From positions 1 through 64,000 of the forward strand of contig NZ_JAFIQX010000006.1 in assembly GCF_017356035.1 (NCBI RefSeq): a DNA stretch of 64,000 nucleotides. Reading direction: 5' to 3'. The position numbers and the translations under genes are program-made. Shown piece by piece: positions 1 to 64,000 of the stretch. This DNA is from Longitalea luteola. GTDB lineage: Bacteria > Bacteroidota > Bacteroidia > Chitinophagales > Chitinophagaceae. The notes beneath the pieces are model-generated. The model made no database searches and was not told where the DNA came from. It saw nothing but the letters and a program-made list of their open reading frames with translations. Numbering within the stretch: the stretch's first letter is position 1; every line of letters starts with the position of its first letter.

Positions 1-243
1 GTCCCACCTGCAGCATAAAATATATCCTGACCCTATAAAACTAAAAAGAAAAAATCCTCAAACTGTCGGATCAAATACTAGCTAGAACATATCAAAGCTG
101 TGGATGTAACCGCCTTTTCAACGGTAAATCAAATACTAACATATTGTCTTACTCCTCGGAACGGTACTTTCAAGAGTTCCAGGAAATAAACGTGTATAGA
201 ACGTCATAAGACGTCTTCCAATAATAAAAAACCGTCATATCCG

Positions 244-579
244 TCAGGCCAGCACTTCTGCGCTCAGGTTTTGCTTTACCTCCTCTTCTTCGAGGTGTAC
301 ATACTGCGCGAACTCTCTTATCGAAACATAATCTTTCTTCTTCCGGCCCAGTTCTTCGCGGATCGTTTGTAATAACCGCTGGGCTGTACGTATATTAATG
401 CCAAGGATCTTCGTGATATCATTAGTATGTATCACCAGCCGTTGGGTGGCTCTCCTGGCTGAAGCGGGCAGTTTTTTCGTAGTCTTTTTCTTTTTAACGG
501 CGACATTCTTTTTGGTAGCTGTTGCCTTCTTCTTCGCGGGAACGTTCCTTTTTGCAGCAATGCGTTTCTTTTTTGCCAT
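244..579 (-). CDS. Small Lys-rich HTH DNA-binding protein
   Basis: A 111-residue protein in two parts. The first ~40 residues are a Lys/Ala-rich histone-H1-like tail with repeated KKK and AKK words. From about residue 45 to the end there is a compact helical domain (IHTNDITKILGI, RTAQRLLQTIRE, VSIREFAQYVHL) of the HTH type found in many small Bacteroidota proteins. I infer nonspecific plus specific DNA binding; no target is known. I chose ATG at 579 because the only longer option starts at TTG (588). A perfect 8-bp inverted repeat at 603-627 lies just upstream and could be its own operator. It is the last gene of the minus-strand cluster led by the MauE-like gene, after a 175-nt gap. Confidence 0.75.
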   Translation of the reverse strand: MAKKKRIAAKRNVPAKKKATATKKNVAVKKKKTTKKLPASARRATQRLVIHTNDITKILGINIRTAQRLLQTIREELGRKKKDYVSIREFAQYVHLEEEEVKQNLSAEVLA

Positions 580-602
580 GCTGTTCAATACATTTAATAG
601 GT

Positions 603-627
603 TAAGCCAATAGTGGCAGTTGGCTTA
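603..627. promoter_or_regulatory. Perfect 8-bp inverted repeat upstream of HTH gene
   Basis: Arms TAAGCCAA and TTGGCTTA, separated by 9 nt, lie 24-48 nt upstream of the ATG at 579 on the minus strand. The position suits an operator for the adjacent HTH protein, or a 5' UTR hairpin. Function is inferred from position only. Confidence 0.35.
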
Positions 628-753
628 CTAATCGGAGCATCGTGTATAAAACTTCCAAAGTATCTGTTGGTGGAAGTGCTACTTTTCTGGCCGTGTAAAT
701 TAAAAGGATTTTTGAAATCAGGCAAATTTATTACGTAAAGTCCGCAGCATTTT

Positions 754-1548
754 CTAATCGCTGCCAGCCATCGTGATGCTGGCTTTGCACCAATCTACCA
801 GCAGCAGGTTCCAGGTAGTGGCTACCTGGGCAAATTCGTCATCGATGCCATCAATAGCCAGCAGGCTTAAATGGGTAATTCGGTTATTAACAAGCGTACC
901 GTAATATGTATAATTGTCCGACTGCAGGGCAAACCCATTCTCAACATAGTCGTTGCCATCGAGCCGGACATTGCCCTTTTTACTTATGGGGATGGCTGCG
1001 CAAAAAGCGTCAAATGGGATGTCGGCTCCCAGTTGGGCAGTCAACTGGCGGATATGGATACTCCCATAACCCATTAAGGGGTTTCTATCGCCTTCAGCCA
1101 AAAGAATGGGATCTATAAGTGCCATTTCCTCCTGGATCTCTGGCATCGCCGATATTGGCAGAAACTCCAACTGCAGCCATTCATCAGCCGTTATATCCAA
1201 TGTAAATTGTTGAAAGAAAGGCGTGGTAGTAGGGTGGGCGCTGGCGGCATGGCGGGTGGGTACGTTATGGCCTAATGACACCTGTTGCAACTGATCCTTA
1301 CCCAGCACATGAAGGGTCAATTTTCTAAATATTGAAATATCATCTGCCCCGGCAGGATGGGCCTTAATTACCCGCCATTCCCGCCCGTCTATCGTTAATG
1401 AAACCGGTTTATTAAATGAAGGCGGCAATTGCGACAATCCGATCTTATATGTCCCGATCTGGTTCCCTGTTATACCATCAATACAGGTCACCCTGATCTT
1501 CCGGGGAAATAATTGCAGGGCTGCATCCAACACTTTAGCGTAGTTCAC
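754..1548 (-). CDS. Uncharacterised protein downstream of kinase-LanC fusion
   Basis: A 264-residue soluble protein that I do not recognise. It has no signal peptide, membrane segment or cysteine-rich motif. The N-terminal ~85 residues read as a beta-rich module (RVTCIDGITGNQIGTY, LTIDGREWRVIKAHP). The middle is Pro/His/Thr-rich linker, and the C-terminal half is mixed alpha/beta, rich in Asp and Asn. The start is GTG at 1548, only 35 nt after the stop of the kinase-LanC gene, so the two are very likely co-transcribed. That makes it a candidate substrate, partner or specificity factor of the kinase-LanC protein, but this rests on position alone. Confidence 0.7.
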   Translation of the reverse strand: MNYAKVLDAALQLFPRKIRVTCIDGITGNQIGTYKIGLSQLPPSFNKPVSLTIDGREWRVIKAHPAGADDISIFRKLTLHVLGKDQLQQVSLGHNVPTRHAASAHPTTTPFFQQFTLDITADEWLQLEFLPISAMPEIQEEMALIDPILLAEGDRNPLMGYGSIHIRQLTAQLGADIPFDAFCAAIPISKKGNVRLDGNDYVENGFALQSDNYTYYGTLVNNRITHLSLLAIDGIDDEFAQVATTWNLLLVDWCKASITMAGSD

Positions 1549-1583
1549 AAAATAGGAATAGGTTTATATTTAAAAATGAACTT

Positions 1584-3731
1584 TTATAACAACGGCATTC
1601 TAATGCCGTCCGGATAACAATATCGCAATAAAAAGTGAATCACCCCGCTGTTTCCCGTCATAAATTCCGAAGTGGGTTGTCGTTCATGCTGTACAAGCCA
1701 GTAAGGACCAAACTGCGGATGATCTTTCTTTAGGTGCATGATCACCTGGGCTATCCAACCGGCTCTTTCCTGCCATTCAGCTTCCTGGAATACTTTATAA
1801 GCTTCCAGATATACCTCACCCAAACCGCTCAATCCCTGCAGCTGGCTCAGGTTGTTATCCAGCACCTGTTTGGGATGATTTAATAATGCACCGGTGGCAT
1901 AATGTTTATATTGTAGCTTATCTGTAGGGCTATCCGAACATTCATAAGCTTTTATAAAAGCGAGGGCGATTCCCGACGTGCCTTCGCTCCACCAGTGCAT
2001 TAATTCTTTGTTCCTGTCGGTGCGCCATTGTATTTTGTCGCCCCGGTGAACGGCTTTTTTCATTAACCAGCGCAAGCCGGCTTGTGCAGCTGCCTGGGCT
2101 TTTTTGTCGTTATAACGTTTTGCATATTCCAGTAAAAAATAAATGATGCCTGAAGCCCCATTGGCAAATCCCTGCCTTTTCTTTTGTTTACCTTTTACTT
2201 CTTTATATACCCACGAACCATCTTTATGTTGATGCTGTATCAACCAGCCAACATATTTACTCAGTCGCTCTCTCATTGTTCCAGGCGGTAAAAAGTCATG
2301 GCATAGCCAATGGGCCATACCCTGACCGGCTATGCCATTTATAAAACCAGGTTCCTGGTTTTCCCGGTTCAGCAATTCATTTATCCAGTCCAGATAAATG
2401 GTTTTAGGTTCTATAAGTCCATCCGCTATGGCGCAAGCCAGCGTAGCGGCAATACCTGATGAACCGAAATGCAGACTGGCTGAAACCTGCCCAATGCGCT
2501 TCATGTATTTAGATTCGATCAAATTCAGTGCATGATGGATAGGGGTTGAGGCAGTACTAATATCGAACCCCAGGCGATTAGCTACATTTATCACATACAT
2601 GGCACCTGTAGCCCCTTTGCTGAAACTGGTATACCAGGCTTTATTGATCTTATTCTTGTCAATATTAGGTTCAGCTTCCATGTCTTCCGAAAACCAGCCT
2701 TTATTTTCATCCGCAAGCAAAGGAGAAGTCAGGGTATTCAATGCCCGTTTTACTACTTGTTGTATTTGCGTACTGGTATAAGCAACCGGTTTTATTACCT
2801 GTCGTTCTACTTTATTGCGCAGGTCACCTTTATATTGAACTAACGCATCATATACAAGTGGTAAAGCCGGCCGTTTGGTGGCATCAGGATGCAGGCATTG
2901 CACCACCATGTCGGCTATAATTTTGTCAGGAATAAGAAAATGTACTTTGTCATACAATTCATCAATCTGGGTGTCTGTAAGCTTATATGGCGATATACCC
3001 GTCCATACCTGCAATAACACTGCGCCGGCGGAAAATACATCCTCTTTGATCGTAGGCGTTTCTGTTTTAAGTTGCTCCGGCGACATATAACCATGTGTTC
3101 CTAACTGAAATGGCGGCGCCGGCGCCTGTTGTTGCAGGGAATAACTTAATTCCATATCTATCACCGCCACCTTGCCATTGGGCATAATGATAAAATTATT
3201 GGAAGTAGCATCACGGTGCACAACATGGTGTTTATGCAGGGTATTCAACAGGTCAACGATCTGAATTAAATAATTGACAAAGGTTATTCCCGTACGGGTT
3301 CCGGTTAGTAGCCCATCACGCAACTCGCCATTTTTATCGCGGCAGGCTTTATACAAGGGTTTGCCTTTTATGCGCTCCATCACCAGGTAATAATTACCAT
3401 TTTCTTCAAAATGCCCCAACAGCCTTGGCATACGTACTTTATCCTGTAATGCTGCATGCAGTTGTTGCTGCCAGATCAACCTATCCTTGATATCACGGCC
3501 ATGTTTGTCTTTACTATCCCCATAAGTACCCTCTTTAATAACGCAAAAACCGAAATTGGTAAGGCTCTTTATGTACAGGCATTTGACAACATCATTCTTC
3601 TGACTTTCTTTTAAACTTTTGACTATAATATAATTGTAGCCGATGCGTTTTCCGGCCTTTTTAATGGCTTTGCCTTTTACCTCTGTTTCCACCGCACTTT
3701 GTGATACAGTTATTTCACTTGCTGCTTTCAT
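1584..3731 (-). CDS. Ser/Thr protein kinase fused to LanC-like domain
   Basis: A 715-residue two-domain protein. Residues ~35-305 are an Hanks-type kinase: Lys66 in VIKEG, catalytic HRD at 172-174 with Asn179, metal-binding Asp192 in a DME form of DFG, and an SPEQ activation-segment end near 217-220. Residues ~372-703 form a LanC-like alpha/alpha toroid with seven regularly spaced GxxG motifs (for example GATG, GSSG, GIAG, GASG, GTSG, GLSG, GNSG). The zinc ligands of true LanC cyclases are not evident: WWSEG and LQGLSG stand where WC-G and CHG are expected. There is no room for an N-terminal phosphoSer/Thr lyase domain as in class III/IV lanthipeptide synthetases. It may therefore phosphorylate a peptide or protein docked on the toroid rather than make lanthionine. 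No precursor peptide is visible beside it. Confidence 0.88.
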   Translation of the reverse strand: MKAASEITVSQSAVETEVKGKAIKKAGKRIGYNYIIVKSLKESQKNDVVKCLYIKSLTNFGFCVIKEGTYGDSKDKHGRDIKDRLIWQQQLHAALQDKVRMPRLLGHFEENGNYYLVMERIKGKPLYKACRDKNGELRDGLLTGTRTGITFVNYLIQIVDLLNTLHKHHVVHRDATSNNFIIMPNGKVAVIDMELSYSLQQQAPAPPFQLGTHGYMSPEQLKTETPTIKEDVFSAGAVLLQVWTGISPYKLTDTQIDELYDKVHFLIPDKIIADMVVQCLHPDATKRPALPLVYDALVQYKGDLRNKVERQVIKPVAYTSTQIQQVVKRALNTLTSPLLADENKGWFSEDMEAEPNIDKNKINKAWYTSFSKGATGAMYVINVANRLGFDISTASTPIHHALNLIESKYMKRIGQVSASLHFGSSGIAATLACAIADGLIEPKTIYLDWINELLNRENQEPGFINGIAGQGMAHWLCHDFLPPGTMRERLSKYVGWLIQHQHKDGSWVYKEVKGKQKKRQGFANGASGIIYFLLEYAKRYNDKKAQAAAQAGLRWLMKKAVHRGDKIQWRTDRNKELMHWWSEGTSGIALAFIKAYECSDSPTDKLQYKHYATGALLNHPKQVLDNNLSQLQGLSGLGEVYLEAYKVFQEAEWQERAGWIAQVIMHLKKDHPQFGPYWLVQHERQPTSEFMTGNSGVIHFLLRYCYPDGIRMPLL

Positions 3732-3783
3732 ACATTTAACCTTTACGTATTGGTATTACATAACTATTAAAATTCGGAACGTT

Positions 3784-3804
3784 CACTGCAGTCTGCCTGC
3801 AGTG
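3784..3804. promoter_or_regulatory. Perfect 8-bp palindrome before kinase-LanC gene
   Basis: Arms CACTGCAG and CTGCAGTG flank a 5-nt loop in the 100-nt gap between the HTH gene and the kinase-LanC gene. No T-run follows on either strand, so an operator or an mRNA-processing hairpin is more likely than a terminator. Confidence 0.4.
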
Positions 3805-3831
3805 GCCAGTAAACTTTCACACAAAGCATCG

Positions 3832-4110
3832 TCATTCATTTAATTCCATATTATAATTTTCCAGTAACGGCTTTAATTTGTTCTTTGAAAAAAAGGCAAT
3901 CACAAAAAAACCTTCTTCTTCATAGAAATAACTTTCGCGGTAGCTGTCAAACTTGATCGGACAACCAAGTCCTTTCATAAAATTGATGTAATCATAAATA
4001 CTTCTCTCGGAAAGATTTAACCGTTCAGCCAGTTGGGCTGGTGTACCGGTTCCCTTAATGCGAATAAGGTGATCGAGTCGCGAGAGCCGGTCAATAATGT
4101 CTCTTTGCAT
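3832..4110 (-). CDS. Small HTH protein
   Basis: A 92-residue protein starting at ATG 4110; a GTG at 4146 would add 12 residues. Residues ~1-45 form a winged-helix HTH of the HTH_11/DeoR type (IDRLSRLDHLIRIKGTG, AQLAERLNLSERSIYDYINF). The tail (IKFDSYRESYFYEEEGFF) resembles the short beta wing seen in Bacteroidota HTH proteins that accompany peptide and MauE genes. It lies between the MauE-like gene and the kinase-LanC gene on the same strand, so local regulation is the simplest inference. Inverted repeats at 4173-4191 and 3784-3804 are possible binding sites. Confidence 0.75.
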   Translation of the reverse strand: MQRDIIDRLSRLDHLIRIKGTGTPAQLAERLNLSERSIYDYINFMKGLGCPIKFDSYRESYFYEEEGFFVIAFFSKNKLKPLLENYNMELNE

Positions 4111-4172
4111 ATCGGGTGAATTTGTGCGACGATGGTAAGTCGTCACGGGATAAGGAATCTTGGTTTCTGGTA

Positions 4173-4191
4173 GTTACGTCCGAAACGTAAC
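4173..4191. promoter_or_regulatory. Perfect 7-bp inverted repeat upstream of HTH gene
   Basis: GTTACGT and ACGTAAC separated by 5 nt, in the spacer between the MauE-like gene and the HTH gene. Candidate operator; function inferred from symmetry and position only. Confidence 0.35.
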
Positions 4192-4235
4192 ATGGCCTTT
4201 TATGAAGTCGGAATTAACAGTGTGAATGGAAATGA

Positions 4236-4679
4236 TTAAGCTAAAGCAGGCAGTTTGGGAAGGGTTCGTCGCTTTTTACGCTCAAGATAAATACCCCAGG
4301 CAGATAATGCTACAAAAGCGCTATTGAATACAACATGTGCGCTCCACGACATTTCTTCAAGTATTCCGCCGCAAGAACACGGGATTTCGCTTCCGAACAG
4401 CAGCATGGCCGCTATATAAATAGTAAATAACGACATTACAACACAACAAGCATACAAGCCGGTGAGACGTAATGCCGGTATAGCCATAAAAGCGGCAATC
4501 AGCAGCTCACTGACAGGCACCCCCCAGGCTAATTCACTGGCAAAGGGCGCAATAAAGGGCGATTCTGAAAGTCCGAATTGAAAATTGTAATAGTCAAGCA
4601 ATTTGGCGGTAGCAGCGTACACAAAGAGGATAATGTTCAAAGTGCATATGATCCCCAAGGCCACATTACTCTTTTTCAT
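4236..4679 (-). CDS. MauE/DoxX-like redox-associated membrane protein
   Basis: A 147-residue inner-membrane protein with about four hydrophobic helices (roughly 7-25, 50-70, 74-96, 115-132) and a PCSCGG motif (Cys101, Cys103) followed by a conserved MSW-H segment. This CxC before the last helix is typical of Bacteroidota MauE-like proteins, a family linked to disulfide formation in exported proteins (MauE of methylamine dehydrogenase maturation). I chose ATG at 4679 because the 38 residues added by an upstream start are charged and unlike the family. A paralog with the same CSCGG and MSW-H elements lies at 20749-21231. It heads the minus-strand cluster that contains the kinase-LanC fusion. 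Confidence 0.82.
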   Translation of the reverse strand: MKKSNVALGIICTLNIILFVYAATAKLLDYYNFQFGLSESPFIAPFASELAWGVPVSELLIAAFMAIPALRLTGLYACCVVMSLFTIYIAAMLLFGSEIPCSCGGILEEMSWSAHVVFNSAFVALSAWGIYLERKKRRTLPKLPALA

Positions 4680-5221
4680 AGCATTGCAGGTTCTTAATGT
4701 TGACGAATAAGGTTTATTGCCCTGCCGTGCGACAGGGTGTTTATGCTTGCATGTTTTCCTTAAAAAACTATAATTATACGGTTGGGTTTTCATCAGGAAC
4801 GGAAATGCCGGTTCATTCCAATTTGGGATGGAATGGCATTATAACTATTACCAACCGGATCTTTGATGGGAGGTTAGAAGGAGTGTCGGGAGCTGGCTTT
4901 AACCTCTGTATATTATCTTACTGTAAAATTACAAAGGAATTTTATTTTCCAATGTTAAGTTTTTATCCGACATCGGTACGTTTAAAATGATTTACTAATT
5001 GTTTTACTGACAGTTTAATATTACACCCGCTATTAATGTAACTTTTTGTCAAAATCGAACGTCCGGTGTTTGTAAATAAGCAATAAAGTATTTCTGAAAA
5101 TAATTGTTACCGTTGCACATGTTCCAGGTAAACTGAAATGCATGTTTGTTAATATGTGTTCATATTTTCATAACAGTGCAATTTCATTCGTTAATATAAT
5201 TTGCACGTCTCTGTTATAGTT
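4680..5221. other. 541-bp divergent intergenic region with hairpins
   Basis: Separates the MauE-like gene (minus) from the ECF sigma gene (plus). It holds an extended imperfect palindrome at 4804-4840 (outer arms AATGCC/GGCATT, inner arms CATTCCA/TGGAATG) and a short CCCTG/CAGGG hairpin at 4720-4737. A possible -7-like element, TATAATTTG, ends at about 5202, close to the sigma start. I see no gene in it. Confidence 0.5.
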
Positions 5222-5809
5222 ATGTGGCAGAACCGACTACTTAATCCAAAAACCGGATCACCCAATACTGATGAACTGTTATTTAACGAATGGTATCATC
5301 AGCATTGGGAATTATTATTTAAGCTGGCCTGTAAAAAAACAGGCTCAGCCGATGATGCGTATGATCTTGTGCACGACCTGTTTGCCGACATCTGGCGCTC
5401 CATGCCTGAATTATCCGATGATGCTGCTGCCGTGAGGTCATACCTGGTCGCCTGTTTATATCATAAGGTCTTTAATTATTTCCGGTCAAAAGGACTGCGC
5501 GAAAAACACTACAAAAACCTGGAGACATTTTTGACGAATCAATCAGTTGCCGACCCTGCACATGCCTTACAGCAGCAGGAACAGGAGCAGGAGAATATTC
5601 AGCAGGCCATAGAAAAAGAAATTACAGGCATGCCTGAGAAAATGAAAAAGATATTCATCCGCAACTACTATCAGGACCAGTCTATTTCGCAGATCGCCGG
5701 TGATCTTTCCCTTTCAAAACAAACGGTAAAGAATCAATTGCATATAGCTTCAAAGCGCTTACGCCGGGCAGTGAAGCAGATTGCCGTGCACGTATTCTTT
5801 TTCCTGTAG
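5222..5809 (+). CDS. ECF RNA polymerase sigma factor (FecI-like)
   Basis: A 195-residue ECF sigma factor. Region 2 is seen in WELLFKLACKKTG and DLVHDLFADIWRS, and region 4 in MPEKMKKIFIRNYYQDQ followed by the HTH ISQIAGDLSLSKQTVKNQL. It would bind core polymerase and direct transcription of the downstream FecR and TonB-receptor locus. I chose ATG at 5222 over an upstream TTG at 5201. The FecR-type anti-sigma gene follows 148 nt downstream on the same strand. The C-terminal IAVHVFFFL tail is hydrophobic, as in many Bacteroidota FecI proteins. Confidence 0.92.
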   Translation: MWQNRLLNPKTGSPNTDELLFNEWYHQHWELLFKLACKKTGSADDAYDLVHDLFADIWRSMPELSDDAAAVRSYLVACLYHKVFNYFRSKGLREKHYKNLETFLTNQSVADPAHALQQQEQEQENIQQAIEKEITGMPEKMKKIFIRNYYQDQSISQIAGDLSLSKQTVKNQLHIASKRLRRAVKQIAVHVFFFL

Positions 5810-5957
5810 GCCCGGCCAACAACTTAGGCAATTATCTGCCGGGAACTCCATCACATAGAGATACTCAAAAAGTAATATTGGAACACCTTTATGGCTTAAC
5901 ATTATGGTAATATACACGGCATGGTACTATTTGCCGCCCGTGTTATTACTATGATGT

Positions 5958-6956
5958 ATGAAACAAAGCCCCATGTCCGTTGAAGCATTGATTCAACGGT
6001 TCAGGAACAATGAATGCACCCCCGAAGAAATTGAACTGCTACAACACTGGGTTGCCCAACTCGACATGTCTGATGGATCAACGGAATTGTCGCCAGGGCA
6101 GCTACATGCGGTTAAAGACCGCATGTACCATCAAGTGACAAGCATCCAGACTGTACCCAACCGCCACGGGCTAAACTATCGTCGTTTGCTGGTAGCTGCC
6201 AGCTGGCTGGTACTGGCTGTGTCGGTTATTATATTAGGGTATATTAACCGTCCTTCTGCTGTAAATGTTCCAGCTTCAAAACCGCTGCTCACTGTCATCG
6301 AAAACAATCACCCGGGCATCAGGCGCATCAGCCTGCCTGATGGATCGCAGGTATGTTTGAACACACATTCGCGGCTCGAATTTGATCCACAACAATTCAA
6401 TACTAAAGAACGCCTGGTTAAATTATCGGGCGAAGGCTTCTTCGAGGTGGTCCCTTACACTTCACCTGAAACATCACAAAAGATCCCGTTCATTGTAGAG
6501 ACCGGCAGCTTACGAACCCGTGTATTAGGTACAGCTTTTAACATAGAAGCCTATGCACTGGCATCGGAAGTACGTGTTTCCCTGGTGCATGGTAAGATTG
6601 CATTAGACGATACCGCTACCGATCAAACTACTTTGCTTTCCCCTAACCAGGCGGTACGTTATTCTAAACAAACCCAATCGTGGCAGGTAATGCCTGTAAT
6701 GGCCGAAAATGTGGCCTTATGGACCAAAGGATACCTGGTATTCAATGAAGTTCCGTTGCAGGAAGCTATTGAACGTATCAGCCAAAGGTATCAGGTGCCT
6801 ATTGAATATGATGCAGCACTTGTTCAAAACAAACGCATCACGGCGAGCTTCCATAATACCTCGTGGCCAAACGTGCTGGGCAATATCCTGTTTGTGCATG
6901 ACCTGCAATACAGAAGGTCAGGGGAGAAGATCATCATCGGGAAAGCTAGACACTAA
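5958..6956 (+). CDS. FecR-type anti-sigma factor
   Basis: A 332-residue single-pass inner-membrane protein. A cytoplasmic helical segment (1-70) would hold the sigma factor. A transmembrane helix lies at ~76-95. The periplasmic FecR domain (~110-225: RRISLPDGSQV, LSGEGFFEV, VLGTAFNIEAY) is followed by a C-terminal DUF4974-like domain (~250-330: FNEVPLQEAIERISQRY). By analogy with FecIRA it relays receptor occupancy to the sigma factor encoded at 5222-5809. The cognate receptor is probably the next gene, 75 nt downstream, which carries the STN domain that contacts FecR. Confidence 0.93.
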   Translation: MKQSPMSVEALIQRFRNNECTPEEIELLQHWVAQLDMSDGSTELSPGQLHAVKDRMYHQVTSIQTVPNRHGLNYRRLLVAASWLVLAVSVIILGYINRPSAVNVPASKPLLTVIENNHPGIRRISLPDGSQVCLNTHSRLEFDPQQFNTKERLVKLSGEGFFEVVPYTSPETSQKIPFIVETGSLRTRVLGTAFNIEAYALASEVRVSLVHGKIALDDTATDQTTLLSPNQAVRYSKQTQSWQVMPVMAENVALWTKGYLVFNEVPLQEAIERISQRYQVPIEYDAALVQNKRITASFHNTSWPNVLGNILFVHDLQYRRSGEKIIIGKARH

Positions 6957-6957
6957 A

Positions 6958-6972
6958 CCTGCCGGCAGGCGC
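6958..6972. repeat. Copy of 15-mer palindromic element
   Basis: The reverse complement of this site reads GCGCCTGCCGGCAGG, identical to 63253-63267. It starts 1 nt after the FecR stop codon and contains a 12-bp perfect palindrome. Confidence 0.5.
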
Positions 6973-7031
6973 AAACAGCATCCTATAATTATTAATTCAG
7001 TAAACAAAGCCATTCAGAACAAGACTGTGAT

Positions 7032-10000
7032 ATGAATAAAATAACCGGTATACAGACTGTCCTCATTTTTTTCACCTCGTGCCTGGTTTCATTTGGGCAG
7101 GTGATCACCCTAAAGGAAAAGATCTCCATTGAGTTAAGGAACACTACTGCTGCGCACGTAGTGGAAGAATTGGATAAACGCAGCAACTACACGTTTTCGT
7201 ATACACGAGATCAATTAGAAAAGATACCCATCAGATCTTTTGTTTTCAATAATACCTCACTCGGCAATGCATTAGATAACCTGCAACGCCTCGCCAATCT
7301 TGAATTCAACCTGCTGGGGAATACCATTGCTGTAAAGGTCAGCGCGGCGCTGGCAGCGGTACCTTCCTTACCAGCCAGTGCAAAGCCCGGTAAGATAACC
7401 GGTATTATCCGCAATGAAAAAAATGAAGTGATGCCAGGCGTTTCCGTAACAGTAGAATCGTCGGGTAAGGCAACCACCACTTCAGTTAATGGTGAGTATA
7501 TATTATCGCTGCCTCCCGGTAACTACACCTTGCAGTTTTCATTTGTAGGGTTTCAGACGCGCCGAATTACCGACGCCGTGGTAAAGGAAGAACAAGTAAC
7601 CGACCTGAGCGTTGTGCTTACGGCAGCTACCAAACAAATGCAGGCAGTTGTGGTTACCAGCGGCGCCCGCAAAGAAAGTACCCGTTCACTACTGATGACG
7701 CAAAAGAACAACGCCGGCATGACAAATGGTATCAGCGCCGAGCAGATCCGCGTTACTGCAGATAACAACACGGCGCAGGTATTGAAAAGGGTAAGCGGTA
7801 TTACCGTACAGGGCGACAGGTTTGTAACCATTCGGGGCGTAAGCGACCGCTATAATAACGTGTTGATCAACGGCTCCTCATTGCCCAGTACAGAACCAAA
7901 CAGAAGAAATTTCAGTTTTGACATTGTTCCCAGTTCACTCGTTGATAACGTAATTGTAAACAAAACTGCAACCCCTGATCTGCCTGGTGAATTTACAGGC
8001 GGTATGGTACAGATCAATACCACCGATGTACCCTTTCGTAATTTTTTGAACATTGGCATTGGTACCGGATTTAATACCTCAAGTACAGGCAAGAATTTTA
8101 TAAGCCATAAGCGCGATAAAAGAGCCGCTTTAGGCATCATAGATGAAGATAGAAAATGGTTTGGCGATGGCAGGGTATTCGATCAACAGCAATATGTAAA
8201 ATATCATGGCAGCAGAGATACAGCTGCCATGCGTAATATCGGCAAACAGATACCTAATCGCTGGCAAACTTACCAGTATCAATACCGGCCTATGCAGAAC
8301 TACCAGCTATCGGGTGGTTTAAGCAAAAAAGTTTCTGACAACAGCACCGTTGGTGCAGTAGCCGCGATTACTTATCGTAATGAAATGCTGTTTGAAGAAG
8401 GCGAAGCCCGTAGTCTGCAGAATTACGATTACAATATCCAAAGAAACCGCTACAATACGACGATCGGCGGTATTGTGAATGCAGCCTTTAGATCAAAAGG
8501 CCATAAACTGGCCCTGAAAAACCTGTACAACAACAGGTACAGCAATCAGTACGACGACCGCTACGGTTATCAGATCAGCAATTCCGGATTTGAGAACCGC
8601 ACCGGCGAAACCACCCTGGCCAACCGGATGATCCAAAGCAGGGTAGAGGGAGAGCATAGTCTGCTTAACGCAAAATTGAGGGTTGACTGGTATGGCGATT
8701 ACATTACGATGAAACGCGAACAACCAGACGGACGTTATCTTGTTGGCCGCGATGCTGATTCAGGCAGGCATACCTACCTGTACAATTTCGGCGAACGCAA
8801 CTTATTCTGGGGCGGATTGTATTCGGCTACACTTAATGAAAAAAGGATCAACTATGGTGGAAACTTCAGCATACCTTTTACCGTGGCAAAAGCAAAACAG
8901 ACTCTTAAAGCCGGTTATGCCTATTCGAAAAGGGAAGCTGACTATGATGCTACGGGTTTGCGGATCCTTTCTACAGATGTAGATTTTGAAAAGAACCACC
9001 GCGGCCTGCCTTACTATACCATCGTTACCCAGGAGGCCATTGCCAATGGGAGCCTGATATATGTACCCACCTACATCCGGTCGGAAAGTACGGGTGACCG
9101 CTATGACGGCGAGCAACTTCTTAAAGCCGGGTATGCCATGCTTGATCTGAAAATATTACAGCACCTGCGACTGGTGGGTGGCATGCGGTATGAACATAAC
9201 AAGGTCACCATGTCTACCGAAACCTACAATACCGATGGCTTTCCGGTATTCAGCGATTCCGTGTATACCGAGAAAGACTGGTTGCCTTCCGTTAACGTCA
9301 TCTACAGCATTACCGACAAATTAAATCTCCGGGCGGCCTATAGCAAAACACTGGCAAGACCCGATTTTGTAGAAAGGTCGCCCTATGTGTATTTCGACTT
9401 TGTGGAGCAGTTACAGGTAACCGGCCAGAAAGCATTACAGGTTACCCGGATCAAGAACTATGATTTCAGGGTCGAATATTATCCAAGCGGTAATGAGATC
9501 CTGTCTGCATCCATATTCTACAAGGATTTTGATAAACCGGTAGAGCGTTTCTATATTCTCGGAAGCCCCAATAACCTGGTAGAGTACTGGAACCTGTACA
9601 GCGCTACCGCCAAAGGTGTGGAAGCGGAGATCAGGAAATCGTTATCATTCATAGCGCCGGCTTCCAGCTGGTTGCAAAACCTCACCTTCAGCGCCAATGC
9701 TACTTACCTCGAAGGAGAGATAAAATACCTTGTTACCAAAAGTCCGTTTACACAGAAAGATACCAGCTATATTGATAATGGCAGCCGGCCTATCCAGGGT
9801 TTATCGCCTTATATAATTAACACCGGCCTGAATTATCAATCGAAGAACTGGGGCTTTAATGTGGCTTACAACCGATTCGGTCGCCGCATCATAAATGGAG
9901 GAACCAATCCCCGCATCATCCAATATGAAAATCCACGGGATGTAGTAGATATACAAATAAGCACGCAGCTGATGAAACAGAAAGCAGAGCTCCGGTTCAA

Positions 10001-10193
10001 TATATCTGACCTATTGAATCAGTATACCATCTATTACAGTAATAATATTAAGTACTCGGAAGGAGGTGGTCATCCTACGGAAAAAGACAATAACGACCCC
10101 AAGGGATCGGCTTATAATGAAGCGCTTGATTTCGCTACCTACAAAGTAAAGAAAGGAACCAGTTTCAGCATAAGCCTCACTTACAAACTATAA
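7032..10193 (+). CDS. TonB-dependent outer-membrane receptor with STN domain
   Basis: A 1053-residue outer-membrane transporter. Order: signal peptide (1-22), STN secretin/TonB signalling domain (~30-100), carboxypeptidase-regulatory-like beta domain (~120-205, GIIRNEKNEVMPGVSVTVE), plug (~225-335, VLKRVSGITVQGDRFVTIRG) and a 22-strand-type barrel ending YKL. The STN domain and the upstream sigma/FecR pair indicate a trans-envelope signalling receptor. Unlike the other two receptors in the window it has no SusD partner and lacks the RagA-type plug words, so it is closer to the general TonB receptor class than to SusC. The substrate is unknown. The neighbours are T9SS cargo and PorV rather than glycan enzymes. 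Confidence 0.93.
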   Translation: MNKITGIQTVLIFFTSCLVSFGQVITLKEKISIELRNTTAAHVVEELDKRSNYTFSYTRDQLEKIPIRSFVFNNTSLGNALDNLQRLANLEFNLLGNTIAVKVSAALAAVPSLPASAKPGKITGIIRNEKNEVMPGVSVTVESSGKATTTSVNGEYILSLPPGNYTLQFSFVGFQTRRITDAVVKEEQVTDLSVVLTAATKQMQAVVVTSGARKESTRSLLMTQKNNAGMTNGISAEQIRVTADNNTAQVLKRVSGITVQGDRFVTIRGVSDRYNNVLINGSSLPSTEPNRRNFSFDIVPSSLVDNVIVNKTATPDLPGEFTGGMVQINTTDVPFRNFLNIGIGTGFNTSSTGKNFISHKRDKRAALGIIDEDRKWFGDGRVFDQQQYVKYHGSRDTAAMRNIGKQIPNRWQTYQYQYRPMQNYQLSGGLSKKVSDNSTVGAVAAITYRNEMLFEEGEARSLQNYDYNIQRNRYNTTIGGIVNAAFRSKGHKLALKNLYNNRYSNQYDDRYGYQISNSGFENRTGETTLANRMIQSRVEGEHSLLNAKLRVDWYGDYITMKREQPDGRYLVGRDADSGRHTYLYNFGERNLFWGGLYSATLNEKRINYGGNFSIPFTVAKAKQTLKAGYAYSKREADYDATGLRILSTDVDFEKNHRGLPYYTIVTQEAIANGSLIYVPTYIRSESTGDRYDGEQLLKAGYAMLDLKILQHLRLVGGMRYEHNKVTMSTETYNTDGFPVFSDSVYTEKDWLPSVNVIYSITDKLNLRAAYSKTLARPDFVERSPYVYFDFVEQLQVTGQKALQVTRIKNYDFRVEYYPSGNEILSASIFYKDFDKPVERFYILGSPNNLVEYWNLYSATAKGVEAEIRKSLSFIAPASSWLQNLTFSANATYLEGEIKYLVTKSPFTQKDTSYIDNGSRPIQGLSPYIINTGLNYQSKNWGFNVAYNRFGRRIINGGTNPRIIQYENPRDVVDIQISTQLMKQKAELRFNISDLLNQYTIYYSNNIKYSEGGGHPTEKDNNDPKGSAYNEALDFATYKVKKGTSFSISLTYKL

Positions 10194-10227
10194 CGATTAA
10201 CAGGATTTTTATTTAAATGATATAGTA

Positions 10228-10953
10228 ATGCGTCGAATTTATTTATTCAACAAAATGGCATTTTCAGGATCGATCATCTTCGCCTTATTGATCACCGGTT
10301 GCTCAAAGAATGAGCGGGCCATTGAAGAAACGAGGTATACCACCCTTGAATTGAAAGCGATAACGGTTGATCCGTTGTTGCTGCAGTTCACCGTTGATGA
10401 AACACAGCTGAACGACTTGTTGGCTACACCTAATGCAAGCACCACGTTTCCTGTTAAATACTTACACCCTACCCATCGTTTCCGGGTAATGGATCAGTAC
10501 AGCAATACGCTTATGGCTGATACAATGATCGATTATAAGGCCGGAGAAAAGAACACCATCACTTTTTTTCAACCGGTTGCCGGTGGCAAACTGGTGTTGG
10601 TTGGTCCGCCCGTAAATGAACCGCTGCCGCCTGCTGAGAAAAAGAAGATCTCCATTGTATATTCCTTACCTGCAGTTCCTGACAAGGTAAAAGTTGTTGT
10701 AGACAACAGTCTCAGCGGCACTTCAGGCTCGGACTATATACCGTCTGACAGCTTTTCTTTGAAAAGAGGGGAATTCTCTCCTTATTTCTGGAGCTGGAAC
10801 AACCGGAAACCAAAGCTAAGAATATATGATACTAATGATAACCTGATATTAGAGGTTAATAACAGCCAGTTTGCAGAGGCCATTGCTGATTTCTCCATTT
10901 TTAGTTTTTCAGGTATTTCCGCCGGTTCTGTATCACTTACCAAACTTTATTAA
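10228..10953 (+). CDS. Uncharacterised surface or periplasmic lipoprotein
   Basis: A 241-residue lipoprotein. The N-terminal signal ends in a lipobox (LLITGC, Cys ~25) followed by SKNE. The rest is predicted beta-rich with no catalytic motif that I recognise. Two similar-sized halves may be Ig-like beta sandwiches (up to ~115, and from ~140 to the end), separated by a Pro-rich linker (VGPPVNEPLPPAEKK). It starts 34 nt after the TonB-receptor stop and ends 21 nt before the MBG-protein gene, so it belongs to the same operon and may be a receptor-associated surface lipoprotein. Confidence 0.78.
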   Translation: MRRIYLFNKMAFSGSIIFALLITGCSKNERAIEETRYTTLELKAITVDPLLLQFTVDETQLNDLLATPNASTTFPVKYLHPTHRFRVMDQYSNTLMADTMIDYKAGEKNTITFFQPVAGGKLVLVGPPVNEPLPPAEKKKISIVYSLPAVPDKVKVVVDNSLSGTSGSDYIPSDSFSLKRGEFSPYFWSWNNRKPKLRIYDTNDNLILEVNNSQFAEAIADFSIFSFSGISAGSVSLTKLY

Positions 10954-10974
10954 TTCTATACAACTGTCGTTAAA

Positions 10975-13659
10975 ATGAGATCTGTTTATACGCTAATCAT
11001 TGTATTATTCATTACACAGCTTTCTTTTGGTCAGGTTGCCCTTACACCTGTGATCTTTCCAAGGTATGTTCAGGGAGGCGGTACCAATTCAGCTAAAGTG
11101 CCTTTTGTATGCAGGGTTACTATTACCGGGTTGAACGCCAATACCACCTACCGGTACTACAACAGGTTTGTAACATCGATTACTGATCAGGGCAATGGCG
11201 AAGGCGTGTATTATCTGATCAAACCGAATGGCAGTTTATTCAGGGCGTCTTTTCCAAGCTTGTCGAGCGTCAGCAATAATGCCGGTGTACTTACCACCGA
11301 TGGCTCCGGATCATACACCGGCTGGTTCATTACTGAGCCTGGTTCTGGTGCAGCCTCTATCTTTGTGCCTAATACTGAAATTTATTTCCGCATAATCCTG
11401 AATGATGGTACCAGTTCATCTTCGCCTGTTCATCGCCCTACCGTTACCATTCCGGTAAAAGTGATCGATTTTGGTAGTGGCGCAACGGAAGGAACTGCCA
11501 TACGCAGCACACCGGTAACAGGCGGTACGGCCAGGAACTTCGTGTTTCTTTGGGATGTTACTGATCCTATAGGAGCGCAGCCGGTATCCGGAACCTATAT
11601 AGAAGCCGATGAAATTGATAACAGTTCCGGTTTGGGGTTTGCGTCCTTTTACGTCGACCATGTAAATAATAAGAGCCAGACATGGGGCACCATTATTCCC
11701 AATAACCTCCCCAACGGCATTAAAAGGATCAACCAGTACAGTGTAACCGGTGCCGTTGAAACAGGGTATAAAATTTCTACCAATAGCCTGTGGCCCGTGG
11801 AAGGGGGCGGCAAAGCCAGTACAGTTAATCCCAACGGCGGGTCAACAAATGTCATTGTATTAAATGGAGCAATCGCCCGGCTCGATGGCGCCAACCTCAA
11901 AACCGATCAAACCATTACATTTAATGCTTTAACTGCCAGAACATACGGCGACGATAACTTTGATGCGGGCGCAACAACTAGTGCAGGTTTGCCGCTAACA
12001 TATGCAAGCGACAATACCGCTGTAGCCGAAATTGTTACCGTAAATAACCAGATGCTGGTTGCCATTAAAGGAGCAGGTAATGCCAACATTACCGCCAGCC
12101 AGCCCGGCGATGATTTCTTTAACGCGGCCAGCCAGAAAGTGGAAGTTTTAACTGTTAATAAAGCGGAACTAACCGTCACTGCCGATGATCACCAGGTACT
12201 GCAGGGAGATCCCATTCCTGCGCTTACCGTAACTTATTCAGGATTTAAGAATGGTGATGACGCAGCGGATCTCAGCACACAGCCTGTTGCCACTACTACA
12301 GCCAGCCAGTCATCACCCGCTGGTGACTACGAGGTCAGACCGGATGGTGGTGCTGCTGCCAACTACGATTTCAAATATATATCGGGCAAGTTAACAATAG
12401 TGCCTTCGAAGCAACCGCAAACCATAACGTTTGCACCTGTTCCTGATAAAACCTATGGGGACGTTGCTTTTGATCCGGGCGCCCGCGCAGGGTCGGGTTT
12501 ACCCATTAAATATGTGAGCAGCAATACAGCAGTAGCCGATACTGCCAATGGCAGGGTCGTGATAAAAGGGGTTGGAACTACTACTATTACCGCCAAACAG
12601 GATGGCAACAGTGGCTGGCTCGCAGCTCCCGACGTAAGTGTTACGCTTACAGTAAATAGAGGCAAATTGACAATTACCGCAGAAAATAAAACACGGAAAG
12701 TGGGAGAGCCCAACCCAACCTTTACTTTACTTTATTCAGGATTTGTTTATGGAGAAACTCCTGCCGTGCTCACTGCACAGCCGGTGGCAGCTACCACTGC
12801 AGCTGTCAATTCTCCAGCCGGTACTTATAAAATTACCGTAAACGGCGCAGCAGCTGCAAATTATACGATTGATTATGTTGAAGGTGATTTGATAATAGAA
12901 CCACTCGCCGTTCAGACAATTACATTTACCGCATTTTCAGAAAAAAAATATGGGGATGCCAACTTCAGGCTCAATGCTTCGGCCAGCAGCAATTTGCCGG
13001 TCACTTTTAGCAGCAGTAATCCGGCAGTTGCTATTATCAGGAATGATTCACTCATCATTCTTACAGCAGGTACCAGCGTTATCACTGCTTCACAAAGTGG
13101 TAATGCCATTTGGGGACCTGCCAGCGCATCGCAAACCCTTACAGTGCAAAAAGCAAGGCTGATCATAAAAGCTGATACTTTGACTAAAAATGAAGGCCAA
13201 CCTGTTCCTGCACTTACTATTACTTATAGCGGATTTGTGAAGAATGAAGATGCAGGTGTATTGACCGCTTTACCAACGGTTACCACCACCGCTACCGCCA
13301 ATTCGGTACCGGGCAATTATCCCATTATCGTAAGTGGCGCTGCTGCCCTTAATTATTCGGTAGCGCAGTTGAACGGTGTTGTTATTGTACTGCCGGGGCA
13401 CGGGGCTGTACAGGATAATATGTTCGCTTATATCAGCAGGCCCGGTCAGTTACAGGTAAACATCTTTTCAGTGACCGGCGGCAAAGGTGTTATTCAGTTA
13501 TTCGACCTGAATGGAACCCGGCTGGTTAATGTAAATGTGGCGCTCGGCAAAGGGAATAACACATTTCAGGTGCCTGTAGGTAATGTAGCTCCGGGCATAT
13601 ATAGTGTGCGGACGGCTGTAGCCGGTGTGTTGCTGAAAACGAAATTGATCATACAATAA
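10975..13659 (+). CDS. T9SS-secreted protein with three Ig-like/MBG repeat pairs
   Basis: An 894-residue exported protein: signal peptide (1-20), an N-terminal domain of about 285 residues, three tandem repeat units starting near residues 311, 481 and 647, and a C-terminal T9SS sorting-like domain (~815-894, ending LLKTKLIIQ). Each unit begins with QTITF and a YGD motif (bacterial Ig-like) and ends with an MBG-type half (ITYSGF or VTYSGF, then NY). The N-terminal domain is shared with the protein at 16951-18372 and I know no name for it. A PorV-like gene follows 67 nt downstream, which supports T9SS export. The repeats probably form an extended stalk that presents the N-terminal domain at the cell surface. 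Confidence 0.87.
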   Translation: MRSVYTLIIVLFITQLSFGQVALTPVIFPRYVQGGGTNSAKVPFVCRVTITGLNANTTYRYYNRFVTSITDQGNGEGVYYLIKPNGSLFRASFPSLSSVSNNAGVLTTDGSGSYTGWFITEPGSGAASIFVPNTEIYFRIILNDGTSSSSPVHRPTVTIPVKVIDFGSGATEGTAIRSTPVTGGTARNFVFLWDVTDPIGAQPVSGTYIEADEIDNSSGLGFASFYVDHVNNKSQTWGTIIPNNLPNGIKRINQYSVTGAVETGYKISTNSLWPVEGGGKASTVNPNGGSTNVIVLNGAIARLDGANLKTDQTITFNALTARTYGDDNFDAGATTSAGLPLTYASDNTAVAEIVTVNNQMLVAIKGAGNANITASQPGDDFFNAASQKVEVLTVNKAELTVTADDHQVLQGDPIPALTVTYSGFKNGDDAADLSTQPVATTTASQSSPAGDYEVRPDGGAAANYDFKYISGKLTIVPSKQPQTITFAPVPDKTYGDVAFDPGARAGSGLPIKYVSSNTAVADTANGRVVIKGVGTTTITAKQDGNSGWLAAPDVSVTLTVNRGKLTITAENKTRKVGEPNPTFTLLYSGFVYGETPAVLTAQPVAATTAAVNSPAGTYKITVNGAAAANYTIDYVEGDLIIEPLAVQTITFTAFSEKKYGDANFRLNASASSNLPVTFSSSNPAVAIIRNDSLIILTAGTSVITASQSGNAIWGPASASQTLTVQKARLIIKADTLTKNEGQPVPALTITYSGFVKNEDAGVLTALPTVTTTATANSVPGNYPIIVSGAAALNYSVAQLNGVVIVLPGHGAVQDNMFAYISRPGQLQVNIFSVTGGKGVIQLFDLNGTRLVNVNVALGKGNNTFQVPVGNVAPGIYSVRTAVAGVLLKTKLIIQ

Positions 13660-13726
13660 CTACAAGCCCCTGTTTACTGAAATAAGGAGAATCAAACAAC
13701 GAATTAATTATCCAAAACATTTTGTG

Positions 13727-14836
13727 ATGAAGAAGTCATTTCAATCTGCTGCTTTTGTTTTGCTTACCTTACTAACCGGCGGACCTTTTTCGCTTCATGC
13801 GCAGGAAAATAGCACTATTAATATAACCACTACAGCTGTTCCTTTTTTGCGTATCTCACCAGATGCCCGCAGCGGAGGTATTGGTGATGCAGGCATCGCT
13901 TTAAGTCCCGACGCTAACAGCGTTTTCTATAACCAGGCCAAAATACCGTTTGCCAAAAAACGGTCCGACATAGCGGCTACCTATACGCCCTGGTTGAAAG
14001 AGGTAGCAGATAACATGTACCTCGCTACGCTGGCAGGTTATCATCAGCTCGATGAAGGACAGGCCGTATCTGCATCTTTGCGTTATTTCAATGCAGGTGA
14101 TATTCTGATGGTGGATTATAACGGGAATAAACTGCAAACCGTTCGTCCGCGCGAATTTGCTTTAGATTTCGGCTACAGCAGAAATTTATCTGATCAATTC
14201 GGAATTGGCGCTGCCGTGCGGTATATTTCTTCCAAACTCGTTACTGGCAATGTGAATGGCACCAATTACAAAGCCGGTAATGCTATTGCGGCCGACATTT
14301 CTGTATTTTACAATGGCGTTACTGAAAACGATCGCGGCTGGAGGGCCGGCCTGTCATTATCTAACCTGGGTTCCAGGATAGGGTATACCGATGATTCGAA
14401 CAATAAGGATTATTTACCTGCCAGTCTGGGTATTGGAGCGTCTTATACTGAAGTGTGGGATGAAGATAACAAAATGACCTTTGCGTTGCAGGCAGATAAA
14501 TTACTGGTGCCCAAAATTCCTGAAACAACAGAAGCCATGCCCGCTTACCGCGATAAAAGCGTTGTAGGCAGCTGGTTCGATTCATTTGATAATGGTGCTT
14601 TGCAATTGGCGTTTGGTGCCGAGTATGGCTTTAAAGACCAGTTGTTCCTGCGCATAGGGTACAACAGCAAATCTTATTCTTACGGCAACTGGCAATATGT
14701 GACCGCCGGCGCCGGGGTTCGGTTCAATATGGCAACGGTTAATTTTTCTTATCTCGTTCCTACTGGTGACAAAGTGAATAGAAATCCATTGAGCAATACA
14801 GTACGGTTAGGCCTGTTGTTTGGTATAGACAAGTAG
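13727..14836 (+). CDS. porV: PorV-like T9SS outer-membrane protein
   Basis: A 369-residue outer-membrane beta-barrel of the PorV/LptO (FadL-like) family. It has a signal peptide (~1-24) and, just after it, the family signature FLRISPDARSGGIGDAGIA. Alternating barrel strands follow, and the protein ends with LGLLFGIDK. PorV shuttles CTD-tagged cargo from the T9SS translocon to the attachment complex. ATG at 13727 is used; an adjacent GTG at 13724 is the other option. It lies inside a cargo locus rather than beside T9SS core genes, so it may be a dedicated paralog rather than the housekeeping PorV. Confidence 0.88.
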   Translation: MKKSFQSAAFVLLTLLTGGPFSLHAQENSTINITTTAVPFLRISPDARSGGIGDAGIALSPDANSVFYNQAKIPFAKKRSDIAATYTPWLKEVADNMYLATLAGYHQLDEGQAVSASLRYFNAGDILMVDYNGNKLQTVRPREFALDFGYSRNLSDQFGIGAAVRYISSKLVTGNVNGTNYKAGNAIAADISVFYNGVTENDRGWRAGLSLSNLGSRIGYTDDSNNKDYLPASLGIGASYTEVWDEDNKMTFALQADKLLVPKIPETTEAMPAYRDKSVVGSWFDSFDNGALQLAFGAEYGFKDQLFLRIGYNSKSYSYGNWQYVTAGAGVRFNMATVNFSYLVPTGDKVNRNPLSNTVRLGLLFGIDK

Positions 14837-15458
14837 TTACATACTCTTTGAAGAAATTGCGATTAGTAACATGAAGAAGCAAACCGTTACCTTTTGAAAA
14901 TACAGCTGAATGGCAGCTGCTCTTGTATGACAAGGGCAGACTGCCAGACGGCACAATTCGACGAATATTTATTTCTTTTCTGCAAGAAACTGCACGACCC
15001 CGTTTGAATGAATCACATCCTTTAACCCAACGGATCGCGGATGTGCAAATGCTATACTATAAACAAAGACCCGATCCCGAAAATCCTGTTCAGGCCTGAT
15101 CCAGACTGTTAATCACATTTTATAAATACTTGCCGGATACACGGTGGTGAACATGTATTGTCCTGCATGTCTGCGAGCGCTTTTTTCCGAACGCTATTGT
15201 ATTATGGTTACCTAAATGGACAAGCGCAATATTAACAAAACAACAACTAATTGCTAATTCGTTTGTGATCGGATTTTTTAATTGTGCTGATGATTATTTT
15301 TACATAGAAGATCATGGTTAACCGAAATATATTGGCTGCAGATAAAAATGCAGTTCAATGGTGTAACAACCCGCCGATTCAAAGCAAATAAAAACCAGTA
15401 AAAGATTACCTGTTTCATATACCATTTCAGTAATTGTTTAAACCAAATTAAATTAATC
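14837..15458. other. 622-bp intergenic region with possible gene remnant
   Basis: No clear gene. An open stretch at 14875-15099 (75 codons, stop TGA) reads like coding sequence (for example AEWQLLLYDKGRLPDGTIR) but has no ATG near its start, so it may be a decayed gene. The part from 15100 on is AT-rich and presumably holds the promoter of the beta-helix lipoprotein gene, but I found no convincing -33/-7 pair. Confidence 0.4.
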
Positions 15459-16820
15459 ATGAAAAGACTTATCCTGAGCATGGCAGTGCTCGCAGTTGCT
15501 GCCGGTGCTTGCAAAAAAAACGGAGCCGACAAAGGTTTTGAACCTCGCAGCACATTTGCTGGTCCTTATGCTGACACGATCACTTTGCCTTTGACCATTA
15601 CAACTGACACAGAGCTGGATCCCGGCATTCTGTGGGTATTGGATGGCAAAACGTATGTAACTAATGGCGCTACCCTGATCGTGCCAGAAGGAACCCGCGT
15701 TGAAGCAAAGAAAAAGTCAACCAACGATTCAGCTTCAGCTTTGATCATTACCCGTGGCAGCCAGTTGTTTGCTGTAGGTAATGCACAAAACCCTGTAGTT
15801 TTCACGTCACACGAAGCCAATCCTGCCAGCGGCGACTGGGGTGGTATCGTGTTGTTGGGTAACGCGCCTTTGAACAGAGCCGATGCTACCATCGAAGGTA
15901 TCAACCTGCCCAGCGTTCCTGCAGGTGTAGATATTAATTATGGTGGTGGTGCTGCCGGTCAGGGCGATGTTAACCATAAAGCCGGTGAATTACAATATGT
16001 GCGCATTGAGTATGCTGGTGCTGCTATTGCAACTGACAATGAGCTGAATGGTTTAACCTGCGGTGGCGTAGGTGCTGGTACTGTGCTGGATCATATCGAA
16101 GTTGCCTATGGTAATGACGATGCATTCGAGTTCTTTGGTGGTACAGTAAATGCTAAATACCTGTTCGCACTGGCTCCGGATGATGATGCATTTGATTTCG
16201 ATTTCGGGTACAGAGGTCATATTCAATATGCTGTTTCAGTGCTGGATCCTAATGAAACCTATTCAGCCAATCCTAACGGTATTGAAAGTGATAACAATGG
16301 AACCGGTGCAGCTGATCAGCCATTCACCAATCCGTACATCTCTAACATGACTGTGATCGGTTGGTCAAATGCTATCTCTGGTACATTAAGTGCCGCTCAC
16401 TTCCGCAGACACAGCCTGTACGATGTGCGCAACTCAATTTTCATTGGTTTCCCCAGAGGTATCAGACTGGAGTCTACTCCTACCATCAACCATGCCAGCC
16501 ATTTTTCTCATAACATAGTGCATGCTTTCAATGCATCACAAGTACTGGATCCGGTAACTGCTCCTTTCGGCGCTGGCATCTTTACATCAACTGCATCAAA
16601 TTCAAATGCTGATGTTGTGTTGAACAATCCATTTAACCTGTCTAGCCCCGATTTCAGAATCGTAGCTGGTTCAAATGCCGCTACACTGGGTACAGACTTT
16701 ACCGGTTTAGACGGTTATCCTGGTTTCTTCACCGCTACCAGCTATCGCGGTGCCTTTGACGTAGTGGCTGCAGGTAATACCAACAACTGGTTAGCCGGCT
16801 GGGCCAAATACGATTATTAA
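15459..16820 (+). CDS. Surface lipoprotein with beta-helix-like repeats
   Basis: A 453-residue lipoprotein with signal and lipobox AAGAC (Cys ~18) followed by KKNG. The body is Gly/Asn/Asp-rich with right-handed beta-helix character: TNGATLIVPEGTRVEAKKK, then GDWGGIVLLGNAPLNRA, an acidic DDAFEFFGGTV / DDDAFDFDFGYRG stretch that could bind Ca2+, and short repeated strands to the end. No catalytic residues are apparent. The family is common in Bacteroidota next to TonB receptors. It lies between the PorV-like gene and the second T9SS cargo gene, 622 nt after PorV and followed by a strong terminator, so it is probably its own transcription unit within the locus. Confidence 0.82.
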   Translation: MKRLILSMAVLAVAAGACKKNGADKGFEPRSTFAGPYADTITLPLTITTDTELDPGILWVLDGKTYVTNGATLIVPEGTRVEAKKKSTNDSASALIITRGSQLFAVGNAQNPVVFTSHEANPASGDWGGIVLLGNAPLNRADATIEGINLPSVPAGVDINYGGGAAGQGDVNHKAGELQYVRIEYAGAAIATDNELNGLTCGGVGAGTVLDHIEVAYGNDDAFEFFGGTVNAKYLFALAPDDDAFDFDFGYRGHIQYAVSVLDPNETYSANPNGIESDNNGTGAADQPFTNPYISNMTVIGWSNAISGTLSAAHFRRHSLYDVRNSIFIGFPRGIRLESTPTINHASHFSHNIVHAFNASQVLDPVTAPFGAGIFTSTASNSNADVVLNNPFNLSSPDFRIVAGSNAATLGTDFTGLDGYPGFFTATSYRGAFDVVAAGNTNNWLAGWAKYDY

Positions 16821-16864
16821 TCATTATCCATTTCATCATTCATGAAACAGGTAATTTTTTAAAT

Positions 16865-16902
16865 ATACCGGGTGTCCTTTCGAAGGGATGCCCGGTATTT
16901 TT
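16865..16902 (+). terminator. Rho-independent terminator
   Basis: A 16-bp stem (ATACCGGG and CCCGGTAT at its base, three G-T wobbles) with a minimal loop, followed by TTTTT. It ends the beta-helix lipoprotein transcript. Confidence 0.85.
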
Positions 16903-16950
16903 AATTCGGTAATATGATGGCCAAGCTATACAACCATTAAAAAATATTTT

Positions 16951-18372
16951 ATGAAGCTGAAATTTATCGTAATAGTATCATTGCTGATCTTTGCTATATC
17001 ATCCTATGCACAATCGCTCACTGAAGTGCATTTTCCACAATATATTCAGGGCGCCGGCACATTTAATGCAGGCGACGATCGGAAAGTGCCCTTCGTCTGC
17101 CGCATGACCGTAAGCGGATTAACACCCAACGCAACATACCGTTATTATAACCGGTTTGTAGAGGATCCGGCAAGCGCCAGTATCGGAGAAGGCGCTTACA
17201 TCCTGGTAAAAGACAGCGGCGATTTTGTGCGGGTAACTGCTGCTTCGCTCGCTACCAGTGGCCGTTACGGCACATTTACAACAGATTCAAGCGGTGCATA
17301 TACTGGCTGGTTTGCCAATGAAGTTAGTACTGTTGGATTGTTCACGCCTGGCAATAACATTTATTTCCGCCTGGTTTTGAACAATGGCAATAATGGAATT
17401 ACCGTTGCACACCGCATCACTGCTCCAAACCCTGTTAAAGTTATCAACTTTGGTACGGATACAACAGGAGGCACCGGCATCCGTTGCACGTCATTACGTA
17501 ATGGCAGCCCCAAACAATTTATTTTGTTATATGATAACCTGTTCGCGCAAGGCCGTCCTGTAACCGGAACCTTTATTGAAAGCGATGGAACTGATAACAG
17601 CATTGCCAACGGCTATGCACCTTTTTATGCTGATAGCGTAAACGGAATCAATAAAGCGTGGGGCACAATTATTCCCAACACTTTACCTAATGGTATCGTG
17701 CACATCGCCCAGCGTTCACTGAATGGCAGCCTGTATCGCCTGTATCTGTCGTTCAATGGCAAATGGCCTGGGCAAAATCTCACTGCTGTTGATACTAAAA
17801 ACACCACCGGTGGCCTGGATAACGTACTGGTGATCGATGGTAATAAATTGTTCATCATCAACCTGTGGCTGAATGGCGAAGCAACTGATGAAGACCTGAT
17901 CACCATGGAGTGGAATACGCCTGATGAACCCAATGCACGCGAATACGTTGTTGAAAGATCAACAGACGGCGGTAAAACATTTGCACCGATCAGCAGACTC
18001 ACGGCCGGTGCTGCGAAACCTTTCTATCAACTTACCGACAAACGTTCAGAAACAACTTCATTTTACCGCGTAACCCTGACGGGCAAAGACGGTGCTAAGG
18101 TAACCAGCGATGTACTGGCTGTTAAAGGCGTTATTAAATTGAATGTATATCCCAACCCGGTTCAAAGCCAGCTGATCCTGAAACACCCGGTTGCAGAAGC
18201 CGGTACTACAGTACAGTTAGTTGGCATCGATGGCCGTCAACTGTTCACCCAGAATGTTCAACAGGGCGCTGTACAAACAACTATAAATGTTAGCCAGCTC
18301 ATACCTGGCAATTACATGGTAGTATTTAACATGAATGGCGAGCGTCAAAGCAAATCATTTATTAAAAAGTAG
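16951..18372 (+). CDS. T9SS cargo protein, paralog of the MBG protein N-terminus
   Basis: A 473-residue exported protein. A signal peptide (1-20) is followed by ~285 residues clearly homologous to the N-terminal domain of the protein at 10975-13659. Shared words are KVPFVCR, NATYRYYNRFV, GWGTIIPN-type and LPNGI segments. A fibronectin-like segment (~310-385, ITMEWNTPDEPN, YVVERSTDGGKTF) and a type-A T9SS sorting domain (~395-473, LNVYPNPVQSQL through GNYMVVFN) follow. The MBG stalk is absent, so this is a short-stalk version of the same surface domain. T9SS export and surface attachment are inferred from the CTD. Confidence 0.88.
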   Translation: MKLKFIVIVSLLIFAISSYAQSLTEVHFPQYIQGAGTFNAGDDRKVPFVCRMTVSGLTPNATYRYYNRFVEDPASASIGEGAYILVKDSGDFVRVTAASLATSGRYGTFTTDSSGAYTGWFANEVSTVGLFTPGNNIYFRLVLNNGNNGITVAHRITAPNPVKVINFGTDTTGGTGIRCTSLRNGSPKQFILLYDNLFAQGRPVTGTFIESDGTDNSIANGYAPFYADSVNGINKAWGTIIPNTLPNGIVHIAQRSLNGSLYRLYLSFNGKWPGQNLTAVDTKNTTGGLDNVLVIDGNKLFIINLWLNGEATDEDLITMEWNTPDEPNAREYVVERSTDGGKTFAPISRLTAGAAKPFYQLTDKRSETTSFYRVTLTGKDGAKVTSDVLAVKGVIKLNVYPNPVQSQLILKHPVAEAGTTVQLVGIDGRQLFTQNVQQGAVQTTINVSQLIPGNYMVVFNMNGERQSKSFIKK

Positions 18373-18385
18373 GGGCATTTAAATT

Positions 18386-18424
18386 GCAAAAGGGCATTCC
18401 GCGGGCAGGCGGGATACCCTTTGC
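18386..18424 (+). terminator. Terminator-like hairpin
   Basis: Arms GCAAAAGGGCATTCCGC and GCGGGATACCCTTTGC pair with one bulged base, 13 nt after the cargo-protein stop. No U-run follows, so it could stabilise the 3' end rather than terminate. Confidence 0.5.
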
Positions 18425-18593
18425 TTAGTAATTGTTTAAATCCATTACAAAAATGAATTATTCACAGTTAACAAAAAAATAAAAGTAAAATAAAGGTCCA
18501 GAAACGGCTAGGCGATCTAATGTCAGGCACTACCCGCAGTTTGATCTTCGAGAACGATAACTACTTTCAGTCAAAAGCACTTTGTATTTAACA

Positions 18594-19898
18594 ATGACCA
18601 TTGGAAAATTAATTGCATATATATTACTTTCACTCGCATTGTTGCCGGGGCCTGCCTGTAGCAAAAAAGACGCACCCTGGCAACCAACTGACTCCTTGGG
18701 TATACTGAATAAATGGGTATACGACAGCATGCAATTGTATTATTACTGGAGCGCAGAGATGCCGGCCCATCCCGATTACTCATTACCTACGCAGGCGTTT
18801 TTCAAACAATTATTGTCGCCGAAAGACCGGTTTTCCTGGATCAGTAACCGAAACGGAATCGGTTCACCAAAAACTGCAGCAGAATTATATGGTTTTCATT
18901 ATGCATTAGCGACCCATCCTTTCGATACACAAAAGCTAGTAGGTGTTATTACCTGTGTGGTGCCGGGTAGTAATGTCAGTAACCGGGGATTTAAACGGGG
19001 TATGTTATTTACAGCAGTTAATGACAAGATCATAACGCCCGACAATAGCCAGACAGTGACAAAGGCGTTACAGGCTGAGTCGGCCATACTGCAGCTGGCT
19101 GCTTTTAACGAAAACCGAACTGCGCTTATTGATTCAGCCAGGGTAGGGGTTCAAAGCAGTTTTGTTCCTCAAAAAAGTGTATACGCAACCAAAGTTTTTG
19201 AAAGGAATGGTAAGAAAACAGGGTATCTGGCTTATTTTCTCTGTGCAGATAAGGATGACGCCATCCTGTTACAAAGTGTTCAAAAATTGAAGAATGAAGG
19301 GGTTGTTGAATGCATACTCGACCTGCGGTATAATCCAGGAGGCAGCGTCGCTTCCGCCTCTAAACTGGCAGCCATGCTGGTTAGCTCGTTTAATCCGCGC
19401 AGTGTTTTTATAACCTATCGGGGAAATAAGCATGGGGGAACGGTAAGGCAAACTTTCCAGGATGCAATTGCATTTTCCGGCAATGCCAGTGGTAAAAACA
19501 TGAGTGATCTGCAGGCACGCAACCTTACATTATCGCGGATCTTTATACTCACATCGCCGGCAACGGCTTCCGCTGCAGAATTATTAGCACACAACCTCGC
19601 GCCATTTAACAAAGTGATCCGTATCGGAGAAACTACATTGGGCAAAGACCAAGCGGCTTTTCCAATAGAAGATAAGCGCAGACCCAAGCAGGTTGAATGG
19701 TTGTTAATGCCCATCGTATATAAAATTGCCGACGGGTTGGGCAAAGGGGATTATGCTGCCGGACTGACCCCTGATCATGTTGTTATTGAAACCAGGCGGT
19801 TACCATTACCGCCTTTAGGTCAGCCTGGCGACCTGCCGGTTGAAAAAGCACTTGAATTGATCTACGGTACCACAGTCGTAAACGAACTGGACTTATGA
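18594..19898 (+). CDS. S41-family peptidase lipoprotein
   Basis: A 434-residue lipoprotein (lipobox GPAC then SKK) of the S41/C-terminal-processing protease family. An N-terminal helical region (~20-100, WVYDSMQLYYYW) is followed by a PDZ-like segment and the S41 core. The core shows DLRYNPGG, the nucleophile Ser in TASAAE and a Lys exactly 25 residues later in LGKDQ. That spacing matches the Ser-Lys dyad of Prc. ATG at 18594 is preferred over TTG at 18582. It closes the TonB/T9SS locus and may process surface or secreted proteins of that locus. The second Ser of the usual TASASE word is Ala here, which does not affect the dyad. Confidence 0.9.
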   Translation: MTIGKLIAYILLSLALLPGPACSKKDAPWQPTDSLGILNKWVYDSMQLYYYWSAEMPAHPDYSLPTQAFFKQLLSPKDRFSWISNRNGIGSPKTAAELYGFHYALATHPFDTQKLVGVITCVVPGSNVSNRGFKRGMLFTAVNDKIITPDNSQTVTKALQAESAILQLAAFNENRTALIDSARVGVQSSFVPQKSVYATKVFERNGKKTGYLAYFLCADKDDAILLQSVQKLKNEGVVECILDLRYNPGGSVASASKLAAMLVSSFNPRSVFITYRGNKHGGTVRQTFQDAIAFSGNASGKNMSDLQARNLTLSRIFILTSPATASAAELLAHNLAPFNKVIRIGETTLGKDQAAFPIEDKRRPKQVEWLLMPIVYKIADGLGKGDYAAGLTPDHVVIETRRLPLPPLGQPGDLPVEKALELIYGTTVVNELDL

Positions 19899-20001
19899 TT
19901 TTTTTCGAATAGCCAACATGATAGATATGGTTATATTTTTTCACATGTAACAAAAAAGGTTAAGTTCACCATACTGCTGGTTAATAAATAAATTTTATAT
20001 A

Positions 20002-20009
20002 TAAATTTG
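20002..20009 (+). promoter_or_regulatory. Candidate -7 box for AraC-type gene
   Basis: TAAATTTG matches the Bacteroidota -7 consensus TAnnTTTG. It lies about 95 nt upstream of the AraC-type start. No good TTG/TTTG -33 box is visible at the right distance. Confidence 0.3.
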
Positions 20010-20104
20010 AATGGATACATGCGGGATCTTTCCTGTTAACATGGAGCAGGGAAGGTTCACTCAGGACGCCCATTAATTATATTTATTAACCAATAAACCT
20101 TTCC

Positions 20105-20494
20105 ATGAAGTTGAATCTTCGAAGAGAAGATGTAGAAAAGTTACATCTGGTAAAAGCCATTATTGAAAGGGAGTACAGGCAACATTACACCAACCCTCAA
20201 TTAGCCAGGAAAGTAAGTACCAACGAGTACAAACTTAAACATGGATTCAAGCAAACGTTCCATGTGAGCCTGTATGAATTCCTTACTAACATTCGGATCG
20301 AAAAAGCCAAAGACCTGCTTGAATTTACAGAAGACCCGATTGCTCGGGTCGCCAACAATGTCGGCTTTCCGGATGGTGGCAGTTTTTGCAAAAGATTTAA
20401 ACAGTGCACGGGCTTTTCACCATTGAAGTACCGGCAGATGCGGCTTGCGGTCAGCCGCGAACGGGATAATGAGATGCCGATATTGCGAAAGTAA
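20105..20494 (+). CDS. AraC-type HTH regulator (DNA-binding domain only)
   Basis: A 129-residue protein that is essentially a stand-alone AraC/XylS DNA-binding domain with two HTH motifs (NPQLARKVSTNEYKLKHGFKQ and IARVANNVGFPDGGSFCKRF) and the family end CTGFSPLKYR. No ligand-binding or dimerisation domain is attached, so it may respond to abundance or to a partner. It lies 254 nt upstream of the MauE-like gene on the same strand. The spacer contains a strong promoter (20536-20564), so it probably regulates, rather than shares, the MauE transcript. Confidence 0.87.
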   Translation: MKLNLRREDVEKLHLVKAIIEREYRQHYTNPQLARKVSTNEYKLKHGFKQTFHVSLYEFLTNIRIEKAKDLLEFTEDPIARVANNVGFPDGGSFCKRFKQCTGFSPLKYRQMRLAVSRERDNEMPILRK

Positions 20495-20535
20495 AAAATC
20501 CCGATTCGTCAATTTTTCATCCCGAATTGACACAT

Positions 20536-20564
20536 TTTGCTGCGTAACTTGTATTGTAATTTTG
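20536..20564 (+). promoter_or_regulatory. Bacteroidota-type promoter for MauE operon
   Basis: TTTG at 20536-20539, a 17-nt spacer, then TAATTTTG at 20557-20564 followed by C. This fits the consensus TTTG-N17-23-TAnnTTTGY. Transcription would start near 20569, leaving a leader of about 180 nt before the MauE-like gene. Confidence 0.65.
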
Positions 20565-20565
20565 C

Positions 20566-20720
20566 ACCGGCCAGCCGGTTGCGATCAGGAGAGCCCTGAC
20601 CCTTTTTGTCCCCGCTATATGAAAATTAATCCTGATCATAGAACGTGTAATTAATGCTATCATTTTTTTAGAGATTTCATTTAGCCATTTGCCGCCACGG
20701 CAGGTGCAGCAATCTCTTTT
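20566..20720 (+). promoter_or_regulatory. Structured leader with terminator-like hairpins
   Basis: Three hairpins lie between the promoter and the MauE-like start. ACCGGC/GCCGGT is at 20566-20579. TCAGG/CCTGA at 20585-20599 is followed by CCC and TTTTT. A larger hairpin at 20670-20717 has closing arms AGAGATT/AATCTCT and an inner TGCCG/CGGCA stem, and ends in TTTT. The second and third look like terminators and suggest attenuation, though either could simply end the AraC-type transcript. Confidence 0.45.
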
Positions 20721-20748
20721 GTTGTAATTATTTACCAATATAAATGGT

Positions 20749-21231
20749 ATGAAAGCATATAATGTTAACGGTAACCTGATCAAACAGTCTGCCCCCGGGC
20801 CAATTAGCCAATGGAGAAAAAGACATTTATGGATCCAGATAATCGCTAGCCTATTGCTCTTATTGTTTTCCTATACAGGTGTAAACAAGGTTACGGAATA
20901 TGCCAAATTTAAAGACCAATTAGGCAAGTCGCCGTTTCTGGAACAACATGCAGCCACAATTGCCTGGTTTATTCCTGCAACCGAATGCGTCATTGTTTTG
21001 CTATTGCTGTTTAAAATGACAAGGCTGGCCGGTTTGTTTGCCTCGTTTGCGCTCATGCTGGCATTTACCATCTACATATACATGATGTTGCATTACAGTT
21101 ACTATGTGCCTTGTTCGTGCGGGGGAGTACTGGCCATGATGAGTTGGACGCAACATTTCTGGTTCAATGTGGTGTTTACATTACTGGCATTTTCAGGTAT
21201 TTTATTGCATGTTGTGCAACCCCAAAAATAA
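20749..21231 (+). CDS. MauE/DoxX-like redox-associated membrane protein (second copy)
   Basis: A 160-residue inner-membrane protein with a short polar N-terminus and four hydrophobic helices (~28-45, 68-88, 92-115, 137-155). It carries PCSCGG (Cys122, Cys124) followed by MMSWTQH, the same signature as the paralog at 4236-4679. The family is linked to disulfide chemistry on exported proteins. The propeller-like gene begins 7 nt downstream, and the four-cysteine exported peptide at 22402-22638 is its obvious candidate substrate. The upstream promoter and leader hairpins point to tight control. Confidence 0.83.
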   Translation: MKAYNVNGNLIKQSAPGPISQWRKRHLWIQIIASLLLLLFSYTGVNKVTEYAKFKDQLGKSPFLEQHAATIAWFIPATECVIVLLLLFKMTRLAGLFASFALMLAFTIYIYMMLHYSYYVPCSCGGVLAMMSWTQHFWFNVVFTLLAFSGILLHVVQPQK

Positions 21232-21238
21232 AGTACTA

Positions 21239-22279
21239 ATGAAACGAATACATACGTTCCTGCTCGTAAGTATTACCGCTGCCGTTTTTCTGGCAATGGC
21301 TTTTCTAAAGGCATCTGTAAAACAAATGAATGACGCTGGTAATGGATTTAAACGTAAACAGGCTCCTTTCTCAATAACGAAAATAGCAGAACGGCGGTTC
21401 TATGTTCCGTTGCGGGATGTAGCCGGAGTAAGTGGGGACAGCATTTTTATTGTTACAGCCAGGCCCAATGAGATCATTCTCACCAATAGCGCATTGACTA
21501 AAGAACAGATGATTGATCTGCCTATTACAGCCCATAATAAACTGGCTGGAAATTTTACCGTGCGGCTTAATTATCCGGATCTGTACATTTTTGGATCGAA
21601 CGTGCCTTGTGTTATCCGTTATGATCTGATAGTTGAAAAAGAAACTATTTATCCTGTTAGCCGGGCTTTCAGCCGGAACGCTTTAATAGATACTAACACC
21701 GTGATCATCCGCGGTTTCGACTCAAGCTTTAAGGATGAAAATATAAGTACCATCAATCTACTTACAGGGGCTCGTACAGTAGAAAAAGACCTGACTGACA
21801 GAACTGATGGTGGCGGTTTTGTAACAGATGGTATGCTGCATTTTGACAAGAAGACCAATACGATCGTATACCATCATTTTTATTCAAACAAGATCCTGTA
21901 TGCTGATACCGGTCTGCAATTGCTACATAAAGGCACGGGTATCGATACGTTTAATACATACACAGCCAAAGCAGTAGCCACATCTACGGCGAAAGGCACT
22001 TATTTTTCTTTTACGGCTCCTCCTAAGTTGTTAAGTAATGGCAGTTGTGTGAGTGAAGGCAGGCTGTATATCCATTCTAGATTGAAGGCCGACAATGAAA
22101 CAAGCCGCCGGTTTATGAATAGTATAGTGATAGATGTTTACGACATAAATACCAGAAGTTATACCGGAACGCTGTATGTTCCTTCATTACCGGGAAAACG
22201 CCTGGTAAAGTTCAATGTATTGCACGATCGGTTTTATGCTATTTACGAAAACCAGCTGGTTGTTTATAGTATCAGATAA
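21239..22279 (+). CDS. Uncharacterised exported propeller-like protein
   Basis: A 346-residue protein with an N-terminal signal or membrane anchor (residues ~5-25, FLLVSITAAVFLAMAFL). The rest is beta-rich with repeating blade-like units (DSIFIVTARPNEI, VIRYDLIVEKE, INLLTGAR, NKILYADTGLQLL, YAIYENQLVVYSI), consistent with a beta-propeller facing the periplasm. I see no catalytic motif. I chose ATG at 21239, 7 nt after the MauE-like stop; a start further upstream would overlap that gene by about 20 codons. Proteins of this shape often sit between MauE and small Cys-containing peptides in Bacteroidota, which suggests a shared maturation role. That is inference. Confidence 0.72.
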   Translation: MKRIHTFLLVSITAAVFLAMAFLKASVKQMNDAGNGFKRKQAPFSITKIAERRFYVPLRDVAGVSGDSIFIVTARPNEIILTNSALTKEQMIDLPITAHNKLAGNFTVRLNYPDLYIFGSNVPCVIRYDLIVEKETIYPVSRAFSRNALIDTNTVIIRGFDSSFKDENISTINLLTGARTVEKDLTDRTDGGGFVTDGMLHFDKKTNTIVYHHFYSNKILYADTGLQLLHKGTGIDTFNTYTAKAVATSTAKGTYFSFTAPPKLLSNGSCVSEGRLYIHSRLKADNETSRRFMNSIVIDVYDINTRSYTGTLYVPSLPGKRLVKFNVLHDRFYAIYENQLVVYSIR

Positions 22280-22346
22280 ACGATTTGTTATAACAAACAG
22301 GCGAAGCCGAAAACCTGGGAAAATAGAGTAGGCACATTACTTCAAA

Positions 22347-22379
22347 AAGACAGGTCGCAACCCCTTACATGCCTGTCTT
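22347..22379 (+). promoter_or_regulatory. Hairpin upstream of the Cys-peptide gene
   Basis: AAGACAGG and CCTGTCTT form a perfect 8-bp stem with a 17-nt loop, 23 nt before the peptide start. The absence of a U-run argues for an RNA-stability or processing element that raises expression of the peptide relative to the upstream genes. Confidence 0.4.
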
Positions 22380-22401
22380 ATTAACCATTAAATAGAAATT
22401 T

Positions 22402-22638
22402 ATGAAACGGTTTAAAATTAACATGCTGACACTGGCTCTGTTGGCCGGTGTAACCAGCGCATTTGCCAAGGCCGGTCCCTGGGATTCCTGTGCGGTAGAT
22501 ACAAGAGGAGAACTCGACCTCCTTTGTCCCCCGGGCAATCCCATATGCTGCAGGTTCTATTCTTACACCTGGCTTCGTGATACCAATGAGACGTTTCCCG
22601 GCGGCACATTATATCCCGGTACTTATACTCCCTTATAG
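22402..22638 (+). CDS. Small exported four-cysteine peptide (DUF6520-like)
   Basis: A 78-residue precursor: signal peptide MKRFKINMLTLALLAGVTSAFA with a cleavage site near residue 22, then a ~56-residue mature peptide with Cys30, Cys42, Cys49 and Cys50 and a Pro/Gly/Tyr-rich tail. Size, signal and cysteine-bearing body resemble the small DUF6520-type proteins of Bacteroidota. The vicinal Cys49-Cys50 pair is notable. It is the last gene of the MauE cluster and the natural substrate for oxidative folding by the MauE-like protein. Whether it is a toxin, a signal or a structural peptide cannot be read from the sequence. Confidence 0.75.
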   Translation: MKRFKINMLTLALLAGVTSAFAKAGPWDSCAVDTRGELDLLCPPGNPICCRFYSYTWLRDTNETFPGGTLYPGTYTPL

Positions 22639-22653
22639 CCGTATAGTTCATTT

Positions 22654-22701
22654 ACGCGTAAAAGCCTGCATCTTATATTGCAGGCTTTTGCGTGTTTCTT
22701 T
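22654..22701. terminator. Bidirectional terminator
   Basis: Arms around AAAAGCCTGCA and TGCAGGCTTTT extend through ACGC/GCGT. The hairpin lies between two convergent genes, with T-rich sequence on the right for the plus transcript and A-rich sequence in the stem serving the minus transcript. Confidence 0.75.
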
Positions 22702-24047
22702 TAATTTTGCTCCATTGGATTTAACAGCACTTCTTGTGCTGGTATCGGGTATATAAACCTTAGATCCCTGGCAGGTAGAGTGATCAACCGATTATCAATT
22801 TTGCGGGTAAGTGTAATGTTTTTATCTTTTACATTGAGTCTTTTTATGTCTATCCAACGTGCGCATCTAAAGATCATCTCTTTTCGCCGTTCATTCAATA
22901 TTGAATCCAACGCTGCTTCTTTACCAGTTACATGAAACGGTTGAAAAGGCACCGTTACTTTCCATCTCTTTTTCATTAATGTATTTAAGTCTTCAATGGC
23001 TTCTTTGACCTGGTCCTTGCGGGCGTAACATTCAGCGCGGATCAACAATATTTCAGCGGTTGTAATGCCGCAAAACTTAAGCGTGGAACCGGAATAAGAA
23101 CCCTTAAATATCTTATAGTTGTTATTTCCATTGGTAAAAAACAACTCTTTTCTAAGGTCATTGTCGTTATAGCTTGCATATAACAATGTATCAACAGGGC
23201 AATTATTACCATTATTAAATATTGCGGCAGCACCCATTGTCGCATAAAATATTGTTTCTTCATTGAACTGTCTGAAAGGTATGCCTGAATTGCGAACGCC
23301 ATTATAATCAATAAGAGTATCGCTTTTTAATAAGACTTGGTTGGCGAAATCCCAGGCTTTCTCTGTATCACCCATCGATAAAAATACCTTGGCTAGTAAT
23401 GCTTCAGCCGCCAACAAAGAGGGACGAGTAGGTATTGGGGTTTTGGCTGGTAATAGTGTTTTTGCTTCCAGTAGATCACGGATAATATGGTTATAGGTCT
23501 CCTGGACGGTGGATCTGTTTACCAATGTTTTGGCATTGGAAGAGAGCCTCAGCGGTAAACCAGGATCTGTAGAAGCGGTACGATTATCATATGCTTTACA
23601 AAAAAGCTGTGCTAATAGCCAGTTTGCATACGCCCGGTGAAAATGCGCCTGGCCGCGCACAAATCTTGCTTCGGCTGTGTCTGTTTCGTCTTTAAGTGTT
23701 CGGACTTTCTCGAGCGCAATATTTGAAAAAAGGATTGTACTAAAACAGGAATTCCAATCGTTTACGTCGGCTCCTAGGAATGGATCTTTTTCCCAGATAT
23801 AGCCTAGTTGGCATACGGGGTCGAGATTCTTCCATATAACCGTAGGCGTGAAAAAATCATCAGCACCCAATTCGAGCAGAAAAGGACGGTTGGCATTCAT
23901 TACTGATTGGTTGTCTAATAATCTTTGCAGATCTGCTATTGATTCTGCAGTGGCCTGCGCTGAAGAAGGTTTGTTATCCAGCTTTTTTAAGCAGGCTTGC
24001 AAAAACAGGATAAGAAAAAGAGCAGCAGTAATTTTTAAAAATTGCAT
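22701..24047 (-). CDS. SusD/RagB-family surface lipoprotein
   Basis: A 448-residue SusD-type lipoprotein with lipobox LFLQAC (Cys ~15), a helical TPR-rich body (ARFVRGQAHFHRAYANWLLAQLF is typical of the family core) and the C-terminal end IYPIPAQEVLLNP common to SusD proteins. It caps the SusC barrel and binds ligand at the cell surface. ATG at 24047 is chosen since it starts directly before the signal peptide. It follows the SusC-like gene by 19 nt. No glycoside hydrolase lies beside it, so the ligand is unclear and may be peptide-like. Confidence 0.93.
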   Translation of the reverse strand: MQFLKITAALFLILFLQACLKKLDNKPSSAQATAESIADLQRLLDNQSVMNANRPFLLELGADDFFTPTVIWKNLDPVCQLGYIWEKDPFLGADVNDWNSCFSTILFSNIALEKVRTLKDETDTAEARFVRGQAHFHRAYANWLLAQLFCKAYDNRTASTDPGLPLRLSSNAKTLVNRSTVQETYNHIIRDLLEAKTLLPAKTPIPTRPSLLAAEALLAKVFLSMGDTEKAWDFANQVLLKSDTLIDYNGVRNSGIPFRQFNEETIFYATMGAAAIFNNGNNCPVDTLLYASYNDNDLRKELFFTNGNNNYKIFKGSYSGSTLKFCGITTAEILLIRAECYARKDQVKEAIEDLNTLMKKRWKVTVPFQPFHVTGKEAALDSILNERRKEMIFRCARWIDIKRLNVKDKNITLTRKIDNRLITLPARDLRFIYPIPAQEVLLNPMEQN

Positions 24048-24066
24048 GTAGTAGTATTTGAAGAAA

Positions 24067-27000
24067 TTAAAAATCGATCTTACCGCCAAGTGTAAATGTT
24101 CGTTCCGGACCAACGCCGTTGTTAAAATCAGGGTCTAACCCCAGTTTATTTTTTCTCCACAATATTGCTATGTTGTTTATATACAGATAGATCTGTAAAT
24201 GCGAAATGGATAGCTCCTGTAATTTAATAGTATTGAAATTATAGGCCAGTCGAATGTCCTGGAGGCGTATATTATCACCACTATGTACGTTCACTGACGA
24301 ATATGAAAAGAATTCATCGCGCATAGGCGACTGAGGCGGATAGACCATGGAAGGTACGCTTGTATTATCTCCCGGTTCCGTCCATCTTTTGTAATAATCC
24401 CGGTGCATATAACCTGAATTATATAACGCAAAGTAGGAGATAGTGGTAGCCCTGAATACATAGCCTAACTTATATTCTATGTTTGCCGACAGTGTGAATT
24501 GCTTGTAATAGAACGTATTCATAATAGCGCCAAATGCAACGGGCTGTGCGGGCCCATTGTAGTCCATGTCGTTGATCGAAGCAGTGATCAATTTTTCATA
24601 ATTCGTACTTAGTGTCTTTCCTTCATATCCTCTGGGATCTCCGGTTAAAGGGTCTAAACCGCCCCATTTGAAACTGTAAACAGCCGATAACGGCTTGCCG
24701 ACAACCGGTGTATGAATATCGTTAAAACCACCGGTTGACTGCGCCACTCCATGCCCGGTATAAGTTTGTTCATAAGCCGTCATTTTATCTCTATTATAGC
24801 TGAATAATATTTGTGTATTCCAGCTGAACCTGCCTTTTATGTTATTGCTGAATAATTCAATATCTATTCCATGGCTTTTCATACCGGCTGCATTGGTCAT
24901 AAAACCCTGCATTCCCAATCCGGCGTATCCGGCACTGGGCGCCAGCCTGCTAAGGCCGATCAGATTGTCACATTTTGTAAAATAAAGTTCGATCCGGCCC
25001 GACAGGCGTTTATTCAGCATCTCGAAATCAAGACCTGCATTCAAATGGCTTTTTCTTTCCCAGCCGAGATCGGGATTGGGTGGATTATTAATGGATGACC
25101 AGAGAAAACCGGCATTATTGGGTGTAGCGGGTGCCTTATATGTCTGCAAAGCAGGAATATTAACATTAACATTGCCCATATAGCCGAAACTGCCTCTTAG
25201 CTTTAATTTGGATATCCACCGGCACTGCCGGAAATACTTTTCTTCACTTAACAGCCAGGAAACGCCTGTTGACCATAATGGAACATATTTATTATTAAAA
25301 TCAGTGCCCAGGATATTCGCCATATCTATACGGCTGCTGGCACTTACTGAGTACCTGTTTTTATACGTATAGGCCGAATTGATCAGGAAAGAGGTGGTGG
25401 CATCGTTTGTCCAACCAGATCTGTTAACAAACGGGACCAAAAGGCTATCGCCACTATTCGGATATGCAGGATATCTTTGCAGATAATTAAGGGAAGACCT
25501 GCTGGTGCTATTGCCTGCATCGTAATCATATTGCCTGTTGGTATTGAATGTCATTTTTACTTCACCGCTTTCAGCCCCCGCCATTACCGACAAAAAATGT
25601 TTACGAAATGACTTTTCGAATTTTGCAAGGCTTCTCACCCTTATACTTTTGATCGTTATTTTTGTTTCATCATAAATATCACCCTGAGGCACGGGATATT
25701 TATCTTTTTCTGAATTACCCAGCGGATTGTATAAGGAGTTGATCAGTTGCCGCGTATAGTAAGCAGATAGTTTATGGAACTGTTCGTTATTGGTATGCTG
25801 ATTCACGTATTGAAAACTTCCCTGCAGGCTGAGTCCGGGAATGATCTTGAAAATGATCTTGGCATCAAAGGTCAATTTGTCTGAATAACTGTTGTAATCG
25901 GCGTCCCGAAGGTCTTGTAAAGGGCGGTAATGCGGATCTACTGCCCATGCTATTGTATCTTTAACATACAACGGCAGGTTTCCTGATACAGCCAACGCCT
26001 GATGCTGATCATTGGCCAGCGCTGTGTAAGAGGATAAACTTCGGTCGCCCAGGGTAACTGAATCTTTCCCTCCATTATTATAAGTTGTCTTTACGCCTGT
26101 ATAATTGAGTCCTGCCTGCACCTCGAGTTTTTTCCAGAAAGAAAAGGTATTATTCGAGTTCAATGTATATCGTTTGAATTCATTATGGGTCAGAACAGGT
26201 ACATTCCTGTCGAACCCCGCCGAAAACTGATAAGTATTCCGGGAACCACCACCTGTGATGTTAACGGCGTACTGCTGGTTCCAGCTTCTTCGATAGAAAT
26301 ATTTATGGAAATCTTTTCCTACATCATTTGATCTCAATGCATCTATCAAATGCGCGGAATCTGTGCCGGTGATCAGGCCTGTTCGCCGTTTCTGCAGGAT
26401 CTCAACCACCAGGGGAACTGCCGGAGGGTAAGGATTTTTCAATATGCCATCAAAGAATCCTTTATTGAACAGGTCAATTTCAAGATCAATGAGATCCGTC
26501 GCGTGTATAAAGTCAGGACGCTTAAAGAGCGCCGGCCTTTCACTCATGGTGATGTTTGCATTCAACTCCAGCTGTAATGGCTGACCATTTTTACCTTTTT
26601 TGGTTGTTATCACAATTACACCGTTGCTGCTAAAAGCTCCCCAGACAGCCGCTGCATCCGCATCTCTTAGAATGGTTATACTTTCCACATCATTTGGGTT
26701 AATGTTATTTATATCTCCGGTGTAAGGAAAATCGTCAACAATGATCAGGGGAAATGTTATGGCTGAAACAGTGCTTCGGCCTCTGATACTAAAAGGTGAT
26801 TCCTTTGAATTACCGACGTTTGACCTTACAAGGAAACTGCTCGTGACCCCGGGCAATCTGTCTATTGTGTTCGTTGATATACGCCTGTTCAGCAGTTCAT
26901 TATCTATCTTAACAAATGAGCCGTTTGTTCTTTCTTTTGGTAGTGACTGGTAACCGGTGTTTACGATAACAGTAATCAGTTCCTGGCTTTGCATTTCCAG

Positions 27001-27543
27001 TTTTATAACCTTGTTGTTCAGGCCGGCAGCTTTCATTATTACAGGTGAATGATTTACAAAAGAGATCTTTATCATAGCATTACTGTCAACTCCTTTAAGT
27101 ATAAAATATCCCAGACTATCGGTAGTAGTTGCATGTTCAGTGCCTATTACTGTCACATTCGCGTTCAGGAGGCTGTTGTCGTTTTGATCAGTAACCTTTC
27201 CGTTAATGGTAAGCGCTGTACTGGCGCGCATTGGTACCGGTGAAGGCAGGCGCTTATTCTGTGCAGTGATATAAATTATCTTCTCAATTATATTATGAAC
27301 GAGCGATTTATCTTTTAAATACATTTCCAAAAACGCCTCCAAAGGCATACCTCGTACGTCTATGTTGGACGGTGGAATATCCCGGACGATTTCTGCATTT
27401 ACAAAAACCACATAGTCGGTTTGCCGGGCTATTTCCCCAGACACCTTTAGGAACGAAGCATTCTTATCCTGCATCGTGATGGTTTGAGCAAGGCAGATGG
27501 ACGCCAGCGTCAGAAATGTCAATACCAGTAAAATCTTTTTCAT
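24067..27543 (-). CDS. SusC/RagA TonB-dependent transporter with STN domain
   Basis: A 1158-residue outer-membrane transporter: signal peptide (1-20), STN domain (~22-92, with DIPPSNIDVRGMPLEAFLEM), carboxypeptidase-regulatory-like domain (~110-190, INGKVTDQNDNSLLNANVTV), plug (~200-325, with WGAFSSNGVIVITTKKG) and a long barrel ending TLGGKIDF. The STN domain couples it to the FecR encoded upstream at 28090-29373. Together with the SusD gene 19 nt downstream it forms one SusCD import unit. ATG at 27543 begins the signal peptide. Confidence 0.94.
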   Translation of the reverse strand: MKKILLVLTFLTLASICLAQTITMQDKNASFLKVSGEIARQTDYVVFVNAEIVRDIPPSNIDVRGMPLEAFLEMYLKDKSLVHNIIEKIIYITAQNKRLPSPVPMRASTALTINGKVTDQNDNSLLNANVTVIGTEHATTTDSLGYFILKGVDSNAMIKISFVNHSPVIMKAAGLNNKVIKLEMQSQELITVIVNTGYQSLPKERTNGSFVKIDNELLNRRISTNTIDRLPGVTSSFLVRSNVGNSKESPFSIRGRSTVSAITFPLIIVDDFPYTGDINNINPNDVESITILRDADAAAVWGAFSSNGVIVITTKKGKNGQPLQLELNANITMSERPALFKRPDFIHATDLIDLEIDLFNKGFFDGILKNPYPPAVPLVVEILQKRRTGLITGTDSAHLIDALRSNDVGKDFHKYFYRRSWNQQYAVNITGGGSRNTYQFSAGFDRNVPVLTHNEFKRYTLNSNNTFSFWKKLEVQAGLNYTGVKTTYNNGGKDSVTLGDRSLSSYTALANDQHQALAVSGNLPLYVKDTIAWAVDPHYRPLQDLRDADYNSYSDKLTFDAKIIFKIIPGLSLQGSFQYVNQHTNNEQFHKLSAYYTRQLINSLYNPLGNSEKDKYPVPQGDIYDETKITIKSIRVRSLAKFEKSFRKHFLSVMAGAESGEVKMTFNTNRQYDYDAGNSTSRSSLNYLQRYPAYPNSGDSLLVPFVNRSGWTNDATTSFLINSAYTYKNRYSVSASSRIDMANILGTDFNNKYVPLWSTGVSWLLSEEKYFRQCRWISKLKLRGSFGYMGNVNVNIPALQTYKAPATPNNAGFLWSSINNPPNPDLGWERKSHLNAGLDFEMLNKRLSGRIELYFTKCDNLIGLSRLAPSAGYAGLGMQGFMTNAAGMKSHGIDIELFSNNIKGRFSWNTQILFSYNRDKMTAYEQTYTGHGVAQSTGGFNDIHTPVVGKPLSAVYSFKWGGLDPLTGDPRGYEGKTLSTNYEKLITASINDMDYNGPAQPVAFGAIMNTFYYKQFTLSANIEYKLGYVFRATTISYFALYNSGYMHRDYYKRWTEPGDNTSVPSMVYPPQSPMRDEFFSYSSVNVHSGDNIRLQDIRLAYNFNTIKLQELSISHLQIYLYINNIAILWRKNKLGLDPDFNNGVGPERTFTLGGKIDF

Positions 27544-28089
27544 AATTATTTTTTGGTTCTTTTTTGCCAATATTTTGATGATTTATAAAGTTTATAGATT
27601 TATGAGTTTTAGATAATATTGCCGTTATTCCATTCAACAGACGGCCGGGCGCCAGTTGTCTTCAACTGTGCCAACCCCGCATGATGATACCGACCGGTTC
27701 TAAACGGGGGATAAGCGTACTCAAGGTTTAATGAGGAAGGTTAATGGCAGGAAAGTTCAATGGTTAATGCAACTGAGGTTGTTGCTTATTTCTTAGCCAT
27801 TCAACATGATAATAGTCACTGCTTGAGAAGGAGTGGTTTTAGTAAATTGTCTCTGTGCAGGTACGCATCAGGTCACTTTACCGTAAACATATTGAGCCGT
27901 GTATTGTAAAATACTTCAGCATCCTTCTGTTTGACGCAGTTTTTTTTCTAGTGAACAGGTTCTTACTGGAATAAGGCTCTCATTATGTGCATACTTTGCA
28001 CACCTGATCGGTGAAAGGCCTGGCCTTCAACCAGAAGGCCGAGTTGGGACAAGGAATTGTAAACACACATCGAAGCTGACAGCATAAGA
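27544..28089. other. 546-bp spacer between FecR and SusC
   Basis: No gene is apparent on either strand. It contains a GGCCTTC/GAAGGCC hairpin at 28022-28040, just after the FecR gene in the minus direction and without a U-run. The AT-rich 27544-27620 part may hold the SusC promoter, but no clear TAnnTTTG box is seen. Confidence 0.4.
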
Positions 28090-29373
28090 TTAAGGTTTGA
28101 CAATTATTCTTCTGCCTTCCAGGGTAAAATGCACACTGCTTGTTTCCTCCAGGACCATAAGCACACCGGTGATCGTCGTATTACGATGCATCTCCCCGAA
28201 AAATTTTTCTTCTGGTACTGACGGGTAATAAACAACTTCCAGATCATACCAGCGGACAATTTGCCGCATGACTGTTTTCAGATCGCTATGGTTAAAGTTG
28301 AATTTTCCATCTTTCCAGGCTACCGCCTGGGCAATATCTACATCATTGAGTATTTGAATGAACTTTTTATTTGTCTGGGTTTGCGCAGCCAATGAAATAC
28401 GGGCTTGCTGTCCCTCGTAAATATGCGCCTGTTCCTGTGCCGCCATTACTTTTATCTTTCCTTCGAGCAGTGTTACTTTAATGGCGGGCTCATCGGAATA
28501 AGCGTTGATATTGAAATGTGTACCTAACACTTCTACACGCCTTCGCTGGCTTTCGACTGTATTTCCGGCTGTAGAAATATCAACAAATAAGGGGATCTTT
28601 TTCCCGTCTGGCCCCGAAGCTATGCTGGCCGCTTCAAAATAAACCTCACCTGTAACCTCAACGGTTCTGTCATGTTGGCTAAAGGCGATCGGATAACGGA
28701 TCGATGAAGCCGCATTGAGCCACACGCGGGAGCCATCAGGCAGCTGCAGCTGATACGTTTCTCCTTTATTGGTAGAAAGCGTATTATACTGCATTTCGCC
28801 ATCATTCAAGGCCGGTCCATCATACTTTAATTGCCCGTTATAATTATTAATAACCGTATTTCCCTGCTTCGCAATGGCTCCCTGGCTGGCACTATCGAGG
28901 GAAATCTTTCGTCCGTCAGCTAGTGTTAACGTTGCTTTTTGTGAACCCGGTGGTATATCAGTTGTAGTTACCACCGGATTATTCGTAGCTGAAGGAATCT
29001 TCCAGTCTGTATTCCTCCAAAAATAGGTTCCCATCAGGAGCAAGCCAATAGAAGCCGCGGCATATACCCAGGGCCGCCAGGCCAGCCAGTTGATCTTCGG
29101 GATGCTGATTATCCTGTTCTTTTTTTGGCCACTATTATTAGCTTCATGTATTTTATTCCATATCAGCTCCCTGTTCATTTCAAGTCTGTTTTTATAATAA
29201 TCCAGTCTGGCCAACTGTTCCTCCATAAAGCCCTGTGCCGTTATTCTCTCAAAGAACAACCTGTTCTCATTCACTAATAGCCATTCATCGAGTATAGCCT
29301 GCTGTTCTTCGGTCAGTTCATCGAGGAAATAGTTTACGATTATTTCGTTGATTATCTTATGTTCTAAGTACAT
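28090..29373 (-). CDS. FecR-type anti-sigma factor
   Basis: A 427-residue protein: cytoplasmic helices (1-80), transmembrane helix (~100-118), an extra ~60-residue beta segment, the FecR domain (~180-300, YQLQLPDGSRVWLNAASSIRY, VLGTHFNINAY) and a C-terminal DUF4974-like domain (~335-425). It would sense the STN domain of the downstream SusC (24067-27543) and control the sigma factor encoded at 29551-30123. ATG 29373 is preferred to TTG 29382. A terminator-like hairpin separates it from the sigma gene, which would lower the FecR to sigma ratio unless FecR has its own promoter. Confidence 0.93.
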   Translation of the reverse strand: MYLEHKIINEIIVNYFLDELTEEQQAILDEWLLVNENRLFFERITAQGFMEEQLARLDYYKNRLEMNRELIWNKIHEANNSGQKKNRIISIPKINWLAWRPWVYAAASIGLLLMGTYFWRNTDWKIPSATNNPVVTTTDIPPGSQKATLTLADGRKISLDSASQGAIAKQGNTVINNYNGQLKYDGPALNDGEMQYNTLSTNKGETYQLQLPDGSRVWLNAASSIRYPIAFSQHDRTVEVTGEVYFEAASIASGPDGKKIPLFVDISTAGNTVESQRRRVEVLGTHFNINAYSDEPAIKVTLLEGKIKVMAAQEQAHIYEGQQARISLAAQTQTNKKFIQILNDVDIAQAVAWKDGKFNFNHSDLKTVMRQIVRWYDLEVVYYPSVPEEKFFGEMHRNTTITGVLMVLEETSSVHFTLEGRRIIVKP

Positions 29374-29504
29374 TATGCACAACTTTGCTTGAATAAATAG
29401 TTTGATGCACTAATCGTTGCCAACACCTGTTCATAAAGGGTGCTATATATATAACCATATCGAAGCAGGCATTTGTACTAGTCAATGAAGAAAAAAAACA
29501 AAAA

Positions 29505-29536
29505 AAAATGCCTGTTTATCTCAAACAGGCATTTTT
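29505..29536. terminator. Symmetrical A/T-flanked terminator hairpin
   Basis: ATGCCTGTTT and AAACAGGCAT form the stem. An A8 run on one side and a T6 run on the other make it a terminator in both directions. It lies just after the ECF sigma gene (minus strand) and before FecR. Confidence 0.8.
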
Positions 29537-29550
29537 TGTATCCGTCTTTA

Positions 29551-30123
29551 TTAATTTTTTAAGAAATGTAATGAGACCAGCAGTAATACGATCATTAATT
29601 CCCTTTCTGTAAAAACCTTCCTCAAATGTTTAATTGCTTTGTCATAATGATTCTTTACAGTGTTGGGAGATATTCCTAGTTTAGCAGCTACTTCATTCCT
29701 ATTCAACTGATTAAAATGTATAAGTTTGAAAACTTTACCACATTGTTCCGGTAATTCTTCAATAGCATGATATAAGAGGTCGGTGATCTCAAATAGCCGG
29801 GCGTCGCGATCTTCGAACCATTGCGTTGAATGCCGGGTAGCTAATTCAAACCTTTTGAAAAGTTTACGATGTAAAGAATTGATTTTTAAAAAGGAGAAAC
29901 AGTTATCTTTCGTGATCTTTAAAAGTAATGCTCTGGCTTCATCAATGCTGCGAATTTCCAATTCTTTTCGCCAAAATGTAGTAAAGCTCTCCGATACAAT
30001 GTCTTCTGCAGTTTCACGATCACTAACAAGGGTTCGGGCAAAGTTGCATAACCCCGGTTGTAACGCGGTAACAAGGTCATTGAATTGACGCTCCCGATTT
30101 TTATTCTTCGGATTGTTTATCAT
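29551..30123 (-). CDS. ECF RNA polymerase sigma factor
   Basis: A 190-residue ECF sigma factor. Region 2 shows LCNFARTLVSDRETAEDIVSES and FTTFWRK. Region 4 shows LPEQCGKVFKLIHFNQ and the HTH NEVAAKLGISPNTVKNHYDKA. The tail is hydrophobic (LMIVLLLVSLHFL). It heads the minus-strand locus sigma-FecR-SusC-SusD and is expected to drive SusCD expression when released from FecR. ATG at 30123. Confidence 0.92.
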   Translation of the reverse strand: MINNPKNKNRERQFNDLVTALQPGLCNFARTLVSDRETAEDIVSESFTTFWRKELEIRSIDEARALLLKITKDNCFSFLKINSLHRKLFKRFELATRHSTQWFEDRDARLFEITDLLYHAIEELPEQCGKVFKLIHFNQLNRNEVAAKLGISPNTVKNHYDKAIKHLRKVFTERELMIVLLLVSLHFLKN

Positions 30124-30540
30124 GTTAAAATCCCCATTTTTTACGTTGAGTACGATAATTAAACTACCTTAGGCCTGTACAAACACTTATCAGTACCCCA
30201 AAAGGAGAACCTGATCCGGTTTGGATCCAATGAGAATGGTTGGTTGGGAGAAAATAGGATGGAGGCGCAGTGAGTAATTAAACCAATTTAAAACAGCTTA
30301 GTTGTGCATCAATTATACAGCACTAAAATTAAGCACTTATTTTACTTCAACAATACCCGGTTAGTGGAATTTTATTTTCAAACTAACATTTAATTCTTCC
30401 TTAATATATAAATGTAGTGATGAAATATCCTTACATCGTTTAGGCGGTATCGAATGGTTATCATGACAACTATTATTACTACAAAAAAAAGGGCCGCCGG
30501 AAGGCAGCCCCTGCTTAAAAGCGTGCTTGATTGTGCACAG
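30124..30540. other. 417-bp spacer between sigma and leuB
   Basis: Holds the upstream region of the ECF sigma gene and the terminator of the leu operon (30483-30510). The remainder (30124-30480) is AT-rich with no gene or convincing consensus promoter. Confidence 0.4.
30483..30510 (-). terminator. Terminator of the leu operon
   Basis: On the minus strand GGGCTGCC-TTCC-GGCGGCCC forms a stem with a UUCC loop, followed by eight Ts. It lies 31 nt after the leuB stop. Confidence 0.88.
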
Positions 30541-31614
30541 TTATAAAAACTTCAGCACTTCCTCACCAATGGCGTCTGTGCCTAATATTTTGTTTGCAGG
30601 TGTTTGCGCATCCGCAATATCGCGGGTACGGAATCCTGCTTTTAATACTTTATCAACCGCATTGATCACGGCTTCTGCTTCTGCCTTCATGCCGAACGAA
30701 ATATCCAGCAACAGAGCTGCCGATAAAATTGACGCCAGCGGATTAGCCACGCCCTTACCGGTAATATCATGCGCAGAACCGTGAATGGGTTCGTATACGC
30801 CAGTGCCATCGCCTACAGATGCCGAGGCCAGCATACCCATAGAACCGGCGATCTGCGAAGCTTCGTCGGTAAGAATATCACCAAACAGGTTAGCGGTTAC
30901 AACCACATCAAAACGGCGTGGGTCTTTGATCAGCAACATGGCAGTAGCGTCAACGAACTGATGCTCCACTTCCACATCCGGATATTCTTTGGCTACTTTT
31001 TGGATCACTTCGCGCCACAGGCGGCTTGTTTCAATCACATTGGCTTTGTCTACCGAACAGAGTTTCTTTCTTCTCGTACGGGCAGCTTCAAACGCTTTGC
31101 GGGCAATGCGTTCTACTTCGAAGCGGCTGTATTCAGCCACGTCATAAGCGGTATCCCCATTGTTCTTTCTGCCTTTTTCACCAAAGTATATGTCGCCGGT
31201 CAGCTCGCGGAAGAACAGGATGTCAGCGCCTTTGAGTATCTCGGGTTTGATGCTGGAAGCACCCAGCAATTCATCGAATAATTTAATAGGGCGGAGGTTG
31301 GCATACAATCCAAGCTCTTTACGCATTTTCAGCAAGCCCTGTTCCGGACGTACTTTCGCTGATGGGTCATTGTCATACTTCGGATGACCCACAGCGCCAA
31401 ATAACACGGCGTCTGATTTGCGCATTTTCTCGAGCGACTCATCCGGCAGCGGATTACCGGTTGCCTCAATGGCCACATGGCCTATCAATGCTTCGTCGTA
31501 TGTAAAGGTGTGTCCGAATTTTGCAGCGATCTTGTCCAACACTTTTTTACCAACTGCAGTTACTTCCTGTCCAATGCCGTCGCCGGGGACGATTAAGATA
31601 TGTTTGCTTGCCAT
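30541..31614 (-). CDS. leuB: 3-isopropylmalate dehydrogenase
   Basis: A 357-residue NAD-dependent decarboxylating dehydrogenase, the third step of leucine synthesis. Signs: N-terminal [11 protein letters not shown], the substrate loop [34 protein letters not shown], the [15 protein letters not shown] helix with the catalytic Lys, the metal-binding stretch [17 protein letters not shown] and the NAD site [17 protein letters not shown]. Length is normal for the family. It is the last gene of the leuC-leuD-leuA-like-leuB operon, 112 nt after the preceding gene. That spacer holds a palindromic repeat. Confidence 0.97.
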
Positions 31615-31659
31615 GTGTTCCTTAAAATTGATTTTGCTATGAAATGAGCTTTTCTGATT

Positions 31660-31728
31660 TAAGAGTCAGTTGCCAGGTACCAGTTACCGGTTCCCGGGGC
31701 CCTGGTAACTGGTAACCGGTAACTATTT
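31660..31728. repeat. GTTACC-type palindromic repeat (family B)
   Basis: Repeated GTTACC/GGTAAC words form long inverted arms around CCCGGGG between leuA-like and leuB. Similar elements lie at 34072-34152, 40828-40948, 52606-52722 and 60385-60505. Confidence 0.6.
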
Positions 31729-33250
31729 AAATAAGATTCAACATCTTTTGCGTGGCCTTTATTGCCGACACGGTTTGGTCGCTGTCGAGGCCACGGGTCT
31801 TGAATTCCCGGCCATTAAAGCTCCAGGTGATAACCGTTTCGCACAGCGCGTCGGTTTTACCACCAGGCGGAATACGCACCGCATAATCCGTCAGCATCGG
31901 CAATTCCTGTTTCAGCTTTTTATATACTTTCTTCAGCGCATTCATGAAGGCGTCGTATTGCCCGTCGCCCTGCGCATGTTCTTCATGCAGGTCGCCGTTG
32001 ATCGAAACTTTCAACGTGGCGGAAGGGTGAAGGCTCTTTGTATGGGTGAGTACGTAATTATCGATCCGTACTTTATCCTGGATGTTCTTGCTGTCGATCA
32101 CATCGGAGATGATGTATGGCAGATCAGCCTGGGTAACCACTTCTTTTTTGTCGCCGAGCTCGATAATGCGCTGGGTAACTTTTTTTAGATCGTGCTCACT
32201 CAACTTAATGCCCAGTTGCGCCAGGTTGTTTTCAATATTTGCCTTTCCGCTGGTTTTGCCCAGGGCATAGCGCCGCTGGCGGCCAAAACGTTCGGGCATC
32301 AGGTCACTGAAATAGAGTTTGTTCTTTTTATCGCCATCGGCGTGAATGCCGGCTGTTTGTGTGAATACGTTTTCACCCACTACCGGTTTGTTAACGGGAA
32401 TGCGGAAACCCGAAAAGGTTTCTACCAGTTTACTTACCCGGTACAGGGACGCTTCTACCACAGAAGTTTTTACTTCGGGCAGAAAATCATTCAGGACGGC
32501 CACTGCACTGGCGAGGGGTGCATTGCCTGCTCTTTCACCCATACCATTGATGGTAAGGTGAATGCCTTTAGCGCCGGCTTTTACTCCCTCCAGCACATTG
32601 GCAGTACCCAGATCATAATCATTATGTGCGTGAAAATCGAAATGCAGATCGGGATAGCGTTGTACAATAGCCGAAATGTATTCGGTCACTTCCGACGGCG
32701 TCAGAATGCCGAGGGTATCCGGCAGCATGATCCGCTTTACGGGCAGCTTTTGCAGAAAATCGAGGTACTGGAATACATACTCGCGTGAATGGCGCATCCC
32801 ATTGCTCCAGTCCTCGAGGTATACATTACTTTCCAGTCCTTTTTTCCGGCCGAGTTTTATTACGTCCGCTACTTCCGCAAAATGTTGTTCCGGCTTTTTC
32901 TTTAACTGGTGGGTGAGGTGATTCAGCGAGCCTTTGGTGAGCAGGTTCATCACTTTGGCGCCGGCCTGCTGCATCCATTGAATAGATACATCGCCATCCA
33001 CAAAAGTGAGCACTTCTACCTGGTTTAAAAACCCATTGGCTTTTGCCCATTTGGTAATGGCTTTTACCGCCTCAAATTCACCTTCGCTTACCCGGGCAGA
33101 GGCAATTTCAATGCGGTCTACCTTTACCTCTGTTAAAAGCAGTTGGGCAATGGTCAGTTTTTCGGTGGGGGAGAACGACACGCCGCTGGTTTGTTCGCCA
33201 TCGCGGAGTGTGGTATCCATAATCTCTATGTGTCGCTGGTCACCAGACAT
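31727..33250 (-). CDS. 2-isopropylmalate synthase / citramalate synthase family
   Basis: A 507-residue acyl-CoA condensing enzyme of the DRE-TIM superfamily. N-terminal catalytic barrel: MDTTLRDGEQTSGVSFSP with the catalytic Arg-Asp, FDFHAHNDYDLG with the metal-binding HxH, and GIHLTINGMGERAGN. The C-terminal regulatory domain (LeuA dimer, ~390-507) ends DQTVSAIKATQKMLNLI. It may condense acetyl-CoA with 2-oxoisovalerate (leucine) or with pyruvate (citramalate). The TSGVSFSP form matches the second LeuA homolog that accompanies leuC-leuD-leuB in Bacteroidota, so I leave the symbol open. No canonical leuA lies upstream of leuC in this window. Confidence 0.9.
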   Translation of the reverse strand: MSGDQRHIEIMDTTLRDGEQTSGVSFSPTEKLTIAQLLLTEVKVDRIEIASARVSEGEFEAVKAITKWAKANGFLNQVEVLTFVDGDVSIQWMQQAGAKVMNLLTKGSLNHLTHQLKKKPEQHFAEVADVIKLGRKKGLESNVYLEDWSNGMRHSREYVFQYLDFLQKLPVKRIMLPDTLGILTPSEVTEYISAIVQRYPDLHFDFHAHNDYDLGTANVLEGVKAGAKGIHLTINGMGERAGNAPLASAVAVLNDFLPEVKTSVVEASLYRVSKLVETFSGFRIPVNKPVVGENVFTQTAGIHADGDKKNKLYFSDLMPERFGRQRRYALGKTSGKANIENNLAQLGIKLSEHDLKKVTQRIIELGDKKEVVTQADLPYIISDVIDSKNIQDKVRIDNYVLTHTKSLHPSATLKVSINGDLHEEHAQGDGQYDAFMNALKKVYKKLKQELPMLTDYAVRIPPGGKTDALCETVITWSFNGREFKTRGLDSDQTVSAIKATQKMLNLI

Positions 33251-33254
33251 AACA

Positions 33255-33431
33255 AGGTTAAAATTTCAAATCACAAATCTCAAGACCCAAAAAAATCTCA
33301 AATCACAAATTCCAAAACTCGACTAAATCGCAAATTTCAAATATTAATTCCTTTTGGTGCTTTTTTGGATCTTGGAACTTGAGATTTGGTTCTTATTCTT
33401 TGGTTCTTGGAATTTGGTTCTTGGTGCTTTA
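33255..33431. repeat. AATCTCAAA-type repeat (family A) between leuD and leuA-like
   Basis: The left half has repeated AAATCACAAA and AAATCTCAA words. The right half has TTGGAACTTGAGATTTGGTTC words in opposite sense, giving an imperfect hairpin that fills the whole spacer. Confidence 0.6.
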
Positions 33432-34025
33432 TTAATAGATGCTTTTAGCGGCGAATGTCTGGATATCAGATTTCAGGCTTTGCAGGAAATCGATATCATC
33501 GAAGCCATTCATCATATTGTGCTTTTTATAGCCATTGATCTCGAAAGATTCTGAGGCACCGCCAACGATAGAGATCTTTTGTTCGGGAAGGTTCACTTCC
33601 AGTTCAGTTTTAGGATTGGCTTCTATAGCCTTAAAGATCTGATCGAGGAATGATTCGCTTACCTGAACCGGTAATATGCCGATATTCAGCGAGTTGTTCT
33701 TGAAGATATCAGCGAAGAAGCTGCTCACCACGCAACGGAAACCATAATCATAAATGGCCCAGGCAGCGTGCTCACGGCTACTACCGCTCCCGAAGTTTTT
33801 ACCACCCACCAGTATTTTACCGGAATAGATGGGATTGTTTAAAACGAAATCTTTTTTAGGAGTGCCATCGGCTTCAAAGCGCCAGTCGCGGAACAGGTTA
33901 TCACCAAATCCCTTGCGCTCGGTGGCCTTAAGAAAACGGGCCGGAATGATCTGATCGGTATCTACGTTCTCGATAGGCATAGGTACCGCGGTACTTCTTA
34001 ATATAGTGAACTTATCGTAAGCCAT
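33432..34025 (-). CDS. leuD: 3-isopropylmalate dehydratase small subunit
   Basis: A 197-residue swivelling subunit of isopropylmalate isomerase, which pairs with LeuC. Family marks: the N-terminal PIENVDTDQIIPARFLKAT, FVLNNPIYSGKILVGGKNFGSGSSREHAAWA split over residues ~65-95, and the IFKNNSLNIGILPV segment. Length is typical. It lies 127 nt downstream of leuC, and that spacer carries a family B repeat. In the leucine pathway the LeuCD complex isomerises 2- to 3-isopropylmalate; the same pair can serve citramalate if the upstream synthase makes it. Confidence 0.97.
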   Translation of the reverse strand: MAYDKFTILRSTAVPMPIENVDTDQIIPARFLKATERKGFGDNLFRDWRFEADGTPKKDFVLNNPIYSGKILVGGKNFGSGSSREHAAWAIYDYGFRCVVSSFFADIFKNNSLNIGILPVQVSESFLDQIFKAIEANPKTELEVNLPEQKISIVGGASESFEINGYKKHNMMNGFDDIDFLQSLKSDIQTFAAKSIY

Positions 34026-34071
34026 TGTTGAATGCTAAGTTGTTAATTCAAAGTTTTAGGTTCCTGGTTTC

Positions 34072-34152
34072 TTTCAGCGTTACAGGTTGCAGGTTACAGG
34101 GTTTCAGGGAGTCGTTGGTTTTCCTTGTAACATGAAACATGTAACCTGTAAC
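34072..34152. repeat. GTTACAGG-type palindromic repeat (family B)
   Basis: TTACAGGTTGCAGGTTACAGG on the left and CATGTAACCTGTAACTT on the right form inverted arms. It fills most of the leuC-leuD spacer. Confidence 0.6.
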
Positions 34153-35556
34153 TTAAATGAGTTCCCTCGGATCCGTTACAAATCCTGTAACCGCAGCGGC
34201 TGCAGCTACCAGCGGACTGGCCAGCATGGTTCTGGCGCCGGGTCCCTGGCGGCCTTCAAAATTGCGGTTGCTGGTGCTCACCGCATACTTGCCGGCGGGG
34301 ATCTTGTCGTCGTTCATTGCCAGACAGGCTGAACAACCTGGCTGACGCAACTGGAAACCTGCTTCCAGCAAAAGATCCAGAATACCTTCTTCCTTGATCT
34401 GTTGCTCTACGATATGTGAACCTGGCACTATCCAGGCAGTAACGTGATCGGCTTTTTTACGGCCTTTGATCACAGAAGCAAATGCACGGAAATCTTCAAT
34501 ACGGCCATTGGTACAGCTGCCAATGAACACATAATCTACTTTTTTACCGATCATGCTTTCCGACTCATGGAAATCCATATAGGCTAACGACTTGTCGAAA
34601 CTGGCCTTGCTACTTCCGATTTCTTCGGCGGTAGGAATGCGTTTGGTAATACCGATACCCATACCCGGATTGGTTCCGTAAGTGATCATGGGTTCTATAT
34701 CAGCGGCATTGAATTCATATTCTTTATCGAAGAAAGCACCTTCATCGCTCTTCAGCGTTTTCCAGTATGCCAGTGCTTTTTCCCAGGCTTCGCCTTTGGG
34801 AGCTTTTTCACGGCCTTTGATGTAATTGAAGGTAGTTTCATCAGGAGCAACCATACCACCGCGGGCGCCCATTTCAATACTCATGTTGCACACGGTCATA
34901 CGGCCTTCCATACTCATGTTCTCGAACACATCACCGGCAAATTCTACAAAATAACCGGTAGCGCCGGCAGCCGTAAGTTTTGAAATGATGTACAGCACCA
35001 CGTCTTTCGGCGTAATGCCTTTACCCAGCTTACCGTTCACCTTAATACGCATTTTCTTGGGACGGGGCTGCATAATACACTGGCTGGAAAGCACCATCTC
35101 AACCTCAGAGGTGCCAATACCAAATGCAATAGCGCCAAAAGCACCATGGGTAGAAGTATGCGAGTCACCGCACACAATGGTCATACCCGGCAGGGTGATA
35201 CCGTTTTCGGGTCCCACAACGTGCACGATACCATTTTTGGGATTGCCTAATCCCCAGTGTGAAATACCATATTTAGCCGAGTTGCTTTCCAGGGCTTTCA
35301 GCTGGTTGGCCGACAGGGGGTCCTGAACAGGCAGGTGCTGGTTAATGGTGGGGGTATTATGATCGGCGGTGGCGAAGGTTTTCTCGGGGAACATCACTTT
35401 CAATCCCCGGCTCTCCAAACCCAGAAATGCAACCGGGCTGGTTACCTCGTGAATAAAATGCCGGTCAATAAACAACACATCGGGGCCATCTTCAATATGC
35501 CTGACCACATGCGAATCCCATACTTTGTCGAATAATGCAGCGGGGGTTTTGCTCAT
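34153..35556 (-). CDS. leuC: 3-isopropylmalate dehydratase large subunit
   Basis: A 467-residue aconitase-family subunit with a [4Fe-4S] cluster. The cluster ligands are visible in [10 protein letters not shown] and GCSACLAMN. Other family marks are the N-terminal [33 protein letters not shown] and [16 protein letters not shown] segments, and [14 protein letters not shown]. Together with LeuD it catalyses step 2 of leucine synthesis. It is the first gene of the operon, ATG at 35556. A -7-like box lies about 165 nt upstream (35721-35728). Confidence 0.97.
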
Positions 35557-35720
35557 TTTATATAATTTAAATCAAGTTGCAAAATTCTTAAAATATAGTC
35601 AGATTATAAGGGTTTTAAGTGCATTTTTTCTAATAGAGCCGTTAAAAATGAAAAAATATCAAATTCTTGGTTGATCTGTTGAACAATCTCCTGCCTGATC
35701 CCCGTTCATTAAAAAATTTG

Positions 35721-35728
35721 CAAAGGTA
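35721..35728 (-). promoter_or_regulatory. Candidate -7 box for leu operon
   Basis: On the minus strand this is TACCTTTG followed by C, an exact TAnnTTTGY match. No TTG or TTTG is present at the usual upstream distance, so the -33 element is weak and the call tentative. Confidence 0.4.
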
Positions 35729-35898
35729 TCGGCCCGAAGACTGGATATTTTAATGAATTTCAAGGGTAATAATGACACTTGAAAGCGGTGTTTTGTTCTT
35801 ATTCCGGCCGGTAACAGGCAATTTCAATATTTTTCCTATCTTCAACATCTTCTAAGCATTCCCCCAACCAAATTTCATGGAGCACCGCGTGTAAGTTC

Positions 35899-35921
35899 TC
35901 AAACCCCGTTTTACGGTTTGA
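35899..35921. promoter_or_regulatory. Inverted repeat upstream of the GH3 gene
   Basis: TCAAAC/GTTTGA outer arms and CCGT/ACGG inner arms form a hairpin about 42 nt before the ATG at 35964. Possible operator or mRNA leader hairpin. Confidence 0.3.
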
Positions 35922-35963
35922 AACTGCATGAACATTGTCTTATCTAAAACTCAACTGTTCAAA

Positions 35964-38354
35964 ATGAAATTTGTTACCTTCTTCTTTCCCTGTATCATCT
36001 GTTGCCTGTGTTACTCGTACGCGCAACAACCTGCTTACAAAGACGCCAAACAACCAGTTGCCAAACGGGTAGCCGACCTGCTCGGCCGCATGACACTGGA
36101 AGAAAAAGTGGCCCAGTTGCAAACCATGCACGCCGGCCGGCCCAAACTCGATGATAAGCTCTTTAATAATACCGCCAGGCTCGATTCCTTATACAAGAAT
36201 GGGATGGGAATGATCAATCCCGCCTTCGATGAAACCATGGAGGTTACCATTGCCGCCCGTAACCGGCTGCAGGAATATCTGCGCACGAAAACCAGGCTTG
36301 GCATTCCCATTATTTTTATTGACGAAGCCCATCACGGCCTGGTACAGCGCGAGGTAGATGTATTTCCCCATGGCATTGGGTTAGCCTGTTCGTGGGATGT
36401 GAACCTGCTGGAAAAAATATATTCGCACGCAGCCAAACAGGCCCGTGTACGTGGAACCAGCCTTGTTTTGTCGCCGGTGGTAGATGTTACACGCGACCCG
36501 CGCTGGGGCCGCACCGGTGAAACACTGGGCGAAGATCCCTATCTCTGCGGTATCCTCGGCAGCGCCATTGTGCGCGGCTTCCAGGGCAGTAATAACGGAA
36601 CCATTGCCCCGGATCATGTAGCCGCCACCCTTAAACATTTTTCCGGGCATGGCCAGGCAGAGAGCGGCAGCAATCAGGCGCCTGCCAACTATTCGCAACG
36701 GGTAATTAGGGAAGCGCATATGGAACCTTTCCGCCTCTGCGTAAAATACGCCAATCCCGCCGCCATTATGGCCTCCTATAATGAAATAGACGGTTTGCCT
36801 TCGCATGGTAATAAATGGTTATTGAAAGATGTGCTGCGCAAGGAGTGGAACTACAATGGTATTGTGGTAAGCGACTGGTTCGGCATCGATCAGTTGTGGA
36901 ATAAACATTTTATTGCAACCGACCAGAAAGAAGCAGCCCTGAAAGCTTTCAACGCCGGCGTAACTACCGATCTGCCGTATGGCGTGAATTACCGCCACCT
37001 GGGTACATTGGTGAAAGAGAACAAGATCAACACCAAAGCATTGGACAGCGCCGTTGCCAAAATACTGGAGCTGAAGTTCAGGCTGGGCCTCTTTGATGAT
37101 CAGCAACCGATAGACGTAGAAAAAGCCAGACAAAATGCTGGCAGTACCGAAGGCCGTGAGCTGGCATTGAAAATTGCCGAAGAATCAATCGTCTTGCTGA
37201 AGAATGCGCCTTTCGGCAATGCTGCCGGTAACCTGCTGCCACTAAAAAAAGACCAATATAAAAAGATCGCCGTGGTTGGTCCCATGGCGGCCGTTAATTA
37301 CCTGGGCGATTATTCAGGCCTGCCCAGCAAGAACGTTTCCCTGCTGGAAGGTATAAAAAACAAAGTACAGGGCAGCGCAGAAGTACTGTACGCGAAAGGC
37401 TGCCTCATTACCAAAAACGGCGACAGCATTAGTCAGAATAACTACCAGTATATCGACACCATTATCTTTCCAACCGAAGCAGAAAATGCGCAGCTGATAG
37501 AAGAAGCGGTCAAAACAGCACAACAGGCCGATGTGGTGATAGTAGCCATAGGAGAGAATGAGCAATTATCGCGCGAAGCCTGGGCGCCCAATCACTTTGG
37601 CGATATGGCCGATCTGCGTTTGCAAAGTCAGCAGGAAGACCTGGTAAAAGCAATGGTAGCCACCGGCAAACCGGTAGTGGTGTATTTAACGCATGGCCGC
37701 CCGCTCGCTATTCCCTGGCTGGCTCAACATGTTCCCGCCATCGTTGATGGCTGGTTCATGGGCGAAGAAGCGGGTAATGCCTTTGCCAATATCCTGTTTG
37801 GCGATGTAAATCCATCAGGCAAATTGACCATTACCTATCCCAGATCGACCGGGCAGGTACCTGTTTTCTATAATCATAAACCCAGCGCCCGTTTCTTTAA
37901 CTATGTGGCAGAAGATAAAATGCCCCTGTATCCGTTCGGGCATGGCCTCAGCTATACCACATTTAGCTATTCGAAACCCCGCGTAAAAATGGCAACGGGC
38001 GCCCCGGCCAAAAAGAGCAGCCTGGCTTCGGTTGAACCAGCCGGCAACCAGGTGTACGGTACAGTGGAAGTAGATGTTACCAATAGCGGCACCATGGCCG
38101 GCGATGAAATTGTACAATTATATATTCATCAAAAAATAAGCAGTGTCACCCGGCCGGTAAAAGAATTGAAAGATTTTACACGTATTACGCTGGAACCCGG
38201 ACAAACAAAAACGGTGTCCTTTACCATTGATGCCAGCAAACTGGCCTTCTGGAATGCCGACATGCAATATGGTGTTGAAAATGGCATATTTGAATGTATG
38301 GTAGGCCGCAGTTCAGCCGACGTACAGAAAGTTGAATTGAAAGTAGGTAAGTAA
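35964..38354 (+). CDS. GH3-family beta-glucosidase-type glycoside hydrolase
   Basis: A 796-residue secreted GH3 enzyme. Signal peptide (1-21, LCYSYAQ), (beta/alpha)8 domain (~30-365), alpha/beta sandwich (~385-620) and a C-terminal fibronectin-III-like domain (~665-790, VYGTVEVDVTNSGTMAG). The nucleophile Asp is in GIVVSDWFGI. The likely acid/base Glu is in the AIGENEQLSREAW stretch. KHFSGHGQAESG is the conserved loop that binds the -1 sugar. Expected action: release of terminal glucose or xylose from oligosaccharides in the periplasm. ATG at 35964 starts the signal peptide; an ATG at 35928 would add 12 residues. A terminator follows at 38382. Confidence 0.94.
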   Translation: MKFVTFFFPCIICCLCYSYAQQPAYKDAKQPVAKRVADLLGRMTLEEKVAQLQTMHAGRPKLDDKLFNNTARLDSLYKNGMGMINPAFDETMEVTIAARNRLQEYLRTKTRLGIPIIFIDEAHHGLVQREVDVFPHGIGLACSWDVNLLEKIYSHAAKQARVRGTSLVLSPVVDVTRDPRWGRTGETLGEDPYLCGILGSAIVRGFQGSNNGTIAPDHVAATLKHFSGHGQAESGSNQAPANYSQRVIREAHMEPFRLCVKYANPAAIMASYNEIDGLPSHGNKWLLKDVLRKEWNYNGIVVSDWFGIDQLWNKHFIATDQKEAALKAFNAGVTTDLPYGVNYRHLGTLVKENKINTKALDSAVAKILELKFRLGLFDDQQPIDVEKARQNAGSTEGRELALKIAEESIVLLKNAPFGNAAGNLLPLKKDQYKKIAVVGPMAAVNYLGDYSGLPSKNVSLLEGIKNKVQGSAEVLYAKGCLITKNGDSISQNNYQYIDTIIFPTEAENAQLIEEAVKTAQQADVVIVAIGENEQLSREAWAPNHFGDMADLRLQSQQEDLVKAMVATGKPVVVYLTHGRPLAIPWLAQHVPAIVDGWFMGEEAGNAFANILFGDVNPSGKLTITYPRSTGQVPVFYNHKPSARFFNYVAEDKMPLYPFGHGLSYTTFSYSKPRVKMATGAPAKKSSLASVEPAGNQVYGTVEVDVTNSGTMAGDEIVQLYIHQKISSVTRPVKELKDFTRITLEPGQTKTVSFTIDASKLAFWNADMQYGVENGIFECMVGRSSADVQKVELKVGK

Positions 38355-38381
38355 TTGGCTAACCTGAGAACAACAATCAAC

Positions 38382-38408
38382 GCCCCGACGAGCCTGTCGG
38401 GGCTTTTT
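38382..38408 (+). terminator. Rho-independent terminator after GH3 gene
   Basis: GCCCCGAC and GTCGGGGC form a perfect 8-bp stem with a 6-nt loop, followed by TTTTT. Confidence 0.9.
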
Positions 38409-38493
38409 GTTGATACTTAAACAACTATGGGTCGTCGCAAGCATATAACCGGAGCAACACGGCAGGAAATTATGAACTAATTAAAATAATAGT

Positions 38494-38501
38494 TACATTT
38501 G
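38494..38501 (+). promoter_or_regulatory. Candidate -7 box for the porin-like gene
   Basis: TACATTTG matches TAnnTTTG. It lies about 200 nt upstream of the porin-like start. The -33 element is not recognisable. Confidence 0.35.
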
Positions 38502-38702
38502 TTTCGCCTCTATCGACTGCCATGCTAAATGACCATGCTCAGGTCTCTATTGGGCAGCTCGATTGTTTGTCATCCCTGAAAAGGTTTCTCCTTACAATTT
38601 TGTTATAATACAACGTTCTCATCCGCTTTTAATAGTCCAGGTTAACCGATGTAAGTTCCCGTGCCTATATTCGCGGTCCGAAAAAACCTAAAGAAACTTA
38701 CC

Positions 38703-40097
38703 ATGAGAACAGTCTGTATTGCCATTACCGCTTTCCTTTTGTTATCGGTCAATTCCAGGGCACAGGTACAACAGGACCAGGCGGCAACTACAACACCCGC
38801 AGCACCAGCGCAGCCAGCTCCCGAAAAAGATGCATTAAAATTCAACCTCAACCAGGATGGAAGCCGTTATTTCCAGTTCACGGTCATGAACCAGACCTGG
38901 GTGCGGTTCAACGAAAGCAATCCGGGTACACTCGTTGAAGGCAAACCTAAAGACAATACTTTTGATATCGGCTTACGCAGAACCCGCTTTCAGGCGATGG
39001 GACAGCTCACCGATAAAGTGTTTGTGTATTTCCAGTTTGGAATGAACAACTTCAACAGCCAGTTCAATACCGGCGGCAACCGGAAACTCCACGCCTTTTT
39101 TCATGATGCCCTTGGTGAATATAAAATATCGAAAGGCAACCAGTTAAAAGTGGGCGGTGGATTGACCATTACCAATGGTTTATCCAGGTTTTCGCAACCC
39201 AGTGTGAGCAGCATCATGACCATGGACGTACCGGTGTTTGCCCAGGCTACGGTTGACCAAACGGATGAGTTCAGCCGAAAACTGAGCGTTTATGCAAGAG
39301 GTCAGGTAGGAAAATTCGATTACCGCTTCGTGCTTAGTGATCCCTTTCCCATAACATCGAACGGCACCAATACATGGCCCGGCATCTCTCAAAATGCCAG
39401 TTTTGCCCAGCTGGGTCACCAACTGCAACAACAGGGCTACCTGATGTACCAGTTCTTCGAACATGAAAATCATACTACCCCATACATGACTGGTACCTAT
39501 TTAGGCAAAAAGAAGATCTTTAACATTGCGGTTGGTGGTATCTTCCAAAAAGACGCCATGTGGAAATACGGCGAAATTGGCGATACCGCCTACCAGGATA
39601 TGAAATTGTTTGCCGTTGAAAGTTTCCTCGATATGCCATTAAGCAGCAAACAGGACGCCCTTTCCGCCTATGCCGGGTATTTCATTACCGACTATGGCAC
39701 CAACTACCTTCGTTTTAACGGCTCGATGAACCCGGCCAATGGCACCACCGGTATCAATACTATTGGCGGACATGGTGCCAATTTTGGTAATGCGCATCCA
39801 ATGTTCGGAACCGGCAAGGTCATTTATTCACAGCTCGGCTATTTGCTGCCTGAAAACTTTCTAAAAAGCAAGAGCCGTTTTATGCCGTATGTTACATTTA
39901 CCAGCGCTGATTACGACAGACTGCAGGGAACCCAAATGAACATATACAATGCCGGTATCAATTGCCTTATCAATGGACATAAATCGAAGTTTACGCTCGA
40001 CTGGCAGAACCGGCCAACGTTTGAAGAAAGAGGAGGCAGGGTAGAAGAAGGAAAACGTAAGAACAGCGTGGTGTTGCAATACCAAATATTCTTCTGA
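38703..40097 (+). CDS. Porin-like outer-membrane protein
   Basis: A 464-residue outer-membrane protein with signal peptide (1-21), then an Ala/Pro/Gln linker (QAATTTPAAPAQPAPEK) and a barrel of alternating amphipathic strands (FDIGLRRTRFQAMGQL, VFVYFQFGMNN, FMPYVTFTSADYD) ending VVLQYQIFF. The terminal Phe is the usual outer-membrane insertion signal. It resembles the phosphate-selective-porin type of Bacteroidota, but the substrate cannot be read. ATG at 38703 is chosen because the upstream GTG at 38661 would put charged residues before the signal. Confidence 0.8.
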   Translation: MRTVCIAITAFLLLSVNSRAQVQQDQAATTTPAAPAQPAPEKDALKFNLNQDGSRYFQFTVMNQTWVRFNESNPGTLVEGKPKDNTFDIGLRRTRFQAMGQLTDKVFVYFQFGMNNFNSQFNTGGNRKLHAFFHDALGEYKISKGNQLKVGGGLTITNGLSRFSQPSVSSIMTMDVPVFAQATVDQTDEFSRKLSVYARGQVGKFDYRFVLSDPFPITSNGTNTWPGISQNASFAQLGHQLQQQGYLMYQFFEHENHTTPYMTGTYLGKKKIFNIAVGGIFQKDAMWKYGEIGDTAYQDMKLFAVESFLDMPLSSKQDALSAYAGYFITDYGTNYLRFNGSMNPANGTTGINTIGGHGANFGNAHPMFGTGKVIYSQLGYLLPENFLKSKSRFMPYVTFTSADYDRLQGTQMNIYNAGINCLINGHKSKFTLDWQNRPTFEERGGRVEEGKRKNSVVLQYQIFF

Positions 40098-40330
40098 TTT
40101 TGGGATTTCTGATTTTGGGATTTTGGAACCTTACGATTTGTGGGAAACGTTGGTCCAGGGCAAATGTCGAAAATCAGCAATCCGTAATAGGAAATTCAGC
40201 CATTTGGGGATTCTGAAATTCGGGATGTTACGATTTCTTAGAAAGCTGACCCTATGCAAATCTCGAAATCTCTAAATCTCGAATCTCTAAATCTCGAAAT
40301 CTCTAAATCTCGAAATCAGAAATCTTTTAA
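40094..40330. repeat. AATCTCTAAATCTCG repeat array (family A)
   Basis: The left half contains two GATTTTGGGATTT words. The right half (40258-40322) is a run of about six AAATCTCGAAATCTCT-like words. Together they form an imperfect inverted repeat between the porin-like and YhcH genes. Confidence 0.65.
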
Positions 40331-40366
40331 GTATCTTCCCGCCTATATATTATATAACTATACAAA

Positions 40367-40825
40367 ATGATTATCGATCTGCTGTCAAATGCACACTTGT
40401 ATACCAGCCAGGGACCGCTGTTTAAAAAAGCGTTTGAATATCTTGCCCAAACCGATTTTTCCAAAGTAGAAAAAGGAAAATACGAGCTCGATGGGGACAA
40501 ACTGTTTGCTATTGTCAATGAATACGACACTATTTCTCCGGATAATGAGCAAATGGAATCGCATAAGAAGTATATCGACATTCAATATATTGTAACCGGG
40601 GCTGAACGCATCGGTCATGACTTCTTAAAAGGGCAAACGTCTTCCAAAGCCTACGATGCAGAAAAGGATTTTATGTTGTGGTCTGAAAAGCCTTCGTTTT
40701 TTTCGGTGCTGCAACAGGGCATGTTTGCAGTTTTCTACCCGCATGATCTGCATATGCCCAATATTTTTATTGAAAAGCCTTCGTTTGTAAAGAAGGTTGT
40801 CGTTAAAGTGAGTGTTGATTTCTAA
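40367..40825 (+). CDS. YhcH/YjgK/YiaL-family protein
   Basis: A 152-residue cupin-fold protein of the YhcH/EbgC (DUF386) family. Family marks are the near-N-terminal LYTSQGPLFKKAFEYLAQ, the metal-site segment MESHKKYIDIQYIVTGAERIG and the C-terminal FAVFYPHDLHMPNIFI. Members of this family are linked to sugar-acid or sialic-acid use and to beta-galactosidase accessory function. The link to the nearby GH3 gene is only by position, since 2 kb and a porin gene intervene. Confidence 0.9.
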   Translation: MIIDLLSNAHLYTSQGPLFKKAFEYLAQTDFSKVEKGKYELDGDKLFAIVNEYDTISPDNEQMESHKKYIDIQYIVTGAERIGHDFLKGQTSSKAYDAEKDFMLWSEKPSFFSVLQQGMFAVFYPHDLHMPNIFIEKPSFVKKVVVKVSVDF

Positions 40826-40827
40826 GC

Positions 40828-40948
40828 GGTGCTGGTTACCAGTTCCCGGTTTCCGGTTACCAGGTCTCCGGTTTCAGCATTCCTGCCTGCAGGTAAGCTG
40901 ACATTGCTTTTAACACCTGGTAACTGGCAGCTGGTAACCGGTAACTAC
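40828..40948. repeat. GTTACCAG palindromic repeat (family B)
   Basis: GGTTACCAGTTCCCGG words on the left and CTGGTAACTGGCAGCTGGTAACC words on the right. It fills the spacer between the convergent YhcH and haloperoxidase genes. Confidence 0.6.
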
Positions 40949-40951
40949 TTC

Positions 40952-42280
40952 CTATAAAGTATTATTCATTTTCTTTACGATCCAGCTCCCAACTTTACTC
41001 CCCACTACCAACCCGTTCTCGATAGCATCCATAAAATGAATGCCGCCGTAGAAACGGCTGATGGCGGCTTCCTGAGCGGCCTGGTTAAATGAAGTGAAAT
41101 GCCGGGGCGCCAGTCCGTAGGCTTCTTCCACATCATCAGTATATGCAAAATCATTTCCAAAAAAATGGGTGAGAATGGTTGCGGAACACGCAGAGATAAC
41201 CGAATGTCCGCTCAGGTATTCGGGGAATGGCGGCGTTTGTAATACCGGTGTCCATTGCGGATCGATGTATTTGCGAATGGCTGTTTCCGGACGAATACGG
41301 TTACTGCGGAATTTCTCATCCCAGCAGCAGATAAAAGCGTCGAGCAAACCGATAGCCACCCAGGTATGGATCTGCATGGCTTCCTCAAAGCTTTTTCCGG
41401 CTTTTTCACAGGCAATACCGGTAATACCCAGCCAGTGAGCGCCGGGTGAGATCTTTTTGCTGCTAAGGATCAAATGCCCATCGTCCTGGATCGCAAAGGG
41501 ATTGCAATCCCAGAAAGCAGCAATGGTGCGCTGCTCCATCGACACAGGTTTGCCTTCATTATAATTTTGTAATAACAGTTTGTAAAAAGCCGTCTTTTTA
41601 CCGGTTGAAAAGGCGATGGGCGGCGGCGCCATAAATTGCGAACAGGAATCTAAGGCCAGCGTACGCACCGTGCTGAACCAGGGCTCTACCGCCGGCAGAA
41701 AACCGGGTGGAGTAGGATACCAGCAACCTTCTTTATCAATGGGTGAATAACGGGCGTAATTGCTGATCTTGTTATAACGGTCTTCCTTTGCATACGCCAG
41801 GATCTTTTTACTGACCGCTTTTGCATACCGCCAGGAATTTAAAATGATCGCTTCGTCATACCCCGATCGACGGCACGAATCCATAAACCGTTGTTCGTAC
41901 GTGGCTAACAACTTTCCAGACGGTTGTAATTTCTGTGCTGTCTGCAACATCGCCAGCACGGCGCTTAACGGCACATCATAATCTTGTATACTATCTGATC
42001 GCTTCAGGTCAGGATAATCATTCAGTACGCCATACATGCTTTTAAAACCAGGATGCTGCTGTGCCACCACTTCGTAGCCGGCCAGACAGGCATATGAAAA
42101 AAAGCGGGCCGCTAATGGTGGATTCGTTATGTCATGGATCATCACATCCGTCATTTGCGTCATTACCTGGTTGATGGCTGCTGCGGTTAGTACAGGTGGT
42201 TGTTTGGTACGGGTTGTACAACCGGTTAGTTCGATCATAAGCAGTAAAATAAAGTAAATGGTATGGAAGAATCGTTTCAT
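40952..42280 (-). CDS. Vanadium-dependent haloperoxidase / PAP2-type lipoprotein
   Basis: A 442-residue lipoprotein (lipobox ELTGC, Cys21) of the PAP2/vanadium-chloroperoxidase superfamily. All three active-site motifs are present: Lys323 with Arg330-Pro331 (KX6RP), SGHS at 357-360, and Ser408-Arg409 with His415 and Asp418 (SRX5HX3D). These bind vanadate or phosphate, so it could be a haloperoxidase or an acid phosphatase. Its start overlaps the stop of the VCBS gene by 4 nt (ATGA), so the two are translationally coupled. The VCBS plus haloperoxidase pair next to SusCD is a recurrent Bacteroidota arrangement. Confidence 0.9.
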   Translation of the reverse strand: MKRFFHTIYFILLLMIELTGCTTRTKQPPVLTAAAINQVMTQMTDVMIHDITNPPLAARFFSYACLAGYEVVAQQHPGFKSMYGVLNDYPDLKRSDSIQDYDVPLSAVLAMLQTAQKLQPSGKLLATYEQRFMDSCRRSGYDEAIILNSWRYAKAVSKKILAYAKEDRYNKISNYARYSPIDKEGCWYPTPPGFLPAVEPWFSTVRTLALDSCSQFMAPPPIAFSTGKKTAFYKLLLQNYNEGKPVSMEQRTIAAFWDCNPFAIQDDGHLILSSKKISPGAHWLGITGIACEKAGKSFEEAMQIHTWVAIGLLDAFICCWDEKFRSNRIRPETAIRKYIDPQWTPVLQTPPFPEYLSGHSVISACSATILTHFFGNDFAYTDDVEEAYGLAPRHFTSFNQAAQEAAISRFYGGIHFMDAIENGLVVGSKVGSWIVKKMNNTL

Positions 42281-45200
42281 CTTGTCAATGTATAAGCTTT
42301 CAGCGGTTGTTGATTGATCCCAAACAATAACAGTTGATTGATAGCTGCCACACTGCGCACATCGCCTTTTAAATAAAATCCCGATCGTTGCTGGTTAACA
42401 TAGGTGAACCCGCCTTTGCCGTCGTTCTGCAACAACACGCCATGGTTGGCATCGGATTTTCCGGGACGTAACCTCGCTTTGTTCATATTACCACATAACA
42501 GCAGGTCTTCGTGGCCATCCTTATTATAATCGAGTGGTGTAATGGTATACACGGGGGCATTTTGGGTTTCAACAGGCAGTGCTTTCAACCTTAATTTACC
42601 GGCGGCGTTGCTTTCAAAATAAGCGGTCTGCAGGTAATTGGCCTGTAAGTGCCCGGCGCCGTTGATTTCTTCTTTCGTGAAGATGTCGGTAAGCGTAGCA
42701 TCTGCATAACTTTTGTAATCGATAAACCGGGTACGCATGAGACTGATCTGATCGAGCAGCTCATCGCGGGTGCAATAGGGATACGATTTGCCCTGGATGT
42801 ATAAACAAAAAATTGGATCGATGGCGCCATTGCCGTCAAAGTCTTTATAGTACAGGTCAGCTGGCTCCGTATCGCTCGCCCGGCATTGCGTGTTCAATCC
42901 CAGGTTGCCGATGACCAGATCGGGCCGGCCGTCTTTGTTAAAATCACCCGTTGCGATCCTGTTCCACCAGCCACGATACCGGGTATTGAAATATTGCTGC
43001 GTTTGATCATGCAGCGTGTTATCAACGTTGATGTATATGCTCACCGGCATCCATTCACCAACAACCACCAGGTCATTTCTACTATCATTGTTCATATCGA
43101 TCCAGGCAGCATCGGTGATCATGCCGGCCTTTGACAAGACGGGCGCAATTGCATGTATCCGATTGGTAAAATGTCCCTTGCCATCGTTGATGAGCAGGAA
43201 ACTTTCCGGAGGCTCCGGATAACGGCCAGGGATCACCCTTCCCCCTACAAACAGGTCAATAAACCCATCATTGTTGATATCCTGCGCACGTACGCAACTT
43301 TTACTGACCCGCATCGCTGGCAGTGCATTTTCAATTTTGGTGAAATTTCCTTTGCCATCATTGAGGTACAATCTATCCTGCAACAGGGGATCGTCAGGTG
43401 TGTAATTATGGTAACCGCCACTGGCTACATAAAGGTCCCGGGCCCCATCACCGTTCAGGTCAACAATAACTGCATCGGCATCCTCCCTTTGACGATCGGT
43501 TTCAAAAGCTGGTTGCGGTTTAGCCAAAAAGCGACCGCCTTTCTGCTGAATGTAAATTTTAGCCGCCTCTCCGTTGCCACCACCCGTAAAAATGTCTTCC
43601 AGTCCATCGTCATTCACATCCCCTTTTACCAGGCAGGGCCCGTTAAACGATAAGGGACTCACCAATAGCGGTTGTCTCTTGAAGTCGTTTATGGCGTTTA
43701 CCGATGCTTTGTACGGTATAGGTGCATTCGTTTCCATAAACAGGGCAGGGGCTTCCGGCAGCGATTCATAGCTCTCTGTGGCCGCTTTTTCATCTACTAC
43801 CAATACCTGGTCGGCCTCGATGGTTTGTAACAACTGTTGTTTTCCGCTTAACCATATTACCCGTAGGGAATCAATGACTGTTTGAGCGCCCAGTCCAAAA
43901 TGAAGGGTTGAAGCGACTGTTGAAAGATAACCCCGGGTGGGCATCTGTTCCAGGTATTGTTCACCGGCTTTGCTGTAGAGTATTATTTTAGCGCCAATGC
44001 CCTGGGTATTGCCTGGCTGTCCCTGCAATTTTACCTGCAGGTAATGCGAACTGTTTTGCTGGCGGGCTTCATTACGATAAATAAATGCCGGCTGATTGAT
44101 ATTATTGATCACGAGATCGAGATCACCGTCATTGTCGAGATCGGCATAGGCTGCGCCATTACTATTCGAAGCAGTGGTAAAGCCCCATTGCGCCGATACA
44201 TTGCTGAACGTGCAATTTTTATTATTGGCAAACAGGTAATTGATCACATTCGAAGATGGGATCTTGTGTACGAGCTCCAAAACATCTTCCCGCTTCAGCC
44301 GGCCTTTGCTTTGCACATAATCATTCATATATTTAATGAAGTCGAGATTGGTATAATCTCTCAGATAACCGTTGGTCACCATCAGGTCTTTCCAGCCGTC
44401 GTTGTTATAATCGGCTAATAAAGGCGCCCAGCTCCAGTCGGTATTGGATACACCAGCCAACTGGCCGATCTCAGAGAATAAAGGAAGAGCCCCCTCCCGG
44501 CCTCCCCCTCCTCCGGAGTGGGTCGGGGGGAGGCCCCCAATATTCAACTGCAACATATTCCGCATATACTGATAATGAAACCCCGACCTGATATTCAACT
44601 CGAACTTTTCATAATTATCCGGCTGAAACAATAACTTCTGGCGGTGGTTGTCTTCGGGCAGCATATCCAGGGTATAGATGTCGGGTAACGCATCGTTGTT
44701 GATGTCGGCAATGTCGTTGCCCATCGAGAACTGGCTGTTCTGGCCAAGGCTTGTTTTCAACTGATCGGTAAATGTGCCGTTATGATTATTAATGTACAGG
44801 TAATCCGGCACCGTATAGTCGTTCGAGATGTATAGATCCGGCCAGCTATCGCCATTGAGATCTGCAATACCGGCGGCCAATCCATACGTCAGGGAAGAAC
44901 TGCTGAGGCCTGCGCGGCCGGTTATATCCGTAAAGTAGTTTTTATCATTGCGCAATAACCGTACACCGATCGCCGGGTCTTCTTTTTTCAATAAAGCGGC
45001 GGTACCGGCTTCATCCAGCACCGGCAATGAATGGGGATTGTGATTCAGCAAAAAAGCATCCAGGTCGCCATCGCGATCCAGGTCAAAAAAATAAGCCTGT
45101 GTACTGTAACCTGAATCAGCGAGGCCATATTGTTGCGCCTGCTCCTGAAACTGCGGGTAACCTTTGCCATTATTGCCGGTATTGATGAATAGTTGATTGA

Positions 45201-45651
45201 TCCTTTTTTCACCGCGCAGCTTGCCGGAATAACACAGGTAAATATCCAGCCGTCCATCGCCATTGATATCGGCCATGGTGACGCCCGTCTTCCAGGGTCC
45301 CGGCCTGCCTGCTACGCCGGCTGATGCGGTGATATCTTCGAACCGCATAGCCCCTTTGTTAAGGTAAAGCTGGTTGTCGCCCATATTGGCGGTGAAATAA
45401 ATATCAGCCAGCCCGTCCCCGTTTACATCGCCGGTAGCCACCCCACCGCCATTATAAAAATACTCATACACCAATACATTCGTGTTCAAGCCCTCGGTGA
45501 GGGTATTGCTGAACGTAACCCGGGTACTGTCGGCGGGCAGCAGTGTGAACAGGGGATGAGCCTCCTTGGGGGCATCTTTGTTATGGCATGCCTGCAGCAG
45601 GGAAACAATGCCGATGATTATTAAGCAATATCCTCGTTTAAATTGATTCAT
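42277..45651 (-). CDS. VCBS/FG-GAP repeat lipoprotein with UnbV/ASPIC domain
   Basis: A 1124-residue lipoprotein (lipobox SLLQAC, Cys ~22). It is a large propeller-like protein with many FG-GAP/VCBS Asp-rich calcium loops (for example DVNGDGLADIYF, DINGDGRLDIYL, DLDRDGDLDAFL, DYNKDGHEDLLL). An ASPIC/UnbV segment lies at ~535-610 (LQVKLQGQPGNTQGIGAKI). This architecture (CRTAC1-like) suggests a surface binding scaffold. Around residues 370-390 a Gly/Pro-rich stretch (GLPPTHSGGGGGREGALPL) is encoded by an unusually GC-rich palindrome and looks like an in-frame insertion. It is co-transcribed with SusC/SusD upstream and the haloperoxidase downstream. Confidence 0.92.
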   Translation of the reverse strand: MNQFKRGYCLIIIGIVSLLQACHNKDAPKEAHPLFTLLPADSTRVTFSNTLTEGLNTNVLVYEYFYNGGGVATGDVNGDGLADIYFTANMGDNQLYLNKGAMRFEDITASAGVAGRPGPWKTGVTMADINGDGRLDIYLCYSGKLRGEKRINQLFINTGNNGKGYPQFQEQAQQYGLADSGYSTQAYFFDLDRDGDLDAFLLNHNPHSLPVLDEAGTAALLKKEDPAIGVRLLRNDKNYFTDITGRAGLSSSSLTYGLAAGIADLNGDSWPDLYISNDYTVPDYLYINNHNGTFTDQLKTSLGQNSQFSMGNDIADINNDALPDIYTLDMLPEDNHRQKLLFQPDNYEKFELNIRSGFHYQYMRNMLQLNIGGLPPTHSGGGGGREGALPLFSEIGQLAGVSNTDWSWAPLLADYNNDGWKDLMVTNGYLRDYTNLDFIKYMNDYVQSKGRLKREDVLELVHKIPSSNVINYLFANNKNCTFSNVSAQWGFTTASNSNGAAYADLDNDGDLDLVINNINQPAFIYRNEARQQNSSHYLQVKLQGQPGNTQGIGAKIILYSKAGEQYLEQMPTRGYLSTVASTLHFGLGAQTVIDSLRVIWLSGKQQLLQTIEADQVLVVDEKAATESYESLPEAPALFMETNAPIPYKASVNAINDFKRQPLLVSPLSFNGPCLVKGDVNDDGLEDIFTGGGNGEAAKIYIQQKGGRFLAKPQPAFETDRQREDADAVIVDLNGDGARDLYVASGGYHNYTPDDPLLQDRLYLNDGKGNFTKIENALPAMRVSKSCVRAQDINNDGFIDLFVGGRVIPGRYPEPPESFLLINDGKGHFTNRIHAIAPVLSKAGMITDAAWIDMNNDSRNDLVVVGEWMPVSIYINVDNTLHDQTQQYFNTRYRGWWNRIATGDFNKDGRPDLVIGNLGLNTQCRASDTEPADLYYKDFDGNGAIDPIFCLYIQGKSYPYCTRDELLDQISLMRTRFIDYKSYADATLTDIFTKEEINGAGHLQANYLQTAYFESNAAGKLRLKALPVETQNAPVYTITPLDYNKDGHEDLLLCGNMNKARLRPGKSDANHGVLLQNDGKGGFTYVNQQRSGFYLKGDVRSVAAINQLLLFGINQQPLKAYTLTR
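44486..44539. repeat. GC-rich palindromic insertion in the VCBS gene
   Basis: Arms GCCTCCCCC and GGGGGAGGC flank CCTCCGGAG, with further C-rich and G-rich flanks. It encodes a Gly/Pro stretch absent from the surrounding repeat pattern. The base composition contrasts sharply with the rest of the gene. Confidence 0.55.
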
Positions 45652-45661
45652 GTATCGTTAA

Positions 45662-45775
45662 ACAATTTCTGATTTCGGGATTTTGAGATTTCGGGATTTC
45701 ATTTATTTTTTGCCTTCGACAAATCGCAAATCTCGAAATCTCAAAATCTCGAAATCGCGCAATCGCTAAAATTCC
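45662..45775. repeat. AATCTCAAA hairpin repeat (family A)
   Basis: GATTTCGGGATTTTGAGATTT on one side pairs in opposite sense with AAATCTCGAAATCTCAAAAT on the other. It lies between SusD and the VCBS gene within one operon. Confidence 0.65.
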
Positions 45776-45812
45776 TTATATCCTGAAAGCTTAAACGAAT
45801 GTAAAAATGTGA

Positions 45813-47693
45813 TTAATTATACCCCGGGTTTTGAATCAACTTCAGGTTCGTATTCATTTCATCCTGCGATATAGGCCTGAAATACATTTTATCGTCCCAT
45901 TTACGGTTCTCCTGCGCATTTACTTCCAGCGGGGTGTAAGTATAATTATACCTGGTCTCATCGCGTCTGTAGGGCGATGGGGGCGTAGCACCCGGTTTCA
46001 GGTTGCCTACCACATCGATATATCGCAGCTTACGGCCAAGCGTTGTGGGTCCTATCATCCAGCGGCGGCAATCGTGGTAGCGATGATCTTCAAAAGCCAG
46101 CTCAACCCTTCTTTCATTCCTGTACCGCTCTTTGAGCGCTGCCCCCGTTTCGTTGATCGCCGGCATACCTGCCCGGAACCGTATCCTGTTCAGCCAGGTC
46201 AATGCTTCAATATCTTCGCCCAGCTCTATACATGCTTCTATATAATTCAGCACCGCCTCCGTATAACGGAAAAAAGGCCAGGGAATGGTTTGCCGCGTGG
46301 TATTGTCTACAATATTTGGATCGGGGTCTATGAACTTGCGCATGTAATAACCGGTCCAGCTGCCATTCCAGTTTTCTATAGAACTGTTCCGCGTATCCAG
46401 ACCGGCCAGGAACTGGCCACCGCCCTGGTCGTATTTACCGGTCTGGATCTGGTTGGCAGGGTCAACATTACCCGATATCTTATCCCGGGGTTTCCAGTCG
46501 GCCCCATCGTATAAGATCGTTGCATAGAAACGCGGGTCGCGATTCGTATATGGCTGTGCTTTATGGGCAGGATTGTTCCAGTCGAATTTCGATCCATCCA
46601 TCATTTCATAATCGTCCACCAGCTGCTGTACCGGCGTATTGCCGGCCCAGTTATGATATCCATTGGGGCCATTGTTCAATCCTACATACATTCCCCCGTA
46701 TTCGTCCTTGCTGTTTGTCCAGTAACGGCCAAAGAGGATCTCAGTTTCAGCGAATTTGTCTACGTCGCCGAATTTACTGCCGCCGCCCATGGCCAGGGAG
46801 ATGTAATTCTTTTTGCCTTCAGCAGCCGATACCGGCGCATTCAGGTTCATCTTGTAGCCAAGGGTAGATGCTGCATCCATCACGGCTTTGGCGGCGTTTT
46901 TGGCGGCTGTCCACCTGGCCTTACGATCGCCGCCCGGATAACCCAGTAATTCCGGATTGGCATAACCACTGATCAACGTTGATCTTGATCTGGCAGTAGG
47001 CATGTCGTGCAGGTCACTGGCAGTATACAACAGCATGCGCGATTTCAATGCCATGGCAGCCAGTTCGCTGGCCCGGCCGGCCGGCATGGTCTTTCCTTTT
47101 AATTGCAGTATGGCGCTATCGCATTCTTTTATGATAAAGTCAACACATTCCTGCCAGGTGTTTCGCGTTACACTGTAATCTTCACCCAGTCCGTATGACC
47201 GGGTAATGAGCGGTACACCTCCATAATACCGAACCAGCTGATGATAGTAATAGGCCCGCATGAAATGCGCTTCTCCCTGCAGCCGTTCATTAAGTGGCGG
47301 GTCGTCGAAACTGGCTGTGCGTAAGTTCTCCAGCGCCAGGTTGGCCTGCCTGATCTTGGCATACATATCGTTATTACCGGCGTCTTTACCCCAGCGGTAA
47401 TTCACGTTCACCCAGCCGATGTTCGAGGGATTCAGTGTGCCCTCATTTACAATATTGATCCCACGGCTGGGATGGGTAAATAACGCTTCGTCTGACAATG
47501 ATGCGAGCATCTGTTCATCAAATCCGCCCTGGCCCAGTCCCGTATAGATACCGGTGACAAAAGCTTCCGCCAATGCACCGTCTTTCCAGGCATCTTCTGA
47601 TGGTACTCTATCCAGGGGTTTTGTATCAAGAAAATCACGATTACAGCTGCCCGCCACCGCAATGATGAATACACAAAACAGGATCTTTTTCAT
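45813..47693 (-). CDS. SusD/RagB-family surface lipoprotein (long form)
   Basis: A 626-residue SusD-type lipoprotein with lipobox IAVAGSC (Cys ~17) and N-terminal FLDTKPLDRVP. The helical TPR core is visible (LQGEAHFMRAYYYHQLVRYYGGVPL). The C-terminal end carries the usual ERRVELAFEDHRYHDCRRW and YFRPISQDEMNTN. It is longer than the other SusD here (448), with insertions in the middle third. It is the binding partner of the SusC encoded 20 nt upstream. Confidence 0.94.
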   Translation of the reverse strand: MKKILFCVFIIAVAGSCNRDFLDTKPLDRVPSEDAWKDGALAEAFVTGIYTGLGQGGFDEQMLASLSDEALFTHPSRGINIVNEGTLNPSNIGWVNVNYRWGKDAGNNDMYAKIRQANLALENLRTASFDDPPLNERLQGEAHFMRAYYYHQLVRYYGGVPLITRSYGLGEDYSVTRNTWQECVDFIIKECDSAILQLKGKTMPAGRASELAAMALKSRMLLYTASDLHDMPTARSRSTLISGYANPELLGYPGGDRKARWTAAKNAAKAVMDAASTLGYKMNLNAPVSAAEGKKNYISLAMGGGSKFGDVDKFAETEILFGRYWTNSKDEYGGMYVGLNNGPNGYHNWAGNTPVQQLVDDYEMMDGSKFDWNNPAHKAQPYTNRDPRFYATILYDGADWKPRDKISGNVDPANQIQTGKYDQGGGQFLAGLDTRNSSIENWNGSWTGYYMRKFIDPDPNIVDNTTRQTIPWPFFRYTEAVLNYIEACIELGEDIEALTWLNRIRFRAGMPAINETGAALKERYRNERRVELAFEDHRYHDCRRWMIGPTTLGRKLRYIDVVGNLKPGATPPSPYRRDETRYNYTYTPLEVNAQENRKWDDKMYFRPISQDEMNTNLKLIQNPGYN

Positions 47694-47713
47694 CTATGAT
47701 AATTTTAAAAATT

Positions 47714-50700
47714 TTAGAATGATACTCTTGCGCCCACATTCAGTATTCTTGCCTGCGGATAATACTGTCCATTGCCACTCGTTGATTCCGGATCCCAGAT
47801 CTTCATTTTATCAAATGTGACCAGGTTAATACCGTTTGCATACAGCCGGAGATTGCTGATGCCTGCCCGCTGTATGACCTTTGACGGGAGGTTATAGCCA
47901 AATTCGATGTTCTTCATGCGCAGGTAATTGCTTTTCCGCAGCCAATAGGTATTGGTGCCGAAAGCTCCGCCGGCAAAATAGGTATTACCCCTGTTCACCA
48001 AACGTGGATCAACGCTGCTGGGATTTTCCACCGTCCAGCGATTATCATAGGAGTATTGGAGGAAATTGCCAATGGTGCCCGACTCGGTACCAATGAACAA
48101 CAAACCACCCGTAGCGCCCTGGAATAATATCGTGCAATCGAAATTCTTGTATTGCAGGTTGAAGTTTACCCCGCCGGTAAACCAGGGGTCGCGGTTCTTT
48201 TCCAGGCGTACCCGGTCATCGGCGTTGATCTTACCGTTTCCATCGATATCTTTCAACTTCATATCACCCGGTAATAATTTATTGGTGGCAGCGCTGTAGT
48301 CGATGGTATTCTTGTTGATATCATCCTGGTCGATAAACACGCCATCGTACTCATACACCAGGAAAGCGGCGCCATTGGTGCCGAAGGTTTTCCCCTTTGA
48401 GAGCTGATGTGGTTTCAGGCCAGGTGTTTCCGGCAGATTGATCACTTTATTGCGGGCATAACCGCCGTTCACGCTTACACTAAAACGCAGGTCACCGAAA
48501 TAATCGTTGTAACCGATATTAAATTCAAATCCTTTGTTACTGACCTTACCCAGGTTCTCAGGTGGTAAAGTAATACCGGCAGAAGCTGGTACTACCGCAG
48601 AATTCTGCATGAGGATCTTCGTACGGATATTATTGAATACATCCAGTTCAAAGGTGAGGCGGCTGTTCAACGCAGAACCTTCCAAACCCACATTGGCATT
48701 GTTGGCCACTTCCCAGGTATAACCCGGATTGGGCACACCTGTTTCTGTCAGCGTTTTCACCATATTGCCGCCCATGATATACGTGTTCAAGCCGTAGGTG
48801 GCCAGGTACCGGTACTCCTGCAATACATTATCGAAGAGAATATTGTCGTTCCCCATCTGTCCCCACGACGCGCGTAATTTCAGGTTATTGATAAAGGATA
48901 CCCCTCTGAAAAATTTTTCTTCTGACAAACGCCAGCCAAGCAATACACCGGGGAAGAAACCAAAGCGATCGCTGGCCGGGAACATATAGGAGCCGTCATA
49001 GCGCCACAGGAATTCGATCATGTATCGTTCCTTATAGTTGTAATTCGCCCGGCCGAAATAACTCAGGCGCGCCCGTTTGTACGCACTGCCGTTGTTATTA
49101 AGCTGGGCATCTCCACCAGCCAGGAGCTGGTCAATAGCAGTAGAAATATAATTACGGCGGAATGCATTGAAGGTCTGGTTTTCGATCGTTTCGCGGGTTA
49201 CTGCAGCCAGCAGGTTCAACGTATGATCACCAAAAGTGCGGTCGTAATTAATAAAACCGGAGAGGTTGATGTTCAGTTGGTCTTCCTGCGATTCGGTGAG
49301 GCGGGGATCAGTGAAAGTAGAACGAACCGAGCGGGTGAGTTTGGGCGTAACGCCATCGGCTTCATAGCTCGTTTTGTCCCAGTTATACAGGTACCAGGGC
49401 GTTTCCCAACGCTTGCCACGACGGAAGTATCTGTCCACCGCTGCAAAACCGGATATTTTCAGGCCCTCTACAAATGGCACCTGGATATCGACACGGCCAT
49501 TGGTTTGAAAATAATCGCGGCGGTCTTTATCATAACCCGTCTGATTGGTGGTGATCACCACCGGGTTTTGGCCGTTCTCGATATCGGGCCCGGGTAAACC
49601 ATTGGGCCAGATCGCCTGCTCAGTAGGTTTACCGCGCATGAGCATCCGAAAGATGGGCTGTGCGCCTACGGTTGGAAAGAACCGGAACTCTTCCCTCGCC
49701 GTTAATCCGATATTGGTATTGATGTATTTATTTACTTTGGCATCGAGGTTAAGGCGCATATCATATTGCTTGTAACCGGTAGCCGAATTCTTATAATAAC
49801 CGTCCTGGTTATTATATCCCACCGAGGCGAGGTATTTTACGTTTTCTGAACCACCAGATAGTTGCACATTGTGTCTCGATTGGGGCGACCAGTTCTTCAG
49901 CGTGGTCTTGAACCAGTCGGTATTGGGATGCGCCCAGGGATCGGAACCATCAGCGAATTTGCGGATGTCTTCAGGGGAGTAAATGGCATCTACTTTTACG
50001 CCATTATCAGTACGCGTGTAAGTCCCGTTTTGCTTGAAGGCATTCCAGCCGGCAGTCCATTGATCGGCAGGCAGGTCGAACAGGGTGAGTTCATTGATGA
50101 TCGTAGCATATTCTACTGCATCGCTCATTTCGGGTATGCGCGTCGGTTGCGACCAACCCTGGTTGAAATCATACGACAATTGCGGCTTGCCCGATTTGCC
50201 GCGTTTGGTGGTAATGAGAATAACGCCATTGGCAGCCCGCGAACCATAAATGGCAGCAGCTGCATCTTTCAGGATCGACATGCTTTCAATATCGGCCGGG
50301 TTCAGGCGTTCGAGCCCCCCGGCCCGGTCGGGCACCCCGTCAATGACGATCAAAGCGCCGCTGTTGTTCGGCGTGTTGGAACCACGGATGCGGATGGTTG
50401 ATCCATCATAACCTGGTTCACCGCTCGATTGAATAGTGGTAACGCCCGGCAAACGCCCGGCTAATGCGTTCGACAAATTCACTGAAGGCGATTTCGCCAG
50501 TTCGGCGCCTTTTACCTGCGCAACTGCACCGGTGACCGTTACTTTCTTTTGCGTGCCATAACCAACCACCACAATTTCGCCTAACTGCCCGTTGCCACCG
50601 GCTGACAGCGCGATCGTTATGGTCGTTTTTCCGGCAACGTCCACTTCCTGGGTTTTAAAACCAACAGAGGAAAATACCAGGATGGTATTGCCGTCCGGTA

Positions 50701-51247
50701 CATTGATGGTAAAATTGCCTTCTGCATCGGTATTGGTGCCGGTTGATGTGCCTTTGACAATGATGCTGACACCAGGCAGCGGCGTGCCTTTATCATCGGT
50801 CACCTGCCCCCTGATCTCCTGCAAGGCGGCCGCTTCTACTTTTACAGTCAATACATCGATACCGGGTGGTTCAGCCAGTGTCATGGACGAGGTTCTGTAT
50901 AATATGATGCGGTCTTTTACCAGTTTAAAGGTGATGCCAAATGGAGACAGCAGTTCTTCCAGTACCTCACCCAGTTTCTTCTGACTGGCTTTAATAGATA
51001 CTTTGCGGCCTGCTTCAATGGTCTTTGAACTATACACAAAACGGGCGCCTGTTTGATGCTGAAGCACATTGAACACGTCTTTCAGCTGTCCTTTTTCAAC
51101 AGACAACGAAACGATCTTGTCGAGGATGCCCTGTGCTTCTGCTGAATTAAAATAGGCGTAAGTGTTCAGGAAGAGAACGAGGAATGCTTGCAGAAACCCG
51201 AGCCTCAGGGCAATAGGTTTCATTGCAACTAATCGTTGATAATTCAT
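47714..51247 (-). CDS. SusC/RagA TonB-dependent transporter with STN domain
   Basis: A 1177-residue outer-membrane transporter. It has a signal sequence (~1-38), an STN domain (~42-112), a carboxypeptidase-regulatory-like domain (~145-230, RGQVTDDKGTPLPGVSIIVKG) and a plug (~240-355) with the RagA-type motif YGSRAANGVILITTKRG. The barrel ends ILNVGARVSF. The TonB-box-like VVVGYGTQKKVTVTGAV precedes the plug. Alternative ATGs at 51274 and 51223 exist; 51247 is used as the middle option. It forms an import unit with the SusD gene downstream and is paired with FecR and sigma upstream. The cargo side (VCBS and haloperoxidase) gives no firm substrate. Confidence 0.93.
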   Translation of the reverse strand: MNYQRLVAMKPIALRLGFLQAFLVLFLNTYAYFNSAEAQGILDKIVSLSVEKGQLKDVFNVLQHQTGARFVYSSKTIEAGRKVSIKASQKKLGEVLEELLSPFGITFKLVKDRIILYRTSSMTLAEPPGIDVLTVKVEAAALQEIRGQVTDDKGTPLPGVSIIVKGTSTGTNTDAEGNFTINVPDGNTILVFSSVGFKTQEVDVAGKTTITIALSAGGNGQLGEIVVVGYGTQKKVTVTGAVAQVKGAELAKSPSVNLSNALAGRLPGVTTIQSSGEPGYDGSTIRIRGSNTPNNSGALIVIDGVPDRAGGLERLNPADIESMSILKDAAAAIYGSRAANGVILITTKRGKSGKPQLSYDFNQGWSQPTRIPEMSDAVEYATIINELTLFDLPADQWTAGWNAFKQNGTYTRTDNGVKVDAIYSPEDIRKFADGSDPWAHPNTDWFKTTLKNWSPQSRHNVQLSGGSENVKYLASVGYNNQDGYYKNSATGYKQYDMRLNLDAKVNKYINTNIGLTAREEFRFFPTVGAQPIFRMLMRGKPTEQAIWPNGLPGPDIENGQNPVVITTNQTGYDKDRRDYFQTNGRVDIQVPFVEGLKISGFAAVDRYFRRGKRWETPWYLYNWDKTSYEADGVTPKLTRSVRSTFTDPRLTESQEDQLNINLSGFINYDRTFGDHTLNLLAAVTRETIENQTFNAFRRNYISTAIDQLLAGGDAQLNNNGSAYKRARLSYFGRANYNYKERYMIEFLWRYDGSYMFPASDRFGFFPGVLLGWRLSEEKFFRGVSFINNLKLRASWGQMGNDNILFDNVLQEYRYLATYGLNTYIMGGNMVKTLTETGVPNPGYTWEVANNANVGLEGSALNSRLTFELDVFNNIRTKILMQNSAVVPASAGITLPPENLGKVSNKGFEFNIGYNDYFGDLRFSVSVNGGYARNKVINLPETPGLKPHQLSKGKTFGTNGAAFLVYEYDGVFIDQDDINKNTIDYSAATNKLLPGDMKLKDIDGNGKINADDRVRLEKNRDPWFTGGVNFNLQYKNFDCTILFQGATGGLLFIGTESGTIGNFLQYSYDNRWTVENPSSVDPRLVNRGNTYFAGGAFGTNTYWLRKSNYLRMKNIEFGYNLPSKVIQRAGISNLRLYANGINLVTFDKMKIWDPESTSGNGQYYPQARILNVGARVSF

Positions 51248-51305
51248 AGATGAGTTGTTATGGGTGAATGGCATTACAGAAAACAGGGGGCCAATAAATG
51301 ACCTG

Positions 51306-51323
51306 TTCCGGTATTTGCCGGAA
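51306..51323. promoter_or_regulatory. Short hairpin upstream of the SusC gene
   Basis: TTCCGG/CCGGAA, 6-bp arms with a 6-nt loop, about 60 nt upstream of the chosen SusC start. Weak candidate for an operator or leader hairpin. Confidence 0.25.
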
Positions 51324-51455
51324 ATTCACAATTGATCAGGGAGATCATTCAATAATAATATGTCAGGAAAGCTGTTCCCGGTGCGGGACTACGTGATGAA
51401 TAGTTTTTCTCTCATGCGACAATCGTTTTGGATGTTGGGTAATTGTTAGTTGCTT

Positions 51456-52517
51456 TCATTCACAGCCTGACCCCTTAATGAGAATTCGTGTGCCGCGAAC
51501 CTCATAAGAAGCCTGCATGGATTCACAAATAATTTCCAGTTGATCAAACAGGTCCTGTCCTTTGATATCTCCTGTAAAAAGACATTTTGCCAGGCTTTCA
51601 TTTTCCATCACCATTTCAATGTGATAAAACCGTTCCAGGTAAAGCAATACTCTTGCCAATGGTGCTTCTTCAAAAACGAAATTCAATTCCGTGATCCTTT
51701 CCTCCGCATTTCGCTCTGCAGCTACGGGCAGGGGAATGTCAACCAGGGTAGTTCTGAAATGATGATCGGTACCATTATATATCACCCGTTGGTTGGGCTT
51801 CAGGATCACACCGCCCGATTCATCATTCCGCCTGTTCTGTACGGTTTGCCGGCCATATTCATATACAGCTACCTTACCTGTTCGAACGGATACTTCGATG
51901 TTTTTTGTACGGGGATTGTTCTTCACATAAAAACTGGTTCCCAATACCTGGGTAACAATGTTTTTGCTATACACATAAAAAGGTGATCTGGGGTTACGGG
52001 TCACTTTAAAGAAAGCATTTCCTTCCAGGTATACTTCTCTTTTATGGCCGGCAAATGAATCGCTGAATTGGACTATCGCCTTTGGCTCCAGGATCACCAT
52101 CGATCCATCCGGCAAAAGAACAGTATCATTAAAGGGCTTGTCATTCTTTACCTGGTGCAGATCCGCCAACTGCGCCTGGCGTTTTGCTATTGCTGACTTA
52201 GTATCATTACCCAGGTACCACCAGGCCGCTGCTAATATGCCTCCGGTGATAACAGCGGCACTTAACCAGCGCAGCCATAGGGGAACAACGGCTGGTTCCT
52301 TTGGTAAGGCCCGGCTGCCGGAATGCAGCGTTTGCTGTTGAATTTTTGGCCAAAGGCGCTCCAGGGACTCCTTTATTTCCTCAGGCGGCAGAGATGGATC
52401 AATGCCTTCCTCATCACCCAGTAGGTCGTACCATTGTTCAACCAGTTTCCGTTCTTCCTCAGTGCAATCATTCTCTACATACCGTTTCAGCAAATGATAA
52501 AAGGCCTTTCGATTCAT
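51456..52517 (-). CDS. FecR-type anti-sigma factor
   Basis: A 353-residue protein with cytoplasmic helices (1-75), a transmembrane helix (~84-102), a FecR domain (~125-230, DTVLLPDGSMVILEPKAIVQF, VLGTSFYVKNN) and a C-terminal DUF4974-like domain (~265-350, FEEAPLARVLLYLERFYHI). It is expected to relay the occupancy of the SusC at 47714-51247 to the sigma factor at 53662-54237. A PD40 lipoprotein gene lies between it and the sigma gene, which is unusual. Confidence 0.93.
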   Translation of the reverse strand: MNRKAFYHLLKRYVENDCTEEERKLVEQWYDLLGDEEGIDPSLPPEEIKESLERLWPKIQQQTLHSGSRALPKEPAVVPLWLRWLSAAVITGGILAAAWWYLGNDTKSAIAKRQAQLADLHQVKNDKPFNDTVLLPDGSMVILEPKAIVQFSDSFAGHKREVYLEGNAFFKVTRNPRSPFYVYSKNIVTQVLGTSFYVKNNPRTKNIEVSVRTGKVAVYEYGRQTVQNRRNDESGGVILKPNQRVIYNGTDHHFRTTLVDIPLPVAAERNAEERITELNFVFEEAPLARVLLYLERFYHIEMVMENESLAKCLFTGDIKGQDLFDQLEIICESMQASYEVRGTRILIKGSGCE

Positions 52518-52605
52518 GTAGTTTTGTTTGTCTCTGCAGGCAGAGGTATTATTAAGTCGTTTGAAATGGAAGTACCCCTAAAGGGTGGATAATAAATTTA
52601 CAGGG

Positions 52606-52722
52606 GAGAGATAACAAGTTACAGGTTCCAGGTTATAAGTTTCGGGGTAGACGGTTGCCGGTTACGAGCTTGCGGTTAAAAGTTGTTTTTCCCTGTAACC
52701 TGTAACTTGTAACTGCATGTAC
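52606..52722. repeat. GTTACAGG palindromic repeat (family B)
   Basis: CAAGTTACAGGTTCCAGGTTA on the left and CCTGTAACCTGTAACTTG on the right, in the spacer between the PD40 and FecR genes. Confidence 0.6.
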
Positions 52723-52750
52723 GCGCATCACACCTGTATCAGATTAACGA

Positions 52751-53629
52751 TCAACGTTTCAGAACATCGCTGCCGATCCACTTAACATTGAACTCACTGC
52801 TGAAAAAGAAGTATTTGCCATCGGGCGACAAATAGGGGCAGTATTCGTAGGTTTTGGTGTTTATTCCATGGCCTAAAGCGGTAGGCGTCTGCCATTGTCC
52901 GTTCAGGTTATAGGAGATATAAAGATCGGCCTGTCCCAGTCCGCCCGGCCGGTCAGATGCAAAGACGATATACGATTCATCAGGGGCGATCAATGGGTCA
53001 TGCTCATCGGATTGGGTATTGACGCTATTGCCCAGGGTCACCGGTCTTTCATAGCCATTCACCCCTTTTTTACTTACATACAGATCGAGGTTACCATCGC
53101 GATAGGAAGAAAAGAAGATAGCACCCGAACGGGATACGGAGACGTAATATTCGGTACTGTCGCTATTGACCGCGGCAAGATACTCCGGCGCGGCATAACC
53201 ATCGGCCAGTTTGGCCATGCGGTAAATATCATAATCCTTCGTAGTGTCGCTGTTGTCTTTGGGCCGGTTCGAGATAAAGTAGATAGCGCTGTCGGCCGCC
53301 ACAAAAGGATCTACGTTGGAATACAGCGTATCGAACAGGGGACTGATGGTTTCCGGCTGCCATTGCTTATTGCTGTACACCGATTGAAAGATCATATATT
53401 TCCGGTTCTGGGAACGGGCGAACAGGAAGGTTTTGCCATCCGCAGTAAATGTTGCGTTGAAGTCGAGGGTATCTTTTGACACAATACCCGGCAGAAATAC
53501 TTTAGCTGCTGAATCGGGCGTTGGCTGCGGATATGCGATGGTGTTTGAAGTGCCGGAAGAACAGGCTGAGAAACAGCCGGCAAGGGCTATAATTAACCAG
53601 GCAGCACTCGATGTACAATTGAATTTCAT
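52751..53629 (-). CDS. PD40/TolB-like propeller lipoprotein
   Basis: A 292-residue lipoprotein with lipobox GCFSAC (Cys ~23) and a ~250-residue beta-propeller of PD40/WD40-like blades. The repeated blade words are DGKTFLFARSQN, DSAIYFISNRP, SGAIFFSSYRDGN, DESYIVFASDRPGGLGQADLYIS and DGKYFFFSSEFN. It likely binds a peptidoglycan or protein partner or a carbohydrate on the periplasmic side. It lies 32 nt after the sigma gene and 233 nt before FecR, so it is part of the regulatory front of the locus and could tune signalling. Confidence 0.87.
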   Translation of the reverse strand: MKFNCTSSAAWLIIALAGCFSACSSGTSNTIAYPQPTPDSAAKVFLPGIVSKDTLDFNATFTADGKTFLFARSQNRKYMIFQSVYSNKQWQPETISPLFDTLYSNVDPFVAADSAIYFISNRPKDNSDTTKDYDIYRMAKLADGYAAPEYLAAVNSDSTEYYVSVSRSGAIFFSSYRDGNLDLYVSKKGVNGYERPVTLGNSVNTQSDEHDPLIAPDESYIVFASDRPGGLGQADLYISYNLNGQWQTPTALGHGINTKTYEYCPYLSPDGKYFFFSSEFNVKWIGSDVLKR

Positions 53630-53661
53630 AGCAGAAGGGGTTTATGCAGGTGATAAGGTAT

Positions 53662-54237
53662 TTAAAGACTTAACAGGAATAATTCAACAATGATGAAATC
53701 CTTCAGGTGCAGGCGCATAAATTTCAACGATTGCGTTACATGATACTCCACGGCTTTTTCAGACAGGTTCATATGCTGGGCGATCTCTTTGGTAGAACGC
53801 TTTTCATACCGGCTTAAGCGGAATATTTCCTGTGTTTTATGCGGCAGTTTTTTGATGGTATTATCGATGGCGATAGACAACTCATGTAATAACAGTCTTG
53901 ATTCGGAGGAATTCTCCTGTATGGCCAGCTGATCCCTGGCTGACTGGTAATACTTCTCCCTGATAAGCTGTGAGCGGATATAATCGATCACCTGGTAGCG
54001 AACGGCTGATTGCAGGTAGGATGACAGGTGCTGGATCTGGGCGGTTTCGCGTTTTACCCACAAACTGATAAAAAGATTTTGCACGAGCTCTTCGGCAATG
54101 GCTTTCGACCGTACCTTTTTCAGTGCAGCCAAAAAGACCTGTTCACTATAACGCACATAAATTTCCTCCAAAGCAGCTCCATCACCGGCTTTGAGTAATT
54201 TCAAAAGTATCGCATCGTCAACAACCTTGTAGTTCAT
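53662..54237 (-). CDS. ECF RNA polymerase sigma factor
   Basis: A 191-residue ECF sigma factor. Region 2 shows IYVRYSEQVFLAALKKVRS and ELVQNLFISLWVKRE. Region 4 shows LPHKTQEIFRLSRYEKRS and the HTH TKEIAQHMNLSEKAVEYHVTQS. The tail is hydrophobic (LKDFIIVELFLLSL). It heads the longest locus in the window, ending with the haloperoxidase gene. A TATATTTG -7 box lies just 16 nt upstream of the start, so the leader would be very short. Confidence 0.93.
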   Translation of the reverse strand: MNYKVVDDAILLKLLKAGDGAALEEIYVRYSEQVFLAALKKVRSKAIAEELVQNLFISLWVKRETAQIQHLSSYLQSAVRYQVIDYIRSQLIREKYYQSARDQLAIQENSSESRLLLHELSIAIDNTIKKLPHKTQEIFRLSRYEKRSTKEIAQHMNLSEKAVEYHVTQSLKFMRLHLKDFIIVELFLLSL

Positions 54238-54252
54238 ATGGCTGGGTCAATA

Positions 54253-54260
54253 CAAATATA
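54253..54260 (-). promoter_or_regulatory. -7 box for the ECF sigma gene
   Basis: On the minus strand this reads TATATTTG, an exact TAnnTTTG match. It is preceded 21 nt upstream by TTTTC as a weak -33. It puts the transcription start within ~10 nt of the ATG at 54237. Confidence 0.5.
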
Positions 54261-54526
54261 ACTAATTAGCCCGTGTGAAAATGTATATAACGGAATTTCT
54301 TAGACTAAGATCGATGTGGTTTTCTTAGCACTATATCGTTATGGTAAGATTATTGGCTAATTACCGATATAAATTAGTTAATATCTGCTAACAGAAAGCC
54401 GGACCTTTCAGGGTGATTATTATCATTCAGGACTTATTATAATTTTCCTTAATTTAGCAACCGCTACCAAAGTCCCGCTCTATCTAAACTGCCCCCTTAT
54501 TGTTCACTCCAAAAAGCAATTGCATT

Positions 54527-55129
54527 ATGAAAAAACTGTTTTTTATGGCATCAGCACTCATGATGCTGTCTTTCCTGGTAGTTGATCCCATTTCAAAAAA
54601 AGAAAGGAATTACGCCAGCAAGCTGTTAAAGGACACCGAAAAGCGACTAAAGGATGAGATCAAAGGGCTGTCGGAAGCTCAACTGAAATTTAAACCTGGG
54701 TCTGACAAATGGAGCATTGAAGAATGTGTCAAGCATCTTGCTGCCAGTGAAGAGATGTTCTGGCAAACACTGGAAGGCACTGTAAAGATGCCTGCCAATC
54801 CGGAAAAACGCAGTGAAATAACAGTCACCGATGAACAATTGGTACAAAGGATCGGCGACCGCACTACGAAAGTAAAGACCAATGACAAATTAATGCCTGA
54901 AAACCTTCCCTATAAAGACACGGACGAAGCATTTGAATCATTCAAGAAAAACCGTGATAAGGTGATGGAATATGTTAAGTCGACCAATGACGGCCTGCGC
55001 GATCATATAACCCAAACACCTATTGGCATGATAGACAGTTATCAATTGATCCTGTTTACGGCGGCTCACAGCAACCGGCACACGCAGCAGATCAAGGAAG
55101 TGAAGTCAGATCCGAATTTTCCAAAATAA
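54527..55129 (+). CDS. DinB-family protein
   Basis: A 200-residue helical-bundle protein of the DinB/YfiT superfamily with an N-terminal signal or anchor (FFMASALMMLSFLVV). Typical metal-site marks: WSIEECVKHLAASEEMFW with one His, and FTAAHSNRHTQQIKEV with the paired His. The family includes metal-dependent thiol transferases and many proteins without known function. ATG at 54527 is preferred over an ATG at 54500. It has no close operon partner and is followed by a terminator. Confidence 0.85.
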   Translation: MKKLFFMASALMMLSFLVVDPISKKERNYASKLLKDTEKRLKDEIKGLSEAQLKFKPGSDKWSIEECVKHLAASEEMFWQTLEGTVKMPANPEKRSEITVTDEQLVQRIGDRTTKVKTNDKLMPENLPYKDTDEAFESFKKNRDKVMEYVKSTNDGLRDHITQTPIGMIDSYQLILFTAAHSNRHTQQIKEVKSDPNFPK

Positions 55130-55165
55130 GATTCAACGCCTAGCGTTGCTCTTCAGTGAATGTAT

Positions 55166-55204
55166 AACGGCCAGGGGAACCAGGGTTTTTCTGGCCGTTT
55201 TTGT
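55166..55204 (+). terminator. Rho-independent terminator after DinB-like gene
   Basis: AACGGCCAG and CTGGCCGTT arms followed by a T-run, 37 nt after the stop. Confidence 0.85.
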
Positions 55205-55218
55205 TTATTACCCCCAAA

Positions 55219-55247
55219 CAAAAAGCCCACCGCTTTTGCCGTGGGCC
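55219..55247 (-). terminator. Terminator of the 55300-55872 gene
   Basis: On the minus strand GCCCACGGCAAAAGCGGTGGGC forms the stem, followed by five Ts. It is 52 nt after the gene's stop. Confidence 0.85.
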
Positions 55248-55299
55248 CTTGTGTTGTACCCTGAAAGTGCACAATCTATCTCTGGTTTTTCATTTCCCC

Positions 55300-55872
55300 C
55301 TACCTTTTAGATAGCCCTGTATTGGCTTTTTCTAAAAGATGATTCACTTTATACTTGTTGGCGAAATTGTCATAGTGCGCCAACTCACTGTCATTACGGA
55401 ACTGCATATCCAGGTAAATATGGAACAGGTCATTGTCTGGAAATGATCTCTTCAGGTTGTTTACGGTCAAAGGCAGAATCTCGCCCTTGCCATGCGTTGA
55501 ATAGAAATATTTCCGTACCCGCTGCGTTCCTTTAGGTTGTGAAGTGTATACATCCTTATAATAGATCCATACCGGCCCTTTCTCTAAAAAATTATACTGT
55601 GTAAAGTTCCAGGTGCGCACAATATTCCCTTTGTTCTTATACGCATAGATCTCGTCCTTGAAGACATGGATCTTTTCTCCATTCTGCTTTACAATGAGAA
55701 AAGGCTTTGTTATAAATTCATTGAACCGTATTTTATTATTGTTCGACTCATCATTGGTGGCATAGGTGAGCTTGTTATTCTCGAAATCATCCAGTGTACG
55801 ATAAACTCCGCTCTGGGCATTTGCTACCATTCCGATGACTAAAAATGATAATGCCATAAATATCCTTCTCAT
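55300..55872 (-). CDS. Uncharacterised exported protein
   Basis: A 190-residue protein with a signal peptide (1-19, cleavage near ANAQS). The mature part is mixed, with conserved-looking segments GVYRTLDDFENNKLTYATN, FLIVKQNGEKIHVFKDEIYAYKNKGN and VYTSQPKGTQRVRKYFYST. I do not recognise a family. The Tyr/Phe/Lys-rich beta character suggests a periplasmic or surface protein. It stands alone with its own terminator. No neighbour gives a function. Confidence 0.78.
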   Translation of the reverse strand: MRRIFMALSFLVIGMVANAQSGVYRTLDDFENNKLTYATNDESNNNKIRFNEFITKPFLIVKQNGEKIHVFKDEIYAYKNKGNIVRTWNFTQYNFLEKGPVWIYYKDVYTSQPKGTQRVRKYFYSTHGKGEILPLTVNNLKRSFPDNDLFHIYLDMQFRNDSELAHYDNFANKYKVNHLLEKANTGLSKR

Positions 55873-56019
55873 GGTCTTACAATTTATTGGTGATTGTACT
55901 ATTGATTAAAGCCGCTGGTCAGGTGAATAACCCGCCAGTTAAGTAAATAGCTTGCTGTAGAGACTTGTATATAGTTATTGCAAATCAGACCCCGGAGTAG
56001 TATGGGGTAGGAGAACCGA

Positions 56020-56397
56020 TTAGAGCCGGTGTACGCAATGCAGGATAAACAATGGGATCATCGCCTTTTGTGGCGGCGCATTGTTCACCGGATATGCTTC
56101 CCTTAAAGTAGATACGGGATGAAATGAGTAATCCGGATAATTGGTATCGAGTGATGCCGGTACATATTTGGCAAACCTGATCTTGGCGTCGTTGCGTTTT
56201 TGCTCATGCCCCAGCTTCGCCTTCTTATGATCGTCGTTGCAATCACCTTTGTTTTCCTCCTGTAAGGAATCATCCTCCACTGCAGCACCCAAACCAATGG
56301 AAACCAATTTTTCCAGGCAACAATCCAGCCGCAACGTAGCACCGAAAGTGCTTGTCAGATACACAAAGGCTAATATGGTTACCAAGAATTTTTTCAT
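56020..56397 (-). CDS. HYC_CC_PP-like small exported protein
   Basis: A 125-residue exported protein with signal peptide (1-19), a Cys-Cys pair (LRLDCCLEKL) where the Bacteroidota HYC_CC_PP family has its cysteines, and an NAPPQ segment near the end that fits the PP part. The third Cys lies in DCNDDHKK. The function of this family is not known to me; a metal or redox role is a guess. ATG at 56397 is chosen since it starts the signal peptide. Confidence 0.65.
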   Translation of the reverse strand: MKKFLVTILAFVYLTSTFGATLRLDCCLEKLVSIGLGAAVEDDSLQEENKGDCNDDHKKAKLGHEQKRNDAKIRFAKYVPASLDTNYPDYSFHPVSTLREAYPVNNAPPQKAMIPLFILHCVHRL

Positions 56398-56522
56398 GGA
56401 AATTCCTGCCGCAAAACTACACATTGTTAATCTTTTCTCTAAAAACGGTATGCCAGTACTTTTTCTTTTATAATTTCATTAACAATGTACAATTCAGAGA
56501 ATTATATAAATAAAAATAAGGT

Positions 56523-56609
56523 ATGTCTGTTTGGACCACTATACATGGAAAAACCGGGGTGTTCACGGCTGCGGATCCAAAAAATGGCAGTGATTTGTTG
56601 AAAAAATAA
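56523..56609 (+). pseudogene. Possible short gene or remnant with in-frame continuation
   Basis: A 28-codon ORF (start MSVWTTIHGKTG, end SDLLKK) followed immediately in the same frame by an open stretch that begins at GTG 56610 and continues to 56819 (KWEDCPDEALVQRF is protein-like). The latter overlaps the end of the MBL gene. It could be a decayed gene or chance. Weak. Confidence 0.2.
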
Positions 56610-56679
56610 GTGCGGACAAGGCGAAATATAAAATGGGAGGATTGTCCCGATGAGGCACTCGTTCAAAGATTTTACCCAA

Positions 56680-57534
56680 TCACCACAGCCGTAACTGTGT
56701 GTATACGGGCGCTGAGCGAACTGCCATGGTTGTTTTTTGAGGAAGATCGACCGGTATTGAACTGGCGTCTGCTTTTACATGGTACACAGCGGTTTCTTCA
56801 AAACGGGAAGCAACAATGATCTGCGTATTGCCCGCGTATTCGTTGAATAGTTGTTGCACAAGTTGCGGCGAGTTATTATCTCTCGACAGGTGCGAAAGGA
56901 ACAGATGGCTCATATGTGCAGGCCGGTGTTTGGTAAATACTTCCAGCGCCTGTTTGTTTGACAGATGGCCATGACCACCCCGGATGCGGTTCTTCAAATG
57001 CCGGGGATAACTCCCTTTCTCCAGCATCTCTTCATCATAATTCGCCTCCAGAAAAGCAGCATGGCAATGTTTGAAATGCATGATGAGGTTTTCGCAGGGC
57101 GAACCGATATCAGTAAAAACGCCAATGTTCACGTTGTTGCCGTTCACTATAAAACTATGCGGTTCGGCAGCATCATGTCTTTTAGGAAAGGCCTGAACAG
57201 CGAGGTTGCCGATGCGAATGGGTTCGTATGCTTTGAACGAGTATACCTGTTCTTTCTGGATCTCCAGCCTGCCATGATACAGCGTTGAGTCGGTTATATA
57301 AACAGGCAGCTTGTATTTTTTGGCGAGCACCGGAATGCCGCAAATGTGATCAGTATGTTCATGCGAAACAAAAATGGCTTTTACCATTTGCATCGACAGT
57401 CCAAGGCGGGTCATACGCCTTTCGGTTTCACGGCAGGAGATACCAGCATCCACCAGAATGGCTTCCTGGTCGTTGCCCACATAATAACAGTTTCCATTAC
57501 TTCCGGAATTCAGCGATGCAATAAACAGCGACAT
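56680..57534 (-). CDS. MBL-fold metallo-hydrolase (YycJ/WalJ type)
   Basis: A 284-residue metallo-beta-lactamase-fold hydrolase. Metal-site marks: VSHEHTDHICGI (HxHxDH), the downstream Asp in GVFTDIG and a C-terminal His in HLFLSHLSRDNN. The N-terminus SLNSGSNGNCYYVG is the usual first strand of the YycJ/WalJ group, often a nuclease-like enzyme. The start ATG at 57534 is supported by a near-perfect promoter whose -7 box lies within the extra codons of the longer alternative (57573). Confidence 0.9.
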   Translation of the reverse strand: MSLFIASLNSGSNGNCYYVGNDQEAILVDAGISCRETERRMTRLGLSMQMVKAIFVSHEHTDHICGIPVLAKKYKLPVYITDSTLYHGRLEIQKEQVYSFKAYEPIRIGNLAVQAFPKRHDAAEPHSFIVNGNNVNIGVFTDIGSPCENLIMHFKHCHAAFLEANYDEEMLEKGSYPRHLKNRIRGGHGHLSNKQALEVFTKHRPAHMSHLFLSHLSRDNNSPQLVQQLFNEYAGNTQIIVASRFEETAVYHVKADASSIPVDLPQKTTMAVRSAPVYTQLRLW

Positions 57535-57541
57535 GGTGTTG

Positions 57542-57574
57542 CAAAGATAGGGTTTGAACGGTGCCGGTGACAAA
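57542..57574 (-). promoter_or_regulatory. Near-consensus promoter for the MBL hydrolase gene
   Basis: On the minus strand: TTTG (57571-57574), 21-nt spacer, TATCTTTG (57542-57549) followed by C. Transcription would start only a few nt before the ATG, so the mRNA is nearly leaderless. Confidence 0.7.
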
Positions 57575-57819
57575 GTAAATTATCCGATTAGCAGCAGAAA
57601 ATCGATAATATCAGGCGGTTGATCCCTGATTTTTTCCACAACAACGAAAAAACAGCCGGCTGTAACGGATAAATATTGAAATTGCTGCGCATAAAACACA
57701 ATGCGCTCATTTTAATTATCGGCATTTGTAATAACCTCACCCCGAACCATCGCATTCTGCCCCTTTATCAATAACCTCGAAGGCTGCGCGCAGCCGGTAA
57801 CAATAAATTTATCGTATCT

Positions 57820-58293
57820 ATGAAAAGATCGCTACTTGTAGTAATACCTGTATTTGTGTTATTTGTCATTTTGTGTTCCTGTTCAAAGAACAATACATTT
57901 ATTCATTGCACTAACTGGGTAGGAGCGTATGCATTTCATGAAGACCCGGTGCCCACCGCCACCGGCATTAACAAGATCATGCAATGGGAGTTATCAGTGT
58001 CGCAGCAACGTGATACCTGTTGGGGTGTGTTGGAAATAACCGGTTTGACCAATTATATAAAATTATTGACGACGCTTTCGGGTGACTCTTCAAAAGTAGA
58101 TGTCGTTTATTACAAATACCTTGATGGAACTACTCATTTCAATCCAGGCGATGTATTATTCAGTCTGAGTAAAAAAGACAGCTGTAAAATACTCACCAGC
58201 TGGAACCGGTTGCAGCCGATGCTGGTTGAATTTCCCGATGCCGAAGGCATCTGTTTCAATCGATTACAGAAAGGGAAAACCGATAATCTGTAA
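57820..58293 (+). CDS. Small uncharacterised lipoprotein
   Basis: A 157-residue lipoprotein (lipobox ILCSC, Cys ~21, followed by SKNN). The mature part is beta-rich with WVGAYAFHEDP near its start and a WELSVSQQRDTCWGVLEITG segment. It resembles the DUF5991-type small Bacteroidota lipoproteins, though I am not certain. It ends shortly before the tandem repeat at 58330-58532. Function is unknown. Confidence 0.7.
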   Translation: MKRSLLVVIPVFVLFVILCSCSKNNTFIHCTNWVGAYAFHEDPVPTATGINKIMQWELSVSQQRDTCWGVLEITGLTNYIKLLTTLSGDSSKVDVVYYKYLDGTTHFNPGDVLFSLSKKDSCKILTSWNRLQPMLVEFPDAEGICFNRLQKGKTDNL

Positions 58294-58329
58294 AATGGCA
58301 GGGTAAAAAAGATGTGATGATAATTGTTG

Positions 58330-58532
58330 ATTTCCGGATTTGAAGATTTTGGAATTTTGAGATTCGTCGGAAAGCTGCACAGGAGCAAATCACAAAATCT
58401 CGAAATCTCAAAATCATAAATCGTAAATTGTTGTTTCGGGATTTGAAGATTTTGGAATTTTGAGATTCGTCGGAAAGCTGAACAGGAGCAAATCACAAAA
58501 TCTCGAAATCTCAAAATCATAAATCGTAAATT
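58330..58532. repeat. Tandem 103-bp hairpin repeat (family A)
   Basis: Two nearly identical units with a period of 103 bp. Each is itself an imperfect inverted repeat: GATTTTGGAATTTTGAGATT on the left and AATCTCGAAATCTCAAAATC on the right. A central GTCGGAAAGCTG is shared. The GH43 gene follows within 30 nt. Confidence 0.85.
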
Positions 58533-58557
58533 AGCATGTACCTACCACGATTTGCCA

Positions 58558-60219
58558 ATGAGAACAATATTCTTTCTGGTCAGCGTATTTGTCGGCCAAA
58601 GTCTCCTCGCGCAAACAGCCAGGGTCAGCAATCCCATCCTGGCGGGGTTTTATCCCGATCCATCCATTTGCCGGGCGGGCAATGATTATTATATGGTCAA
58701 TTCTACCTTTGCTTATTATCCCGGCCTGCCGATCTTTCACAGTAAAGACCTCGCCAATTGGGAACAGATCGGTTTTGCCATGGACAGGCCCGAACAGCTG
58801 GATTTGCATGGCGCACAGGTGTCGCGCGGTTTGTTTGCGCCTGCCATACGATTTTATAAGGGCACTTATTATATCACCTGTACGCAGGTTGATAAAGGCG
58901 GCAACTTTATCATTACCGCCAAAAATCCCAAAGGCCCCTGGAGCAACCCGGTTTATTTACCCAATATGAATGGCATCGATCCCTCCATGTTCTTCGATGA
59001 TAACGGTAAAGCCTATATTGTTTACAACAGTGTTGCCCCCGATAACAAACCCCTATATGATGGCCATAGAACGATAAGAATGTATGAAGTAGATCTAAGT
59101 ACCCTGCAAACAAAAGGCGAAGAGGTATTATTGGTAAACGGTGGTACCGACATTTCGCAAAAACCGGTATGGATAGAAGGACCGCATATTTACAAATACA
59201 ACAAGATGTACTACCTGTTATGCGCAGAAGGCGGTACGGAATTCAATCACTCCGCTGTTGTATTCAGAAGTAAAAAAGTGGAAGGTCCCTATGAACCTTA
59301 CAAAGGCAATCCCATCCTTACCCAGCGAACCCTGGATGCAAACAGGCGAAAGCCGGTAACGTCTACCGGCCATGCCGACCTGGTAACAGCGCCCGATGGT
59401 AACTGGTATGCCGTATTCCTGGGCTGCCGGCCTTATAATGCAGGACATTACAATACAGGCCGCGAAACGTTCATGGCGCCGGTTCAATGGAAAGAAGACT
59501 GGCCGGTGATCCTTGCACCCAACGAAACAGTGCCCAACAAAATAAGTATTTCCGGCGCTACAGCGAAAGATCCACTGCCTTTCAGCGCTGATTATCATTT
59601 TAAGGATGACTTCAAAAACACCAGGCTGAACTACCGGTACCAGTTCCTGCGCACCGTAAAAGAGCCCTGGTATCATATAAACAGTATTGCCGGACAGCTC
59701 ACCATGCAATTGAAACCCGAGACATGTGCTGATAAAGGAAACCCGGCTTTCATTGGTTTCAGGCAATCGCACCAACGCGGTTATGCCGCCACGGCATTAT
59801 CTTTCACACCCGCCAGTGCCCAGGAAAAAGCAGGATTACTGGTGTTTCAAAATGAGCAGCATTATTACTTCCTGTGCCAGTCGATAGACAACAACCAGCC
59901 GGTGTTGCAATTGTACAAAGGCCCGGGTAAGGAAGGGGGGCAGCCGAAATTACTGGAGGTTTATAAGATACAAACAGGCAATAAGCCGCTGCAGTTAAAG
60001 ATCCAGACCAACGGTAATGCTTATTCCTTTCACTTTGCAGAAAAGGGCAGCAATAACTGGAAAACGATTAAAGAAGGGGTTGATGCGACTTTCCTCAGCA
60101 CCGCTACTGCGGGCGGTTTTGTAGGCTGTATGTATGCTATGTATGCAACGTCAAACGGAGCTCCAACCACCAACAGCGCCGTGTTCAGCTGGTTTGAGAG
60201 CAAAGGAAATGATAATTAG
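58558..60219 (+). CDS. GH43-family glycoside hydrolase
   Basis: A 553-residue secreted enzyme: signal peptide (1-19, LLAQ), five-bladed propeller (~25-315) and a C-terminal beta-sandwich (~345-550). The three acidic catalytic residues are in FYPDPSICR (general base Asp), GIDPSMFFDD (Asp) and WIEGPHIYKY (general acid Glu). Likely activity: beta-xylosidase or alpha-L-arabinofuranosidase on hemicellulose. ATG at 58558 is preferred over TTG 58552. No SusCD pair is adjacent, so it is not in an obvious PUL. Confidence 0.92.
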   Translation: MRTIFFLVSVFVGQSLLAQTARVSNPILAGFYPDPSICRAGNDYYMVNSTFAYYPGLPIFHSKDLANWEQIGFAMDRPEQLDLHGAQVSRGLFAPAIRFYKGTYYITCTQVDKGGNFIITAKNPKGPWSNPVYLPNMNGIDPSMFFDDNGKAYIVYNSVAPDNKPLYDGHRTIRMYEVDLSTLQTKGEEVLLVNGGTDISQKPVWIEGPHIYKYNKMYYLLCAEGGTEFNHSAVVFRSKKVEGPYEPYKGNPILTQRTLDANRRKPVTSTGHADLVTAPDGNWYAVFLGCRPYNAGHYNTGRETFMAPVQWKEDWPVILAPNETVPNKISISGATAKDPLPFSADYHFKDDFKNTRLNYRYQFLRTVKEPWYHINSIAGQLTMQLKPETCADKGNPAFIGFRQSHQRGYAATALSFTPASAQEKAGLLVFQNEQHYYFLCQSIDNNQPVLQLYKGPGKEGGQPKLLEVYKIQTGNKPLQLKIQTNGNAYSFHFAEKGSNNWKTIKEGVDATFLSTATAGGFVGCMYAMYATSNGAPTTNSAVFSWFESKGNDN

Positions 60220-60566
60220 ACGCAAAACGCTTAACCTGCCTGCCGACCTTGAACACTTAACGTAAAACGCCAAATTCAGTAAAACTACGGTTGTTCTGTA
60301 AGAATAGAAATTAGTAGCTTTAGTCATTGAGGTCCCACCCAACTAACTTTCTCTATTGATGAACTAACCACAATCCGCCCTTAGTTACCTGTCTCCGGGT
60401 ACCAGTTACCGGGACTCAATTTAATTGCAGCTTTAATAAAGGCGTGCAAGCAGCTTTCTGGCGCCTGGTAACCGGCAACCGGTAACCCGGCAACTGAGAC
60501 TTGATTTGAGACAATTCATTTTTGAATACAAAGCACGATTCAATCATATACTATTAAAACATTAAG
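60220..60566. other. 347-bp spacer with two repeat families
   Basis: Starts with a short CAAAACGCTTAACC-type stretch (family C, 60219-60275) and continues with a family B element (60385-60505: GGGTACCAGTTACCGGG left, CTGGTAACCGGCAACCGGTAACC right). No gene. Confidence 0.6.
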
Positions 60567-61352
60567 ATGATCCAGTTCGATAAAGGCCCCGGCGCAGCGT
60601 TTGCCAAACATTTTGCCGCCCTGCCTGATTACGATGCTATCAAAGAACATTTCTGGTACGATTGGGGCCCGGTGTTCTATCGGGGCCGCCTCGACGGAAG
60701 CGCCAAAATCATTTGTGTGGCTTCTGACCCCGGACCAACAGAACGTATTGCCGGCCGAACGCTCGTAGGCAATGCCGGTCAGCGGGTGCAGGGGTTTCTG
60801 CATAAGATCGGCCTTACAGAATCTTATGTTTGTTTGAACGGATTTGCTTATGCCCTTTTTCCAAGCCATCTCAGCCAGGGATTGAAACTGATCAGCCAGC
60901 CGGAACAAACCGCCTGGCGTAACAAACTGTTCAACATGCTTAAAAAGCCGCCGCTAAAGGCGGTAGTCGCATTTGGCGCAGTGGCCCAGAAAGCCGTACA
61001 ACTGTGGGATAATAAAGGCGCTGTACAGGTGTTTGAAACGTATCATCCCAGTTACCATTCGGGTGGCGCAGCGGGTGAGAAAAAGATGCTTGCCGACTGG
61101 AACCGGGTGGTTACCGCCTTGCGTGAGCTCATTACTCCCGATGCAGGCGCTTCTACTACATTGCCCTTATACGGAAGCAGGTTCGCAGAGCAGGACTATG
61201 CGGCCATTCCGCGCATTGACCTGCCATTTGGTTTGCCCGAGTGGTTCGGCAACGATGCCTTCTTTCGAAAAAAACGGGGCATGAACAGTGTAAGCCGGCC
61301 TTCTCCCGATGACCGTCACACGTTATTATGGAAAGCCCCCAAATTCAACTGA
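60567..61352 (+). CDS. Uracil-DNA glycosylase-like protein
   Basis: A 261-residue protein with the uracil-DNA glycosylase superfamily fold. Motif-like segments: VASDPGPTE (51-59, motif A position), GNAGQRVQGFLHKIGL (68-83), CLNGFAYALFP (89-99) and HPSYHSGG (160-167, motif B with His). Family 4/5 proteins have the related GExPG and HPS words. The C-terminal 90 residues (from ~170) are an unusual extension. Uracil removal from DNA is inferred; it could be another nucleic-acid glycosylase. The amidohydrolase gene starts 1 nt after its stop. Confidence 0.82.
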   Translation: MIQFDKGPGAAFAKHFAALPDYDAIKEHFWYDWGPVFYRGRLDGSAKIICVASDPGPTERIAGRTLVGNAGQRVQGFLHKIGLTESYVCLNGFAYALFPSHLSQGLKLISQPEQTAWRNKLFNMLKKPPLKAVVAFGAVAQKAVQLWDNKGAVQVFETYHPSYHSGGAAGEKKMLADWNRVVTALRELITPDAGASTTLPLYGSRFAEQDYAAIPRIDLPFGLPEWFGNDAFFRKKRGMNSVSRPSPDDRHTLLWKAPKFN

Positions 61353-61353
61353 T

Positions 61354-63033
61354 ATGCCCAAAAAACCCATCATTGACCCGCTGGAAAGCCCTCACTACGC
61401 ACTACACGGCATCATTGTAACAATGGCCGGCCCCAACGAGGTCATCAAAGGAACCCTGTTTGTAAACGCAGCCCGTATAGAAGCCATCATACCCGATGGT
61501 AAACCGGTTCCGGAAGCCCTCACCAGTTACCCGGTGATCAAAACGAAAGGCACGATCTTCCCGGGATTTATTGAGCTGCACAATCATTTAAGTTATAATT
61601 GTCTGCCCATGTGGGAAGTGCCCAAAAAATATGAGAACCGGGCGCAATGGAGTGGCATCGATCCGTATAAACAGAAGATCAGCTATCCGATGAACCTGTT
61701 GGGCAAAACAAAAGGTTATGTAGAAGCCATTGTTCGTTATGTGGAATGTAAATGTCTTGCCGGCGGTGTAACCACTTCGCAGGGTATTATGCTGTTCAGC
61801 AACGCGGGCATCAAAAAATATTACCGCGGCATTGTGCGTAACGTAGAAGCAACCGCCGATCCCGGTCTGCCCGACGTAGATGCGCATATCCCCGATATTG
61901 TTGCCCGCGATGCAGAAAAATTTTCAAAACAAATACAAAAGAGCAGCTGCATGCTGCTGCACTTAAGCGAAGGGACAAACGCTTCAGCCCGCAAGCATTT
62001 TACCAATCTGCAGTTCAGCGAAAACCAATGGGCCATCGGGCCATCACTGGCCGGCATCCATTGCGTAGCCCTGCAGCCGCCCGATTTTGCCATCATGAAA
62101 CAAAAAGGCGCCTCCATGGTATGGTCGCCCTTCAGTAACCTGCTGTTATACGGACAAACAGCCGATATCAAAAGCGCGAAAGCAAGCGGCATCACCATTG
62201 CATTGGGAAGCGACTGGTCGCCCAGCGGCAGCAAGAATATGTTGGGAGAATTGAAAGTGGCAAAATTATACAGTGAGGCAAACGGAAAGCTGTTCAGTGA
62301 TTATGAGCTGATAGCCATGGCCACTAAAAATGCCGCCCGCATCATAAAATGGGATAAAGAACTGGGCACGCTGGAAAAAGGCAAACGGGCCGACCTGGTT
62401 GTAATAAACGGACAGGGGAAAGAACCTTACAAAACGCTGCTGCAGGCATCGGAGAAAAGCATTAGCCTGGTTGTGATCAATGGTACGCCCAGGTATGGTG
62501 ACGCCTCTTTGATGCGGTCATTTGATACCAAAGGAACAGAGGCCAAGACCATCAGCAAAAAACAAAAACTGTTCAACCTGCAACAACTGACCCAGGATCC
62601 GGTAGTAGGAGAGCTTACGTTGTCAGAAGCTACAGAACGGGTCAGAAACGGGTTGCGTAATATTAAAAAACTGGCTGCAGGGTCGTTGCCATTACGTGGT
62701 ATGATAGACAAACAGGGCAACCGTTTTCTGGTGCCACTGAAAGCGGGGCCCGAAGCGAGCGCAGCGAGTGCCGAACCGGAATGGGTACTGGTGCTTGATC
62801 ATAATGAAGACGAAGGGGAAGCCGTTCGCCCCAATTTCGATCCCATGGCCAGGCACGGCCTGCCGTTCAGAAAGATAGCTGCCATGGAGATAACACCGGA
62901 AGTGCTCACGCCGATCCAACTCGATGCATTGACAGTAGCCTCTGACAGATCCTTCTTTAAACGTGTTGGAGCACAAATGAATTTGCCGGATTATATAAAA
63001 AAGGGGTTGAAGAAAATGTACGGGGATCTTTAA
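61354..63033 (+). CDS. Amidohydrolase-family protein
   Basis: A 559-residue amidohydrolase (subtype I/III-like TIM barrel). Metal and catalytic candidates: His76 and His78 in LHNHLSYN, His203 in LLHLSEG, His236 in IHCVALQ and Asp287 in GSDWSPSG. The beta-sandwich formed by the N-terminal and C-terminal ends (GKRADLVVINGQ) completes the fold. ATG 61354 begins 1 nt after the UDG-like stop, so the pair is tightly coupled. The substrate is unknown; deaminases of purines and related hydrolases share the scaffold. An unusual Ala/Ser/Glu run (GPEASAASAEPE) lies near 464-475. Confidence 0.85.
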   Translation: MPKKPIIDPLESPHYALHGIIVTMAGPNEVIKGTLFVNAARIEAIIPDGKPVPEALTSYPVIKTKGTIFPGFIELHNHLSYNCLPMWEVPKKYENRAQWSGIDPYKQKISYPMNLLGKTKGYVEAIVRYVECKCLAGGVTTSQGIMLFSNAGIKKYYRGIVRNVEATADPGLPDVDAHIPDIVARDAEKFSKQIQKSSCMLLHLSEGTNASARKHFTNLQFSENQWAIGPSLAGIHCVALQPPDFAIMKQKGASMVWSPFSNLLLYGQTADIKSAKASGITIALGSDWSPSGSKNMLGELKVAKLYSEANGKLFSDYELIAMATKNAARIIKWDKELGTLEKGKRADLVVINGQGKEPYKTLLQASEKSISLVVINGTPRYGDASLMRSFDTKGTEAKTISKKQKLFNLQQLTQDPVVGELTLSEATERVRNGLRNIKKLAAGSLPLRGMIDKQGNRFLVPLKAGPEASAASAEPEWVLVLDHNEDEGEAVRPNFDPMARHGLPFRKIAAMEITPEVLTPIQLDALTVASDRSFFKRVGAQMNLPDYIKKGLKKMYGDL

Positions 63034-63492
63034 AAATCGCTGAAGGCTGAAGGCTTAAAGCTGAAGGCAAATACACTATCGCTTAGCGTTGTCTGCGTCT
63101 GCTTGCTGAACGTTCGCGAAGCTCGGAAAGCGAGGCAGCAGGCCAATCGGTAGCCTTTAGCCTTACGCCCTTAGCTTTTAGCTGTATTTTGCGTTTGGCT
63201 GTATTTCGCCTTCCGCCTTTAGCCTTTAGCTCTATTTCGCGTTAAGCGTTCAGCGCCTGCCGGCAGGCAGGTTTTGCGTTTAGCGTTTTTTTTATACATT
63301 CGCATAGTGAATGATATAGTTAAAATATTCTATTCTTACCTGGCATTTCTGCGAAGCGCATGCGCAAACGTGCCATAGTATTCACGTCTTACCTACATAT
63401 TCAATTATCTTCCTGCTATAAGCCCTGAACGATTAGCCTCCTGAGCGAAAGTCGCAGGGTTGTATTATATTCATACTGTAATAAAAAAAATT
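63034..63492. repeat. TTTAGC/GCTAAA word repeats (family C)
   Basis: About 260 bp (63034-63290) of short repeated words (GCTGAAGGC, GCCTTTAGC, GTTAAGCGTTCAGC, TTTTGCGTTTAGCG). It includes the palindrome CCTGCCGGCAGG at 63256-63267. The rest of the spacer (to 63492) is AT-rich upstream of the saccharopine-dehydrogenase-like gene. Confidence 0.6.
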
Positions 63493-64000
63493 ATGAAACA
63501 TATTGCCGTTATCGGACTGGGCAAAGTGGGTTCACTGGTAGCCACTTTGCTGAGTAATGTATTTACTGTTACTGGTGTTGATAAAAACAAACCTGCCAAT
63601 GTACCATTTGAAACAATTGCCGGCGATGTAAATGACAGCAAGTTTCTGGAAGAGTTGTTATCAAAGTACGATGCAGTGGTTTCCTGTTTGCCGTACAACC
63701 TGAATTTACCGGTGGCCGAAGCTGCTTATAAAACCGGTATCCATTATTTCGATCTTACTGAAGATGTGCCCACCACAAGCGCTATCCGCAAAATGGCTGA
63801 AACATCCAAAGGCGTTATGGCGCCGCAATGCGGACTCGCCCCCGGATTTATTGGTATCGTGGGCGCCGATCTCTGCCATCGATTTACCAAGTTGCGCGAT
63901 GTTGAACTGCGCGTAGGTGCATTACCCCGCTTTCCCAATGGATTGCTGGCCTATTCATTCACCTGGTCACCCGCCGGTGTTATCAATGAATACATCAATG
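63493..64000 (+). CDS. Saccharopine dehydrogenase-like NAD(P)-binding protein (partial)
   Basis: The first 169 codons of a gene cut by the window edge. The N-terminus HIAVIGLGKVGSLVATLL is a Rossmann dinucleotide-binding motif (GxGxxG). VVSCLPYNLNLPVAEAAYKTG and YFDLTEDVPTT follow, then GLAPGFIGIVGADL. This pattern fits the saccharopine-dehydrogenase / lysine 6-dehydrogenase family, which acts on lysine-derived imino acids. ATG at 63493 is supported by the motif starting directly after it. The product and length cannot be finalised from this window. Confidence 0.85.
   Translation, partial: MKHIAVIGLGKVGSLVATLLSNVFTVTGVDKNKPANVPFETIAGDVNDSKFLEELLSKYDAVVSCLPYNLNLPVAEAAYKTGIHYFDLTEDVPTTSAIRKMAETSKGVMAPQCGLAPGFIGIVGADLCHRFTKLRDVELRVGALPRFPNGLLAYSFTWSPAGVINEYIN

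What the first reader, a model, noticed from the sequence alone, without database searches (positions are those of the whole stretch)
20105..22638. AraC-MauE-propeller-four-Cys peptide module
A membrane protein with a CxC motif, a propeller-like exported protein 7 nt downstream and a 78-residue exported peptide with four cysteines (two adjacent) form a compact unit with its own regulator. It is the clearest candidate here for a dedicated oxidative-folding and export system for a small secreted peptide of unknown activity. A MauE paralog with a different partner set lies at 4236-4679.
Basis: partly seen in the sequence, partly recalled or inferred. Interest (0 to 1): 0.72.

Follow-up and report, generated by a model that had tools for sequence, protein, structure and literature searches.

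The report
Disulfide peptide, MauE and propeller cassette
The three-gene unit is real and belongs to a gene cassette found widely in the Bacteroidota that makes a small exported peptide whose cysteines nearly always come in even numbers, beside a membrane redox protein, a propeller protein and usually an outer-membrane transporter; what the peptide does is still unknown.

Summary
In detail: AraC-type regulator, MauE (PF07291), a 346-aa membrane-anchored beta-propeller and a 78-aa exported-type peptide with four cysteines lie in line at 20105-22638. It is no local curiosity. In 41 propeller-found loci MauE lies beside the propeller in 39, a small Cys peptide in 38, a convergent SusC/SusD pair in 36; in 18 of them MauE and propeller are one fused protein. 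All 17 above-cutoff DUF6520 matches in 247 genomes lie within 1.5 kb of MauE. Of 114 distinct module peptides with cysteine, 112 have an even number (distant control clusters 12 of 32). Two relatives are 93.6% identical up to the peptide's signal-sequence codons; mature peptide, propeller, thioredoxin-like protein and SusCD then differ together, one set matching a third genome. Best reading: MauE is the shared thiol-disulfide engine, the propeller its peptide-specific dock, SusCD the peptide's outer-membrane partner. Oxidative folding is supported indirectly; a dedicated export system is not (Sec-like leader, no exporter seen). Redox direction, disulfides and peptide activity are untested. My nine literature searches found no description.

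The parts
20105..20494 (+). AraC-type DNA-binding protein, 129 aa, HTH only
   Evidence: PF12833 4e-20; AraC-type gene upstream on the same strand in 20 of 41 module loci
20749..21231 (+). MauE, 160 aa, 4 TM, periplasmic PCSCGG loop
   Evidence: PF07291 4.1e-30; topology; present in 39 of 41 loci
21239..22279 (+). beta-propeller with N-terminal membrane anchor, 346 aa
   Evidence: AlphaFold2 pLDDT 91.2, Foldseek PDB; 22-sequence family alignment A1; fused to MauE in 22 of 80 named loci as ORFs over 400 aa and in 18 of 41
22402..22638 (+). exported-type peptide, 78 aa, Cys 30/42/49/50; leader about 1-22
   Evidence: sub-threshold DUF6520 match (12.9 bits)
22654..22695 (.). terminator-like stem of 17 pairs between the peptide gene and SusD
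   Evidence: consensus match only (5 such sites in the stretch against 3.0 in shuffles)
22701..24113 (-). SusD-like outer-membrane lipoprotein (ORF from TTG; true start may be inside)
   Evidence: PF14322 3.2e-29, PF07980 9.8e-10; convergent SusD in 36 of 41 loci
24067..27570 (-). SusC-like TonB-dependent transporter with about 100 extra N-terminal residues (STN-like by my own profile only)
   Evidence: Plug 1.3e-10, CarbopepD_reg_2 9.4e-9, no Pfam STN hit
28090..29382 (-). FecR-type anti-sigma factor
   Evidence: PF04773 4.2e-16, PF16344 1.2e-15
29551..30123 (-). ECF-type sigma factor
   Evidence: Sigma70_r4_2 3.3e-11, Sigma70_r2 6.2e-6

Best explanation
A specificity cassette for one disulfide-containing exported peptide. 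SHOWN by sequence: the small peptide, MauE and the propeller form one unit across many Bacteroidota; MauE and propeller are one protein in many genomes; the peptide's cysteines come in even numbers; mature peptide, propeller, thioredoxin-like protein and SusCD can be replaced together while MauE and the peptide's leader stay. INFERRED: (1) the peptide leaves the cytoplasm by Sec; (2) the propeller, anchored beside MauE on the periplasmic side, holds its own cognate peptide; (3) the CxC of MauE passes electrons so that the peptide's cysteines become the right disulfides (with a TlpA-like thioredoxin protein in one branch); (4) the mature peptide is handled at the outer membrane by the neighbouring SusCD pair (release, capture or sensing), which in this window and in part of the relatives is wired to FecR and an ECF sigma factor. 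The peptide's final job is not known.
For: MauE beside the propeller in 39 of 41 loci, the other 2 (L161, L170) reaching a contig end; Cys peptide called in 38 of 41; SusD and SusC convergent in 36 of 41. MauE and propeller in one ORF over 400 aa in 22 of 80 named loci and in 18 of 41; the fused model has five helices long enough for TM segments, CxC between the third and fourth, then the propeller. 17 of 17 above-cutoff DUF6520 matches within 1.5 kb of MauE. Even Cys: 44 of 46 clusters near the module against 12 of 32 clusters far from it; 40 of 40 in the 41-locus set (two called ORFs dropped, both even). Cassette replacement L082/L094/L184 with the break at the signal-peptide codons. Distance correlations given MauE distance, 55 loci: propeller-mature peptide 0.28, propeller-SusD 0.42, propeller-leader only 0.12. 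Thiol partners: TlpA-like gene in 13 of 23 unfused loci; MauE plus a thioredoxin-like gene plus Cys peptides also cluster in this genome without the propeller. Precedent: a paper reports mauE homologs in 3 Streptomyces candidate RiPP families and that MauE has been speculated to form disulfides (PMC7794033, passages read).
Against: No redox or binding assay. The direction of electron flow cannot be read from sequence; a TlpA-like partner fits reduction as well. SusCD is missing in 5 of 41 loci and is absent from several MauE-peptide clusters of this genome. Propellers of the family without MauE beside them exist (L126: peptide and propeller, no MauE; L125: propellers only). Odd Cys counts occur: 2 of 114 in the module sets, one MauE-linked peptide of this genome (L018, 5 Cys), a 3-Cys ORF in L122 and 2 of 6 NVEALA peptides. 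SusCD genes are very common in these genomes (recalled), which inflates neighbourhood counts. The cassette replacement with a sharp break rests on one clear pair.
Confidence: 0.55

Rival explanations
1. Antagonistic peptide cassette: the peptide is a disulfide-stabilised toxin against close kin, MauE-propeller matures it or gives immunity, and SusCD is its receptor or uptake route; swapping follows arms-race selection.
For: Joint replacement of peptide, propeller and SusCD; fast mature-peptide change in some Niastella-type pairs (L047/L053: mature dN 0.70, propeller 0.20, MauE 0.09); location beside mobile-element genes in 22 of 80 named and 9 of 40 unnamed loci; several peptide genes in one cluster.
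Against: In many Chitinophaga pairs the mature peptide is as conserved as the propeller (dN 0.01-0.30); no dedicated immunity gene recognised; long-standing presence at one chromosomal site in Niastella (window and L042).
Confidence: 0.2
2. Uptake or redox-scavenging system: SusCD imports a thiol or peptide nutrient, the TlpA-like protein or the S9 peptidase processes it, MauE feeds electrons to the reductant, and the small Cys protein is a periplasmic or outer-membrane accessory of the transporter rather than a secreted product.
For: TlpA-like gene (13 of 23 unfused loci) or S9 prolyl-oligopeptidase-type gene (18 of 18 fused loci) in the SusCD block, never both; S9 assignment by Pfam for one member.
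Against: Does not by itself explain why mature peptide and propeller are replaced while the leader and MauE stay, nor MauE-peptide clusters without SusCD.
Confidence: 0.2
3. Unrelated neighbours: the four genes are together by accident of local gene order.
For: SusCD and AraC-type genes are abundant in such genomes (recalled).
Against: Gene fusion, recurrence in many genera, and joint replacement.
Confidence: 0.02

Closest known systems
DUF6520 (PF20130) small Bacteroidota proteins
   Same: Leader, size and four-Cys plan of many module peptides; 17 of 17 above-cutoff matches lie beside MauE
   Different: The window peptide itself scores 12.9 bits, cut-off 25.4; no function is recorded for the family and my search for its name found no paper
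MauE/MauD maturation of methylamine dehydrogenase
   Same: MauE family membrane protein with CxC; proposed disulfide role; thioredoxin-like partner in some loci
   Different: A tethered propeller and a small exported peptide instead of a dehydrogenase subunit; no mau gene set seen in the neighbourhoods read
NVEALA (PF14055) peptide plus propeller-like lipoprotein pairs of Bacteroidales
   Same: Small leader-bearing Cys peptide followed by a gene of about 340-390 aa in tandem pairs (L150, L151)
   Different: No MauE in those stretches; NVEALA not found in the own genome; those partner proteins were not matched by my propeller profile
6-bladed propellers DUF5128 (PF17170) / TolB_like (PF15869)
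   Same: Fold; my propeller profile finds such proteins beside MauE and Cys peptides in Bacteroidales-type loci
   Different: The window propeller itself has no Pfam match
FecI-FecR-STN TonB-dependent signalling
   Same: Sigma, FecR, SusC, SusD in order on one strand next to the peptide
   Different: No Pfam STN match for the window SusC; the ligand is not known

Membership tests
MauE (PF07291) | profile score over the curated cut-off | tested here: met
   105.2 bits, cut-off 27
MauE (PF07291) | thiol-disulfide function on a Cys-rich partner | not testable with these tools
   needs a redox assay
DUF6520 (PF20130) | profile score over the curated cut-off, window peptide | tested here: not met
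   12.9 bits, cut-off 25.4
DUF6520 (PF20130) | same gene neighbourhood as DUF6520 members | tested here: met
   17 of 17 above-cutoff members beside MauE
NVEALA peptides (PF14055) | profile match | tested here: not met
   no match in the own genome; none for the window peptide
DUF5128/TolB_like propellers | profile match of the window protein | tested here: not met
   no match; fold agrees
Double-glycine-leader bacteriocins (bacteroidetocin type; recalled) | GG-type leader and peptidase-ABC exporter | tested here: not met
   leader read by eye is Sec-like, ending ...TSAFA; no ABC exporter among the genes of the unit
Methylamine dehydrogenase (mau) system | MauA/MauB subunits in the genome | not tested
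   not searched for
Secreted disulfide peptide | even number of mature cysteines | tested here: met
   112 of 114 distinct module peptides with Cys; distant control clusters 12 of 32
FecI-FecR-STN transducer | sigma, FecR and STN-bearing TonB receptor | tested here: inconclusive
   sigma and FecR met; STN over cut-off only in L078 and L093 among 5 SusC tested

The most novel reading that the evidence does not exclude
A peptide communication or exchange system of the Bacteroidota: an oxidised exported peptide is the ligand of the SusCD transporter encoded opposite it, which in one branch reports through FecR and an ECF sigma factor; mature peptide, propeller and receptor are exchanged between strains as one specificity cassette, partly on mobile elements, with MauE as the shared maturation engine.
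Probability: 0.18. Interest if true: 0.88.

Novelty: new variant of a known kind. Interest (0 to 1): 0.62.

Why it matters
A family of small proteins without known function (DUF6520 and its unlisted relatives) gets a constant set of partners, a testable chemistry (disulfides) and a testable partner map (propeller and SusCD swap together with the mature peptide). If the peptide is a signal or a weapon, this would be a peptide system spread through a phylum for which I recall few such systems, partly on mobile elements. It would also give MauE, known from one enzyme's maturation, a broader role as a peptide-maturation engine.

Tried and rejected
Tried without result: PHROGs for propeller, peptide and MauE (none useful); PDB sequence searches with the propeller, peptide and MauE profiles (none; two matches at E 0.37 and 0.48, to the leader of lipoproteins, rejected); viral contigs with MauE (3 stretches, none a relative); plasmid records with the propeller (no match); literature searches for DUF6520, NVEALA, MauE with several terms, SusC/TlpA/propeller, small cysteine peptides, peptide pheromones, and the Pfam names (no description of this system; PMC7794033 read in passages only, all others seen as listings).

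Considered and rejected: that every MauE of the phylum belongs to this system (MauE is in 217 of 247 genomes; several lie in other settings, L128-L133 and L140); that the window peptide is a plain DUF6520 member (score below cut-off); that the unit is a phage or plasmid feature. The 78 of 80 named loci with a propeller is biased, because the query came from propeller-linked MauE and only the best 80 of 328 relatives were kept; I therefore rest on the 41 loci found through the propeller. These are a part: the window, 20 of the 21 other rows, and 20 of 23 strong rows outside the own genome (left out: G205, G259:C4, G415; G205 agrees, G415 = L126 has peptide and propeller but no MauE; G259:C4 not read). 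Set overlap: 7 identical peptides occur in both peptide sets. Rows dropped before the Cys counts: ORFs with a lipoprotein box (6 near, 19 far), one propeller fragment (L043), and in the 41-locus set the L184 149-aa ORF (MauE itself) and an overlapping 67-aa ORF in L190, both even. Of the 7 DUF6520 matches below cut-off, 3 lie beside MauE; one in the own genome (C22, L153) is an unrelated Cys-free protein with no MauE near, the other 3 were not followed. The profiles for FecR, sigma and STN were built from proteins that include the window's own, so their hits in the window are by construction; Pfam was used for the window.
Full report
What is there. MauE is a clear PF07291 member. The 346-aa protein has no Pfam or NCBIfam match, but an AlphaFold2 model from 22 relatives has mean pLDDT 91.2 and pTM 0.88, and among the 50 PDB matches listed many are WD40/propeller chains. 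Hydropathy puts the CxC loop of MauE and the propeller on the periplasmic side. The peptide has a Sec-like leader (read by eye and by a crude hydropathy rule, not by a dedicated predictor).

Own genome. The query MauE finds 10 copies at E <= 0.001 (the Pfam profile finds 14 matches). Small leader-bearing Cys peptides lie in the same gene cluster for 9 of the 10 copies (8 of 9 loci), up to about 4.3 kb away; the exception is the paralog at 4236. A second propeller copy (30% identity) lies beside the C4 copy, in the order MauE, peptide, propeller. Four further clusters lack the propeller and two kinds of partner recur: SusCD (L018, L020) or a thioredoxin-like protein with an unassigned membrane protein (L016/L152, L017, L019).

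Recurrence. In 195 genomes of the family 17 have a propeller match; in 247 genomes of the phylum 30 do at E <= 1e-5, 18 of them strongly (below 1e-30). I read 41 loci found through the propeller (window plus 40; selection told in Tried and rejected). MauE: 39 of 41. Cys peptide: 38 of 41 (lacking: L161, which is cut, L163, and L168, where a 2-Cys ORF is visible in the overlapping L033). SusD and SusC convergent: 36 of 41. AraC-type gene upstream on the same strand: 20 of 41. In 80 named loci (Niastella, Chitinophaga, Pedobacter, Chryseobacterium, Flavobacterium, Aequorivita, Dyadobacter and others, a biased set) the propeller is beside or fused to MauE in 78 and a peptide with two or more mature cysteines is called in 72.

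Fusion. One ORF over 400 aa holds both MauE and propeller in 22 of 80 named loci, chiefly Flavobacteriia genera but also Draconibacterium and a few MAGs, and in 18 of 41. A model of a fused protein (L105; mean pLDDT 84.9, pTM 0.64) has long helices at 5-32, 48-70, 72-99, 116-139 and 145-177 followed by the propeller strands, with the CxC at 105/107. Fusion and adjacency together make a physical MauE-propeller pair very likely.

The SusCD block. Beside the peptide unit, on the other strand and convergent, lies SusD-SusC. It carries a TlpA-like gene in 13 of 23 unfused loci and an S9 peptidase-like gene in 18 of 18 fused ones, never both (20 of 22 fused named loci have the S9-like gene). In this window SusC is followed by FecR and an ECF sigma gene. 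By profiles built partly from the window's proteins, FecR follows on the same strand in 15 of 41 and an STN-like N-terminus is found in 16 of the 36 SusC; Pfam confirms STN over cut-off in L078 and L093 but not in the window, L042 or L116.

Cysteine parity. Peptides were called without regard to cysteine. Near the module, counts after residue 20 are 2 (15), 4 (59), 6 (1), 8 (5), 7 (1), 1 (1) and 0 (1); of 46 clusters (50% identity) with cysteine 44 are even. Leader-bearing small ORFs more than 2 kb away give 12 even of 32 clusters. In the 41-locus set 40 of 40 are even. Exceptions elsewhere are given under evidence against. Parity is what disulfide pairing predicts; it does not show disulfides.

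Cassette replacement. L082 and L094 share 93.6% identity over 6.3 kb including MauE; the match stops at L082:8673, within a codon or two of the end of the peptide's leader (gene start 8606). Beyond it the mature peptide (0.36 identity), propeller (0.37) and SusD (0.55) differ. L094's downstream set is instead colinear with L184 over 8 kb at 76%, including an extra 479-aa gene. Which of the two received the foreign set is not decided. Weaker cases with conserved MauE and divergent propeller, peptide and SusD are L064/L091 (one strain), L079/L113 and L101/L102. Across 55 loci, distances of propeller with mature peptide (0.28) and with SusD (0.42) remain correlated given MauE distance; propeller with leader is lower (0.12). 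These permutations do not fully remove shared ancestry.

Mobility. At least one of six mobile-element genes (RteC, relaxase, MobC, two Tra-type families, an HTH gene) lies in the fetched flank of 22 of 80 named and 9 of 40 unnamed loci (RteC, relaxase and the Tra-type families by Pfam; in L046 and L105 only the HTH gene). In Niastella the unit lies in a conserved chromosomal order (window and L042).

Wider family. My propeller profile also reaches proteins carrying DUF5128 or TolB_like beside MauE and Cys peptides in other families of the phylum (L122, L123, L124, L127). NVEALA peptides (G425) precede genes of similar size to the propeller but without MauE, and those genes were not hit by my profile; the link to NVEALA is therefore an analogy.

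Judgement. Ordinary parts, an unusual and very constant assembly. What it works like: MauE-type disulfide maturation with a built-in substrate dock. What it is a member of: MauE (met); the peptide is a DUF6520-like relative, not an accepted member. The step from maturation to purpose (signal, weapon, transporter accessory) is open.

Noticed in passing
window 1584-3731 (-) and 4236-4793 (-): A kinase-LanC-like protein (LANC_like 1.5e-25, Pkinase 4.7e-23) lies beside the MauE paralog; a homolog (31% over 666 residues) lies directly upstream of a MauE-peptide-propeller unit in L154.
   Followed up: partly
L016/L152, L017, L019 (own genome): A second kind of cluster: MauE, thioredoxin-like protein, a membrane protein of about 515 aa without Pfam match, a glycosyltransferase-like protein and one to three peptides with 4-6 cysteines.
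   Followed up: partly
L128, L129, L130, L132, L133, L140: MauE genes in a recurring setting without Cys peptides, mostly next to a protein of 168-200 aa; probably a separate role.
   Followed up: no
L150, L151: Tandem NVEALA peptide plus lipoprotein-size gene pairs, six peptides in one genome, 2 of 6 with an odd number of mature cysteines.
   Followed up: partly
L064 and L091: Two fused genes of one Chryseobacterium strain share 83% DNA identity over about 505 nt covering the MauE part while the rest is far more divergent; gene conversion or strong constraint.
   Followed up: partly
window 10975-13659 (+): Large protein with MBG_2 repeats (1.3e-55) and a sub-threshold type IX sorting tail, next to a PorV-like gene at 13724-14836.
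   Followed up: no
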